Assembly: GCA_011389735.1 (NCBI GenBank)
Contig: JAABTS010000032.1
Coordinates: 1 to 41,584, forward strand
Length of the DNA stretch: 41,584 nucleotides
Reading direction: 5' to 3'
From: Desulfobacteraceae bacterium
Lineage (GTDB): Bacteria; Desulfobacterota; Desulfobacteria; Desulfobacterales; JAABTS01
Notes under the pieces: generated by a model
Seen by the model: the letters and a program-made list of their open reading frames with translations, nothing else
What the model was told of the DNA's origin: nothing
Databases searched by the model: none
Program-made: the position numbers and the translations under genes
In this document: piece after piece, positions 1-41,584 of the stretch
How positions within the stretch are numbered: position 1 is the stretch's first letter
Layout of the letters: every line of letters begins with the position of its first letter

Positions 1-62
1 GGTAATAGGGGGCAATAATTCGGAAAAATAAAGTAGAAATGCCCGTTTCTGTGATATATTAA

Positions 63-228
63 ATTTTTTTGGCATCCTTCATTTCTTGTTTACAGTTTCA
101 TCAAAATCAAAATCGGGATCGGGATCGTAATAATTCGATACCGATGCCGATGCCGATTTCGATACCGATTTGGGAAGTGTAAACTATTTATTTCGGCGTT
201 TACAATTTATGAAAGATGCCATTTTTTT
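63..228. mobile_element. Short inverted-repeat element, family 1 copy 1, with 8-bp flanking duplication
   Basis: The element proper is 71-220. It starts GGCATCCTTCAT and ends ATGAAAGATGCC, an imperfect terminal inverted repeat. It is bracketed by the direct repeat ATTTTTTT (63-70 and 221-228), although that sequence is low in complexity. Inside are subterminal GTTTACA/TGTAAAC inverted motifs and a hexamer-rich hairpin: ATCGGG-type repeats at 112-127 pair 14 of 16 with 136-151 around the loop TAATAATT. Two more copies lie at 23242-23391 and 25765-25926. It has no coding capacity, so it is probably a non-autonomous element moved by a transposase encoded elsewhere. Confidence 0.75.
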
Positions 229-283
229 CAAAATAATACTGACCCAAAGCAAAACAAAACCATATATTTTATGATATCCAATA

Positions 284-502
284 ATGAAATTTAAATTCGC
301 GTATCGAAAGGATTTGGAAATAAAGGCTTTGGAAAAGAAAATTTCACCCGAAAAGGACGCTACCTTTTATCTGAACTGCTGGCAAACTTTTGCCGACACG
401 ATCTTTAAACTCTCGGGAACAGTAGAAAAACTCCAAGCTGAAAATAAGGCGTTTAAAGAAAAGACTTGGTTCTTCCGCTCAAGGGTTGGCTTGTCCAGGT
501 GA
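284..502 (+). CDS. Small hypothetical protein (72 aa), possibly a truncated N-terminus
   Basis: A lysine/glutamate-rich 72-residue ORF with a predicted helical stretch (LEKKISPEKDATFYLNCW) followed by a short coiled-coil-like segment (about residues 45-60). I do not recognise the family. No clear Shine-Dalgarno sequence precedes the ATG, and the AT-rich coding style changes sharply at about 480, where a GC-rich structured segment begins. The last residues (RSRVGLSR) may therefore come from the neighbouring sequence, and this may be the 5' piece of a gene cut off by insertion. It could also be a chance ORF. Confidence 0.3.
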   Translation: MKFKFAYRKDLEIKALEKKISPEKDATFYLNCWQTFADTIFKLSGTVEKLQAENKAFKEKTWFFRSRVGLSR

Positions 503-805
503 AGCGGAGCGTTATGTCGTGGAAAAGCGACATTATGAAGGGCATATTGGGCAATGACAGGCTGTGTGGGCATTTTAACATTAACCGAGGCGACCGGAGG
601 GCAACAGAGGTCTCAGGCATGGCCACGACCGAGGCGCCACGCGGAAAGGACATAACCATCCGGCTGGAGGGGACTGCGCGCCCGCGTGGTGAGGTCAACA
701 TGGTCCTGGTTGGAGGTACGCGGTGGCGGCGCCTGCCTGGTCGGTTTCTGTCAGGGCGGGCGCGCAGCCCCTCAGCCGGAGCGTTGAACGGCATGGCCCA
801 TGCGA
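480..805 (+). other. GC-rich structured segment, possible group II intron 5' (domain I-III) remnant
   Basis: This stretch is much more GC-rich than its surroundings and is open on both strands over about 110 codons, without a convincing protein in either. It is full of short stems, for example ATGTCG-N8-CGACAT near 512-531, and a GCGCCTGCCTG arm pairing with CAGGGCGGGCGC near 735-765. Phrases such as ACCGAGGCGACCGGAGGG and GGTCGGTTTCTGTCAGG match my memory of the 5' RNA domains of bacterial group II introns. No intron-encoded protein follows on this strand. It abuts the 3' end of the VapC-type gene. The identification rests on recollection and structure, so confidence is low. Confidence 0.35.
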
Positions 806-1240
806 TCAGGTGCAACAGTTTTGTTGGCCGATATATTCTGTGAGTAGTCCTGCATTTTGGGCTGCATTTAATTGTCGTCTATCAGCCGTAGCAAATAGCT
901 CAGCCCGCCATTCCAGCGCACATGCTATGTGTAACGCATCCATCGCTCGTAAAGTGTTATTCTCTAATAAACTAACGGAATGGGAGATAACGGAAGGAGT
1001 GATTTGAAGCACGATTGAATCGTGTACATCTTCCATCAAATTTCTTTTAATTGTACGATAATCATTCGATGATAGAATTTGATCTCTTCGCCTTCGGTTT
1101 AGTCCAGATATTATTTCATGTACAGCTATTGTACACAAAGTCAATTGTGAGGCTTGCTGTAATAGATGATCTAAAGTCTCAGAACCATCCTCTAAAACAT
1201 ACCTTTTAGCAAATGCTGAAGAATCACATAGGAGCTTCAT
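806..1240 (-). CDS. PIN-domain toxin, VapC-type ribonuclease
   Basis: A 144-residue PIN-domain protein. The acidic residues that bind metal in this fold are visible: Asp6 in LLCDSSAFAKRY, Glu in the HEIISGL helix, Asp in AMDALHIA and Asp in ATADRRQL. The nuclease centre therefore looks intact. VapC-type toxins cleave RNA (often tRNA or rRNA) when freed from their antitoxin. The start codon overlaps the stop of the upstream antitoxin by 4 bp (ATGA), typical of translationally coupled toxin-antitoxin pairs. The final residues (GQQNCCT) run into the GC-rich structured segment and may not be original. PIN membership is well supported; the exact target cannot be read from sequence. Confidence 0.88.
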   Translation of the reverse strand: MKLLCDSSAFAKRYVLEDGSETLDHLLQQASQLTLCTIAVHEIISGLNRRRRDQILSSNDYRTIKRNLMEDVHDSIVLQITPSVISHSVSLLENNTLRAMDALHIACALEWRAELFATADRRQLNAAQNAGLLTEYIGQQNCCT

Positions 1241-1470
1241 GATTCTGATTCACGCTCTTCGATAATAGCCGACGCCAAATCACTTCCTGGAATTTGTAAA
1301 CAAATGCCCGGTTTTTTCCATGATGGCGTTTTACGATTCTTGTCAGAAAAAGGAACTACCTCTGCAATGGGCCTTCCACGCCGTAAAAGGATAATTGTTT
1401 CACCGTGTTCAACTTCGGTAATGAAGCTTGATGCTTTTTTTCTAAAATCTGTAAAAGAAACCGTTTTCAT
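1237..1470 (-). CDS. Phd/YefM-family antitoxin
   Basis: A 77-residue antitoxin starting MKTVSFTDFRKKASSFITEV, with the Phd/YefM signature EHGETIILLRRGRPIAEVVPF. The N-terminal half forms the dimeric DNA-binding fold, and the acidic C-terminal tail (IIEERESES) would wrap the toxin. The ATG at 1470 is chosen because GAGGAGG lies about 6 nt upstream; a longer reading frame lacks such a site and would start inside the promoter. The gene overlaps the PIN toxin by 4 bp. Such antitoxins normally repress their own promoter together with the toxin. Confidence 0.88.
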   Translation of the reverse strand: MKTVSFTDFRKKASSFITEVEHGETIILLRRGRPIAEVVPFSDKNRKTPSWKKPGICLQIPGSDLASAIIEERESES

Positions 1471-1498
1471 TGCACGCCTCCTCTTTAATGTGCATCCA

Positions 1499-1527
1499 AG
1501 TGTACATAATAGAGGACGTTTTGTCAA
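1499..1527 (-). promoter_or_regulatory. Predicted sigma70-type promoter of the phd-vapC pair
   Basis: On the minus strand TTGACA (1522-1527) is followed after 17 bp by TACACT (1499-1504, 4 of 6 to consensus), about 30 bp before the antitoxin start. The sequence around the -10 box contains AAGTGTACA, a possible autoregulatory site. Confidence 0.5.
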
Positions 1528-1540
1528 GGTGCTTGTTGTG

Positions 1541-1735
1541 ATTGATCGGGTAGGGCAGGCGCCTCACGGCCCCCTTCTCCCCTCTGAGAACCGTGCTTGA
1601 CAATTTCCAGTCATAAGGCTCCAGCGTTTCGAAAGAAAAGGCGTGTTTGTTTCGATGTCTCCGCCTGACCATTCGCCGGAGTTGGTGATAAACATAGGTT
1701 TCGACCGGACGGTAGATTTTCGATGACACGATAAA
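1541..1735 (-). mobile_element. 3' remnant of a group II intron with domain V and maturase C-terminal fragment
   Basis: On the minus strand, 1588-1621 is exactly 34 nt and follows the group II domain V plan: GAGCC start with the AGC triad at positions 2-4, a GAAA tetraloop at positions 15-18, a 2-nt bulge at 25-26 and a GGTTC end. Pairs 6-29, 8-27 and 13-20 are mismatched, which suggests decay. A G-rich domain VI-like hairpin and a pyrimidine-rich end (CCTACCCGATC) follow to about 1545. Just upstream (about 1735-1622) the reading frame contains QLRRMVRRRHRNKHAF, resembling the basic C-terminus of intron-encoded maturases. The rest of the intron is absent. Confidence 0.65.
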
Positions 1736-1817
1736 ACGATGCTAATTCGCCCATCCCGGGAGGGTTTGATTCAATCGTTTGATAAGCGCGGACATTTCAT
1801 TTTAATCGCCGATGGAT

Positions 1818-1843
1818 GTCGGGTTACGCGGAGCTAACCCGAC
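1818..1843. repeat. Perfect 9-bp hairpin
   Basis: GTCGGGTTA-N8-TAACCCGAC forms a perfect 9-bp stem. It lies downstream of trpA on the minus strand, but no T-run follows, so it may be a dispersed intergenic palindrome rather than a classical terminator. The rest of 1736-1986 holds no gene that I can support. Confidence 0.5.
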
Positions 1844-1892
1844 CTTTCGCGATTATTTCGGATTCTGATTCGAAATAATATTGGCTGAAAAT

Positions 1893-1978
1893 AGCAACTA
1901 TCCCTTAAATTTAACAAGGCGTCAGACCTGGGGCGTACGATACGTATATCCCAGGCCGACAACGAAGTGAAGATTATA
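1893..1978. repeat. Palindromic intergenic repeat, family 3 copy A
   Basis: Shares the arms CCTGGG...ATCCCAGG and the outer arm GCCGACAACGAAGTGAA with five other copies in the window (near 4905, 25440, 35940, 37605 and 38823). It ends about 9 bp beyond the trpA stop codon. Its centre is GCGTACGATACGTAT. Confidence 0.65.
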
Positions 1979-1986
1979 CGCAACCG

Positions 1987-2748
1987 TTAGCGCAGCTCTC
2001 GAATAAACGGTATTATGGCGTCAACGCCGCTGTTATCAATCAGTCGGATCATTTCAGTGCCGATCACGGCGATATCCGCCTTTCCCGTTAAAAAAGAAAT
2101 ATCGTCCCGATTTTTAACGCCGAATCCCAGGGCGAGGGGAAGATCCGAGGCCTTTCGGCATCGCGCCAGATACTGATCGAGTGTGTCCGAAAAATCAGTA
2201 TCTTTTCCGGTTACGCCTTTTCTGGCCACGCAATACATGAATCCCCGGCCGTATTCGGCAAGCTTTTTCATCCGCGTATCCGAGGTCATCGGCGTATAAA
2301 TATAGACCGGGGAAAGGGAATGACGGTTCATGGCGGTTAAATATTCCGAACCTTCCTCGGGCGGCAGATCCGGAACTATCATCCCCTGTATTCCCCGATC
2401 CGCCGAATCCGCTACAAACCGATCCACGCCGTATTTGAACAAAATATTGTAATAGGTCATAAACAGAAACGGAACATCGAAAGTCCGGGTGACTTTTCCG
2501 GCGAACGCGATACAATCGGCCACCCTGGTTCCCGCCGCCAGGGATTCCTGATTTGCCCGGAGAATGACCGGGCCGTCCGCGATCGGTTCTGAAAAGGGAA
2601 TTTGAAGCTCTATCAAATCGACTCCGGCGGTCACCATGGCTTCGATGATTTTATACGACGCGTCGAATGACGGATAACCGATCACGATATGAGTCATGAG
2701 CAATATGTTTTTATCACGGAGCCTCTGTTCTATATAGGATTTAAGCAT
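1987..2748 (-). CDS. trpA: Tryptophan synthase alpha subunit
   Basis: A 253-residue TIM-barrel protein that splits indole-3-glycerol phosphate into indole and glyceraldehyde 3-phosphate, passing indole through a tunnel to TrpB. The catalytic residues are present: Glu47 in DLIELQIPFS and Asp58 in PIADGP, equivalent to Glu49 and Asp60 of the Salmonella enzyme. The usual SD before PIADGP reads SE here. The ATG at 2748 is chosen because GGAGG lies 7 nt upstream. The start overlaps the trpB stop by 8 bp, so the two are translationally coupled. Length is slightly shorter than the usual 260-270. No other trp gene is in the window. Confidence 0.95.
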   Translation of the reverse strand: MLKSYIEQRLRDKNILLMTHIVIGYPSFDASYKIIEAMVTAGVDLIELQIPFSEPIADGPVILRANQESLAAGTRVADCIAFAGKVTRTFDVPFLFMTYYNILFKYGVDRFVADSADRGIQGMIVPDLPPEEGSEYLTAMNRHSLSPVYIYTPMTSDTRMKKLAEYGRGFMYCVARKGVTGKDTDFSDTLDQYLARCRKASDLPLALGFGVKNRDDISFLTGKADIAVIGTEMIRLIDNSGVDAIIPFIRELR

Positions 2749-3967
2749 TGTATTCCTCCGCCTTTGTTTTAATGAACGCTTTCCATGAGGGATCATCGAA
2801 TGCGTCCGCGATGGTGAAGATATCCTTGTCCCCCCGGCCGGACTGGTTGATCACGATAATATCGTCTTTGGGCAGAGCCGGGGCGTCCTTGAACGCCTGG
2901 ACAAAGGCGTGAGCCGATTCGAGGGCTGGAATGACGCCCTCTTTGCGGATAGTGAGCGACATGGCGTCGATCACTTCTTTATCCGTGGCCGCTTCAAACC
3001 TCACGCGGCCGCGTTCCTTCAGGTCGGACAAGATTGGCGATACGCCGACATAATCAAGCCCCGCCGCCACGCTGTGGGTTTCCTTCATCTGCCCGTCGCT
3101 GTTTTGAAGAAAAAAGGTTTTGTATCCCTGAGCCACGCCGATGTTTCCGTCCTTCGACGCCAGGCGGGACGCATGGCGCCCCGATTCCAGGCCGCGCCCC
3201 CCTGCTTCCACTCCGATCAAATCAACCGGGTTGTCCAGGAACGCATGAAACGCGCCCATGGCGTTGGAACCTCCTCCGACACAGGCGTATATCCGGTTGG
3301 GAAGTTTGCCTTCCGCCGCCATGGCCTGCATTTTTATCTCCTCGCCGATGATCGACTGGAAATAGGTGACCATTTCCGGAAATGGATGCGGCCCGCAAGC
3401 CGTACCAAGGACGTAGTGAGTGTCGTCCATGTTGCTCACCCAGTCCCGGAACGCTTCGTTGATGGCGTCCTTCAAAATCCGGGTTCCAACGCGCACCGGA
3501 ATGACCTCGGCGCCCAGCCGTTCCATCCAGAACACGTTGGGCCGCTGGCGCACCACGTCCACCTCGCCCATGTAAATCGTGCAGTCGAACCCAAACCTCG
3601 CCGCCATGGTTGCGGTGGCCACGCCGTGCTGCCCGGCGCCGGTCTCCGCGATCACCCGCGTCTTGCCCATCCGTTTCACGAGAAGCCCCTGGCCCATGAC
3701 GTTGTTCGCCTTGTGCGCCCCGGTGTGGTTCAAATCCTCCCGCTTAATGTAAATGCGCGCGCCGCCGAAATGCGCCGTCAAATTTTCGGCGAACGTCAAC
3801 GGCGTCGGCCGGCAGGAATAGGTGGACATGATATTCTTATACTCTTCCCAAAACGCCGGATCATTCCTGCACGCTTCAAAGACGGCGGTCAATTCTTCGA
3901 TTGTGGCGTAAAGTATTTCCGGAATATATGCGCCTCCGAATCGGCCGTAATAGCCTCTGTCATTCAT
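2741..3967 (-). CDS. trpB: Tryptophan synthase beta subunit
   Basis: A 408-residue PLP enzyme that condenses indole with serine to form tryptophan. The PLP lysine is Lys86 in HTGAHKANN, the catalytic acid is Glu108 in AETGAGQHG, and the phosphate-binding loop GGGSNAMG is at 231-238, matching Salmonella TrpB (Lys87, Glu109, 232-238). Length is normal for the TrpB1 class. The ATG at 3967 has GGAGG about 8 nt upstream and gives the standard N-terminus MNDRGYYGRFGGAYIPE. It overlaps the end of the upstream gntR gene by 8 bp and the trpA start by 8 bp, forming a three-gene operon. Confidence 0.97.
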   Translation of the reverse strand: MNDRGYYGRFGGAYIPEILYATIEELTAVFEACRNDPAFWEEYKNIMSTYSCRPTPLTFAENLTAHFGGARIYIKREDLNHTGAHKANNVMGQGLLVKRMGKTRVIAETGAGQHGVATATMAARFGFDCTIYMGEVDVVRQRPNVFWMERLGAEVIPVRVGTRILKDAINEAFRDWVSNMDDTHYVLGTACGPHPFPEMVTYFQSIIGEEIKMQAMAAEGKLPNRIYACVGGGSNAMGAFHAFLDNPVDLIGVEAGGRGLESGRHASRLASKDGNIGVAQGYKTFFLQNSDGQMKETHSVAAGLDYVGVSPILSDLKERGRVRFEAATDKEVIDAMSLTIRKEGVIPALESAHAFVQAFKDAPALPKDDIIVINQSGRGDKDIFTIADAFDDPSWKAFIKTKAEEYNA

Positions 3968-4718
3968 GATTGGTTCCTCCCATGGATTGCATAAATACAC
4001 ATTTGTCGGTGCGGCAGAACAATTCCGCATACACCGCGTTTTGGGCTCGATCAAAATGGATATGCCGTTTAACGCTCAGCACCGGCGAACCGGGATCAAG
4101 ATCCAGTAACGCCGCCCGGTTTCCGCCCGGCGTTTCAACCTTGAAAATCTGCTTGCCGCCGCCTGGACGCAGATAATAAACTTCGTCGGCGACCCGCGAC
4201 ACCGAACGGCCTTCAAAGCCGACCTTATCCAGCCCCGGAAAAAGTTCCGGCATAAAATACATATCCTCGATCAAAACCGGCGTCGATTCAATCAAGCTCA
4301 AACGGGACATAAAATACGCGCGACGTTCCGAAAACGGGTTGTCCGGCGATTTTTCGACGTACACGCTCCGAACCGGTTTCAATATCCGAACATCCGGTTC
4401 GATTCCAGATTTGACGAATGACGATATAGTGCCGCCGAGCGAAAACAGATCCACTTCTTTTTGCTCCGCCTCCACGTATGTTCCGGATCCACGTCTCCGG
4501 GACAAAAGACTTTTGCGGATCAAAAAATCCGTGGCCTGCCGCACCGTGGGCCGACCGACTCCGTAAAACGCCGAAAGCGCCGTTTCAGACGGAATCCGAT
4601 CTCCAGGACAATATTCCCCCGAACGGATTCGGCCGAGCAAAATATCCGCCAACTGCCGGTACAGCGGTATCGGCGATTGGGGATTCAATACGGGCAAAGG
4701 GGCTTTAATATCATTCAT
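3960..4718 (-). CDS. GntR-family transcriptional regulator (HutC-like, UTRA domain)
   Basis: A 252-residue regulator with an N-terminal winged helix-turn-helix (about residues 15-80; IPLYRQLADILLGRIRSGEY and GRPTVRQATDFL) and a C-terminal UTRA-type ligand-binding domain (about 95-240), the HutC layout. It is the first gene of a run with trpB and trpA and overlaps trpB by 8 bp, so it probably controls its own operon in response to a small molecule. The ligand is unknown. Tryptophan or a precursor is a guess from context. A GntR regulator coupled to trpBA is not the textbook arrangement (TrpR, attenuation or TRAP). Confidence 0.9.
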   Translation of the reverse strand: MNDIKAPLPVLNPQSPIPLYRQLADILLGRIRSGEYCPGDRIPSETALSAFYGVGRPTVRQATDFLIRKSLLSRRRGSGTYVEAEQKEVDLFSLGGTISSFVKSGIEPDVRILKPVRSVYVEKSPDNPFSERRAYFMSRLSLIESTPVLIEDMYFMPELFPGLDKVGFEGRSVSRVADEVYYLRPGGGKQIFKVETPGGNRAALLDLDPGSPVLSVKRHIHFDRAQNAVYAELFCRTDKCVFMQSMGGTNHE

Positions 4719-4725
4719 GAAGATT

Positions 4726-4754
4726 TATGTACAATAGACTGGTAAAGATGTCAA
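4726..4754 (-). promoter_or_regulatory. Candidate promoter of gntR-trpBA
   Basis: Minus strand TTGACA (4749-4754), 17-bp spacer, then TACATA (4726-4731), placing transcription start very close to the ATG at 4718. The -10 box matches only 3 of 6 positions. The short symmetric ATTGTACAT overlaps it. Confidence 0.4.
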
Positions 4755-4785
4755 GACAAATTTGCGCCGGCCAAATTTGACTGAG
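4751..4785. promoter_or_regulatory. Candidate operator with paired CAAATTTG palindromes between divergent promoters
   Basis: CAAATTTG occurs twice (4757-4764 and 4772-4779) separated by CGCCGGC. The outward flanks are nearly symmetric (TCAAGA on one side, ACTGAG on the other), giving an extended inverted repeat. It touches the -35 region predicted for the gntR-trpBA promoter and the one predicted for the BREX side. That is the layout expected for an operator affecting both directions. Which protein binds it is unknown; the adjacent GntR protein is the nearest candidate. Confidence 0.4.
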
Positions 4786-4805
4786 CATTAAAGGATAGGT
4801 TTATT
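4777..4805 (+). promoter_or_regulatory. Candidate promoter reading toward the BREX genes
   Basis: TTGACT (4777-4782, 5 of 6), 17-bp spacer, TTTATT (4800-4805, 4 of 6). It would give a leader of roughly 290 nt before brxE that contains a large palindromic repeat. Moderate match only. Confidence 0.33.
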
Positions 4806-4904
4806 CACAATCAAATTTTTAAGCCGGGTTGTCTTTTTCAATTTATTTCCTTTCATTTTCCCGGAAAATGCATTTAAAATTCTATGCATACGTTCAAGGA
4901 TATG

Positions 4905-5040
4905 CTATAGGCTTCATAGTTTTTCGGATGATATAGTCTTCCAGAAATTAAATTTCACTGCGTTGTCGGCCTGGGATATACGAATAGTATTATCCCAGGC
5001 CTGCCGCCTTGTGAAATTTAATTTCTGAAAACCTATAGAG
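4905..5040. repeat. Palindromic intergenic repeat, family 3 copy B (most complete)
   Basis: A long imperfect inverted repeat. The left arm runs CTATAGG...CCAGAAATTAAATTTCACTG then GTTGTCGGCCTGGGATATA. The right arm mirrors it as TATCCCAGGC...GTGAAATTTAATTTCTG...CCTATAG. It could fold into a large hairpin in the brxE leader. The remaining part of 4719-5103 holds the candidate promoters and operator and no gene. Confidence 0.75.
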
Positions 5041-5103
5041 GCATAACCGATCGATATCGGCTGTGCCCATGAACCGTTTTTTCCAGCGTATCTTGTGTGA
5101 GTG

Positions 5104-5688
5104 ATGTCAAATCCAATACTAAATGATGAATTAGATGAGCTGTTGGCGATTCAGTTCATGGTGGCCTGGGCCGGGGAAGGACTATCGGAACCCCGGCGGC
5201 TGGACTGGTGGTCGACGGATTTAGTGGATGAAGCCGGCGGAGGCGATTTTTTCGCTCGGCTGCTTCCTAAAACCCATCGGTGGACGGCTTTGGAAACTGT
5301 TCGGAAAGCCGCAATTCAGGCGGATGCATTGGCGAGATCGCGCATGGCGTCTCCTGATGATGTCCGAACCCTGTTTTTCTGGGGATTCGACCTCAATGAA
5401 CGCCTCGGCGAACAATTAGCCAGGCATAAGCATGGCGGCGAGGACCCTATCGATGTTCTGCCGTTTTCGGTCGATTTATACGCGCCTTTTGACGCTCAGG
5501 CGTTTACGGAAGCAATACGAATTCCCGGGAAGGAGCAAAAATACAAGATCACGCCCGCCGGAAGGGAATTGACGGGAAAGCTTCCGGATTCTCCCGCTTT
5601 GCAGTCCAGACATCTGGCGGCGGCGCTGATTCCGTTCGGCGATCAATATCCGGCGCCGTTTTTCAGAATACCGGACCGGGAGCGATGA
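5104..5688 (+). CDS. brxE: BREX type 6 protein BrxE
   Basis: A 194-residue soluble protein with the opening LDELLAIQFMVAWAGEGLSEPRRLDWWSTDLVDEAGGGDFFARLLP. This pattern and its place as first gene before brxA identify it as BrxE, the accessory protein found in type 6 BREX. Its biochemical role is not established. The ATG at 5104 is preferred to the GTG just before it; no strong ribosome binding site precedes either. It is separated from brxA by 13 bp. Recognition is by family pattern and synteny, without a computed alignment. Confidence 0.82.
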   Translation: MSNPILNDELDELLAIQFMVAWAGEGLSEPRRLDWWSTDLVDEAGGGDFFARLLPKTHRWTALETVRKAAIQADALARSRMASPDDVRTLFFWGFDLNERLGEQLARHKHGGEDPIDVLPFSVDLYAPFDAQAFTEAIRIPGKEQKYKITPAGRELTGKLPDSPALQSRHLAAALIPFGDQYPAPFFRIPDRER

Positions 5689-5701
5689 GGTTTCAATTTT
5701 A

Positions 5702-6502
5702 ATGACGACTATAAACGATACGTCTGAATATATTGGCGAAGAAGTTCATACGGATCACACGGGTTTGCTTCGACTTGCGCTGGCTCTGGAAGACAGCCGG
5801 GCCTATCTGGACCATTTCCGCCCGGAAATACCGGCGAAAAAATTGGCCGAAACCGCTTTTGAGGAAAGATGGTTCGGCAATAAAAGCATGGCGCGAATCA
5901 AATTGATCCTCAACGATTTCCGTAAACGGTACAACGCCTATCCGCCGGCGTTCGTTGTTCTGCACCGATGGAAACCGGCCGACCCTAACATCCGCAAAAA
6001 CTTGTGCCACTGGCACCTTCAATTATCCGACCCGATCTACCGGGATTTGTCCGGCGTTTTTCTGGTTCAAAGGCGGGAACGCATTGACGCCGCTTTGAGC
6101 CGGGATATTGTCGCCAAATGGCTCCATGAACGCACCGGAAACCGCTGGGCCATGACAACGATCCGGAGAATTTCGGAAAATCTCGTGACCAGCCTGGCCG
6201 AAGCCGGATTGTGTTCTCCGAATAACAGGGACCGCAAACCAGCCTATCCCGCTGTTCCGGATGTGAGTCTCGCCTATCTGCTCTACCTGCTTCGGCATAT
6301 GAAATTCAACGGAACTCTGCTTTCAAATCCCTATCTGGCGTCTGTGGGCCTGTCGGACGAGTTCCTGGAAAACCGGCTGCGCCGTCTTCCGAGTCTGAAT
6401 TATAAACGCATGAGCGGCGTTCACGATTTCGGATGGGAATACGACAACATCGGCGACTGGGCGGCCCATACCCTTTCATTGAACATGGAGGCGCAATCAT
6501 GA
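5702..6502 (+). CDS. brxA: BREX protein BrxA (DUF1819 family)
   Basis: A 266-residue protein. The segment AKKLAETAFEERWFGNKSMARIKLILNDFRKRY and the later DLSGVFLVQRRERIDAALSRDIVAKWL resemble DUF1819/BrxA, a small helical DNA-binding component of BREX related to the NusB fold. It is second in the operon, and its stop overlaps the brxB start (ATGA at 6499-6502). A GAGG lies about 10 nt before the ATG. The protein is somewhat longer than the roughly 200 residues typical of type 1 BrxA, with extra sequence after residue 200 that is rich in aromatic residues. Confidence 0.85.
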   Translation: MTTINDTSEYIGEEVHTDHTGLLRLALALEDSRAYLDHFRPEIPAKKLAETAFEERWFGNKSMARIKLILNDFRKRYNAYPPAFVVLHRWKPADPNIRKNLCHWHLQLSDPIYRDLSGVFLVQRRERIDAALSRDIVAKWLHERTGNRWAMTTIRRISENLVTSLAEAGLCSPNNRDRKPAYPAVPDVSLAYLLYLLRHMKFNGTLLSNPYLASVGLSDEFLENRLRRLPSLNYKRMSGVHDFGWEYDNIGDWAAHTLSLNMEAQS

Positions 6503-7137
6503 CGGATTCCATCTTCGATCAAACCCCTCTTGAAACTAAAATGAACGACTTGAAAAAGGATATTCTTCAGGCGGGCGGCCCCCGGATCAGCACCATGCGT
6601 AACTACGGATTCGCTATTGTACAATACGATCCCAGGGAGGAATTCGAAATACGCGGCCATATCCAGCGTCTCTCTGCTGATCTGGAACGAAATGGATGGA
6701 ACATACTATCCATTTCCCTCAAGCAACTGTTTCTCGAACGTCTGAATAATGATGATCCCGAAGTGATCCGGAGCATTATCGCCAGAGAGCGCCGTCTTTA
6801 TAAAAAGTCCCCGGTGCGCGCCCTTGAATATATAAAGGATGAAATGCACCTTTATTTCGAAAATTCCGAGGGGATCGCCGGCGATGTGAGCCTGACCATC
6901 AATTCGTTTTTTGAATCCAATCCGGATTCAAAAGGCCGCACAATCGTATTTCTGAGCCGTATGGGCGCTTTATATCCATTTTTCAGAACTTCCTCGCTCA
7001 CAAAATATATTGACGGGAAAATTCATAAGACACCGTTGATTCTGTTTTATCCGGGAGAAAGAAAGGATCGTTCCACCCTTTCATTTATGGGCGAACTTCC
7101 GGCGGACAGGGATTATCGAACACGGATTTATTCATGA
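6499..7137 (+). CDS. brxB: BREX protein BrxB (DUF1788 family)
   Basis: A 212-residue protein with the DUF1788 features GPRISTMRNYGFAIVQYDP near the N-terminus and GRTIVFLSRMGALYPFFRTS...LILFYPG near the C-terminus. BrxB is a conserved BREX component of unresolved function, required with BrxC and PglX. The ATG at 6499 overlaps the brxA stop by 4 bp and has GGAGG about 6 nt upstream; a longer in-frame start inside brxA is therefore rejected. About 240 bp of repeats separate it from brxC, the largest non-genic gap inside the system. Confidence 0.88.
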   Translation: MTDSIFDQTPLETKMNDLKKDILQAGGPRISTMRNYGFAIVQYDPREEFEIRGHIQRLSADLERNGWNILSISLKQLFLERLNNDDPEVIRSIIARERRLYKKSPVRALEYIKDEMHLYFENSEGIAGDVSLTINSFFESNPDSKGRTIVFLSRMGALYPFFRTSSLTKYIDGKIHKTPLILFYPGERKDRSTLSFMGELPADRDYRTRIYS

Positions 7138-7166
7138 ATATTTTCCGGTGAAGGTTGTAATATGAA

Positions 7167-7242
7167 AATCCCCCCTGGCTTCCCTTTGTTAAAGGGGGGA
7201 ACATCAAAGTCCCCCTTTCGTAAAGGGGGATTTAGGGGGATT
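7167..7242. repeat. C-rich/G-rich palindromic element, family 4
   Basis: AATCCCCCCT...CCCTTTGTTAAAGGGGGG followed by CCCCCTTTCGTAAAGGGGG and TTAGGGGGATT. It contains two nested strong hairpins with AATCCCCC/GGGGGATT outer arms. Related pieces lie at 15866-15898 and, shorter, at about 11222-11252, all in gaps of the BREX operon. It may reduce read-through from brxB into brxC, but no T-run marks it as a terminator. Confidence 0.7.
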
Positions 7243-7270
7243 AATAGAAGCTCACAATTCCGCTAAAATT

Positions 7271-7369
7271 CGAAAAGGGGGCTTGGTTCTAACTTCGGCC
7301 ATTTTCATTTATCCCGATCCCGATTTGAACATATCGATTGGCCGAAAATAGAACCAAGCCCCGAAAAGG
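7271..7369. mobile_element. Short inverted-repeat element, family 2 copy 1, with perfect 8-bp duplication before brxC
   Basis: The element 7279-7361 (83 bp) starts GGGCTTGGTTCTAACTTCGG and ends with the near-complement GAACCAAGCCC. It is flanked by the identical 8-mers CGAAAAGG (7271-7278 and 7362-7369). The right-hand duplicate contains the AAGG/AGGA that serves as the brxC ribosome binding site, so the insertion left brxC translation intact. A second copy of the same ends is at 22839-23009. Confidence 0.8.
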
Positions 7370-7376
7370 AGTGTTT

Positions 7377-10300
7377 ATGCTCATACAAGAAATTTTCGCA
7401 GAGGACGTTACCCGCGATATCGCTCCTGTCGTCTATTTTCACGAAAACGACCCGCAAAAGGTCATGGAAGAAGTTTCGGAATACATCATCACCGGCGGAT
7501 ATCCGGAATCCGACCCCCGGCATAAAAAAATGCCGTCCGGAATCCATGAACAGTTTGTTCGCCTTTTGACCGGCCTGACCGCGGAGTTGAATAAAAAACA
7601 CGGTGTGGAACTGCCCGCCTCCTGGATTTCAGGGTTTTACGGGTCCGGCAAATCGAGCTTTGCAAAGCTGTTCGGTCTGGCGCTGGACGGCCTGACGCTC
7701 CCGGATCAACGTCCGCTGTCCGAAGCGCTCCTGGAACGGGACGATTCTCCAAAATCCGCAGAATTCCGCGACGCCTGGAAATCCCTGAGCGGCCGCATCG
7801 ACCCACTGGCCGTGGTGTTCGACATCGGGACGGTCGCCCGTGAAAACGAAAACGTCCACTCGGCGGTCAAACGCAACATTCAGGCGCGGCTCGGGTACTG
7901 CACGGTCAGTCATCATGTGGCGGACTACGAATTGAAACTGGAGCTGGACGGGAAATGGGATGAATTTATGTCCCTGGCCGAAAAGGCTATCGGCAGATCC
8001 TGGGATGAGGCCAAATCCGAACGTCTGGCGGCGGACTATTTTTCCAAATTGATTCATACCCTGTCTCCGGATTTGTATATCGATCCCATGAGCTGGATCG
8101 ACAGCCGGTCCGGAGACCGCAGCGGCATCGGATCGTCCGTTGAAGAAACGACTCAGGCGATTTCCGACATGCTCAATATCCGCGCGTCGGGAAAAACGCT
8201 GTTCGTTATCGTCGATGAAGTCAGCCAGTACATCCATCAGAACGAATACCGCATGTTGAAATTACAGTCTTTTGTTTCGGATCTCGGTAAAAAGCTCAAG
8301 GGCCGGGTCTGGCTGGTGGCAACAGGACAGCAGAAACTCGAAGACGAAGAAGAAAAAACCGTTCTGGGAAAACTGAAAGACCGTTTTCCTCCACGGCTTC
8401 GGGTGCATCTGGCGAGCACCAACATTCGGGACGTGGTTCATAAACGGCTCCTGAAAAAATCCCCAACAGCGGAACCCGAACTGCGAAAACTGTTTCAGGC
8501 CCATCGAAGCGATCTCAAACTATACGCCTATTCATGCAAGGAAATCACCGAGGAAGATTTTACGGAGGTGTATCCGCTGCTGCCCGGCCATGTGGATCTG
8601 CTCATGGATATCACATCCGGCCTGACGCTTCGATCCAGCCGGGTCAAGGGCGATGATTACGCTATCCGGGGATTGCTCCAGCTTCTCGGAGAATTGTTCC
8701 GAGAACTGAAATTCGGAGAAAAGGCGCTGGGCGAATTGATCGCCCTGGATCAGGTCTACGATATTCAGCACACGGCTCTGGATGCGGATATCCAGAACAC
8801 CCTGGCGCAGATTTTCGCTCATGAGGACGTGTCCGGCGATGACGACGCTGTCCGGGCGGCGAAAGCGGTTTCCCTCCTGGAACTGGTTCAGGAAAAAATC
8901 CCCACCACCACCGAACTGGTCGCCCAATGCCTCTATGCCCGAATCGGCATGGGCAACCGGGAATCCGCGATCCGGAATGCGCTGGACAAACTATGCGGGC
9001 TCGGACTCCTCTCCTATTCAGAAAAACACGGTTATAAAATCCAGAGCGCCGCTGGTCAGGAATGGCAGCGGGAACGGGACGCCATCGGCGTCACTCGTGA
9101 AGAAAGCATGGCGATCATCTGCGAAAAATTGAAAGAGCTTGTGGGCGGTCTGGAACGTCCAACCTACAAGAAAAAAGGATTTCTCTGGGCCGCGTTTTTC
9201 AGCGACGCCGGCCTGAAACAGGATGAACGGCTCCATGTTCCGACTGATCCCGCCGTGGTGACGGTCGATTTCCGCTTTTTAAAAGGGGATGATCGAAGCC
9301 ATGAAAAATGGATTCAGGCCAGCGATTCGGCCCTGCTCCGGGACCGCCTGATCTGGGTGTGCGGCAAGCTCGGAACCCTGGACGCCGATATCAAACAACT
9401 GGCGAAATCAAGAGCCGTTTTAAACCGGTATAACTCCCATGTGCAATCCCTGAGCCGTAACAAACAGCGGCTTTACATGGAAGAGCAAACCCGGTGCGAA
9501 GGTCTGGAAAAAACCGCTAAAGAAGCTGTCGCCCGGGCGTTCATGGACGGCGAAATCTATTTCCGGGGACGGACGTTAAGCCGGGAGGATCACGGCAAGG
9601 CGTTCGCCGCACGGCTGACCGGTTCGGCCAAAGCCATTCTTTCGGAACTGTATGGTTTATACGTCGATATCGCGGTTTCGCCCGGAGAGTTGAACCAGTT
9701 GCTGGAACCCCAGCTTTCCGGCCCGTCTCAGAAATTCATGGCGGCCGGACTGGGAATTCTCGATCTCGACGCCGGCAAATACGCGCCGTCATGCAACGGT
9801 GAAACCCCGTCCCGCATCCTGCAATATATCCGGGAAAACACCGGCGCATCCGGGACCGTGCTGTTGAATGAGTTTGGAAAACCGCCTTACGGGTATCCGC
9901 CGGATGTGGTGAAAGCATGCCTGGCGGGGCTGCTGAGGGCCGGGAAAATACGAATCCGGCCGGACGCCGGTCCAGAAATCACATCCGTCCGCGATCCCGG
10001 CGTCAAGGATATGTTCCAGAAAGACCGGGATTTGAAACGCGCGGATATTCTGCCGCCGGTCGATCAGGGAATCAACCCGAGAGATCGAATCGCCATCTGC
10101 AATTTTTTCAAAACCTATCTCGATGTCGATCCGGACCGGGAAAACGACGCCATCGCCGATTCCGTGTTTCAGCAATTCCCGACCCAGATGACCCGTGTTC
10201 AGGAACTCGAAAAAAAGTTCAACAGCCTTCCGGAAAAACCTGATTTGCCACAGGCGCTGACAAAGCTCAAAAAGGCCCTCGAAGACTGCAAGCGCAGCCG

Positions 10301-10994
10301 CCATGTCGAACCTACGGTACTCGCGGTGAAAAAAAATATCGATACCTTGCGCGACGGCGTGCAGCAACTCAATCTGATTCTGACGGAATTGACCGAAGAC
10401 AACATTAACGCCATTGTCCGAGCCATGACGGTTCTGAATCATCAGGCGGCTCAGTTGATGGAAATCAATGCTTTGGAAAGCGCTGAAGAGTCGGTTCAAA
10501 AGGTCGAAGCGCATTTGAAACTGGAACGCCCCTGGCGCGATATTAAAGATTTGAATCCCCTGCTGAAAATCATCGAAGACCGGTATCAGGAAGTTCGGCT
10601 GTCGCTCATCGAACGGCAGGAACAAAAGGCTCATGAAATCCGGGAACGGATCAAACAACGCAAGGGATTCGAAAAGCTCAACGCCGATCAAAGCCATACC
10701 GTGTTACGGCCTATTACCGAAGCGCTTTACAATACCGATCCAAAGGCCGTTAAGCCCGTATTGCAGCAGTTAAGAGATTCGGTGGTCGCCCGGCTGAAGG
10801 ACGCGGAAGAGGAAGCCGACGCCCTGCTTGATGATTTCCTCTCGAAAATCGATAAAAAACAGGTCGTCCCGGTAAAACATCAACTCGGCGGCCGGGAAAT
10901 CAGTTCGCCGGAAGAACTGGATCAACTGTTAAAAGAATTGCGGGAAAGACTGCTGGCCCAGTTGAAGGATGAAAAGAGAATACGGTTGATATAG
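7377..10994 (+). CDS. brxC: BREX P-loop ATPase BrxC
   Basis: A 1205-residue ATPase of the BrxC/PglY family. Walker A is GFYGSGKSS at residues 86-94, and Walker B with the catalytic acids is FVIVDEVSQYI at about 277-287. The C-terminal third (about residues 930-1190) is rich in charged heptad-like helix, including FEKLNADQSHTVLRPITEAL. The large AAA+-type core is thought to act with PglZ and PglX in recognising or blocking unmethylated phage DNA. The ATG at 7377 (AAGGA 6 nt upstream) is chosen; an earlier in-frame TTG lies inside the inserted element and would add 13 residues encoded by that element. Length is typical of the family. Confidence 0.93.
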   Translation: MLIQEIFAEDVTRDIAPVVYFHENDPQKVMEEVSEYIITGGYPESDPRHKKMPSGIHEQFVRLLTGLTAELNKKHGVELPASWISGFYGSGKSSFAKLFGLALDGLTLPDQRPLSEALLERDDSPKSAEFRDAWKSLSGRIDPLAVVFDIGTVARENENVHSAVKRNIQARLGYCTVSHHVADYELKLELDGKWDEFMSLAEKAIGRSWDEAKSERLAADYFSKLIHTLSPDLYIDPMSWIDSRSGDRSGIGSSVEETTQAISDMLNIRASGKTLFVIVDEVSQYIHQNEYRMLKLQSFVSDLGKKLKGRVWLVATGQQKLEDEEEKTVLGKLKDRFPPRLRVHLASTNIRDVVHKRLLKKSPTAEPELRKLFQAHRSDLKLYAYSCKEITEEDFTEVYPLLPGHVDLLMDITSGLTLRSSRVKGDDYAIRGLLQLLGELFRELKFGEKALGELIALDQVYDIQHTALDADIQNTLAQIFAHEDVSGDDDAVRAAKAVSLLELVQEKIPTTTELVAQCLYARIGMGNRESAIRNALDKLCGLGLLSYSEKHGYKIQSAAGQEWQRERDAIGVTREESMAIICEKLKELVGGLERPTYKKKGFLWAAFFSDAGLKQDERLHVPTDPAVVTVDFRFLKGDDRSHEKWIQASDSALLRDRLIWVCGKLGTLDADIKQLAKSRAVLNRYNSHVQSLSRNKQRLYMEEQTRCEGLEKTAKEAVARAFMDGEIYFRGRTLSREDHGKAFAARLTGSAKAILSELYGLYVDIAVSPGELNQLLEPQLSGPSQKFMAAGLGILDLDAGKYAPSCNGETPSRILQYIRENTGASGTVLLNEFGKPPYGYPPDVVKACLAGLLRAGKIRIRPDAGPEITSVRDPGVKDMFQKDRDLKRADILPPVDQGINPRDRIAICNFFKTYLDVDPDRENDAIADSVFQQFPTQMTRVQELEKKFNSLPEKPDLPQALTKLKKALEDCKRSRHVEPTVLAVKKNIDTLRDGVQQLNLILTELTEDNINAIVRAMTVLNHQAAQLMEINALESAEESVQKVEAHLKLERPWRDIKDLNPLLKIIEDRYQEVRLSLIERQEQKAHEIRERIKQRKGFEKLNADQSHTVLRPITEALYNTDPKAVKPVLQQLRDSVVARLKDAEEEADALLDDFLSKIDKKQVVPVKHQLGGREISSPEELDQLLKELRERLLAQLKDEKRIRLI

Positions 10995-11060
10995 GGCGAG
11001 TTGTTCTGATATAATTTCTGACTGTTATTATCATGGAATCCATTCAAAAGGAGGAAACCG

Positions 11061-11267
11061 ATGGCCGCCGTTACTATCAAGGATATTCCCGACGCGCTTT
11101 ATGAAAAATTGAGTGCGGAAGAAATAATTGAGCGCGCGCGAAAAGTAAGGCCGAGTTTAAGACCGGATATGCCGGGGCATGATGAAATTATGAATGCTAT
11201 TGAAGAGGGGCGATCGCTTCAAAGTCCCTTTTTCGCAGAGGGGGATTTTAGGATGAAAAAAAAATGA
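11061..11267 (+). pseudogene. Decayed FitA-like ribbon-helix-helix antitoxin
   Basis: The first 17 residues, MAAVTIKDIPDALYEKL, are the classic start of FitA/RHH antitoxins paired with PIN toxins. The next part (SAEEIIERARKVRPSLRPDMPGHDEI...AIEEGR) matches the C-terminal toxin-wrapping region, so the central helix segment seems to be deleted in frame. The end (SLQSPFFAEGDFRMKKK) is encoded by a fragment of the C-rich/G-rich repeat family. A good GGAGG precedes the ATG, but no PIN toxin follows. The product is unlikely to bind DNA. It sits between brxC and the intact toxin-antitoxin pair. Confidence 0.65.
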
Positions 11268-11303
11268 GAAGATTTCAACCGTCACTAATAAAAAGGAAAA
11301 AAC

Positions 11304-11534
11304 ATGTCCGATCTACTAAAAAAAATAGAAACCGATATGCTAAAGCTTTCTCCCCAGGAACGTGCGTTTTTAGCTGATCGCTTGTTGAGCACGCTTCACG
11401 GAGAGGAAATGACGGATATTGACGCTGCATGGATTGAAGAAGCGGAACGCCGATATAAAGAGTATAAGGAAGGCAAAAGGCAGGGCATTGACGCCAAAAC
11501 GGTATTTGATGAAGCAGACCGGATTTTAAAATGA
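11304..11534 (+). CDS. Antitoxin of the putative addiction module component family
   Basis: A 76-residue acidic protein, MSDLLKKIETDMLKLSPQER..., with the family pattern LSPQERAFLADRLLSTL followed by DAAWIEEAERRYKEYKEGK and a C-terminal FDEADRILK. This matches the short antitoxin family (TIGR02574 type) found upstream of RelE/ParE toxins. It overlaps the downstream toxin by 4 bp (ATGA at 11531-11534). AAAGG lies before the start. The pair lies in the same direction as the BREX genes, and its codon and base use is more AT-rich than brxC, suggesting separate acquisition. Confidence 0.85.
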   Translation: MSDLLKKIETDMLKLSPQERAFLADRLLSTLHGEEMTDIDAAWIEEAERRYKEYKEGKRQGIDAKTVFDEADRILK

Positions 11535-11836
11535 ATGAGATTATTTTTGATCCGGACGCCAGATCTGAATTTCTGGAAGCTATACAGTATTATGAAAATT
11601 GCCAAAAAGATTTAGGACGCCGTTTTCGAAACGCGGTTGAAGATTCCATACGAAGAATATCTGAATCGCCTCTCATGTATCGTGTATTGCATTCTCCTTT
11701 CAGGCGATTTCTTATCAATAAATTCCCGTATGCGATCATTTATACTATCGAGCCTGAAAGCATTCGAATTATAGCTGTCGCCCATACAAAGCGAAAACCT
11801 TATTTCTGGAAATACAGGATTCAAGAAGAGAGCTGA
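11531..11836 (+). CDS. RelE/ParE-family toxin
   Basis: A 101-residue basic protein with the RelE/ParE fold pattern: IIFDPDARSEFLEAIQYYE at the start, GRRFRNAVEDSIRRI in the second helix, FRRFLINKFPYAIIYTIE in the central strands, and IRIIAVAHTKRKPYFW at the end. Members either cleave mRNA on the ribosome (RelE) or poison gyrase (ParE); sequence alone does not decide. It is translationally coupled to the antitoxin before it and lies only 5 bp before pglX, so pglX expression probably depends in part on this transcript. Confidence 0.88.
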   Translation: MNEIIFDPDARSEFLEAIQYYENCQKDLGRRFRNAVEDSIRRISESPLMYRVLHSPFRRFLINKFPYAIIYTIEPESIRIIAVAHTKRKPYFWKYRIQEES

Positions 11837-11841
11837 TTTCA

Positions 11842-14800
11842 ATGACCCCGGAAGCCAAAAACAAACTATGCAACACAATCTACGCGCTGCGTGAACGACT
11901 GCTGACCGATTTCCAGAACGCCGCAGACAGCGCATACCGGTTATCCATACCCGCCAAATCCGCCGGACTATCCGAAGAAAACCGGATCAAACGGGAACGG
12001 CTCGATTCATGGCTGGACGAGCAGGCCCGAAGCGAAACCAAAGGCAAAAAGGAAAACTTCAAGGCGGCCAGGGAACGCCATTACCGAACGGCCATCAAAC
12101 TGGCGGCGGCCACGTTTCTAAACCGGATCATCGTTATCCGGCACATGGAAGCCGTGGGCCTGATCAAACCGGCGGTGGTTTCCGGCGGCTGGAAAAGTCC
12201 GGGTTACAGGGAATTCCGGGATTTCGCTCCGGCCCTGCTGAAAGATGACACCGAAGGCTTTTCCACCCTGCTGCGGCTGATCTATGATGAACTGGCTCTC
12301 GATCTGCCGGGGCTTTTCGGCGATGTGGGCGTGAGCAGCCTGTTTCCGGTTCCGGCGTCCACGCTGCGAGCCGTGGTCGAAGCGTTTGAACAGCCTGAAC
12401 TGGAAAGCGTCTGGGCGGACGACATGACCCTGGGATGGGTGTATCAGTTCTGGAATGATCCGGAACGAAAGGCTCTGGATGAAAAAGTGCGCAACCGGGG
12501 CAAGATCGAACATCATGAAATCGCCGCGAAAACCCAGTTGTTTACGGACCGGTACATCGTCGAATGGCTGCTCCAGAACAGCCTCAACAATTTCTGGCTG
12601 GCGATCTGCGCCAAAAACGGCTGGACCCCGGACGCCCGCAAGAACGGAACTCTGGACGCCCTCGCGGAAAGACGGCAAAACTGGCGCGAACGCCGCGAAT
12701 CCGGCGAAATTCCGCCCGAAGCCATGACGCCCATTGAAACAGACGAAGAGGACAGATGGAAATACTGGGTGGAAACCGAATTGACCGGCGCCTTTATTCA
12801 GGCCGCGCCCGATTCCATCCGCCTGCTCAAAATGATCGATCCCGCCGTGGGATCGGGCCATTTCCTGATTATCGCGTTTATGCTGCTCGTGGCGTTCTAC
12901 CGGGAAGAAGCCCGGCATCGGGGCGAAGACTGGACCGACCGGGAAATTGCGGAAAGCATTATCGAAAACAACCTTCACGGCGTGGATATCGATCCGCGGG
13001 CCGTTCAGATCGCCGCCGCCGCTCTGTGGCTCAAGGCGAAATCGTTTTGCAGGGAGGCGTCGCCGAAAATCGTCAACCTGGTGGCCTCCAACCTCGGCCT
13101 GGCGTCGCTGCCGGACGATGACCCGGCCATCCGGGAATTAAAGCGGGAAGTCGAAACCGCCGCCGGCATTCCCGAACCGCTGACGGATAAAATTATCCAC
13201 GCCCTCAAAGGCGCCGACTATCTCGGATCGCTGCTCAAGGTGGACGACACCATCGATGACGCGATTCGCGAACATGAACGGTCCGGGGGCATCGCCCCTT
13301 CAGGCCCGGTGTTGCAGGTTCAATTTGATATGTTTGAGCCTGTCCCGGACGAAAACACGCGACCCACATTCGAACAGGCCAGAGGTTCGATCCTGGAAAA
13401 ACTGGACGCCTTTCTTGAAAAACGCACCGGCGGTCATGATCTGGGGCTCCGGCTTCGGGGGAAACAACTGGCCGCCGGAGTTCGGTTTGTTCGGCTGGTT
13501 AAGGAGGGATGGTATCATTTGGTTTTGGCTAATCCGCCGTATCATTCAACAAGCAAAATGGCTGACGCAACCCAATTTCAAAAAATGTATGCAAACGGCA
13601 ACCAGGATCTTTTCGCCGGTTTTATGATACGTTGCCTTCAATTGGCTCAAAAGGAAGGAATCACCGCCACCGTTACGCTCAGCAATTGGCTATATTTGGG
13701 AATTTATGAAAAACTGAGAAGTTATATAATGGACAACGCCTTCATTAATATAATAGCCGATCTTGGGAAAGCTGCTTTTAGCTCAGGCTCCATGCTGATA
13801 AACGCCTCCATGAATGTTTTTGAAAATACGACTGTACAAAAATCAAAGTCTGTTGCAGTCAGACCTTTTACACCTGAAGATGTTATTGTTGATCCCAAAC
13901 AAATACCCAGAAATGAAGCTGTTCTATGCAGTGGATCTGAAATATTTGCGTTTGATTCCAAAAAATTAAAAAAAAGTATTTCTGGACAGCCTCTTATCTA
14001 TTGGTGGGATGATACCTTCTTAAACCTTTATGCTGAAACAAAAAAAATAGAAGAAGTGGCTGATATAAGACAAGGCATGGCAAGCTCTAATGATAAAAGA
14101 TATTTGCGATCCCCATGGGAAGTAAATGGCAGAGATATCCATATTTGTGATCTTTCAAAACACAAATCCAATATCAAAGAAAAATGGGTCCCTTTCGTTA
14201 AGGGAGCAGCGGGTAAGATTTGGTTTGAGCCATTGACCGATGTAATTGAGTGGCAAAATAACGGACTAGAAGTTAAATCATTTGCTGAAAAACTATATAA
14301 AAGCTACACTAGAACTATTAAAAATGAATCGTATTATTTTTTACCAGCATTAGCTTTTCCCTCGATTGGAAACTATTTTTCAGCCCGCAAATATAGATAT
14401 AGAAGTGTGTTCGGTAATGCTGGCTTATCTGTTTTCCCTAAAAACCTTTCAGTAGCTACTTGCGTTTTGAATAGCAAAATATCTAAAAATATTGTTCAAG
14501 CATTAAATCCAACTGTTAATTTTCTTGTTGGGGATGTAAATCGGCTTCCTCTTTTTGAAATTAAGTCATCGGATAAAATATTTTTCAACCTTGAACAAGC
14601 CTTCACCCAACACGAATCCACAAGAGAAACCTCAATAGAATTCAAAAAACCAGGCCCATCAGCCTGGAACTATGCTCAGGAATGGGCGCAAAAAGCAGTG
14701 GACCGGCCGGAAGGCGAGCCATTGCCGGAATATAACCCGGTGTATGAAGACCCGCCGCCCGTGAATTATATTTCCTTCGCCGTGGGCGTCGCACTGGGAC

Positions 14801-15846
14801 GGTTCGGCGCGAATGGAGAGGGAATATTGAACGAAGCGCCGGAATCCGCGCTGCCGGACGGCATCCTGTATCTTTCCGCCCATACGGAAAACGACGGGTT
14901 GAATCATCCGGCGTGCCGGATCATCAAGGACGCATGGGAAGCATACGGCGGCGCGGTGTCCGCTAAAACCGGCCTGAAAAAATGGCTGATGCAATCCTTT
15001 TTCAAGGATGTTCACCTGAACATGTATGAAAAACGCCCCATCTATTTTCCCCTGTCTTCAAAGCGGAAAAATTTCGTGGCCCTGGTGAGCATTCACCGGT
15101 GGACGGACACCAGCCTGCAAACCCTGCTGGCGGATTATCTCATGAAGGAATTGAATCAGCTCGACGGCGAACTCGCGGATTTGATGGAATCCCGCAATCA
15201 TGGCGACCGGACTGCCCAGGCATACGCCGAAGGCCGTTATGTCGCCGCCAAAATTTACTTCGAGGAACTCAAGGAGTTTTGCGAACTGGTGCGCCGGTGC
15301 GCCGAACAGGGGCCGCCGCCCGCCAGTGAAAAGGATACGCCCAGAGAACGGGACGCCCGGTTTAAAATGGATCTGGATGACGGCGTCATGATCAACAGCG
15401 CCGCGCTCTGGCCGCTTCTGGAACCGCAATGGAAACAGCCGAAAAAATGGTGGTCGGAGCTTTGCAACGCAAAAGGCCGAAAGGATTATGACTGGGCGCA
15501 TCTGGCGGCCCGCTATTTTCCCGAACGGGTTGACGCCAAATGCAAGGAAGACCCGTCTCTGGCCGTGGCTCATGGATGCTTCTGGAAATATCATCCGGAA
15601 AAAGCGTATCAATGGGAACTTCGGCTTCAGGATGAAATCTCCCCGGATTTCACCATTGATGAGGCGGATTCGGATGGGCTTCGAACCGCCTTTGAAGGGG
15701 AGAATCCGGAAAAAGTAAAGGAGCTTGTCAAAGCGGAAACGAAAAGAAGGGAACGGAAACGGCAAAAAGCGGAGGAATCCAAATCCGATGAAGATAACAC
15801 CGAAGAGGCCTGGTCATCGGAGGAATATTTGGATGATAGTGATTGA
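11842..15846 (+). CDS. pglX: BREX adenine-specific DNA methyltransferase PglX
   Basis: A 1334-residue N6-adenine methyltransferase. The SAM-binding motif is DPAVGSGHF at residues 333-341, and the catalytic motif IV is NPPY at 564-567. PglX marks host DNA at a non-palindromic site and so distinguishes self from phage. The region from about 13505 to 14690 (residues about 555-950), covering the expected target-recognition part, is strikingly AT-rich with AAA/ATA/TTT codons, whereas both flanks use GC-rich codons. The frame is intact throughout. The C-terminal portion is charged, ending DNTEEAWSSEEYLDDSD. It starts 5 bp after the toxin gene. Confidence 0.95.
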   Translation: MTPEAKNKLCNTIYALRERLLTDFQNAADSAYRLSIPAKSAGLSEENRIKRERLDSWLDEQARSETKGKKENFKAARERHYRTAIKLAAATFLNRIIVIRHMEAVGLIKPAVVSGGWKSPGYREFRDFAPALLKDDTEGFSTLLRLIYDELALDLPGLFGDVGVSSLFPVPASTLRAVVEAFEQPELESVWADDMTLGWVYQFWNDPERKALDEKVRNRGKIEHHEIAAKTQLFTDRYIVEWLLQNSLNNFWLAICAKNGWTPDARKNGTLDALAERRQNWRERRESGEIPPEAMTPIETDEEDRWKYWVETELTGAFIQAAPDSIRLLKMIDPAVGSGHFLIIAFMLLVAFYREEARHRGEDWTDREIAESIIENNLHGVDIDPRAVQIAAAALWLKAKSFCREASPKIVNLVASNLGLASLPDDDPAIRELKREVETAAGIPEPLTDKIIHALKGADYLGSLLKVDDTIDDAIREHERSGGIAPSGPVLQVQFDMFEPVPDENTRPTFEQARGSILEKLDAFLEKRTGGHDLGLRLRGKQLAAGVRFVRLVKEGWYHLVLANPPYHSTSKMADATQFQKMYANGNQDLFAGFMIRCLQLAQKEGITATVTLSNWLYLGIYEKLRSYIMDNAFINIIADLGKAAFSSGSMLINASMNVFENTTVQKSKSVAVRPFTPEDVIVDPKQIPRNEAVLCSGSEIFAFDSKKLKKSISGQPLIYWWDDTFLNLYAETKKIEEVADIRQGMASSNDKRYLRSPWEVNGRDIHICDLSKHKSNIKEKWVPFVKGAAGKIWFEPLTDVIEWQNNGLEVKSFAEKLYKSYTRTIKNESYYFLPALAFPSIGNYFSARKYRYRSVFGNAGLSVFPKNLSVATCVLNSKISKNIVQALNPTVNFLVGDVNRLPLFEIKSSDKIFFNLEQAFTQHESTRETSIEFKKPGPSAWNYAQEWAQKAVDRPEGEPLPEYNPVYEDPPPVNYISFAVGVALGRFGANGEGILNEAPESALPDGILYLSAHTENDGLNHPACRIIKDAWEAYGGAVSAKTGLKKWLMQSFFKDVHLNMYEKRPIYFPLSSKRKNFVALVSIHRWTDTSLQTLLADYLMKELNQLDGELADLMESRNHGDRTAQAYAEGRYVAAKIYFEELKEFCELVRRCAEQGPPPASEKDTPRERDARFKMDLDDGVMINSAALWPLLEPQWKQPKKWWSELCNAKGRKDYDWAHLAARYFPERVDAKCKEDPSLAVAHGCFWKYHPEKAYQWELRLQDEISPDFTIDEADSDGLRTAFEGENPEKVKELVKAETKRRERKRQKAEESKSDEDNTEEAWSSEEYLDDSD

Positions 15847-15865
15847 GGAGGGTGTAGCATGAAAA

Positions 15866-15898
15866 TCCCCCCTGTCCCCCCTTTGTTAAAGGGGGGAA
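15866..15898. repeat. C-rich/G-rich hairpin, family 4
   Basis: Contains CCCCCCTTTGTTAAAGGGGGG, a strong stem with a 3-nt loop, 20 bp after pglX. Same sequence type as 7167-7242. It may attenuate transcription between pglX and pglZ. Confidence 0.6.
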
Positions 15899-15944
15899 CA
15901 CATGGTCCCATTGATATTAATAATGAAGGCGTATAGGTGACAAA

Positions 15945-16130
15945 TTGGAAAAGAAAAACATCACATTCGGCGTCATGCCATACGAAAAATTCAAGGAGCA
16001 CACCATAAAAATCGCAAAAGGAGAGTACAAACCTTCTAAATATGAGCCTAAAATCTGGTTTGAATCTTTTGAAGCGATGAGCCGGCTCCTGAATCGTGAA
16101 AGAAAATCGACTGATGAGTATCCAAAATGA
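15945..16130 (+). CDS. Truncated MarR-like regulator fragment (HVO_A0114-like N-terminus)
   Basis: A 61-residue ORF with a TTG start preceded by AGGTG. The sequence ITFGVMPYEKFKEHTIKIAKGEYKP and PKIWFESFEAMSRLL matches, from memory, the N-terminal segment of the HVO_A0114-type family of putative DNA-binding proteins. In that family this segment precedes a winged helix-turn-helix of about 60 residues. Here the protein stops right after LLNRERKS, so the DNA-binding half is missing. Its end overlaps the next small ORF. It is either a remnant or a stand-alone short form. Confidence 0.5.
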   Translation: MEKKNITFGVMPYEKFKEHTIKIAKGEYKPSKYEPKIWFESFEAMSRLLNRERKSTDEYPK

Positions 16131-16341
16131 AAGACGGGAATTAATACGGCTGGTTCATGAGTTATCTGATAACCAGACAAAACTGGTTAAGGCGTTTATT
16201 CAGAAACTATTGAACGAAAAACCGGAAGATAGTTTAACCGATGAGCAGAAAAGCCTTCTGGATTTGCTAAACCATACAATCAGCACCGACAGGGGCGATT
16301 TTGCGGAAAAACATGATAAGTATATCCGTCCCAACAAGTAA
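16114..16341 (+). CDS. Small hypothetical protein, antitoxin-like
   Basis: A 75-residue protein, MSIQNERRELIRLVHELSDN..., with a predicted helix pair and an acidic linker (EKPEDSLTDEQKSLLDLL). The tail RGDFAEKHDKYI resembles the C-terminal toxin-contacting tails of antitoxins paired with PIN toxins. No toxin follows; the next gene is pglZ, 10 bp downstream. It overlaps the preceding short ORF by 17 bp. The family is not firmly recognised, so antitoxin is an inference from the tail and size. Its location inside the BREX operon, away from any partner, is unexplained. Confidence 0.5.
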   Translation: MSIQNERRELIRLVHELSDNQTKLVKAFIQKLLNEKPEDSLTDEQKSLLDLLNHTISTDRGDFAEKHDKYIRPNK

Positions 16342-16351
16342 TGATACGCCT

Positions 16352-19213
16352 ATGAAAAAACAACCCCAAGGCCCAATCACATCGGCCCTCGAAGAAGAAA
16401 TCAAACAGAAACTGCGGAAACGCGGGGTCGTAATCTGGCTGGATAAGCACAATGTATATTCGGATTATGTGGATTCCCTGATCGAACGGTATCAGCAAAA
16501 GGATTTTCTCTTTCCCGCCGTCGCATTCCGGGGCAGTTTTCTGGAGATGATGTTCGCCCTTGAGCCGTATGGAAACGGCGTTGATATGGAACAAATTCTG
16601 ATTCACATGCCGGGGCATACGGAAGACACCGTTCGAAACACGCCGCTACTTGAATTTTACGCGGCTGGCTCCAAATACAAACGGTCGCTGGAGACTCTGG
16701 TGCGGGAAACAGCCAGCGGAATGGTGGAGCCGGATAAAATAGACCGGTTTATCGCCGATGAAATGACCGGGCCGGATAGCGCCGATGCATGGCTGGAACA
16801 GGAAAGCGCCCGGACCCGTGAATCCCTTTCCGGATATCTGGACGGTCTGGCCGGCGAGTGGCTTATGGACGGTTTGTTCGGCGAGGATCAAAAGCTGAAA
16901 AATCAATTTCCCGATAAAGAAGCCATCAAGGTTTTGACGGCGCATCTATACCGGAAAACCGGTATGGATAAGGCGTTTATCCTTTTTTTTATAGGAAACG
17001 AAAAGCCCGCATTTTCCAATATCAGCGAATGTTTCGCCGCCTGGCTAATGTGCGTCGAATACGTCCATGATTTGACGACGGCGCCCCATACCGGCGCTTT
17101 AAAACCTCTGACATCCCTGTCCAAACAACTCAAGAAAACCTGCCTGAAGCTGATTGCCGATTTCCGGTCTCGGCTCCCCGAAACTTACGCCGCCTATGCC
17201 ATGATCGCCGAAGTCCGGCTTCAGGATGAACTGGAATCCATAGCGCCCGAACATCTGGGACGGATCGACACATTCAAACGTGAAGAAGAGCGGGTGCTGG
17301 AAGCGGCGGTGCGATCCATGAACGCCGGAGAATGGCGTAAAGCGCTTGATTGGGCGGAGTTCCGAAGCGGCGCGGGATCATTCTGGACGGACAGGGACAA
17401 AATGCACCGGATGGCCTGGGAAATTATCGAATCCGCCGCTAAACTGGGAACGCTGATCCGGGCGTCCGGCCGCCCGCTGTCTCAAATGGACAATCTCGAA
17501 GAAGCGCTGAACTGGTACGCCGCCGAAGGATATCAAATCGACAAGGCGCACCGCTGGTTTGAACAGCGGCGGCACAAACAGTTGGACCCTCAAATGCCGC
17601 ATTTTTCCGAACTGCTGGAATCCTTCGACAAATTGCGGGAACTATACCGGAAATGGGCGGATGACCTTGCGATGGATTTTTCGGCCATCTGCGAAAAAGA
17701 CGGATTCATCCCGGAACCGCGTTTTCAGCAGCGCGAAATTTACGATCAGGTGGTGCATCCGCTGGCCGGCGGGAATAAAAAGACGGCGTATTTTCTGATA
17801 GACGCCTTCCGGTTTGAAATGGCGGCTGAACTGGCTGAAGCGATGACGGCTGAAAGCGTACAGGTGTCGCTCAACGCCCGGTATTGTGAACTTCCGGGAG
17901 TTACCTCCGTGGGAATGAACGTTCTGGCGCCCGTTGTCAACACCGGAAAGCTGAGGCTGGCGGAAGGCGTTGGATTTAATGGATTCAAAACAGGCGAATA
18001 CACGGTTCGAAAGCCCGATGATCGCGTCCGGGCGATGGCCGGGAGGAGCATCGGCGATTCAGGCGCCGGCAAGAAAAAGGCCCGGGGCGTCATGCTTCGC
18101 GATATATGCGACCGAAACCGGCAGAGCTTGCAGAAAAGTTTCGCCGGCGTGGATTTAATCGTGGTTCACAGCCGGGAAATCGATGACGCCGGCGAATCCG
18201 ACATGGGGCTTTCGAGTTTCGAGGCGGCGCTCCGGGAAATTCGTTCGGCCTGGAGCCATCTCAAGGGGATCGGGGTCGAAGAATTCGTGTTCACCGGCGA
18301 TCACGGTTTCATGCTCAAGGACCGAACCGTCAGGGAAATTACGTATGGAACCCGGCGAGACCCGGACAGGCGGTTTGTTCTGTCCGAGGAACCGAGGCTC
18401 GAAGACGGAATGACGCGCGTATCGCTGAGCGCCCTTGGATACGAAGGCAGGGACGGATATTTGCTGTTTCGCAAGGACACCGCCGTGTTCAAAACCGGAA
18501 AAACGGCGGAGACATTTGTTCACGGCGGGAACAGCCTTCAGGAACGGATTATCCCGGTGCTGACGGTTTCCATGACGGACGGTCCGGCCCGGGAAAAAAC
18601 CAGATACCGGATCGAGGCGTCGGCCATGCCGGAAATTATGGGATTGAGCCGGATTCAGGCGTCTATTATAAGGGAAACTCAATCTCAGGTTGAAATCGGC
18701 GGGGCGCGGCATATCACGTTTGCGCTCCGGGTTCCGGACAGACCCGATATTCAGGTGACCATTAAAAGCGCGAACGGCGCGGCGGTTGAAAATCAGGTGT
18801 GCCGAATTCGGGAGGGCGGCGGCCCGGCCGAGGTGTTGTTCGATTTGAAAGGGGCCAGGGATGAACGGGTTCGCCTGGAAATTTTTCATCCGGACGCCGC
18901 CTTTAACGTAAAATCCGTGATTTGTGGCGGCTATTTCAACGTATCGGGATCGGGCGCGGGCGGCCGGGAAGATACGGATACGCCCCCGGAATCTGAGGAC
19001 TGGCGGGACAGCTTTGACAATCCGGATATCCGGAAAGTGTTTGAGCATATATTTAATTACGGTTCGATCACCGAAGCGGAACTGACGAATATTCTGAAAA
19101 CGCCCAGAAACGTCCGCCGCTTTTCGCTGTCCTTCGATGAATATGTCAAAAAACTCCCGTTCTCCGTCCGGATTGAAACTCCCGCCGGCGGTAAACGGTA
19201 TGTGAAGGATTGA
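16352..19213 (+). CDS. pglZ: BREX alkaline-phosphatase-superfamily protein PglZ
   Basis: A 953-residue protein of the PglZ family. The N-terminal part opens LEEEIKQKLRKRGVVIWLDKH. The phosphatase-like core contains YFLIDAFRFEM with Asp484 as the expected metal ligand, DLIVVHSREIDDAG, and FTGDHGFML with Asp650-His651. PglZ-family proteins bind divalent metal and act with the BREX complex; nuclease activity has been reported for some members. The C-terminal 60 residues look like a small winged-helix segment (ILKTPRNVRRFSLSFDEYV). The ATG at 16352 is chosen by family alignment; earlier in-frame ATGs exist at 16313 and 16301, and no start has a good ribosome site. Confidence 0.92.
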   Translation: MKKQPQGPITSALEEEIKQKLRKRGVVIWLDKHNVYSDYVDSLIERYQQKDFLFPAVAFRGSFLEMMFALEPYGNGVDMEQILIHMPGHTEDTVRNTPLLEFYAAGSKYKRSLETLVRETASGMVEPDKIDRFIADEMTGPDSADAWLEQESARTRESLSGYLDGLAGEWLMDGLFGEDQKLKNQFPDKEAIKVLTAHLYRKTGMDKAFILFFIGNEKPAFSNISECFAAWLMCVEYVHDLTTAPHTGALKPLTSLSKQLKKTCLKLIADFRSRLPETYAAYAMIAEVRLQDELESIAPEHLGRIDTFKREEERVLEAAVRSMNAGEWRKALDWAEFRSGAGSFWTDRDKMHRMAWEIIESAAKLGTLIRASGRPLSQMDNLEEALNWYAAEGYQIDKAHRWFEQRRHKQLDPQMPHFSELLESFDKLRELYRKWADDLAMDFSAICEKDGFIPEPRFQQREIYDQVVHPLAGGNKKTAYFLIDAFRFEMAAELAEAMTAESVQVSLNARYCELPGVTSVGMNVLAPVVNTGKLRLAEGVGFNGFKTGEYTVRKPDDRVRAMAGRSIGDSGAGKKKARGVMLRDICDRNRQSLQKSFAGVDLIVVHSREIDDAGESDMGLSSFEAALREIRSAWSHLKGIGVEEFVFTGDHGFMLKDRTVREITYGTRRDPDRRFVLSEEPRLEDGMTRVSLSALGYEGRDGYLLFRKDTAVFKTGKTAETFVHGGNSLQERIIPVLTVSMTDGPAREKTRYRIEASAMPEIMGLSRIQASIIRETQSQVEIGGARHITFALRVPDRPDIQVTIKSANGAAVENQVCRIREGGGPAEVLFDLKGARDERVRLEIFHPDAAFNVKSVICGGYFNVSGSGAGGREDTDTPPESEDWRDSFDNPDIRKVFEHIFNYGSITEAELTNILKTPRNVRRFSLSFDEYVKKLPFSVRIETPAGGKRYVKD

Positions 19214-19246
19214 CGATATTTTAAATCTAAAATTCAGGAATAACAA

Positions 19247-20566
19247 ATGGGAATCAACAAAAGAGACATTGAACATATATTTGAAAGGCTGCGGTCCGGA
19301 GTGGTGCCGGAAAGAGGCATTGAAGCCTTTGCAGTGGGAATAGAAGCCCGAAGAACGGAAATCAACCGTCAGTTGAAGCTGATCGAGGACGGCGAAGGCG
19401 CATACAAATTTTTCCGGGGCGGATATGGATGCGGAAAAACCTTCATGTCCCGGCTGGCGATCCTGGACGCTCAGGCCAGAGGGTTCGCCACCAGTTTCGT
19501 AGTGGTTTCGGACAACGATCTCCATTTCCATAAATTTGACGATGTATACCGGAAAGTGGTTCAGGAAATGGGAACCCTGTCCTGTCCCAGAGGCGCGCTG
19601 GGAGATATTATCGACCGGTGGATCGCCCGGATTGAAGAGGGCCTGATCGACGCGGGGGCCGACGAAGACAGCCCGGACTTTGACGACCAGGTTCGAAAGC
19701 GCATGGAGGAAAATCTTGCGTCGCTCACGCGGGGCGATGCGCCGGAGGACATGGCCCGGGTGTTGCGTACTGTTTTTACATTCAAACAGCAGGGCAAGAT
19801 TCCCGAAGCCGCGTCGCTTCTGTCATGGCTGTCCGGGAGTGAAAATGTGGCGGCGAGCGCCAAAAAGGCCGCTGAAATCAAGGGAGAGATATCCAGCAAG
19901 GACGCCATGAACTATCTCATGGGGATTCTCGAAATCGTCAAAGCCGCAGGATACAAAGGACTGGTCATCGTTATCGACGAATCCGAAACCATTTTGCGGA
20001 TGCGCCGGGATGTCCGTGGAAGATCCCTGAACGGCGTCCGCCAGATTTGTGACGCCGCCAACCAGTTCAAAGGGCTGCTCTGGATTTTTACGGGAACCCC
20101 GGAATTTTTTGACGCCAAACGCGGCGTGGCCGGACTTCAGCCGCTTCATCAACGGATTGAATTCACAAAGCACGGGGGATTCGCAAGCCTGCGACAGCCT
20201 CAACTGGAACTTAAACCATTCAATAAAGAGCGGTTGAAAGAAGTGACCTTAAAACTCCGGGAAATATATCCCGCGGGGGATTATGACCGGTTTATCGAAA
20301 AGATTTCCCCGGAATATATCGACCGGGTGATCGATGAAGCGGCGAAAGGGCTTAAAGGCGACGTTGGAGTTGTTCCCCGGCAGTTTCTGAAGCATATGGT
20401 CGGCGTCATGGATCTGGTGGATGAACAGGAAGACTTCGATCCCATGTCCGCCGCGGGCTTTAAACCAGAAGAACTCAATGAAGACGAACGCCGGGTGATC
20501 GAAGGAAAAGACGCCTTTGACCGTGAACCTGAAGATGATCAGGGGTATGAGACTGTGGAGTTTTGA
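19247..20566 (+). CDS. brxD: BREX ATP-binding protein BrxD
   Basis: A 439-residue P-loop ATPase. Walker A is GGYGCGKT at residues 58-65, and Walker B is GLVIVIDESETILRMR at about 240-255. The start GINKRDIEHIFERLRSGVVPERGIEAFAVG is typical of BrxD, the ATPase found in type 2 and type 6 BREX and absent from type 1. AGGA lies about 8 nt before the ATG. Its stop overlaps the brxHI start by 1 bp (TGATG), so the two are coupled and probably act together. Confidence 0.92.
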   Translation: MGINKRDIEHIFERLRSGVVPERGIEAFAVGIEARRTEINRQLKLIEDGEGAYKFFRGGYGCGKTFMSRLAILDAQARGFATSFVVVSDNDLHFHKFDDVYRKVVQEMGTLSCPRGALGDIIDRWIARIEEGLIDAGADEDSPDFDDQVRKRMEENLASLTRGDAPEDMARVLRTVFTFKQQGKIPEAASLLSWLSGSENVAASAKKAAEIKGEISSKDAMNYLMGILEIVKAAGYKGLVIVIDESETILRMRRDVRGRSLNGVRQICDAANQFKGLLWIFTGTPEFFDAKRGVAGLQPLHQRIEFTKHGGFASLRQPQLELKPFNKERLKEVTLKLREIYPAGDYDRFIEKISPEYIDRVIDEAAKGLKGDVGVVPRQFLKHMVGVMDLVDEQEDFDPMSAAGFKPEELNEDERRVIEGKDAFDREPEDDQGYETVEF

Positions 20567-22680
20567 TGGTGTCCGCATTTTCAAGATTTCCGGTAAGACT
20601 TCAGGAGGCGATCGTATCGCGCCTCGGATGGACATCCCTGCGAGAGGTTCAGGAACAGGCGTCTCACGCGCTGCTCGACGGTAAAAACGCCATCATTCTG
20701 GCCCCGACCGCCGGAGGCAAAACCGAAGCTTCCGTTTTCCCCATGCTGGCGCAGTTGATTACGGATGAGCCGGATGGGACGGGGTTGATATACATCGCCC
20801 CGCTCAAAGCGCTCCTGAACAACCAGGCCGAACGGCTGGCCGGATACGCGGAAATGGTGGGACTGCGCTGTTTCCTCTGGCATGGCGACGTTAAACCGTC
20901 GAAAAAAACCGCCTATCAAAAATCGCCGGCGGATATTCTGATGACGACTCCGGAATCTCTCGAAGTCATGCTTTTATCGCCTCGCGTATCCGTACAGAAA
21001 ATTTTCGGTGATCTGCGAGGCGTGATCATCGATGAAATCCACGCATTCGCCGGGACGGACCGGGGCGCGCATCTGATATCGGTGCTCGAACGGTTGTTCC
21101 GGTACGCAAAAAATGATGTCCAACGCGTTGGATTGAGCGCGACAGTCGGCAATCCCGAGGCTATTCTTGAATGGTTGAGCGGATCTTCAAAAAGGCCGGG
21201 AACAATCGTCGATCCTCCTAAACCGCCGTCTAAGAAAGATATCCGAATTCATATGAATGGATCGGTCAACGAGATCGCTCAAAAAGCGAGCCGTTTCGCG
21301 TCCGGCAAAAAGAGTCTGTTCTTTTGCCAATCGAGATCCCTGGCCGAAAGCATTTCCGATAAGATGCGGGATCGGGGAATGGATGTATTTGTCCATCACA
21401 GTTCCGTTTCCCTTGAAGAGCGAACCGAGGCCGAAATGCGATTTCATCAGGGATCCAACGCCTGTATTGTTTGCACATCCACGCTTGAACTGGGGATCGA
21501 TGTCGGCGATCTCGATCTGGTGTTGCAGGCCAACGCGCCCTCAACCGTGTCCGCTTTTTTGCAACGCCTCGGCCGAACCGGCAGACGCGAAAGCCAGCGG
21601 GCGAACACCGCGTTTTATTGTGAAACCACGGAAGCCGCATTATACGCCGCAGCTTTGGTGGAACTCGCCAGAAGCCATTGGGTGGAGCCGGTTCCTCGTA
21701 AAAACCGGTGCTTTCCGGTGTTGACCCATCAATTATTTGCGCTCACGCTTCAATTCGGCGCGGTCAGCAAGGAACGATGCCGGGAAATTCTGTCAACCGT
21801 TCCGGATTTTTCCGAAATATCGCCCTCCGAATATGACTTGCTCGTGGATCATCTCATTGAAGAGGAATTTCTATATGAGCAGGGCGGATTGTTATCCATC
21901 GGAGACAGGGCCGAACAGCTTTATGGAAGAAAAAATTTCATGGAATTGTATTCGGTGTTTACAAGCCCGCAATTGTACAAGGTCAAAACCGAAACCGGAT
22001 ATTTTCTGGGATCGCTGGAACAGGATTTTGTCGACACCCTGGTCGAGGACATGAGTTCCTTTTTATTGAGCGGCCGGGCCTGGACGGTGATTCTGATCAA
22101 TCACAATGATAAGGCGGTTACGGTAAAACCGGCGCCGCGAGGCCGGGAACCGAGCTGGGGAGGTTTTTCGCCTCAAATTTCGGGTTTTGATATCTGTCAG
22201 AAAATAAAGGATATTCTGGTTTCCGAATCGCCTATCCCCTATATGGACACCGGATCCACAGCCGCATTGAATGAAATGCGCGAGGATCTCGGGCCGATGC
22301 TGCAAGGTTCTGAACCGCACATTCAAATTGAACCGGAACGCGCACTCTGGTGGACCTTCGCAGGCGGCAAAATTAATTTTACTCTAAAATACGGCATTGA
22401 ACTTCAGACCGGCCTGAAAGTTATCGCGGATAATCTCCGCTTACGGATAGAATGCTCGGGCTTGACGTTCGAATATATTGAAGAACTCCTGAAAACGATG
22501 CGGGAAAAATCCTTCTGGAATAACAAGGAGACTCAGGAAAAAATATTGAACGCCCTCCCCAAATACCGCTTGAGCAAGTTCCAGCGCGCCCTGCCCGATA
22601 CCTTTTCCATGGAACTGGTGGGGAATTATTTGATGGATGTGGATGGGGCGGTTGAGTTTCTTGGGGTTCAAAATATTTGA
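20566..22680 (+). CDS. brxHI: BREX superfamily 2 helicase BrxHI
   Basis: A 704-residue Lhr-like DEAD/DEAH helicase. Walker A is APTAGGKTEA at about 46-55, the DEIH box begins at Asp156 (IIDEIHAFAGTDRG), and the second RecA domain carries STLELGIDVGDLD and QRLGRTGRR. A C-terminal extension of about 250 residues follows the helicase core. BrxHI is the helicase of type 2 and type 6 BREX. The ATG at 20566 overlaps the brxD stop (TGATG); the in-frame TTG just before it is not preferred. It is the last gene of the system, and mobile elements begin within 70 bp of its end. Confidence 0.92.
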   Translation: MVSAFSRFPVRLQEAIVSRLGWTSLREVQEQASHALLDGKNAIILAPTAGGKTEASVFPMLAQLITDEPDGTGLIYIAPLKALLNNQAERLAGYAEMVGLRCFLWHGDVKPSKKTAYQKSPADILMTTPESLEVMLLSPRVSVQKIFGDLRGVIIDEIHAFAGTDRGAHLISVLERLFRYAKNDVQRVGLSATVGNPEAILEWLSGSSKRPGTIVDPPKPPSKKDIRIHMNGSVNEIAQKASRFASGKKSLFFCQSRSLAESISDKMRDRGMDVFVHHSSVSLEERTEAEMRFHQGSNACIVCTSTLELGIDVGDLDLVLQANAPSTVSAFLQRLGRTGRRESQRANTAFYCETTEAALYAAALVELARSHWVEPVPRKNRCFPVLTHQLFALTLQFGAVSKERCREILSTVPDFSEISPSEYDLLVDHLIEEEFLYEQGGLLSIGDRAEQLYGRKNFMELYSVFTSPQLYKVKTETGYFLGSLEQDFVDTLVEDMSSFLLSGRAWTVILINHNDKAVTVKPAPRGREPSWGGFSPQISGFDICQKIKDILVSESPIPYMDTGSTAALNEMREDLGPMLQGSEPHIQIEPERALWWTFAGGKINFTLKYGIELQTGLKVIADNLRLRIECSGLTFEYIEELLKTMREKSFWNNKETQEKILNALPKYRLSKFQRALPDTFSMELVGNYLMDVDGAVEFLGVQNI

Positions 22681-22688
22681 GGTTTCTT

Positions 22689-22760
22689 ATGAATGAACGG
22701 AAAGTGTTGCGGATTATTGAGAAGGCTGAGGAGGAAGGGGCTGAAACCCAATACCCGTGA
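22689..22760 (+). pseudogene. 23-codon gene remnant cut by an element
   Basis: ATG starts MNERKVLRIIEKAEEEGAE, which resembles the first residues of bacterial leucine-rich-repeat proteins (pattern LL.IIE.A...GA). It then stops as soon as the 19-bp terminal repeat of the next element begins at 22750. No continuation is seen after 23516. Assignment to the leucine-rich-repeat class is weak. Confidence 0.3.
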
Positions 22761-22838
22761 ATGAATACAATTCATGTTTTTGGACGAAATTTAAATGGCG
22801 ATAACAGGCTGTTTAAACAGTCAAGGATGCCTGTTATA

Positions 22839-23009
22839 GGGCTTGGTTCTAATTTCGGCCATAATTTTTCGGGTTGGAGCGCCAAAGCCGGAGACCGCGC
22901 TTCGTAAGTCGCGGGTTACAAACCCGCTCAGAGCAAGATACCCGCTCAGAGGGGGTTTGCAACCCCCGGCTTACCCTGGCGCGCTCCGGCCGATCTTAGA
23001 ACCAAGCCC
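22839..23009. mobile_element. Short inverted-repeat element, family 2 copy 2
   Basis: Starts GGGCTTGGTTCTAATTTCGG and ends TTAGAACCAAGCCC, the same ends as 7279-7361. The interior holds a different GC-rich palindrome (GGAGCGCCAAAGCCGGAG ... CTTACCCTGGCGCGCTCC) with ACCCGCTCAGAG repeated inside. No matching flanking duplication is visible. Confidence 0.65.
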
Positions 23010-23234
23010 AAACGTTCAAACACATTGCCAAAACGGGATGTGTATATTGAACCTATATGTAGGTATGGGTAGTTTATTTTTTACAGATTCCCTAAGAAGT
23101 TGATTTTGATTCAGATGCTGTCATTTATAATCCTTTTCATGTTAAGAGTTGATAATTCATTTCACTTTCTCATGAAAAGTATGTGGTTGTCCGGCATTAA
23201 TTCATTTTGCCTCCCCAAAATCCGTTATAATGGG

Positions 23235-23398
23235 CATGAATGGACATCCTTCATTTCTTGTTTACATTTTCATCAAAATCAAAATCAAAATCGGGATCGG
23301 GATCGGGATCGGGATCGTAATAATTCGATACCGATACCGATACGGGGATTTGGGAAGTGTAAACTATTTATCAGCATTTATGAAAGACGCCCATGAAT
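23235..23398. mobile_element. Short inverted-repeat element, family 1 copy 2, with 7-bp duplication
   Basis: The element 23242-23391 starts GGACATCCTTCATTTCTTG and ends ATGAAAGACGCC, flanked by CATGAAT on both sides (23235-23241 and 23392-23398). The interior has TCAAAA repeats, four GGGATC-type hexamers, the loop TAATAATT and CGATACCGATACC, matching copy 1 but with one or two extra hexamers in the left arm. It is inserted inside the larger nested array. Confidence 0.75.
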
Positions 23399-23554
23399 GC
23401 ATATAATTCATGTTTTTGAACGAAATTAAAAATGGCGTTGACAGCCCTTTTAAACAGGCAAGGACGCCTGTTCTACAGGGTTAAAATCGGCTGAATGGTA
23501 TTCATTCACGGGTATTGCAACTTGTATAGGGAGATTTTCCGATTTTAAAAGTTT

Positions 23555-25438
23555 TCAAGAACGATCGGCGGCGGTCGCCACCCGGTTTCTTCCTCGGTTT
23601 TTTGCCTTGTAAAGCGCCTTGTCGGCAAGGTCTAGCAGTTCCTCAAGATTTATTTCCCCATTTTTTTCGTGAGCAATACCGATGCTGACTGTGAAGCTGA
23701 TTTTTTTTCCGTTGGACACAAAAGAGCTTGAAGCGATTTCTTCGCGAATTCTATCGGCTACGTTTCTTCCGGCGCGCCGGTCCGTATTCGCGAGCAGAAC
23801 GGCGAATTCCTCGCCTCCGATACGTCCGAGAATATCGTGGGAACGTAATATTGACTGAACTTTATCGACGAAAAATTTCAAAGCTTCATCCCCGGTCGCA
23901 TGGCCGTAATTATCGTTCAATAGCTTGAAGTGGTCGATATCGAGCATCAGGAGGGAAAGGTGGCTTTGTAAACGGTTGCTGCGTTTGATTTCCTTTTGTC
24001 CGAGGTCGATGAAATGACGTCGATTACAGGCGCCGGTAAGGTGGTCTATTGTAGCGAGTTTTGTAAGGTATTGTTCGAGTTGCTTTTGAGCGGTTATGTC
24101 ATCCATGAGCCAGATGCTTCCTTCATGGACGTTTTCGGAATCAATGGATTGACAGATCAACCTGCACCAGTAATTATCTTTTTCTCCTCTTTGTAAAAGG
24201 ATATCCGTCTCATAAGGCGCTCCCTGGCCAAGGGTTTCGATATACGCCTCATCGACGCGGCGATAATCGGCGTCACTCAAAAAAAACACTCCCGCGCTTT
24301 TACCGATTACGTCTTTTTCGTCCATTCCGCTCTGAAAAGCCAGCATCGGGTTGATCCAGCGCACTTTTCGGTTTTTTATATATGCAATACCGATCTGGGC
24401 GTTCTTTAGAATTAAGGATCGTTCTTTGAGGGTCGAGCGTAATTGTTTGGTGCGTGTTTCCACTTTTTTTTGCAACATAATATTCCAGATCAGTATTCCA
24501 ATAATCCCAACGGCGGCCAGAACGAACAAAAGAGCGATTATCTGGCCCCTGCTCATTTTCCAGGAAGGGGCTTCGAGGCTTATCCAGCGCCTGTAGATAG
24601 CTTTTTTTTCATCCTCGGAAATCGAGTCCAGGCATTTCTGAATTATTGACACAAGTTCAGGCCAATCGGATCGTATGCCGAAACACAGACGCCATTCATA
24701 TCCGGACTCTCCCGCGACACGTAAATTCGTAAATCCATTTTTTTCAATATAATAAATAGCCGAAGCATTGGTCGCCACGATCGAATCCGCAACGCCGAAA
24801 GAGACCATTCGCAGGCCGGTTTCAATATCCGGAACCGGAACGAGATCTAGAGAAGGGTATTTTTCTTCTATATATTCCTGTGTCGCGTAATTCCGGATTA
24901 CTACGATTTGTTTGTCCTTGAGGTCCGGCATCGTTAACCGGCCTGAAACGTCCTTACGGACGATAATGACTGCGGGAAGACGAATATAGGGCTTCGTGAA
25001 ATTCATGTATTCGCTTCGTTCCTTTGTCTTTGCAGCCGCCCCCCACATGTCCACGTTTCTTTGTTTGGTTTGAGTAACAACTTCTCCCCAGTTTTTAAAC
25101 TGAAGAATCCGAAACCGTATACTGAATCGATCATTGATATGTTTGATGAAATCAGCCGTAATCCCCCTGTAAACATTATCATCGTCAAAAAATTCGACAG
25201 GCGGATAGTTTGGCGCCGGCGCAAACCGTATTTGCGGATGATTTTTGAGCCACAATCGTTCTTCGTGCGTCAAATCAAACGAAGGTTTTTGTTCCTGCTT
25301 TTCCGTCGTTTCACGGTGTTCCCCGCTTATGAAACTATCGGAATTCGCCGTCGCAAAGCACGTCATAGACCATATCGCCGCGACCAGCACGACGTATAGG
25401 AAAAATGACAGGCCTTCAGGTGTAGGTATCCTGTTCAT
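23555..25438 (-). CDS. Membrane diguanylate cyclase with periplasmic solute-binding sensor and PAS domain
   Basis: A protein of about 627 residues. In order: an N-terminal membrane anchor (FFLYVVLVAAIWSMTCF), a periplasmic family-3 solute-binding domain (about 50-290; HPQIRFAPAPNYPPVEFFDDD and NVDMWGAAAKTKERSEYM), a transmembrane helix (about 300-320; IIALLFVLAAVGIIGILIW), a PAS domain (about 340-450) and a GGDEF domain with an intact active site GGEEF in RIGGEEFAVLLA. It should make cyclic di-GMP in response to a periplasmic ligand, perhaps an amino acid. Starts at 25459 and 25438 are both possible; 25438 is preferred because the longer start lies within a palindromic repeat. Neither has a clear ribosome site. 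No EAL domain or effector gene is adjacent. Confidence 0.92.
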   Translation of the reverse strand: MNRIPTPEGLSFFLYVVLVAAIWSMTCFATANSDSFISGEHRETTEKQEQKPSFDLTHEERLWLKNHPQIRFAPAPNYPPVEFFDDDNVYRGITADFIKHINDRFSIRFRILQFKNWGEVVTQTKQRNVDMWGAAAKTKERSEYMNFTKPYIRLPAVIIVRKDVSGRLTMPDLKDKQIVVIRNYATQEYIEEKYPSLDLVPVPDIETGLRMVSFGVADSIVATNASAIYYIEKNGFTNLRVAGESGYEWRLCFGIRSDWPELVSIIQKCLDSISEDEKKAIYRRWISLEAPSWKMSRGQIIALLFVLAAVGIIGILIWNIMLQKKVETRTKQLRSTLKERSLILKNAQIGIAYIKNRKVRWINPMLAFQSGMDEKDVIGKSAGVFFLSDADYRRVDEAYIETLGQGAPYETDILLQRGEKDNYWCRLICQSIDSENVHEGSIWLMDDITAQKQLEQYLTKLATIDHLTGACNRRHFIDLGQKEIKRSNRLQSHLSLLMLDIDHFKLLNDNYGHATGDEALKFFVDKVQSILRSHDILGRIGGEEFAVLLANTDRRAGRNVADRIREEIASSSFVSNGKKISFTVSIGIAHEKNGEINLEELLDLADKALYKAKNRGRNRVATAADRS

Positions 25439-25439
25439 A

Positions 25440-25555
25440 TAATATCTATAGGTTTTCATAAATTATATTTCACAATGCGGCAGGCCCGGGATCATACTCT
25501 TCCTATATCCCAGGCCGGGGCAACACAGTGAATTTTGATTTCCGGAAGGCTAAAT
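25440..25555. repeat. Palindromic intergenic repeat, family 3 copy C
   Basis: Runs CTATAGGTTTTCATAAATTATATTTCAC...GGCAGGCCCGGGATCAT, then ATATCCCAGGCCGGGGCAACACAGTGAATTTTGATTTCCGGAAGGCTA. It has the same arms as copy B and covers the 5' end of the diguanylate cyclase gene. Confidence 0.7.
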
Positions 25556-25563
25556 ATCGGCCG

Positions 25564-25764
25564 TCAATGCCGAAATTGATTGATTTGTAAACCTTTAAAC
25601 ATTTTATAACGCCGATCATCTCCGGTCAGAATCGGCAAACCGCATGAAATAGCAGTGGCGCCGATCCATGCATCCGCAAGTTTAATGGAACGGCTTACAA
25701 AACCCCGCTCCATAAAGAACATCTCTTTAACGGATATCTCTTTCTGAAATGTAAAGGATTTTTG
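25564..25764 (-). pseudogene. C-terminal fragment of a PIN-domain toxin
   Basis: The fragment QKSFTFQKEISVKEMFFMERG followed by SIKLADAWIGATAISCGLPILTGDDRRY and FKGLQINQFRH is the last half of a VapC-type PIN protein, including the Asp of LADAWIGATA and the GDD segment. The N-terminal half with the first catalytic Asp is missing. A family 1 element (25765-25926) is inserted immediately upstream. Any ATG found ahead of it lies in the element. The matching Phd-type antitoxin lies just beyond the element. Confidence 0.8.
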
Positions 25765-25934
25765 GGCGTCTTTCAAAAAGGCGCCAAAGTAGTTTACACT
25801 TTTCCAATACAGAAATCAGGATTCATCTCACACATAGACACGAAGGCGCAAAGAAATGAAGACTTTGTGTTCTTTGTGCCTTTGTGTGAAAACCATAGAA
25901 GTGTAAACTGATCAATGAAGGATGCCGATTTTTG
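25757..25934. mobile_element. Short inverted-repeat element, family 1 copy 3, with perfect 8-bp duplication
   Basis: The element 25765-25926 has ends GGCGTCTTTCA and TGAAGGATGCC and subterminal GTTTACACTT/AAGTGTAAAC. It is flanked by identical GATTTTTG (25757-25764 and 25927-25934). The interior differs from copies 1 and 2 and holds its own palindrome (ACACGAAGGCGCAAAGAA facing TTCTTTGTGCCTTTGTGT). Conserved ends with a different interior suggest the ends are what a transposase acts on. Confidence 0.82.
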
Positions 25935-25976
25935 CACCCCAGGAATGAAACGCCCTGCGAAGAAGGGTTAATCTTT

Positions 25977-26144
25977 TCAGACGCCAAACAATTCGTTTGC
26001 CGGATGTTTTTCTTTGTCATCCTGATAGGGAATGAGTTTTGCGCAGGGCTTTCCTTGAAACGTTATGACGACCTCCTCCCCCCTGTTAACCGTATCAAGA
26101 AGCGCTTTTGATTTAAACCGTAGCTCTTTTGAGGTTGCTTTCAT
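25977..26144 (-). CDS. Short Phd/YefM-family antitoxin, orphaned
   Basis: A 55-residue protein not seen in longer ORF surveys: MKATSKELRFKSKALLDTVN, then RGEEVVITFQGKPCAKLIPY and ending HPANELFGV. The pattern is typical of Phd-like antitoxins, which usually continue after ELFG with W-K-D. Here the codon at the W position is TGA followed by AAA GAT, so a TGG to TGA change probably trimmed the tail. Its toxin is truncated and separated from it by a mobile element. The DNA-binding part is complete, so it might still repress its promoter. Confidence 0.7.
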   Translation of the reverse strand: MKATSKELRFKSKALLDTVNRGEEVVITFQGKPCAKLIPYQDDKEKHPANELFGV

Positions 26145-26285
26145 GATTCATCGTCCCTTATCCGAGTTTATACCTCATTGTCATTGTGTAAACTACAAGG
26201 AATTCATTGTCAAGCGGCTTTTATGGCGTGTTGTAGCCTTTCGAAAAGCCATAAGTGGAAAACCGCTCTTTTTTCATGAAAGCCA

Positions 26286-26314
26286 TTGAATGATTGAACG
26301 AAATACAGTATAAT
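26286..26314 (+). promoter_or_regulatory. Strong sigma70-like promoter before the VIT/VWA gene
   Basis: TTGAAT (26286-26291), exact 17-bp spacer, perfect TATAAT (26309-26314). It lies 92 bp before the ATG at 26406 and could drive the six-gene run up to glnD. The rest of 26145-26405 holds no gene. Confidence 0.6.
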
Positions 26315-26405
26315 CCGCTCATTTGATAATTGAACGGAATGTAAACCGGGCTCCGGGCCCAGCCGCTAGTGCAAATTTCCATTAATCCGAACCGGGGGAG
26401 GTTAT

Positions 26406-28670
26406 ATGAAAATCCGGTATTTTCTGGCCGCCGTATGTCTTGTGATGACCGCCGTTTCCGTGTCGTTCGCGGACGGGTTTATAATCATCGAACCGCCGGA
26501 ACTGAGGCCGGGGAGGGTTCCGCCGGCGCATCATGTTTTCGCGCCGTTGTCGGTCAGGTATCACAAGGTGGATATCGATATCAAAGGCAGGGTGGCGGTC
26601 ACCCATGTGGATCAGGTGTTTCACAATCCGAACCGCCGTCGGATGGAAGGAACCTTTTTGTTCCCTGTCCCCAAAGGGGCCCGGATCGATTCTTTTTCCA
26701 TGGATATTAACGGAAAAACCATGGAGGCCGAACTTCTGGACGCGGACAAGGCCCGGAGGATTTACGAAGATATCGTAAGGCGCATGAAAGATCCGGCGTT
26801 GCTCGAATACGTCGGGCAAGACACTTTCAAGGTCGCCATCTACCCGATCGAACCGCGAAGCGACAAGCGAATACAGCTTCAGTACACTCAGATTTTGGAA
26901 CAGGACGGCGATATGACCGCCTATGTGTACCCGCTGAACACGGAAAAGTTTTCATCCGCGCCCATTGAAACCGTGTCGGTCAAGGCGTCGGTGTCGGCGG
27001 GCAACTATCTGGCGTCGGTATATTCGCCCAGCCATACCGTTGAATTGGTTCGAAAGGATGACACCAGAGCCGTTGTCGGGTTTGAAGCGTCGAACGTTCG
27101 TCCGGACAGGGACTTTATTCTCTATTTTTCCGAAGAATCACAAAAAGACCGGGAACTGGCGTTGGATCTTCTGGCCTATAACGACAATTTTGATGAATAC
27201 GGCTATTTTTTGCTGATGGCCTCGCCTGTATTTCGAACCGGCGATTCGACGCCGATCGAGAAAGATATTGTTTTCGTCGTCGACACGTCCGGTTCGATGT
27301 TAGGTGATAAACTGGAACAGACCAAACGCGCTCTGAAGTACTGTATCACGAATTTGAATCCCGGAGACCGGTTCAACGTGGTCCGGTTCAGCACGGAGGC
27401 CGAAGTTTTGTTCGACGGACCGGCCGGCGCCGATGACGGCGGAATCCGGGAGGCCCTGCAATGGGTTGATGGTTTCAAACCCAGGGGCGGCACCGCGATT
27501 CATGAAGCCTTGCTTAAAGCTCTGGATATGCGGAAGACGGAACGAAAAGCGCCGTACAGGCCGGCAAGGCCTCAATATATAATTTTTATGACCGACGGAC
27601 GGCCGACCATCGGAATCATCGATGAAGACAAAATTACTACGGATTTGTCCAAAGCCATGAGCCGGCGGAGCGCCCGGATCTTTTGCTTCGGCGTCGGGAC
27701 GGACATCAACACACACCTTCTGGATCGAATCGCGGAACAGACCGGCGGGGTGAGCCGATATGTGCTTCCGGAAGAAGATATTGAAGTCAGGCTGTCGTCC
27801 TTTTATGAAAGGATCGCCAATCCCGTTTTGACCAACGTGGATATCAAGGTTTCCCGGAACGTGAGGGTGTCGGCGATGTATCCGTCGTCTTTGCCCGACC
27901 TGTTCAAAGGGGATAATCTGTTGATTCTGGGGCGTTATAAAGGACACGGAGACGCGGCGGTGGAAATTCGGGGGGATTATAAAGGAAGGCCCTTGAAAGT
28001 AGTCGATGAAATCCGCTTTCCGGCGCCCGGCGAGGCGGTTGAAAACGATTTTGCGCCACGGTTATGGGCGACCCGCCGGGTCGGATACCTTCTCGATCAG
28101 ATCCGTATCAACGGCGAAACCAGGGAACTCCGGGCTGAAGTGATCCGGCTGGCGAAACAATACAATATTGTCACGCCGTACACCTCCTATTTGATTCTGG
28201 AAGACGAAGCCCGTTGGAATCGACCCGGCCTCCCGCAGCCTGTTCAGGGGAGATCGGAAATTATTCGGCGGGAGCTGAAAAAGGATTTCGACGGTCTTAA
28301 AAAGGAGAAATCCGGATTTACGGGCGTTGGGTCGGCCAAATCCATGGCCGAGCTTAAAGAGGCGGAATCGGCGGACGACGCCGTTTTCGCGGCGGATCGG
28401 GCCGCCAATCTGGGCAAATCGGACAGCGGCGGGCCGGCCCGGAAACATCGCAAAAGCAAATACGTCAAGGGACGCACTTTTTATTTGCGAGGCGAAGTCT
28501 GGATCGATTCCCGGATTACGGAAAAAGACGATATCAAACCGGTTCAAATCGAATTGGGATCGAACGACTATTTCAAGCTGATGGAACAGCATGAGAACGC
28601 CCACGCCTGGCTGGCCGTAGGGGCTAGGGTGATTATTAAAATGAAGAACAAGATTTATGAAATCAAATAA
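26406..28670 (+). CDS. Exported VIT and von Willebrand A domain protein
   Basis: A 754-residue protein with a Sec signal peptide (MKIRYFLAAVCLVMTAVSVSFADG, cleavage near residue 23). The VIT domain is at about 40-170 (VTHVDQVFHNPNRRRMEGTF, and later DALLEYVGQDTFKVAIYPIEP-like sequence). The VWA domain is at about 285-450 with the MIDAS motif DTSGSM at 293-298 and the later TDGRPT. The C-terminal third is low in recognisable domains and rich in Lys and Glu. VIT-VWA proteins resemble vertebrate inter-alpha-trypsin heavy chains; in bacteria they are usually exported and of unknown role. GGGGAGG precedes the ATG. It is first in a same-strand run with the next VWA gene 24 bp downstream. Confidence 0.9.
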   Translation: MKIRYFLAAVCLVMTAVSVSFADGFIIIEPPELRPGRVPPAHHVFAPLSVRYHKVDIDIKGRVAVTHVDQVFHNPNRRRMEGTFLFPVPKGARIDSFSMDINGKTMEAELLDADKARRIYEDIVRRMKDPALLEYVGQDTFKVAIYPIEPRSDKRIQLQYTQILEQDGDMTAYVYPLNTEKFSSAPIETVSVKASVSAGNYLASVYSPSHTVELVRKDDTRAVVGFEASNVRPDRDFILYFSEESQKDRELALDLLAYNDNFDEYGYFLLMASPVFRTGDSTPIEKDIVFVVDTSGSMLGDKLEQTKRALKYCITNLNPGDRFNVVRFSTEAEVLFDGPAGADDGGIREALQWVDGFKPRGGTAIHEALLKALDMRKTERKAPYRPARPQYIIFMTDGRPTIGIIDEDKITTDLSKAMSRRSARIFCFGVGTDINTHLLDRIAEQTGGVSRYVLPEEDIEVRLSSFYERIANPVLTNVDIKVSRNVRVSAMYPSSLPDLFKGDNLLILGRYKGHGDAAVEIRGDYKGRPLKVVDEIRFPAPGEAVENDFAPRLWATRRVGYLLDQIRINGETRELRAEVIRLAKQYNIVTPYTSYLILEDEARWNRPGLPQPVQGRSEIIRRELKKDFDGLKKEKSGFTGVGSAKSMAELKEAESADDAVFAADRAANLGKSDSGGPARKHRKSKYVKGRTFYLRGEVWIDSRITEKDDIKPVQIELGSNDYFKLMEQHENAHAWLAVGARVIIKMKNKIYEIK

Positions 28671-28694
28671 GATCAACCGGATACAGAGGAGATT

Positions 28695-29825
28695 ATGATG
28701 AAAAGAATCAGTGTTGCCATCGTGTCATGCCTTTTTCTTATGGGATTCGCCGGCGCTGTTCCGGCCGGAGCGACGGTTGGACAGGAAAAACCCCGGATAG
28801 AAGTCGTTTTTGTACTCGACACCACAGGTTCCATGGGCGGTCTTATCGAAGGCGCAAAGATGAAAATATGGTCGATCGCCAATGCAATGGCGGCCGCAAG
28901 ACCGGTTCCGGAATTGAAACTGGGATTGATCGGATACAGGGACCGGGGCGATGCATACGTGACGAAAGCGACGGGCCTGACCGGCGATCTCGACGCCATC
29001 TATGAAACCTTGCATTCATTTCAGGCCGGAGGCGGGGGCGATCAGCCGGAATCAGTCAACCAGGCGTTGTATGAATCGGTGGCTCAAATGGGATGGTCGG
29101 CGGACCGGGATGTTCTCAAAATTATCTTCCTGGTGGGCGATGCTCCGCCGCATATGGATTACCGGGACGATGTCAAATATCCCGAAATCTGCAAACAGGC
29201 GGTCAAAAAGGATTTGATCATCAACACCATCCAGTGCGGGGATATTCAGAATACAACTCCTATCTGGAAGGAAATCGCGCGTCTGGCCGAAGGCGATTTC
29301 GTTCAAATTTCCCAGACCGGCGGCATGACCGCCGTCGAAACTCCCATGGATGAGGAGTTGAACCGCCTGAACCGTGAGCTTGGGCGAACGGCCGTAGCAT
29401 ACGGGGCGAAGGAGGAACGGGAGAGCGTGAGCGGGAAGCTGCGTATGGCGGAATCCGCTCCCAAAGCCGCCGCGGCTGACCGGCTTGGCTTTTTGTCCAA
29501 ATCAAAAAAAGTGGTCACAGGAAAAGGGGATCTGGTCGCGGATATGGAAGAAGGCGCCGTCAATCTGGATGAACTCGATAGGGAAGCTCTTCCGGAGCCG
29601 CTTAGAGATAAAAATGTCGAGGAAAAAAAGGCTTACATTGAAAAGAAAGTTGAGGAGCGCAAAGAAATCCAGGCAAAGATCGACGCCCTGCTCGAACAAA
29701 GAAAAGCCTATATAAAGAAAAAAATGTCCGAACAAACAAAAGACCGTAATTCGTTTGACCAAAAAGTCGCCGAAATCATCCGGCGACAGGCTAAAACGAA
29801 GGGCGTTCATTATCCTTCCGATTGA
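28695..29825 (+). CDS. Exported von Willebrand A domain protein with C-terminal coiled coil
   Basis: A 376-residue protein with a signal peptide (KRISVAIVSCLFLMGFAGAVPAGA) and a VWA domain at about 36-220 whose MIDAS motif is DTTGSM at 42-47. Beyond residue 290 the chain is almost entirely charged (EEKKAYIEKKVEERKEIQAK), predicting a long coiled coil. It follows the VIT/VWA gene by 24 bp with GAGGAG before the start, so both are probably co-expressed and may work together in the periplasm or at the cell surface. The binding partner is unknown. Confidence 0.88.
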   Translation: MMKRISVAIVSCLFLMGFAGAVPAGATVGQEKPRIEVVFVLDTTGSMGGLIEGAKMKIWSIANAMAAARPVPELKLGLIGYRDRGDAYVTKATGLTGDLDAIYETLHSFQAGGGGDQPESVNQALYESVAQMGWSADRDVLKIIFLVGDAPPHMDYRDDVKYPEICKQAVKKDLIINTIQCGDIQNTTPIWKEIARLAEGDFVQISQTGGMTAVETPMDEELNRLNRELGRTAVAYGAKEERESVSGKLRMAESAPKAAAADRLGFLSKSKKVVTGKGDLVADMEEGAVNLDELDREALPEPLRDKNVEEKKAYIEKKVEERKEIQAKIDALLEQRKAYIKKKMSEQTKDRNSFDQKVAEIIRRQAKTKGVHYPSD

Positions 29826-29843
29826 TTGACGCCAGGCTGTCTG

Positions 29844-31190
29844 ATGACTCCCTATATATTTTTGAATCGGCGCAATCGCTGTTTGAACCGTTTTGTTTGC
29901 ATATTCTTTTTTATGATATGCTTTCCCTGCTGTGAGAACGACAAGACACGAGACGATACGGCGATAGCCGGTTCGCCGGAATCGGCCGATTCGGCCGACA
30001 AATCGGAAAAAACGCCCGATTCCAGTCAATCCGGGGTCATTGACGCCGTTATAGCCGAGGTCAACGCTGAATACGCAAGTCTCGAGCAGAGAAAGCGTGT
30101 AAACTCAGCCAATCCCGATATCGAACGTCTTCAGCGTTTGTTGATCGGTTACGACCAGATATACAAAACGCTTTTCGGATTTGATACGAATCAGTTGAAG
30201 TGCCAGAAATCGAACGAAGCCATTGTCGAACATGTAATGCGCAGCCGGTGGTTCAACGAATTTCTTATTCCCGTGACCGGCAAGCCTGTATATGAATACG
30301 CTGAAAATGTGTCGTTGCGTATTGCGATCGCCACTCACGCCGGGTCCGCGTTTTTCGACCTGCCGTATCCGACTTTGATTTGCCTTCTTTTTCGTGAATC
30401 CAAATTCGACGCCAAGGCTTTGAGCCCCACCGGGGCTTTGGGGCTGGGACAATTGACATCCATCGGCCTGTCCCAGCTTCAAAAGCTCCGTGGAAATTCC
30501 GATGAGGAAAAACGGATTCAAGACGCCGCGCGCCACATCTCTGATCTGTACCGACACGAACAAATGCTCGAAATCCTTTATCGCCTTGGATTTCAGCCGG
30601 ATTTGCCGGATCTCGGACCTTTCCCGAACCATATTGAACGGATCAATCCGGTGACCCGCTCTTTTATTGAAGACGTTGCGTCAGAATTGATACAAAAAGG
30701 ATACGCATTCGGAAACGATTTTGATCTTATTGGAAGACTGGTGAAAAGGGAGTTTCGCGGGGAGGTGTTGAGGGGCCGTTATGCGGCGGTGCATCCCGTG
30801 GTTCTAAATGTGGTCGACCGCCGTTACGGGAGACGCTACGGCAATGTGTTCAACATCGAAACCAATATTCTGGCCTCCTGTATGCTGCTCCGGTATTATT
30901 TCCATTACCCCTGGCGGATCAACGGCGAAAAGATCCGGGTGCGACCGTGCCTGCGCTCCCTTCTCGCGATCGCGGCTTATAACCAGGGGCCCACGCCGGT
31001 TTCACGGTTTCTTGAATATGTGTCAATGGATTCGCCGAATCTCGATCTGGAAAACGCCACGGCCGATGATTTAAAACCTCTGTTTACAAAAGCGCGAATA
31101 TCGAAATCTCTAAAAGGCAGATACCGGCGGGCCGGCGAAATCTACCATCATGTGGTGAACATCCGCGCCTGTTCGGAGAAAGGGAAATAG
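29844..31190 (+). CDS. SLT-type lytic transglycosylase
   Basis: A 448-residue exported protein. The N-terminus has a hydrophobic stretch ending in cysteines (FVCIFFFMICFPCCEN), compatible with a signal or lipoprotein anchor. A low-complexity Ser/Asp linker follows. The SLT core contains FRESKFDAKALSPTGALGLG with catalytic Glu185, and a later AYNQGPTPVSRF, both hallmarks of lytic transglycosylases that cleave peptidoglycan between MurNAc and GlcNAc. The ATG at 29844 is used; an in-frame TTG at 29826 directly after the previous stop is less likely. The ribosome site is weak, so translation may be coupled to the VWA gene, 18 bp away. Confidence 0.85.
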   Translation: MTPYIFLNRRNRCLNRFVCIFFFMICFPCCENDKTRDDTAIAGSPESADSADKSEKTPDSSQSGVIDAVIAEVNAEYASLEQRKRVNSANPDIERLQRLLIGYDQIYKTLFGFDTNQLKCQKSNEAIVEHVMRSRWFNEFLIPVTGKPVYEYAENVSLRIAIATHAGSAFFDLPYPTLICLLFRESKFDAKALSPTGALGLGQLTSIGLSQLQKLRGNSDEEKRIQDAARHISDLYRHEQMLEILYRLGFQPDLPDLGPFPNHIERINPVTRSFIEDVASELIQKGYAFGNDFDLIGRLVKREFRGEVLRGRYAAVHPVVLNVVDRRYGRRYGNVFNIETNILASCMLLRYYFHYPWRINGEKIRVRPCLRSLLAIAAYNQGPTPVSRFLEYVSMDSPNLDLENATADDLKPLFTKARISKSLKGRYRRAGEIYHHVVNIRACSEKGK

Positions 31191-31195
31191 AGTTC

Positions 31196-32302
31196 ATGGC
31201 AAATTCAGGTCATGAGGGTGTCAGAGCGGAGGTGTCGGACATAGACCGGTTCAGGGGTGTCGTTATAGGGACTGCTGTGGGTGATGCGATCGGCCTGCCC
31301 GCCGAAGGCGTTTCCAGATCTCGAAACCGGAAAATGTTCAAAGGCGAATGGCGTCACCGTTTCTTTTTCAATAAAGGCATGTTGAGCGACGATACGGAAC
31401 ACGCCATATTTACGGCTCAGAGTTTAATCGCACAGCCGAATGACCCCGAACTGTTCGCCCGGAGGCTAGGGCGTGCTCTAAAATGGTGGGTATTGACCCT
31501 CCCGGCGGGCGTCGGAAACGCCACGCTGAGATCCGCACTTAAATTGTGGATCGGATTCCGCTCCGACCGAAGCGGCGTATTTTCGGCGGGCAACGGACCT
31601 GCTATGCGGGTTTCGCCCATCGGAGCCTTTTTCGCCGATTCAGCACATCAACGAAACGAATACGTCCGGGCGTCGACACTGATCTCCCATACCGATCCCA
31701 AAGCGTTGACCGGCGCCCGGGCGGTGGCGGATCTGGCGGCCTGGATCATTCGAAACAGGCCCGCATCGCCGCCGGATCAAAGCGAACTCATGGGAATGCT
31801 CCTGTCCGCCGATTCGCATGACGAAGAATGGCTGGCTATCCTCGATACAATGAACGATTCGATCAGCCGGAACAATTCCGTTGAACAATTCGGCGACCGG
31901 CTGGGGTTGTCAAATGGCGTCACCGGGTATATATTTCACACGGTTCCGGTCGCGGTGTTCGCCTGGTATATTCATTTCGGGGATTTTCGAAAGACGCTTT
32001 GCTCGGTGTTCGATCTGGGCGGAGATACGGACACAGTGGGAGCGATTGCAGGCTCACTGGCCGGAGCGGTCACAGGCGAAACCGGAATTCCCGTCGATTG
32101 GAAAGACGGTCTTTGGGATTGGCCGAGGAACCGGTTTTTTCTCATGGCTTTGTCGGATAGATTGTATGAAACGAGCAGACACAAGAACGCTGCGGGCGCT
32201 CCGGTAAAATACTTTCGGATCGGAGTTCTTCCCCGAAACATATTGTTTTTTACTCTTGTTCTGGCCCATGGATTCCGGAGAGCGGCGCCGCCGTATGGAT
32301 AA
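31196..32302 (+). CDS. ADP-ribosylglycohydrolase-family protein
   Basis: A 368-residue protein of the ARH/DraG superfamily. Both metal-binding blocks are visible: GTAVGDAIGLPAEG at about 22-35 with LSDDTEHAIFTAQSL at about 62-76, and LGGDTDTVGAIAGSLAGAVTG near residue 265-285. Such enzymes remove ADP-ribose from proteins or small molecules using two Mg2+ ions. There is no partner ADP-ribosyltransferase nearby and no nitrogenase gene, so a DraG role is not supported, although glnD two genes downstream is a nitrogen-regulation link. It starts 5 bp after the transglycosylase stop. Confidence 0.9.
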   Translation: MANSGHEGVRAEVSDIDRFRGVVIGTAVGDAIGLPAEGVSRSRNRKMFKGEWRHRFFFNKGMLSDDTEHAIFTAQSLIAQPNDPELFARRLGRALKWWVLTLPAGVGNATLRSALKLWIGFRSDRSGVFSAGNGPAMRVSPIGAFFADSAHQRNEYVRASTLISHTDPKALTGARAVADLAAWIIRNRPASPPDQSELMGMLLSADSHDEEWLAILDTMNDSISRNNSVEQFGDRLGLSNGVTGYIFHTVPVAVFAWYIHFGDFRKTLCSVFDLGGDTDTVGAIAGSLAGAVTGETGIPVDWKDGLWDWPRNRFFLMALSDRLYETSRHKNAAGAPVKYFRIGVLPRNILFFTLVLAHGFRRAAPPYG

Positions 32303-32336
32303 TTCGAAAACAGAAAGCAACAAACGGAAAAACACC

Positions 32337-33212
32337 ATGTCCGTATTGATCATAAAATGGATAGTGACCTTTATTGCGATTTACGCCCTGTATTGTGTGC
32401 TTTTATTCGTCATGCAGCGGTATATGATTTTTCCGCGATTTTTGCTGGACCGTCCGCCGCAGCCGGATCTTGGTTCCATAGGAATTAGAGATGTATGGCT
32501 GGATACGCCCCATGGTAAGGTCGAGGCCTGGTATTTCGCTCCCCGGATTGAAGAAGGCTCGAAGCACCCGGCGATTATCACGGCTCACGGAAACGGCGAA
32601 CTAATCGACAACCAGATCGAGGAGGCCCTCCAATTTCAAAAAATGGGGGCGGCCGTGCTATTGGTGGAATATCCCGGTTACGGGCGGTCCGAAGGCTCGC
32701 CGGGCAAAACGAGCATAGTGGAGACGTTTGTCCTGGCCTATGATTTTCTTGCGGATCAACCGGAAATAGATCGGTCGAAAATCGTATTGTTCGGCAGATC
32801 CCTGGGAGGCGGAGCGGTTTGCGCGCTTTCCGAAAAACGCCCCTGCGCCGCCATGATCCTTGTATCGACATTCACCAGTATTACCCGGATGGCGAAAAAA
32901 TACCTGGCGCCCCCTTTTTTGATCCGTGATCCCTTTGACAATCTGGTCGCGGTTTCAGCTTTTGAGGGCCCGATTCTTTTCTTTCACGGCGAACATGATT
33001 CCGTTATCCCGTACACCCACGGTAAAACATTGTATGAAGCGGCTCAAAACGGAACATTGACGACCTATGATTGTGATCACAACGACCTGCCGCCGGACAT
33101 GAACGCTTATACGGCCGAAATCGAATCGTTTCTTCGTCAAAACGGTTTGTTGAAACGACCTGTATCGGTTTTTACCACTCTTTGCGCGAAAACTGGAGCC
33201 ACGCATGAATAA
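32337..33212 (+). CDS. Membrane-anchored alpha/beta hydrolase
   Basis: A 291-residue serine hydrolase with one N-terminal transmembrane helix (IIKWIVTFIAIYALYCVLLFV), like BEM46/YhfR-type proteins. The nucleophile is Ser155 in FGRSLGGG, the acid is the Asp of HGEHDSVIP, and the His is in DHNDLP. The oxyanion region is ITAHGNGE. The substrate is unknown. Earlier in-frame starts at 32256 and 32295 would overlap the ADP-ribosylglycohydrolase gene; 32337 gives the usual short cytoplasmic N-terminus. The end overlaps the glnD start by 8 bp, so the two are translationally linked. Confidence 0.86.
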   Translation: MSVLIIKWIVTFIAIYALYCVLLFVMQRYMIFPRFLLDRPPQPDLGSIGIRDVWLDTPHGKVEAWYFAPRIEEGSKHPAIITAHGNGELIDNQIEEALQFQKMGAAVLLVEYPGYGRSEGSPGKTSIVETFVLAYDFLADQPEIDRSKIVLFGRSLGGGAVCALSEKRPCAAMILVSTFTSITRMAKKYLAPPFLIRDPFDNLVAVSAFEGPILFFHGEHDSVIPYTHGKTLYEAAQNGTLTTYDCDHNDLPPDMNAYTAEIESFLRQNGLLKRPVSVFTTLCAKTGATHE

Positions 33213-35817
33213 ATCCCTGTCCCCTTCAATTTACGGAACCATGTCCGGGCGTCCAGCGGACCGGCTAAACGAGAAAAAATCCGAATTGATTCAGACCTAC
33301 CTGGAAAATCCGGAAACTGACGTTTTAGTCCGGCTTGCCGAAGCGTTCGACGAATATTTCAGGGAAAACACGCTGCGACACAAACCGTTCAGCAAAAAAT
33401 CTCCGTTCGCGATTATAGCTCTGGGCGGTTACGGCCGGATGGAGCAATGCTTTCATTCGGACGTGGATCTCCTGTTCCTGTTTAAAAGCAAGATTTCCAA
33501 AGACGCGGAACCGCTTGTGCGGGATATGGTCTATCCGCTTTGGGACAACGGTTTTCATGTGGGGCATTCAACCCAGTCCCTGAAAGAATGGCGCCGTGTC
33601 CCGCAACAGGAAATCGAAACCATGACGGCTTATATGGACGCAAGATTCATTTGCGGCCGCAGGGATATTTTTAACGCCTTCATCGAACGGTTCGAAAAGT
33701 CGCTTAAGCGCAAAACCGCCTGGTTTATCCGCACGTTATTGACAAACACGGTCGAACGGCATAAATGTTTCGGCGATTCCTCCTATCTCCTGGAACCCGA
33801 CCTTAAAGAAGGGCAGGGCGGATTGAGGGATTATCACACCTTGCTCTGGATCGCCCGCGCGCAATACAGGCTGAAAGATCCCAGAGATCTTGAATTCCAT
33901 GGACTCTTGACCAATGACGAATATGAAACCCTGACGGATTCCCTCGATTTTATCCGGATCGTCCGCAACCGGCTTCATCTGCTTCTGAACCGGAAATTCG
34001 ACCATCTTCATTTTGAACATCAGGAAGCCATCGCCAACCAGCTCGGATATCCATCAAAAAACGGCCGTCGGCCGGTCGAACACTTTCTGGCGGACCTTCA
34101 CGGAAGAATGAGCTATATCAAGCAGTATCTGATGATGTTTCTTCACGAATACGGATTTTGCGGAAAAAACCGCAAACCCGGCGTGAGGCCCGACTCCGAT
34201 TCCCTCGCAGGAATCAAGATCGACAGGAACGCTCTGAAATTCATTTCTCCGGAAACAATCCTCGAAGACCGCTTTGTGTTGATCCGGATCTTCGAAGCAA
34301 GCGTCGATTACGGGCTTCCTTTGAGCGCCGAATCCAAACGCCTGATTCAGGAATTTTTGTATCTGGTAAACGATTCCTTCCGAACATCGCACACCGCGCT
34401 TCAATCTTTTGAACGTATACTCCTGATGCCCGTAAGGCCCTTCAATGTATTGCACGAAATGCTGAATACCGGATTTTTAAAGGCCTTTATACCGGAATTC
34501 GAACAGATCGAAAACCGGATTCAATTCAATGAATACCATATCTATCCGGTGGACAAGCATTCGCTGAGAACGGTGAAAATCATAAAACGGTTTTCGGAGG
34601 ATCCTGATTTCGACTGTGAGGTTTGTAAAGAATTGTATGAAGAGATCATCGACAAGAATGTTCTGTTGTGGAGCGCCTTGCTGCATGATATCGGCAAGCT
34701 GGAACCCGGCGGCGGACATTCTGAAAAAGGAGCCGGAATCGCTCGAAATATTCTTGCCTTGAGAGGATACCCCGATACAATGGTGAATACGGCGGCGTTT
34801 TTGGTTCAACACCACCTTCTGCTGGTCAAAACGGCGACGCAGCGGGATCTGGAAGACGAAGAAACCGCTATTCAATGCGCCCGAACGATCAAAACCCCCG
34901 AACGTTTGAAAATGCTCTATCTGCTGTCCGTGGCCGACTCCATGGCCACCGGGCCCAAGGCGTGGAACAACTGGATCAAAATTTTGCTGCGGAGTTTGTT
35001 CCTCAAGGTCTTGAATATTTTGGAAAAAGGCGAACTGGCGACCGATGAGGCCGTTGACGCCGTCGAAGAAAAAAAAGCGAAACTGATCGACGGTTCGAAA
35101 GACGCCGAAGAGCGCCGCTTCTGGGAAACTCTGCTTCAGGGAATGTCCCCGCGGTATTTGTTGTATGCCTCGTTAGACGAAATCCGGGAACACGCCGAAG
35201 TCTATAACCAGCTCGGGAACAGGCCGTTCAACTGGAAAATCAAAAAGGACAGGGGCGTTGACAGCCGGACGGTGATCATCAGCACCTGGGACGCGGCGGG
35301 GCTAATATCAAAAATATCGGGCGTGTTCACCCTGAACGGAATAGATATTCTCGACGTTCATGTTTACACCTGGAAAAACAGGATCGCCCTGGATATTTTC
35401 AAGGTCCGCCCCCCCATGGACCGCTTGTTCGAAGACGAAAAATGGGCAAAAACCGAAAAAGACCTTGAAGCCGCGCTGGCCGGCGAAATCGATATCGCAT
35501 CCGCTCTGGATCAGCGAGATCCGCACCCCGGAGCCCAGGCGACGGTGCTTTCAAAGCCCCCTAAAATCAAGATCGATAATCAGGCTTCCAGTTTTTTCAC
35601 CATTGTGGAAGTCGTCGCGGATGATTTTCCGGGCCTTCTTTTCAGGGTGAGCGATGCGCTCTTTCGATGCGGCTTGAATATCTGGGTCGCCAAAATAGCC
35701 ACAGTACTGGATCAGGTCATGGACGTGTTTTATGTCCGCGATTCCGAAGGCCGGAAAGCGGACACGCCCGAACAGGAAAAGGAAATCCGGGAACGGATTG
35801 AACGGGCTTTGCCCTGA
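33205..35817 (+). CDS. glnD: PII uridylyltransferase / uridylyl-removing enzyme
   Basis: An 870-residue bifunctional nitrogen sensor. The nucleotidyltransferase motif is GGYGRMEQCFHSDVDLLFLF at about 73-92. The HD domain (LLHDIGKLEPGGGHSEKG) lies at about 492-510. Two C-terminal ACT domains start near 690 (RTVIISTWDAAGLISKISGV) and 792 (FFTIVEVVADDFPGLLFRV) and sense glutamine. It adds UMP to PII under nitrogen limitation and removes it when glutamine is high. All four domains are complete and the length is normal. GGAG is about 7 nt before the ATG. No glnB, glnK or amtB is in the window. Confidence 0.95.
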   Translation: MNKSLSPSIYGTMSGRPADRLNEKKSELIQTYLENPETDVLVRLAEAFDEYFRENTLRHKPFSKKSPFAIIALGGYGRMEQCFHSDVDLLFLFKSKISKDAEPLVRDMVYPLWDNGFHVGHSTQSLKEWRRVPQQEIETMTAYMDARFICGRRDIFNAFIERFEKSLKRKTAWFIRTLLTNTVERHKCFGDSSYLLEPDLKEGQGGLRDYHTLLWIARAQYRLKDPRDLEFHGLLTNDEYETLTDSLDFIRIVRNRLHLLLNRKFDHLHFEHQEAIANQLGYPSKNGRRPVEHFLADLHGRMSYIKQYLMMFLHEYGFCGKNRKPGVRPDSDSLAGIKIDRNALKFISPETILEDRFVLIRIFEASVDYGLPLSAESKRLIQEFLYLVNDSFRTSHTALQSFERILLMPVRPFNVLHEMLNTGFLKAFIPEFEQIENRIQFNEYHIYPVDKHSLRTVKIIKRFSEDPDFDCEVCKELYEEIIDKNVLLWSALLHDIGKLEPGGGHSEKGAGIARNILALRGYPDTMVNTAAFLVQHHLLLVKTATQRDLEDEETAIQCARTIKTPERLKMLYLLSVADSMATGPKAWNNWIKILLRSLFLKVLNILEKGELATDEAVDAVEEKKAKLIDGSKDAEERRFWETLLQGMSPRYLLYASLDEIREHAEVYNQLGNRPFNWKIKKDRGVDSRTVIISTWDAAGLISKISGVFTLNGIDILDVHVYTWKNRIALDIFKVRPPMDRLFEDEKWAKTEKDLEAALAGEIDIASALDQRDPHPGAQATVLSKPPKIKIDNQASSFFTIVEVVADDFPGLLFRVSDALFRCGLNIWVAKIATVLDQVMDVFYVRDSEGRKADTPEQEKEIRERIERALP

Positions 35818-35837
35818 ACGCCGGCGATACGAAATTA

Positions 35838-35938
35838 TTTATATTAAATGCTACCTTATTTATGTTGAATGTTAAATGTTAAATGTTAAATGCTAAATTG
35901 GGGGGACCCACATTCAACATTCAACATTCAACATTCAT
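35838..35938. repeat. AT-rich repeat element, family 5, with GGGGGACCCACA core
   Basis: AAATGTT-type heptads, then TGCTAAATTGGGGGGACCCACA, then TTCAACA heptads, so the two sides are roughly inverted repeats of each other around a G/C core. The same core occurs at 37788-37840 and, inverted, near 39107-39131. Confidence 0.75.
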
Positions 35939-35939
35939 C

Positions 35940-35992
35940 TACTCCCGGGACGACAACGCAGTGAAATTAATTTTCGGAAGGCTAAGCGGGAT
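35940..35992. repeat. Half copy of palindromic repeat, family 3 copy D
   Basis: Only the right arm is present (CCCGGGACGACAACGCAGTGAAAT...TTTTCGGAAGGCTAAG). The left arm is replaced by the AT-rich element directly before it. Confidence 0.6.
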
Positions 35993-36003
35993 ATTTGACC
36001 GTG

Positions 36004-37572
36004 TCAGCCCTCGGGTATCAACAGCCATTGCCCGGACACGATCCGGCAGGGGTCTTTGATTCCGTTGAGGCTTGATATTTGACCGATCGACGTATTGAAT
36101 TTTTTCGCGATGATCGATAAGGTCTGCCCGCGTCTAACCAGATATTTTTTTGCGTTGGCGATTGTTTTGGGCTTCAGTGAACGCGCCCGTTTTATAGGGA
36201 TTCGGGATGGTATTTTCAATACCTGGCTATACATCACAGTGTCTGGATCGGTAATTTCATTGGCCGCCATGATTTCCGTAACCGTCGATCCGTACGACGC
36301 CGCGATCTTGCCCAGGGTTTCCCCTTTTTGAACCCTATGGGTTTCAAAACCGGAAAAGACGCCGGGATCTTCTGTTTCGAACAAAGCGCGTTCAACCGCC
36401 GTGTTCGACCTCGTTGCAGGCATATTTAGTTCATAATAGGAAGGCATGGCCGCCCCGCTCCATACAACCGAAGCCTGCAACGCTGGGTTCAGTTCGACGA
36501 TATCTTCTTTTTTCAAGCCGAACCGTTTTGCCGATCGATCCAGGGTGGTTCTCTTATTTAGACGCGTTTTCGTCGTGTGGAGCGGCGGGTCGGGTTGAAC
36601 ATTTTTAAAATAGGTTTTGTAGTTTGATCCCACATCCACGGCAGCCAGGAATTCAGCGTAAAAGTTCCGGGATGCGAACGAAAACCGCCTGCCGTCGTAT
36701 TGTTCCACGATAACGCCTATATCGGTGGATTTCATTTTTTTGACGGCGTTTTTCACGCCTTGCCGGCCGTGATTATAGGCGGTGACGGCAAGGGGCCACG
36801 ATCCAAGGGCCTTGTAGTTATCGGACAGCAAAGCGGCGGCCGCGCTGGTGGCTTTTACAGGATCACGCCGTTCGTCGATCAAACTATTGATTTTAAGGCC
36901 GTAAAGGCGAGCCGTTCCGGGCATGAATTGCCACATGCCGGCCGCACCCGCATGGGATCTTGCACGCGGATCGAAGGAGGATTCAACCAGGGGAAGATAC
37001 GCGAGTTCTTCCGGCGCTCTTTTAGCCCTGAATATTTTTCGCACCATGAGATCGTATTTTCCCGATCTTACAATTCCGTCTCTGAACCGGTCCGCGCATC
37101 CGGTTTGAGCCCGGACGCGATACATCGCTTTTTTGACAGGGAAATATGGGGATTCCGGGATGTCGAGCAGCATCAGATAAATGCGTTTCTCTTCGCGTGT
37201 CATTCGGTAGGGCTTGCCCCAGGAGCCGGCGATATGTTCCAGAATCTTTTTGTATTTTTCCCTTTTGTTACGGACGATTTCCCTTGCTTCCCGTTCCGTA
37301 TAAGGTTTTACGTCGACAATTTCATAAATGAGATCCATATACCGGTTGTCATGAATGACGACCTGAGTCGAAGGGTAAACAGTGAAGACCTTTTTCCAGA
37401 ATTCGATTTGAGCCTTCAAGGAGACCGGTTCCGGAAAAAGCTGAGCCTCTTTTTGATTTGTATTCGATTCTGCAATGGACATAGATCCGATCAGTGGGAT
37501 CAATACAAGAAAAATCACGCCCGGCCGAAAAAATAGGCGGGCGGCGATACCGGCGCCGGCTGTTGTTTTCAT
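36004..37572 (-). CDS. LysM-containing lytic transglycosylase, MltD-like
   Basis: A 522-residue exported protein: signal peptide (FFRPGVIFLVLIPLIGSMSIA), an SLT catalytic domain with LAYLPLVESSFDPRARSHAG and GMWQFMPGTARLYGL, then VTAYNHGRQGVKNAV. Two LysM peptidoglycan-binding modules follow at the C-terminus (QKGETLGKIAASYGS... and RRGQTLSIIAKKFNTS...). It cleaves glycan strands during wall growth or remodelling. The ATG at 37572 has GGAAGGAAA just upstream; a longer in-frame start at 37686 lies within a palindromic repeat. The domain order equals MltD, although MltD usually carries a lipobox that is not obvious here. Confidence 0.92.
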   Translation of the reverse strand: MKTTAGAGIAARLFFRPGVIFLVLIPLIGSMSIAESNTNQKEAQLFPEPVSLKAQIEFWKKVFTVYPSTQVVIHDNRYMDLIYEIVDVKPYTEREAREIVRNKREKYKKILEHIAGSWGKPYRMTREEKRIYLMLLDIPESPYFPVKKAMYRVRAQTGCADRFRDGIVRSGKYDLMVRKIFRAKRAPEELAYLPLVESSFDPRARSHAGAAGMWQFMPGTARLYGLKINSLIDERRDPVKATSAAAALLSDNYKALGSWPLAVTAYNHGRQGVKNAVKKMKSTDIGVIVEQYDGRRFSFASRNFYAEFLAAVDVGSNYKTYFKNVQPDPPLHTTKTRLNKRTTLDRSAKRFGLKKEDIVELNPALQASVVWSGAAMPSYYELNMPATRSNTAVERALFETEDPGVFSGFETHRVQKGETLGKIAASYGSTVTEIMAANEITDPDTVMYSQVLKIPSRIPIKRARSLKPKTIANAKKYLVRRGQTLSIIAKKFNTSIGQISSLNGIKDPCRIVSGQWLLIPEG

Positions 37573-37604
37573 AAATTTCCTTCCATGTGAACGCATATCG
37601 CCTT

Positions 37605-37708
37605 TCAGGTATAGTCTTTCAGGTTTAAATTTCACAATTCCGCGGGCTCGGGCCAATAAGTTGACTCGATCCCCGGCCGACAACACAGTGAAAGCGATAA
37701 AAATTATT
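37605..37708. repeat. Palindromic intergenic repeat, family 3 copy E
   Basis: CTTTCAGGTTTAAATTTCACAATTCCGCGGGCTCGGG, then CCCCGGCCGACAACACAGTGAAA. A diverged copy upstream of the transglycosylase start, overlapping any promoter region. Confidence 0.55.
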
Positions 37709-37787
37709 TTGCATTGATCGTCGTTTTAGTCAATAGGGATTGCGCTGTAATGTCGCTAAGGAAAATTCTACCCGGCTTCATATATAT

Positions 37788-37840
37788 TATGTTGAATGCT
37801 AAATGTTGAATGCTAAATGGGGGACTCACATCCAACATTC
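37788..37840. repeat. AT-rich repeat element, family 5, short copy
   Basis: ATGTTGAATGCTAAATGTTG followed by CTAAATGGGGGACTCACATCCAACATTC. Same core as 35838-35938 with fewer heptads. Confidence 0.65.
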
Positions 37841-37871
37841 TTTGTCGCAAAGGCGGCCGGCAAAACTCTGA

Positions 37872-38096
37872 TCATTGATTGCCGAATCCGTTTTGGCCTC
37901 CGCAATCAGGGCACTGCCAGGTTATTCCGTTGCATGACATCCCCCACACATTCTCATGCATGCAATTCTGGCAGATCATGAACCCGCATCGACAACGCCA
38001 GCAGAAAAGAAACCGTTCTCCGCAGCAATGACATTCCATAGGCTCGCCCCGGACTCGTTTTTTCCGATACCCGGATAATTTAGCTGTTTCGTTCAT
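37872..38096 (-). CDS. Cysteine-rich mini-protein, probable zinc ribbon
   Basis: A 74-residue protein with eleven cysteines, mostly in CxxC or close spacing: ECHCCGERF, FCWRCRCGFMICQNC, and a final WQCPDCGGQNGFGNQ. This suggests two or more zinc-ribbon knuckles. No enzyme motif is visible and I do not recognise the family. The start at 38096 (GGGA upstream) is used; a second in-frame ATG at residue 20 would give a 55-residue protein containing all cysteines. It stands alone, facing away from the HD-domain gene. Confidence 0.65.
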   Translation of the reverse strand: MNETAKLSGYRKKRVRGEPMECHCCGERFLFCWRCRCGFMICQNCMHENVWGMSCNGITWQCPDCGGQNGFGNQ

Positions 38097-38159
38097 TTAA
38101 AAAACCATCCCTTGTCGTTTTATACGAATAATGATATACAGTTTTTTTACATTTTTTCA

Positions 38160-38191
38160 GATCGTTCCCACGCTCCAGCGTGAGAACGATC
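38160..38191. repeat. Dispersed-type hairpin repeat
   Basis: GATCGTTC-CCACGCT-CC-AGCGTG-AGAACGATC forms a nearly perfect inverted repeat about 38 bp before the HD-domain gene. Similar CGTTCCCACGCT palindromes are common intergenic repeats in many proteobacterial genomes. Confidence 0.55.
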
Positions 38192-38228
38192 TCAAACCGG
38201 AAAAGATAACTAACCCAGGAGGAATTAA

Positions 38229-38807
38229 ATGTCAATCACGGCGGACCCCGGAATAACGAGGGATGAAGCATTTTCATTGTTGAAGGAGCATCTGAAAAGC
38301 GATAAACTGATAGGTCACAGTCTGGCCACGGAAGCCATAATGCAAAAGCTGGCCGGCCATTTCGGCGAAGATCCCGTTCTTTGGGGCGTTTCCGGTTTAT
38401 TGCACGATCTGGATTACGAAACCACCGGGGAAGACGAGGCGTCCCACGGCCTGGAAACAGCAAAAATACTCGAACAAAAAGGCGTTTCCCCGGTCGTGAT
38501 CGATGTGATTAAAAAACATAACGCCGAAGGTTTGGGACTCGAACGAACCACTCTTTTCGAACACGCGCTCACCTGTGCGGAAACCATCACCGGCCTCATT
38601 GTAGCCACGGCCCTGGTTTACCCGGATAAAAAAATATCCAGCGTCAAAGTCAAGTCCGTGACCAAGCGCATGAAGACGACTCATTTTGCGCGAGCCGTCA
38701 GCCGGGAACGGATCATGGAATGTGAAAAAACCGGCCTGCCTCTGAATGAATTCGTTAAACTCAGTCTCGAGGCCATGAATGACATTTCCGACGAACTGGG
38801 GCTGTAA
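38229..38807 (+). CDS. HD-domain phosphohydrolase
   Basis: A 192-residue protein with the metal-binding HD pattern: His30 (LIGHSLATE), His59-Asp60 (GLLHDLDYE) and a later KKHNAEG, within an HDIG-like fold. Such small HD proteins are nucleotide or phosphate hydrolases; the substrate cannot be told from sequence. AGGAGG lies 7 nt before the ATG. The C-terminal SRERIMECEKTGLPLNEF is conserved in relatives from memory. It is followed by the repeat block before polA and seems to be a single-gene unit. Confidence 0.87.
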   Translation: MSITADPGITRDEAFSLLKEHLKSDKLIGHSLATEAIMQKLAGHFGEDPVLWGVSGLLHDLDYETTGEDEASHGLETAKILEQKGVSPVVIDVIKKHNAEGLGLERTTLFEHALTCAETITGLIVATALVYPDKKISSVKVKSVTKRMKTTHFARAVSRERIMECEKTGLPLNEFVKLSLEAMNDISDELGL

Positions 38808-38822
38808 GGGAAGTCTCAGAAA

Positions 38823-38886
38823 AAACTATAGCTTTTCAGATAATTAATTTCACTTCGTTGTCGGATCGGGGATATACTAATTTTGT
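38823..38886. repeat. Half copy of palindromic repeat, family 3 copy F
   Basis: Left arm only: CTATAGCTTTTCAGATAATT, then TTTCACTTCGTTGTCGGATCGGGGATATA. The expected right arm is replaced by the AT-rich array that begins at 38888. Confidence 0.6.
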
Positions 38887-38887
38887 T

Positions 38888-39131
38888 ATGATGAATGTTG
38901 AATGATAAATGTTGAATGATGAATGTTGAATGATGAATGTTGAATGATAAATGTTGAATGATGAATGTTGAATGATAAATGTTGAATGATGAATGTTGAA
39001 TGATGAATGTTGAATGATAAATGTTGAATGTTGAATGATAAATGTTGAATGATGAATGATGAATGTTGAATGTTGAATGATAAATGTTGAATGTTGAGTG
39101 TTGAATGATGAGTGTGGGTCCCCCTCATTTA
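38888..39131. repeat. TTGAATGATRAATG tandem array with family 5 core at its end
   Basis: About 225 bp of 14-bp TTGAATGATGAATG / TTGAATGATAAATG units with occasional 7-bp slips, followed by the inverted core TGTGGGTCCCCCTCATTTAGCA. Apparent proteins here are repeat translations (IQHSTFIIQHS) and are not genes. Confidence 0.85.
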
Positions 39132-39146
39132 GCATTTAACATTTAA

Positions 39147-39314
39147 CATTTAACATAAATAATATGGCATTTAACATAAATAATATGGCATTTAACATAA
39201 ATAATATGGCATTTAACATAAATAATATGGCATTTAACATAAATAATATGGCATTTAACATAAATAATATGGCATTTAACATAAATAATATGGCATTTAA
39301 CATAAATAATATAC
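39147..39314. repeat. Eight head-to-tail 21-bp repeats directly before polA
   Basis: The unit starts CATTTAACATAAAT and ends AATATGG. Starts are at 39147, 39168, 39189, 39210, 39231, 39252, 39273 and 39294. Seven are identical; the last diverges at its 3' end. It stops 17 bp before the polA ATG, so it must lie in the polA leader or promoter region. A and T make up most of each unit. Confidence 0.92.
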
Positions 39315-39331
39315 ATACAAAAGGCTGATTT

Positions 39332-41584
39332 ATGGAAAACACCGTTTACCTGGTTGACGGATCGAGTTACATATACAGAGCGTTTCACGCCATACGCGGG
39401 CTCTCCAATTCCAAAGGCTTTCCCACCAACGCCGCTTTCGGGTTCACCAAAATGCTGTTACGGCTGATGGAGGAGCGCAAACCGGAATATCTGGCGGTGG
39501 TGTTCGATTCCAAAGGGCCGACATTTCGCCATGACATGTTCCCCGAATACAAGGCCAACCGTCCGCCCGCTCCGGAAGAACTGACCGTACAAAGGCCGTA
39601 TATCAAAAAAATCGCCGAAGGATTGGGCGCTCCGACTTTCGAGCTGCCGGGATACGAAGCCGACGATATTATCGGAACCCTGGCCCGGCGGTCTCGAGAT
39701 CTGGGCTTTTCCGTCGTAATGGTCACCGGCGACAAGGATTTCCTGCAATTGCTGGATGACGGAATGGTCATATGGGATCCCATGAAAGACAAGACCACCG
39801 GAGTTCAGGAGGTGGTTTCGGCTTACGGCGTCGAACCGCCTCGCATGGTTGACATCATGGGTTTTTCCGGGGATTCCTCCGACAACGTTCCCGGCGTCCC
39901 CGGTATCGGCCCCAAAACGGCCATGACGTTGATCAAGACCTATCAATCGATGGAAGGGGTGTACGACAATATTGAATCGTTCAAACGAAACAAACAGCGT
40001 GAAAACCTTGTATCTTATAAGGATCAGGCGTTTTTGAGCCGCAGGCTTGTCCGGATTGAAACCAACGTACCTTTGCCGGACGATTTTTCAATCGACGCTT
40101 TAAAACGCCGCGACCCAGAAAACGCTATGCTGTCCGAACTATTTCGTGAACTGGAGTTTCGTCAATTTCAGGAACAATACCAGGATCAGCCTGAAATTCC
40201 CGAAACAACATATTCCGGGGTTTTTACGGAGGCCGAACTGGACGCCTTGATTGAGCGGCTGGAATCATCCGAAATAATTTCCCTGGATACGGAAACGACC
40301 TCCTTAGATCCCATTAACGCGGATCTGGTGGGGATATCCTTGGCGGTAAAGCCGCACGAGGCCTTCTATATCCCCTTGAAGCACGATTACGCCGGAGCCC
40401 CGGATCAGTTGGACATGAGCCTGGCGCTTTCCAAATTAAAGCCCCTTCTTGAAGCCGAAAAACCGCCCAAAGCCGGCCAGAACATCAAATACGACATGAT
40501 TGTCCTGTCCAAATACGGAATTCAATTAAAGGGCGCCGTGTTTGACACTATGCTCGGCTCATACCTTGTCAATCCATCCGGGCGCGCCCATAACCTGGAT
40601 CAAATCGCACTCGATTATTTGAACTTCAAAAAAATTTCCTACGCTGATGTCGCCGGCAAAGGCAAATCATCCATTCCGTTCGGCATGGTGGCTGTGGATA
40701 AAGCGGTCGATTACGCCTGTGAAGACGCGGATATCACGTTGCAAGCATTTCATGTTCTCGATTCAAGGCTCCGGGAACTGAACCTGAAAAAACTGCTGGA
40801 CACGATGGAAATGCCGCTCGTTCCGGTATTGGCAAAGATGGAGAAAGCGGGCGTCCGGGTGGATCGGGAAAGGCTTGGAGAATTGTCGAAAAGGTTCGAG
40901 AATCAATTGATCGGGCTTGAAAACGAGATCTATGAATCGGCGGGCGAACGGTTCAATATAAAATCGTCTCAGCAGTTGGGAGCGGTTCTTTTCGACAAGT
41001 TACAACTTCCGGTAAAGAAAAAAACAAAAAAGAAAACGGGATATTCTACGGACGTTGATGTTTTGACCGAATTGTCCATCGTACACGAACTGCCGGCCAT
41101 GATTCTCCGGCATAGAACGTTGAGCCGGTTGAAATCTGCCTACACGGATTCGCTGATCGAACTGATCAATCCGGAAACGGGCAGAATCCATACGTCTTTC
41201 AACCAGAGCGCCACCGCTACGGGCCGCCTGTCAAGTTCAGATCCCAATTTGCAGAATATTCCGATACGCACGCCCGAAGGCCGGGAAATACGAAGCGCGT
41301 TTGTGGCGGACGAAGGCAAATACCTGACTGCGGCTGATTATTCGCAGATAGAGCTTCGAATTTTGGCTCATTATTCCGGAGACGAAACCCTGATTCGCGC
41401 CTTCAGGGAAGGGGAGGACATTCACACCCGGACGGCCTCGGACATTTTCGGGCCGCCGCCGTCCGAAGTCACGGCCGAACAACGCCGCCAGGCCAAGGCC
41501 GTCAATTTCGGAATCATCTACGGAATGAGCGCATTCGGCCTTGCAAAAGAACTCGGAATCACCAGGAAAATCGCGAAAGCTCGA
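39332..41584 (+). CDS. polA: DNA polymerase I (3' end beyond the window)
   Basis: 751 codons are present and the gene continues past 41584. Domains: 5' nuclease at about 1-290 (VYLVDGSSYIYRAFHAIRG, YEADDIIGTLA, VTGDKDFLQLL, GFSGDSSDNVPGVPGIGPKTA), 3'-5' exonuclease at about 310-490 with the intact acidic motif SLDTETTS and later CEDADIT, and the polymerase domain with TGRLSSSDPNLQNIP, motif A DYSQIELRILAHYSG and the O-helix RRQAKAVNFGIIYG. All three activities look intact up to the edge. The ATG at 39332 follows AAGG at short distance. The enzyme fills gaps and removes RNA primers in repair and lagging-strand synthesis. Its upstream region is the 21-bp repeat array. Confidence 0.97.
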   Translation, partial: MENTVYLVDGSSYIYRAFHAIRGLSNSKGFPTNAAFGFTKMLLRLMEERKPEYLAVVFDSKGPTFRHDMFPEYKANRPPAPEELTVQRPYIKKIAEGLGAPTFELPGYEADDIIGTLARRSRDLGFSVVMVTGDKDFLQLLDDGMVIWDPMKDKTTGVQEVVSAYGVEPPRMVDIMGFSGDSSDNVPGVPGIGPKTAMTLIKTYQSMEGVYDNIESFKRNKQRENLVSYKDQAFLSRRLVRIETNVPLPDDFSIDALKRRDPENAMLSELFRELEFRQFQEQYQDQPEIPETTYSGVFTEAELDALIERLESSEIISLDTETTSLDPINADLVGISLAVKPHEAFYIPLKHDYAGAPDQLDMSLALSKLKPLLEAEKPPKAGQNIKYDMIVLSKYGIQLKGAVFDTMLGSYLVNPSGRAHNLDQIALDYLNFKKISYADVAGKGKSSIPFGMVAVDKAVDYACEDADITLQAFHVLDSRLRELNLKKLLDTMEMPLVPVLAKMEKAGVRVDRERLGELSKRFENQLIGLENEIYESAGERFNIKSSQQLGAVLFDKLQLPVKKKTKKKTGYSTDVDVLTELSIVHELPAMILRHRTLSRLKSAYTDSLIELINPETGRIHTSFNQSATATGRLSSSDPNLQNIPIRTPEGREIRSAFVADEGKYLTAADYSQIELRILAHYSGDETLIRAFREGEDIHTRTASDIFGPPPSEVTAEQRRQAKAVNFGIIYGMSAFGLAKELGITRKIAKAR

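Follow-up and report, generated by a model that had tools for sequence, protein, structure and literature searches.

Transposons of the ISL3 family make 8-bp target duplications and have ends that start with GG. Bacterial MITEs are short, non-coding sequences with terminal inverted repeats and target duplications that occupy A/T-rich intergenic sites and give stable hairpin transcripts, and they are usually described as IS derivatives (PMC10969869). A MITE of Porphyromonas gingivalis contains a minisatellite (PMC4596501).

We analyzed a stretch of 41,584 nucleotides from a Desulfobacteraceae genome (the window). A complete BREX operon (brxE, brxA, brxB, brxC, pglX, pglZ, brxD, and brxHI), identified with PADLOC, spans positions 5101-22680, and its gene order is presumably that of BREX type 6. 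The window contains two MITE copies, one inside the operon and the other just downstream of it. Here we describe the copy at brxC, the family to which it belongs, and a candidate transposase for that family.

A MITE at the brxC ribosome-binding site

The element at the brxC site is a MITE. The first-pass annotation of this window had placed an element at the ribosome-binding site of brxC, with an 8-bp duplication that preserved the site. This description holds: the 83-bp element is bracketed by perfect direct repeats (8/8 identical), and both AAGGAG and brxC are intact (Table 1). AAAATT and the left copy of CGAAAAGG precede the element (GGGCTTGGTTCTAACTTCGGCCA...TGGCCGAAAATAGAACCAAGCCC), which is followed by the right copy of CGAAAAGG and then AGTGTTT ATG; AGTGTTTATG directly follows the right-hand CGAAAAGG. 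The annotation also stated that the right duplicate supplies the AAGGA used by brxC. The duplicate does provide AAGG, but the next AG of AAGGAG belongs to the unduplicated flank. The Shine-Dalgarno sequence lies 5 nt from the ATG at 7377.

The element is short and lacks a transposase gene, and its inverted repeats, target duplication, and autonomous-element ends are those expected of a MITE. We detected no protein-coding capacity or ORF of its own in 7279-7361. Its 22-bp inverted arms match at 20/22 positions, and the AC/TT asymmetry between them is inherited because other copies have the same asymmetry.

Table 1. Positions of the MITE copies and neighboring features in the window
Feature	Position	Strand	Basis or remark
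brxB, upstream of insertion	6433..7137	+	Pfam BrxB; PADLOC
Left target-site duplication CGAAAAGG	7271..7278	+	sequence; 8-bp duplications in 43/91 copies
MITE, 83 bp, short member of GGGATC-tract subfamily	7279..7361	+	
Left terminal inverted repeat GGGCTTGGTTCTAACTTCGGCC	7279..7300	+	
MITE interior, hexamer-tract remnant (CCGATC CCGATT) between conserved subfamily flanks	7301..7339	+	
Right terminal inverted repeat GGGCTTGGTTCTATTTTCGGCC	7340..7361	-	
Right target-site duplication CGAAAAGG	7362..7369	+	
brxC Shine-Dalgarno AAGGAG	7366..7371	+	first four bases from duplication
brxC, 1205 aa, intact, downstream of insertion	7377..10994	+	PADLOC BrxC, E=0
Second MITE copy, 171 bp, GGAGCGCC subfamily, without target-site duplication	22839..23009	+	

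The second MITE in the window is flanked by a repeated block (ATTCATG..GGCG..ACAGGC..AAACAG) at 22757-22837 and 23396-23480. This block abuts the left end of the MITE, perhaps accounting for the absence of a duplication. At 87-190 and 23259-23365, a further repeat is present twice; it contains GGGATC hexamer tracts but has different ends (GTTTACA..TTTCATCAAAATC / GTGTAAACTATTTATC), which places the tract in two or more element contexts that are not related.

A repeat family of nearly 200 members

The genome-wide search for the same ends that the first-pass annotation had suggested was productive. With at most one mismatch allowed, the end GGGCTTGGTTCTA has 187 matches per strand in the 6.5-Mb genome, compared with one match per strand for the reversed pattern. 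From these roughly 187 copies we collected 91 that were complete and distinct, with lengths of 73-279 bp. Terminal inverted repeats are common to the family copies. Exact flanking repeats measured 8 bp in 43 copies, 9 bp in 12, and 7 bp in 1 (56/91 in total), and as a chance control, mispaired or shuffled flanks gave repeats of at least 7 bp in about 0.1% of cases. The target sites are A/T-rich in the middle. One locus (L007) holds an element nested within another, with the target-site duplication ATTGAATC; the uninterrupted sequence GAAATTGAATCCTTCGAT, which holds ATTGAATC once, is found in 10 other contexts and completes an exact empty/filled-site pair within the genome. The 22-bp ends, the duplications, the copy number, and this nested pair are direct observations, and they uphold the earlier claim that the element is mobile. 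That claim was to be refuted by copies lacking 8-bp flanking repeats. Such copies do exist, since 35/91, including the second copy in the window, have no exact duplication, and they stand beside the 56 that do. Decay, nesting, and deletion fit the copies without one.

By interior, the copies sort into two large groups, of 50 and about 33 members, plus some small ones. Several other copies match the right half of the brxC MITE (51-53 bp) with 100% identity, which is consistent with recent spread. This MITE family accounts for nearly 200 repeats in one genome.

It is hardly credible that these repeats are REP/REPIN-like palindromes or structured RNAs instead of transposons. They are short, palindromic, intergenic, and very abundant, as such a class would be, but they make 8-9 bp target duplications, provide an empty/filled-site pair, and keep their ends conserved while their interiors differ. 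The brxC MITE also had no match in Rfam. REPINs are not known to carry target duplications, and we rejected REPIN/REP membership on the presence of these duplications.

A DUF6399 element with the MITE ends

A candidate for the mobilizing enzyme came from a Desulfobulbaceae genome. A 1,934-bp element at L085 (1-1934) is bounded by GGGGTTGGTTCTATCTTCGGCC / GGGCTTGGTTCTAACTTCGGCC, and its only large ORF, of 558 aa, matches Pfam DUF6399 (PF19936, E = 1e-39). The left flank coincides with the contig start, so the target-site duplication of this element is unreadable. The same MAG has two further contigs that begin in the 3' end of the element, along with a MITE that has an 8-bp target-site duplication. 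DUF6399 ORFs bounded by inverted repeats and an 8-bp duplication were found at three loci. Two of them, L090 (AAATTTCG) and L103 (ATCATAAT), have related ends. The third is a divergent element on a viral contig (L199, 2757-4446) with ends GGCTACCCACTTAAAGCGGGACA and the duplication TTCATTTT. Other DUF6399 loci were mostly truncated, decayed, or at contig ends. L199 belongs to a second subgroup of DUF6399 elements, whose ends are GGCTACC...CGGGACA, and two similar-looking fragments are present in the window genome (L088 and L089).

DUF6399 is most likely a transposase because its homologues share an invariant D-D-E triad (D159, D213, and E484 in seven aligned proteins). A helix-turn-helix near the N-terminus is likely from an alignment read by eye. 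Structure prediction from two sequences gave a mean pLDDT of 50, too weak to display a DDE fold. The protein had no match in NCBIfam, PDB sequences, or phage, annotated plasmid records label it only as "DUF6399 domain-containing protein," and the literature searched contained nothing relevant on this domain or on the end sequence. The family may already be catalogued in ISfinder.

We favor, with considerable confidence, a model in which DUF6399 moved the MITE in trans, through an 8-bp staggered insertion across the brxC ribosome-binding site and gap repair that kept brxC translatable. A DDE-type DUF6399 transposase would recognize GGGCTTGGTTCTAA ends in trans, excise or copy the element, and insert it at cuts staggered by 8 bp, after which gap repair would produce the target duplication. 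At brxC, we infer that the staggered cut spanned the ribosome-binding site. Repair would have regenerated AAGGAG beside the start codon, and brxC would remain translatable for that reason. When the target duplication falls on a ribosome-binding site, a defence operon can thus tolerate an insertion within it.

It is quite unlikely that another transposase moves the MITE and that DUF6399 merely has similar ends or keeps genomic company with them. Among 291 genomes of the order, the ends were present in 7/13 with DUF6399 and in 16/278 without a strong match (Fisher p = 9.5e-6). This co-occurrence argues for DUF6399, although some of the genomes without a strong match have several copies of the ends (G037 and G088). 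The exact parent is also missing from the window assembly. In that genome, DUF6399 is represented by three fragments and a single full-length gene; the full-length element (L086) has divergent ends (TTGATCATCGTTTCGGCC), from which we conclude that the exact autonomous parent is absent, and in the closest fragment, L087 at 64% identity, the outer end is missing. Multicopy elements, however, are often lost from fragmented assemblies. Two further points speak against a different enzyme: the DUF6399 ORF is the only large one that L085 has within these ends, and two DUF6399 elements combine related ends with 8-bp duplications.

The same ends occur in other Desulfobacterota. At least 23 stretches titled Desulfobacterota or Deltaproteobacteria in a collection of 85,000 species genomes carry the end, and the matches listed include Electrothrix, Desulfocicer, Desulfosarcina, and Desulfococcaceae. 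Many two-ended copies outside the window genome have 8-bp duplications (Electrothrix, Desulfococcaceae HSG9, and other Desulfobacterota). The end pattern was absent from viral contigs. End types follow the element of the host, with CATAA-type ends in G251, G022, and G091 and TCTAA-type ends in the window genome. We found no homology between the interiors of different species, and MITE interiors compared with five DUF6399 elements gave only embedded end-like or short chance matches.

The brxC insertion itself is ordinary MITE biology, and the useful part of this analysis is the DUF6399 link. It gives a domain annotated only as DUF6399 a likely transposase function, with a defined end sequence and an 8-bp duplication, and explains the ends shared by cable bacteria and other sulfate reducers. 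A broader reading, to which we give an even chance, is that DUF6399 represents a DDE transposase family not yet described and that ends-only parasites throughout Desulfobacterota exploit its 22-bp ends. These parasites would exchange their interiors freely (host repeats and hexamer tracts), and their family would be defined by its ends only.

Predicted effect of the insertion on brxC

The gap between brxB and brxC measures 239 bp in the window. It is about 20-30 bp in the two nearest insert-free relatives with a readable junction (66-67% brxC identity). This short native gap supports an insertion, though it cannot be aligned base for base with the window. The first-pass annotation had called for an empty brxC site in a related strain; no orthologous one was found, and the nearest insert-free relatives are those at 66-67% brxC identity.

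The annotation further suggested that the stem-loop of the element affects brxC expression. As RNA, the MITE is predicted to form a long hairpin with a folding energy of -42 kcal/mol, more stable than chance would give (z = -5.1). The base of this hairpin, at 7362, lies 3 nt upstream of the Shine-Dalgarno sequence. Opening the ribosome-binding site is predicted to cost 4.6-5.5 kcal/mol when the element is present and 5.2-9.1 kcal/mol when it is absent, varying with the stretch folded. Since the cost with the element is comparable or lower, the folding predicts no inhibition. We considered intrinsic-terminator action on brxC and rejected it; the terminator-like sites detected lie on the other strand, and the brxC strand has no terminator T-tract. 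The suggestion therefore found no support, and the effect of the hairpin on brxC is most likely small in these folding models.

Co-option of the hairpin as a brxC regulator (as a standby site, through RNA stability, or by control of brxB-brxC polarity) seems unlikely. The stability of the hairpin and its position so close to the Shine-Dalgarno sequence would suit this role, as would the unrelated palindromic inserts that two relatives (G120 and G083) have at this position, immediately before the brxC ribosome-binding site (L111 and L110). Against it are the opening energies, the lack of a terminator tail on the brxC strand, and the gaps of G253 and G022, which have no hairpin insert. Moreover, about one third of the family copies have a possible ORF start no more than 120 bp away, which makes a position near a gene start unremarkable for this MITE.

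Several other features lie near this junction. A weak promoter-like site is located at 7241-7269, just upstream of the MITE, and we can only speculate that transcripts from it start near the hairpin. A palindromic CCCCC..GGGGG repeat lies between brxB and the MITE (7168-7243), and no second copy was seen in about 200 kb of this genome. More distant loci (L116 and L117) also have palindromic inserts upstream of brxC.

Comparison with known systems

We compared the DUF6399 protein to the transposases of known families. The elements have 8-bp target duplications and ends beginning with GG in common with ISL3. The motif order of the protein (DE...D...D-x-FH...EGxN) is similar to that of ISL3, but the second D and the E are farther apart (271 residues in L085, 153 in L236). 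A Pfam scan of the protein returned no ISL3 match. Profile comparison of ISL3 transposases with DUF6399 (hhalign) aligned the expected motifs with a probability of only 1.8%. ISL3 membership is not supported, as neither comparison gave a significant match to the ISL3 transposase domain. The ISNCY / ISDol1 group of ISfinder, which is similar in length and host group, serves as a lead only.

The repeats themselves share every feature listed above for bacterial MITEs (PMC10969869). Unlike the usual MITEs, their interiors have no homology to the five candidate parents tested and differ between species. The GGGATC subfamily resembles the P. gingivalis MITE in having a tandem tract inside the element (PMC4596501). 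The two differ in host phylum and in the tract, which is a hexamer here.
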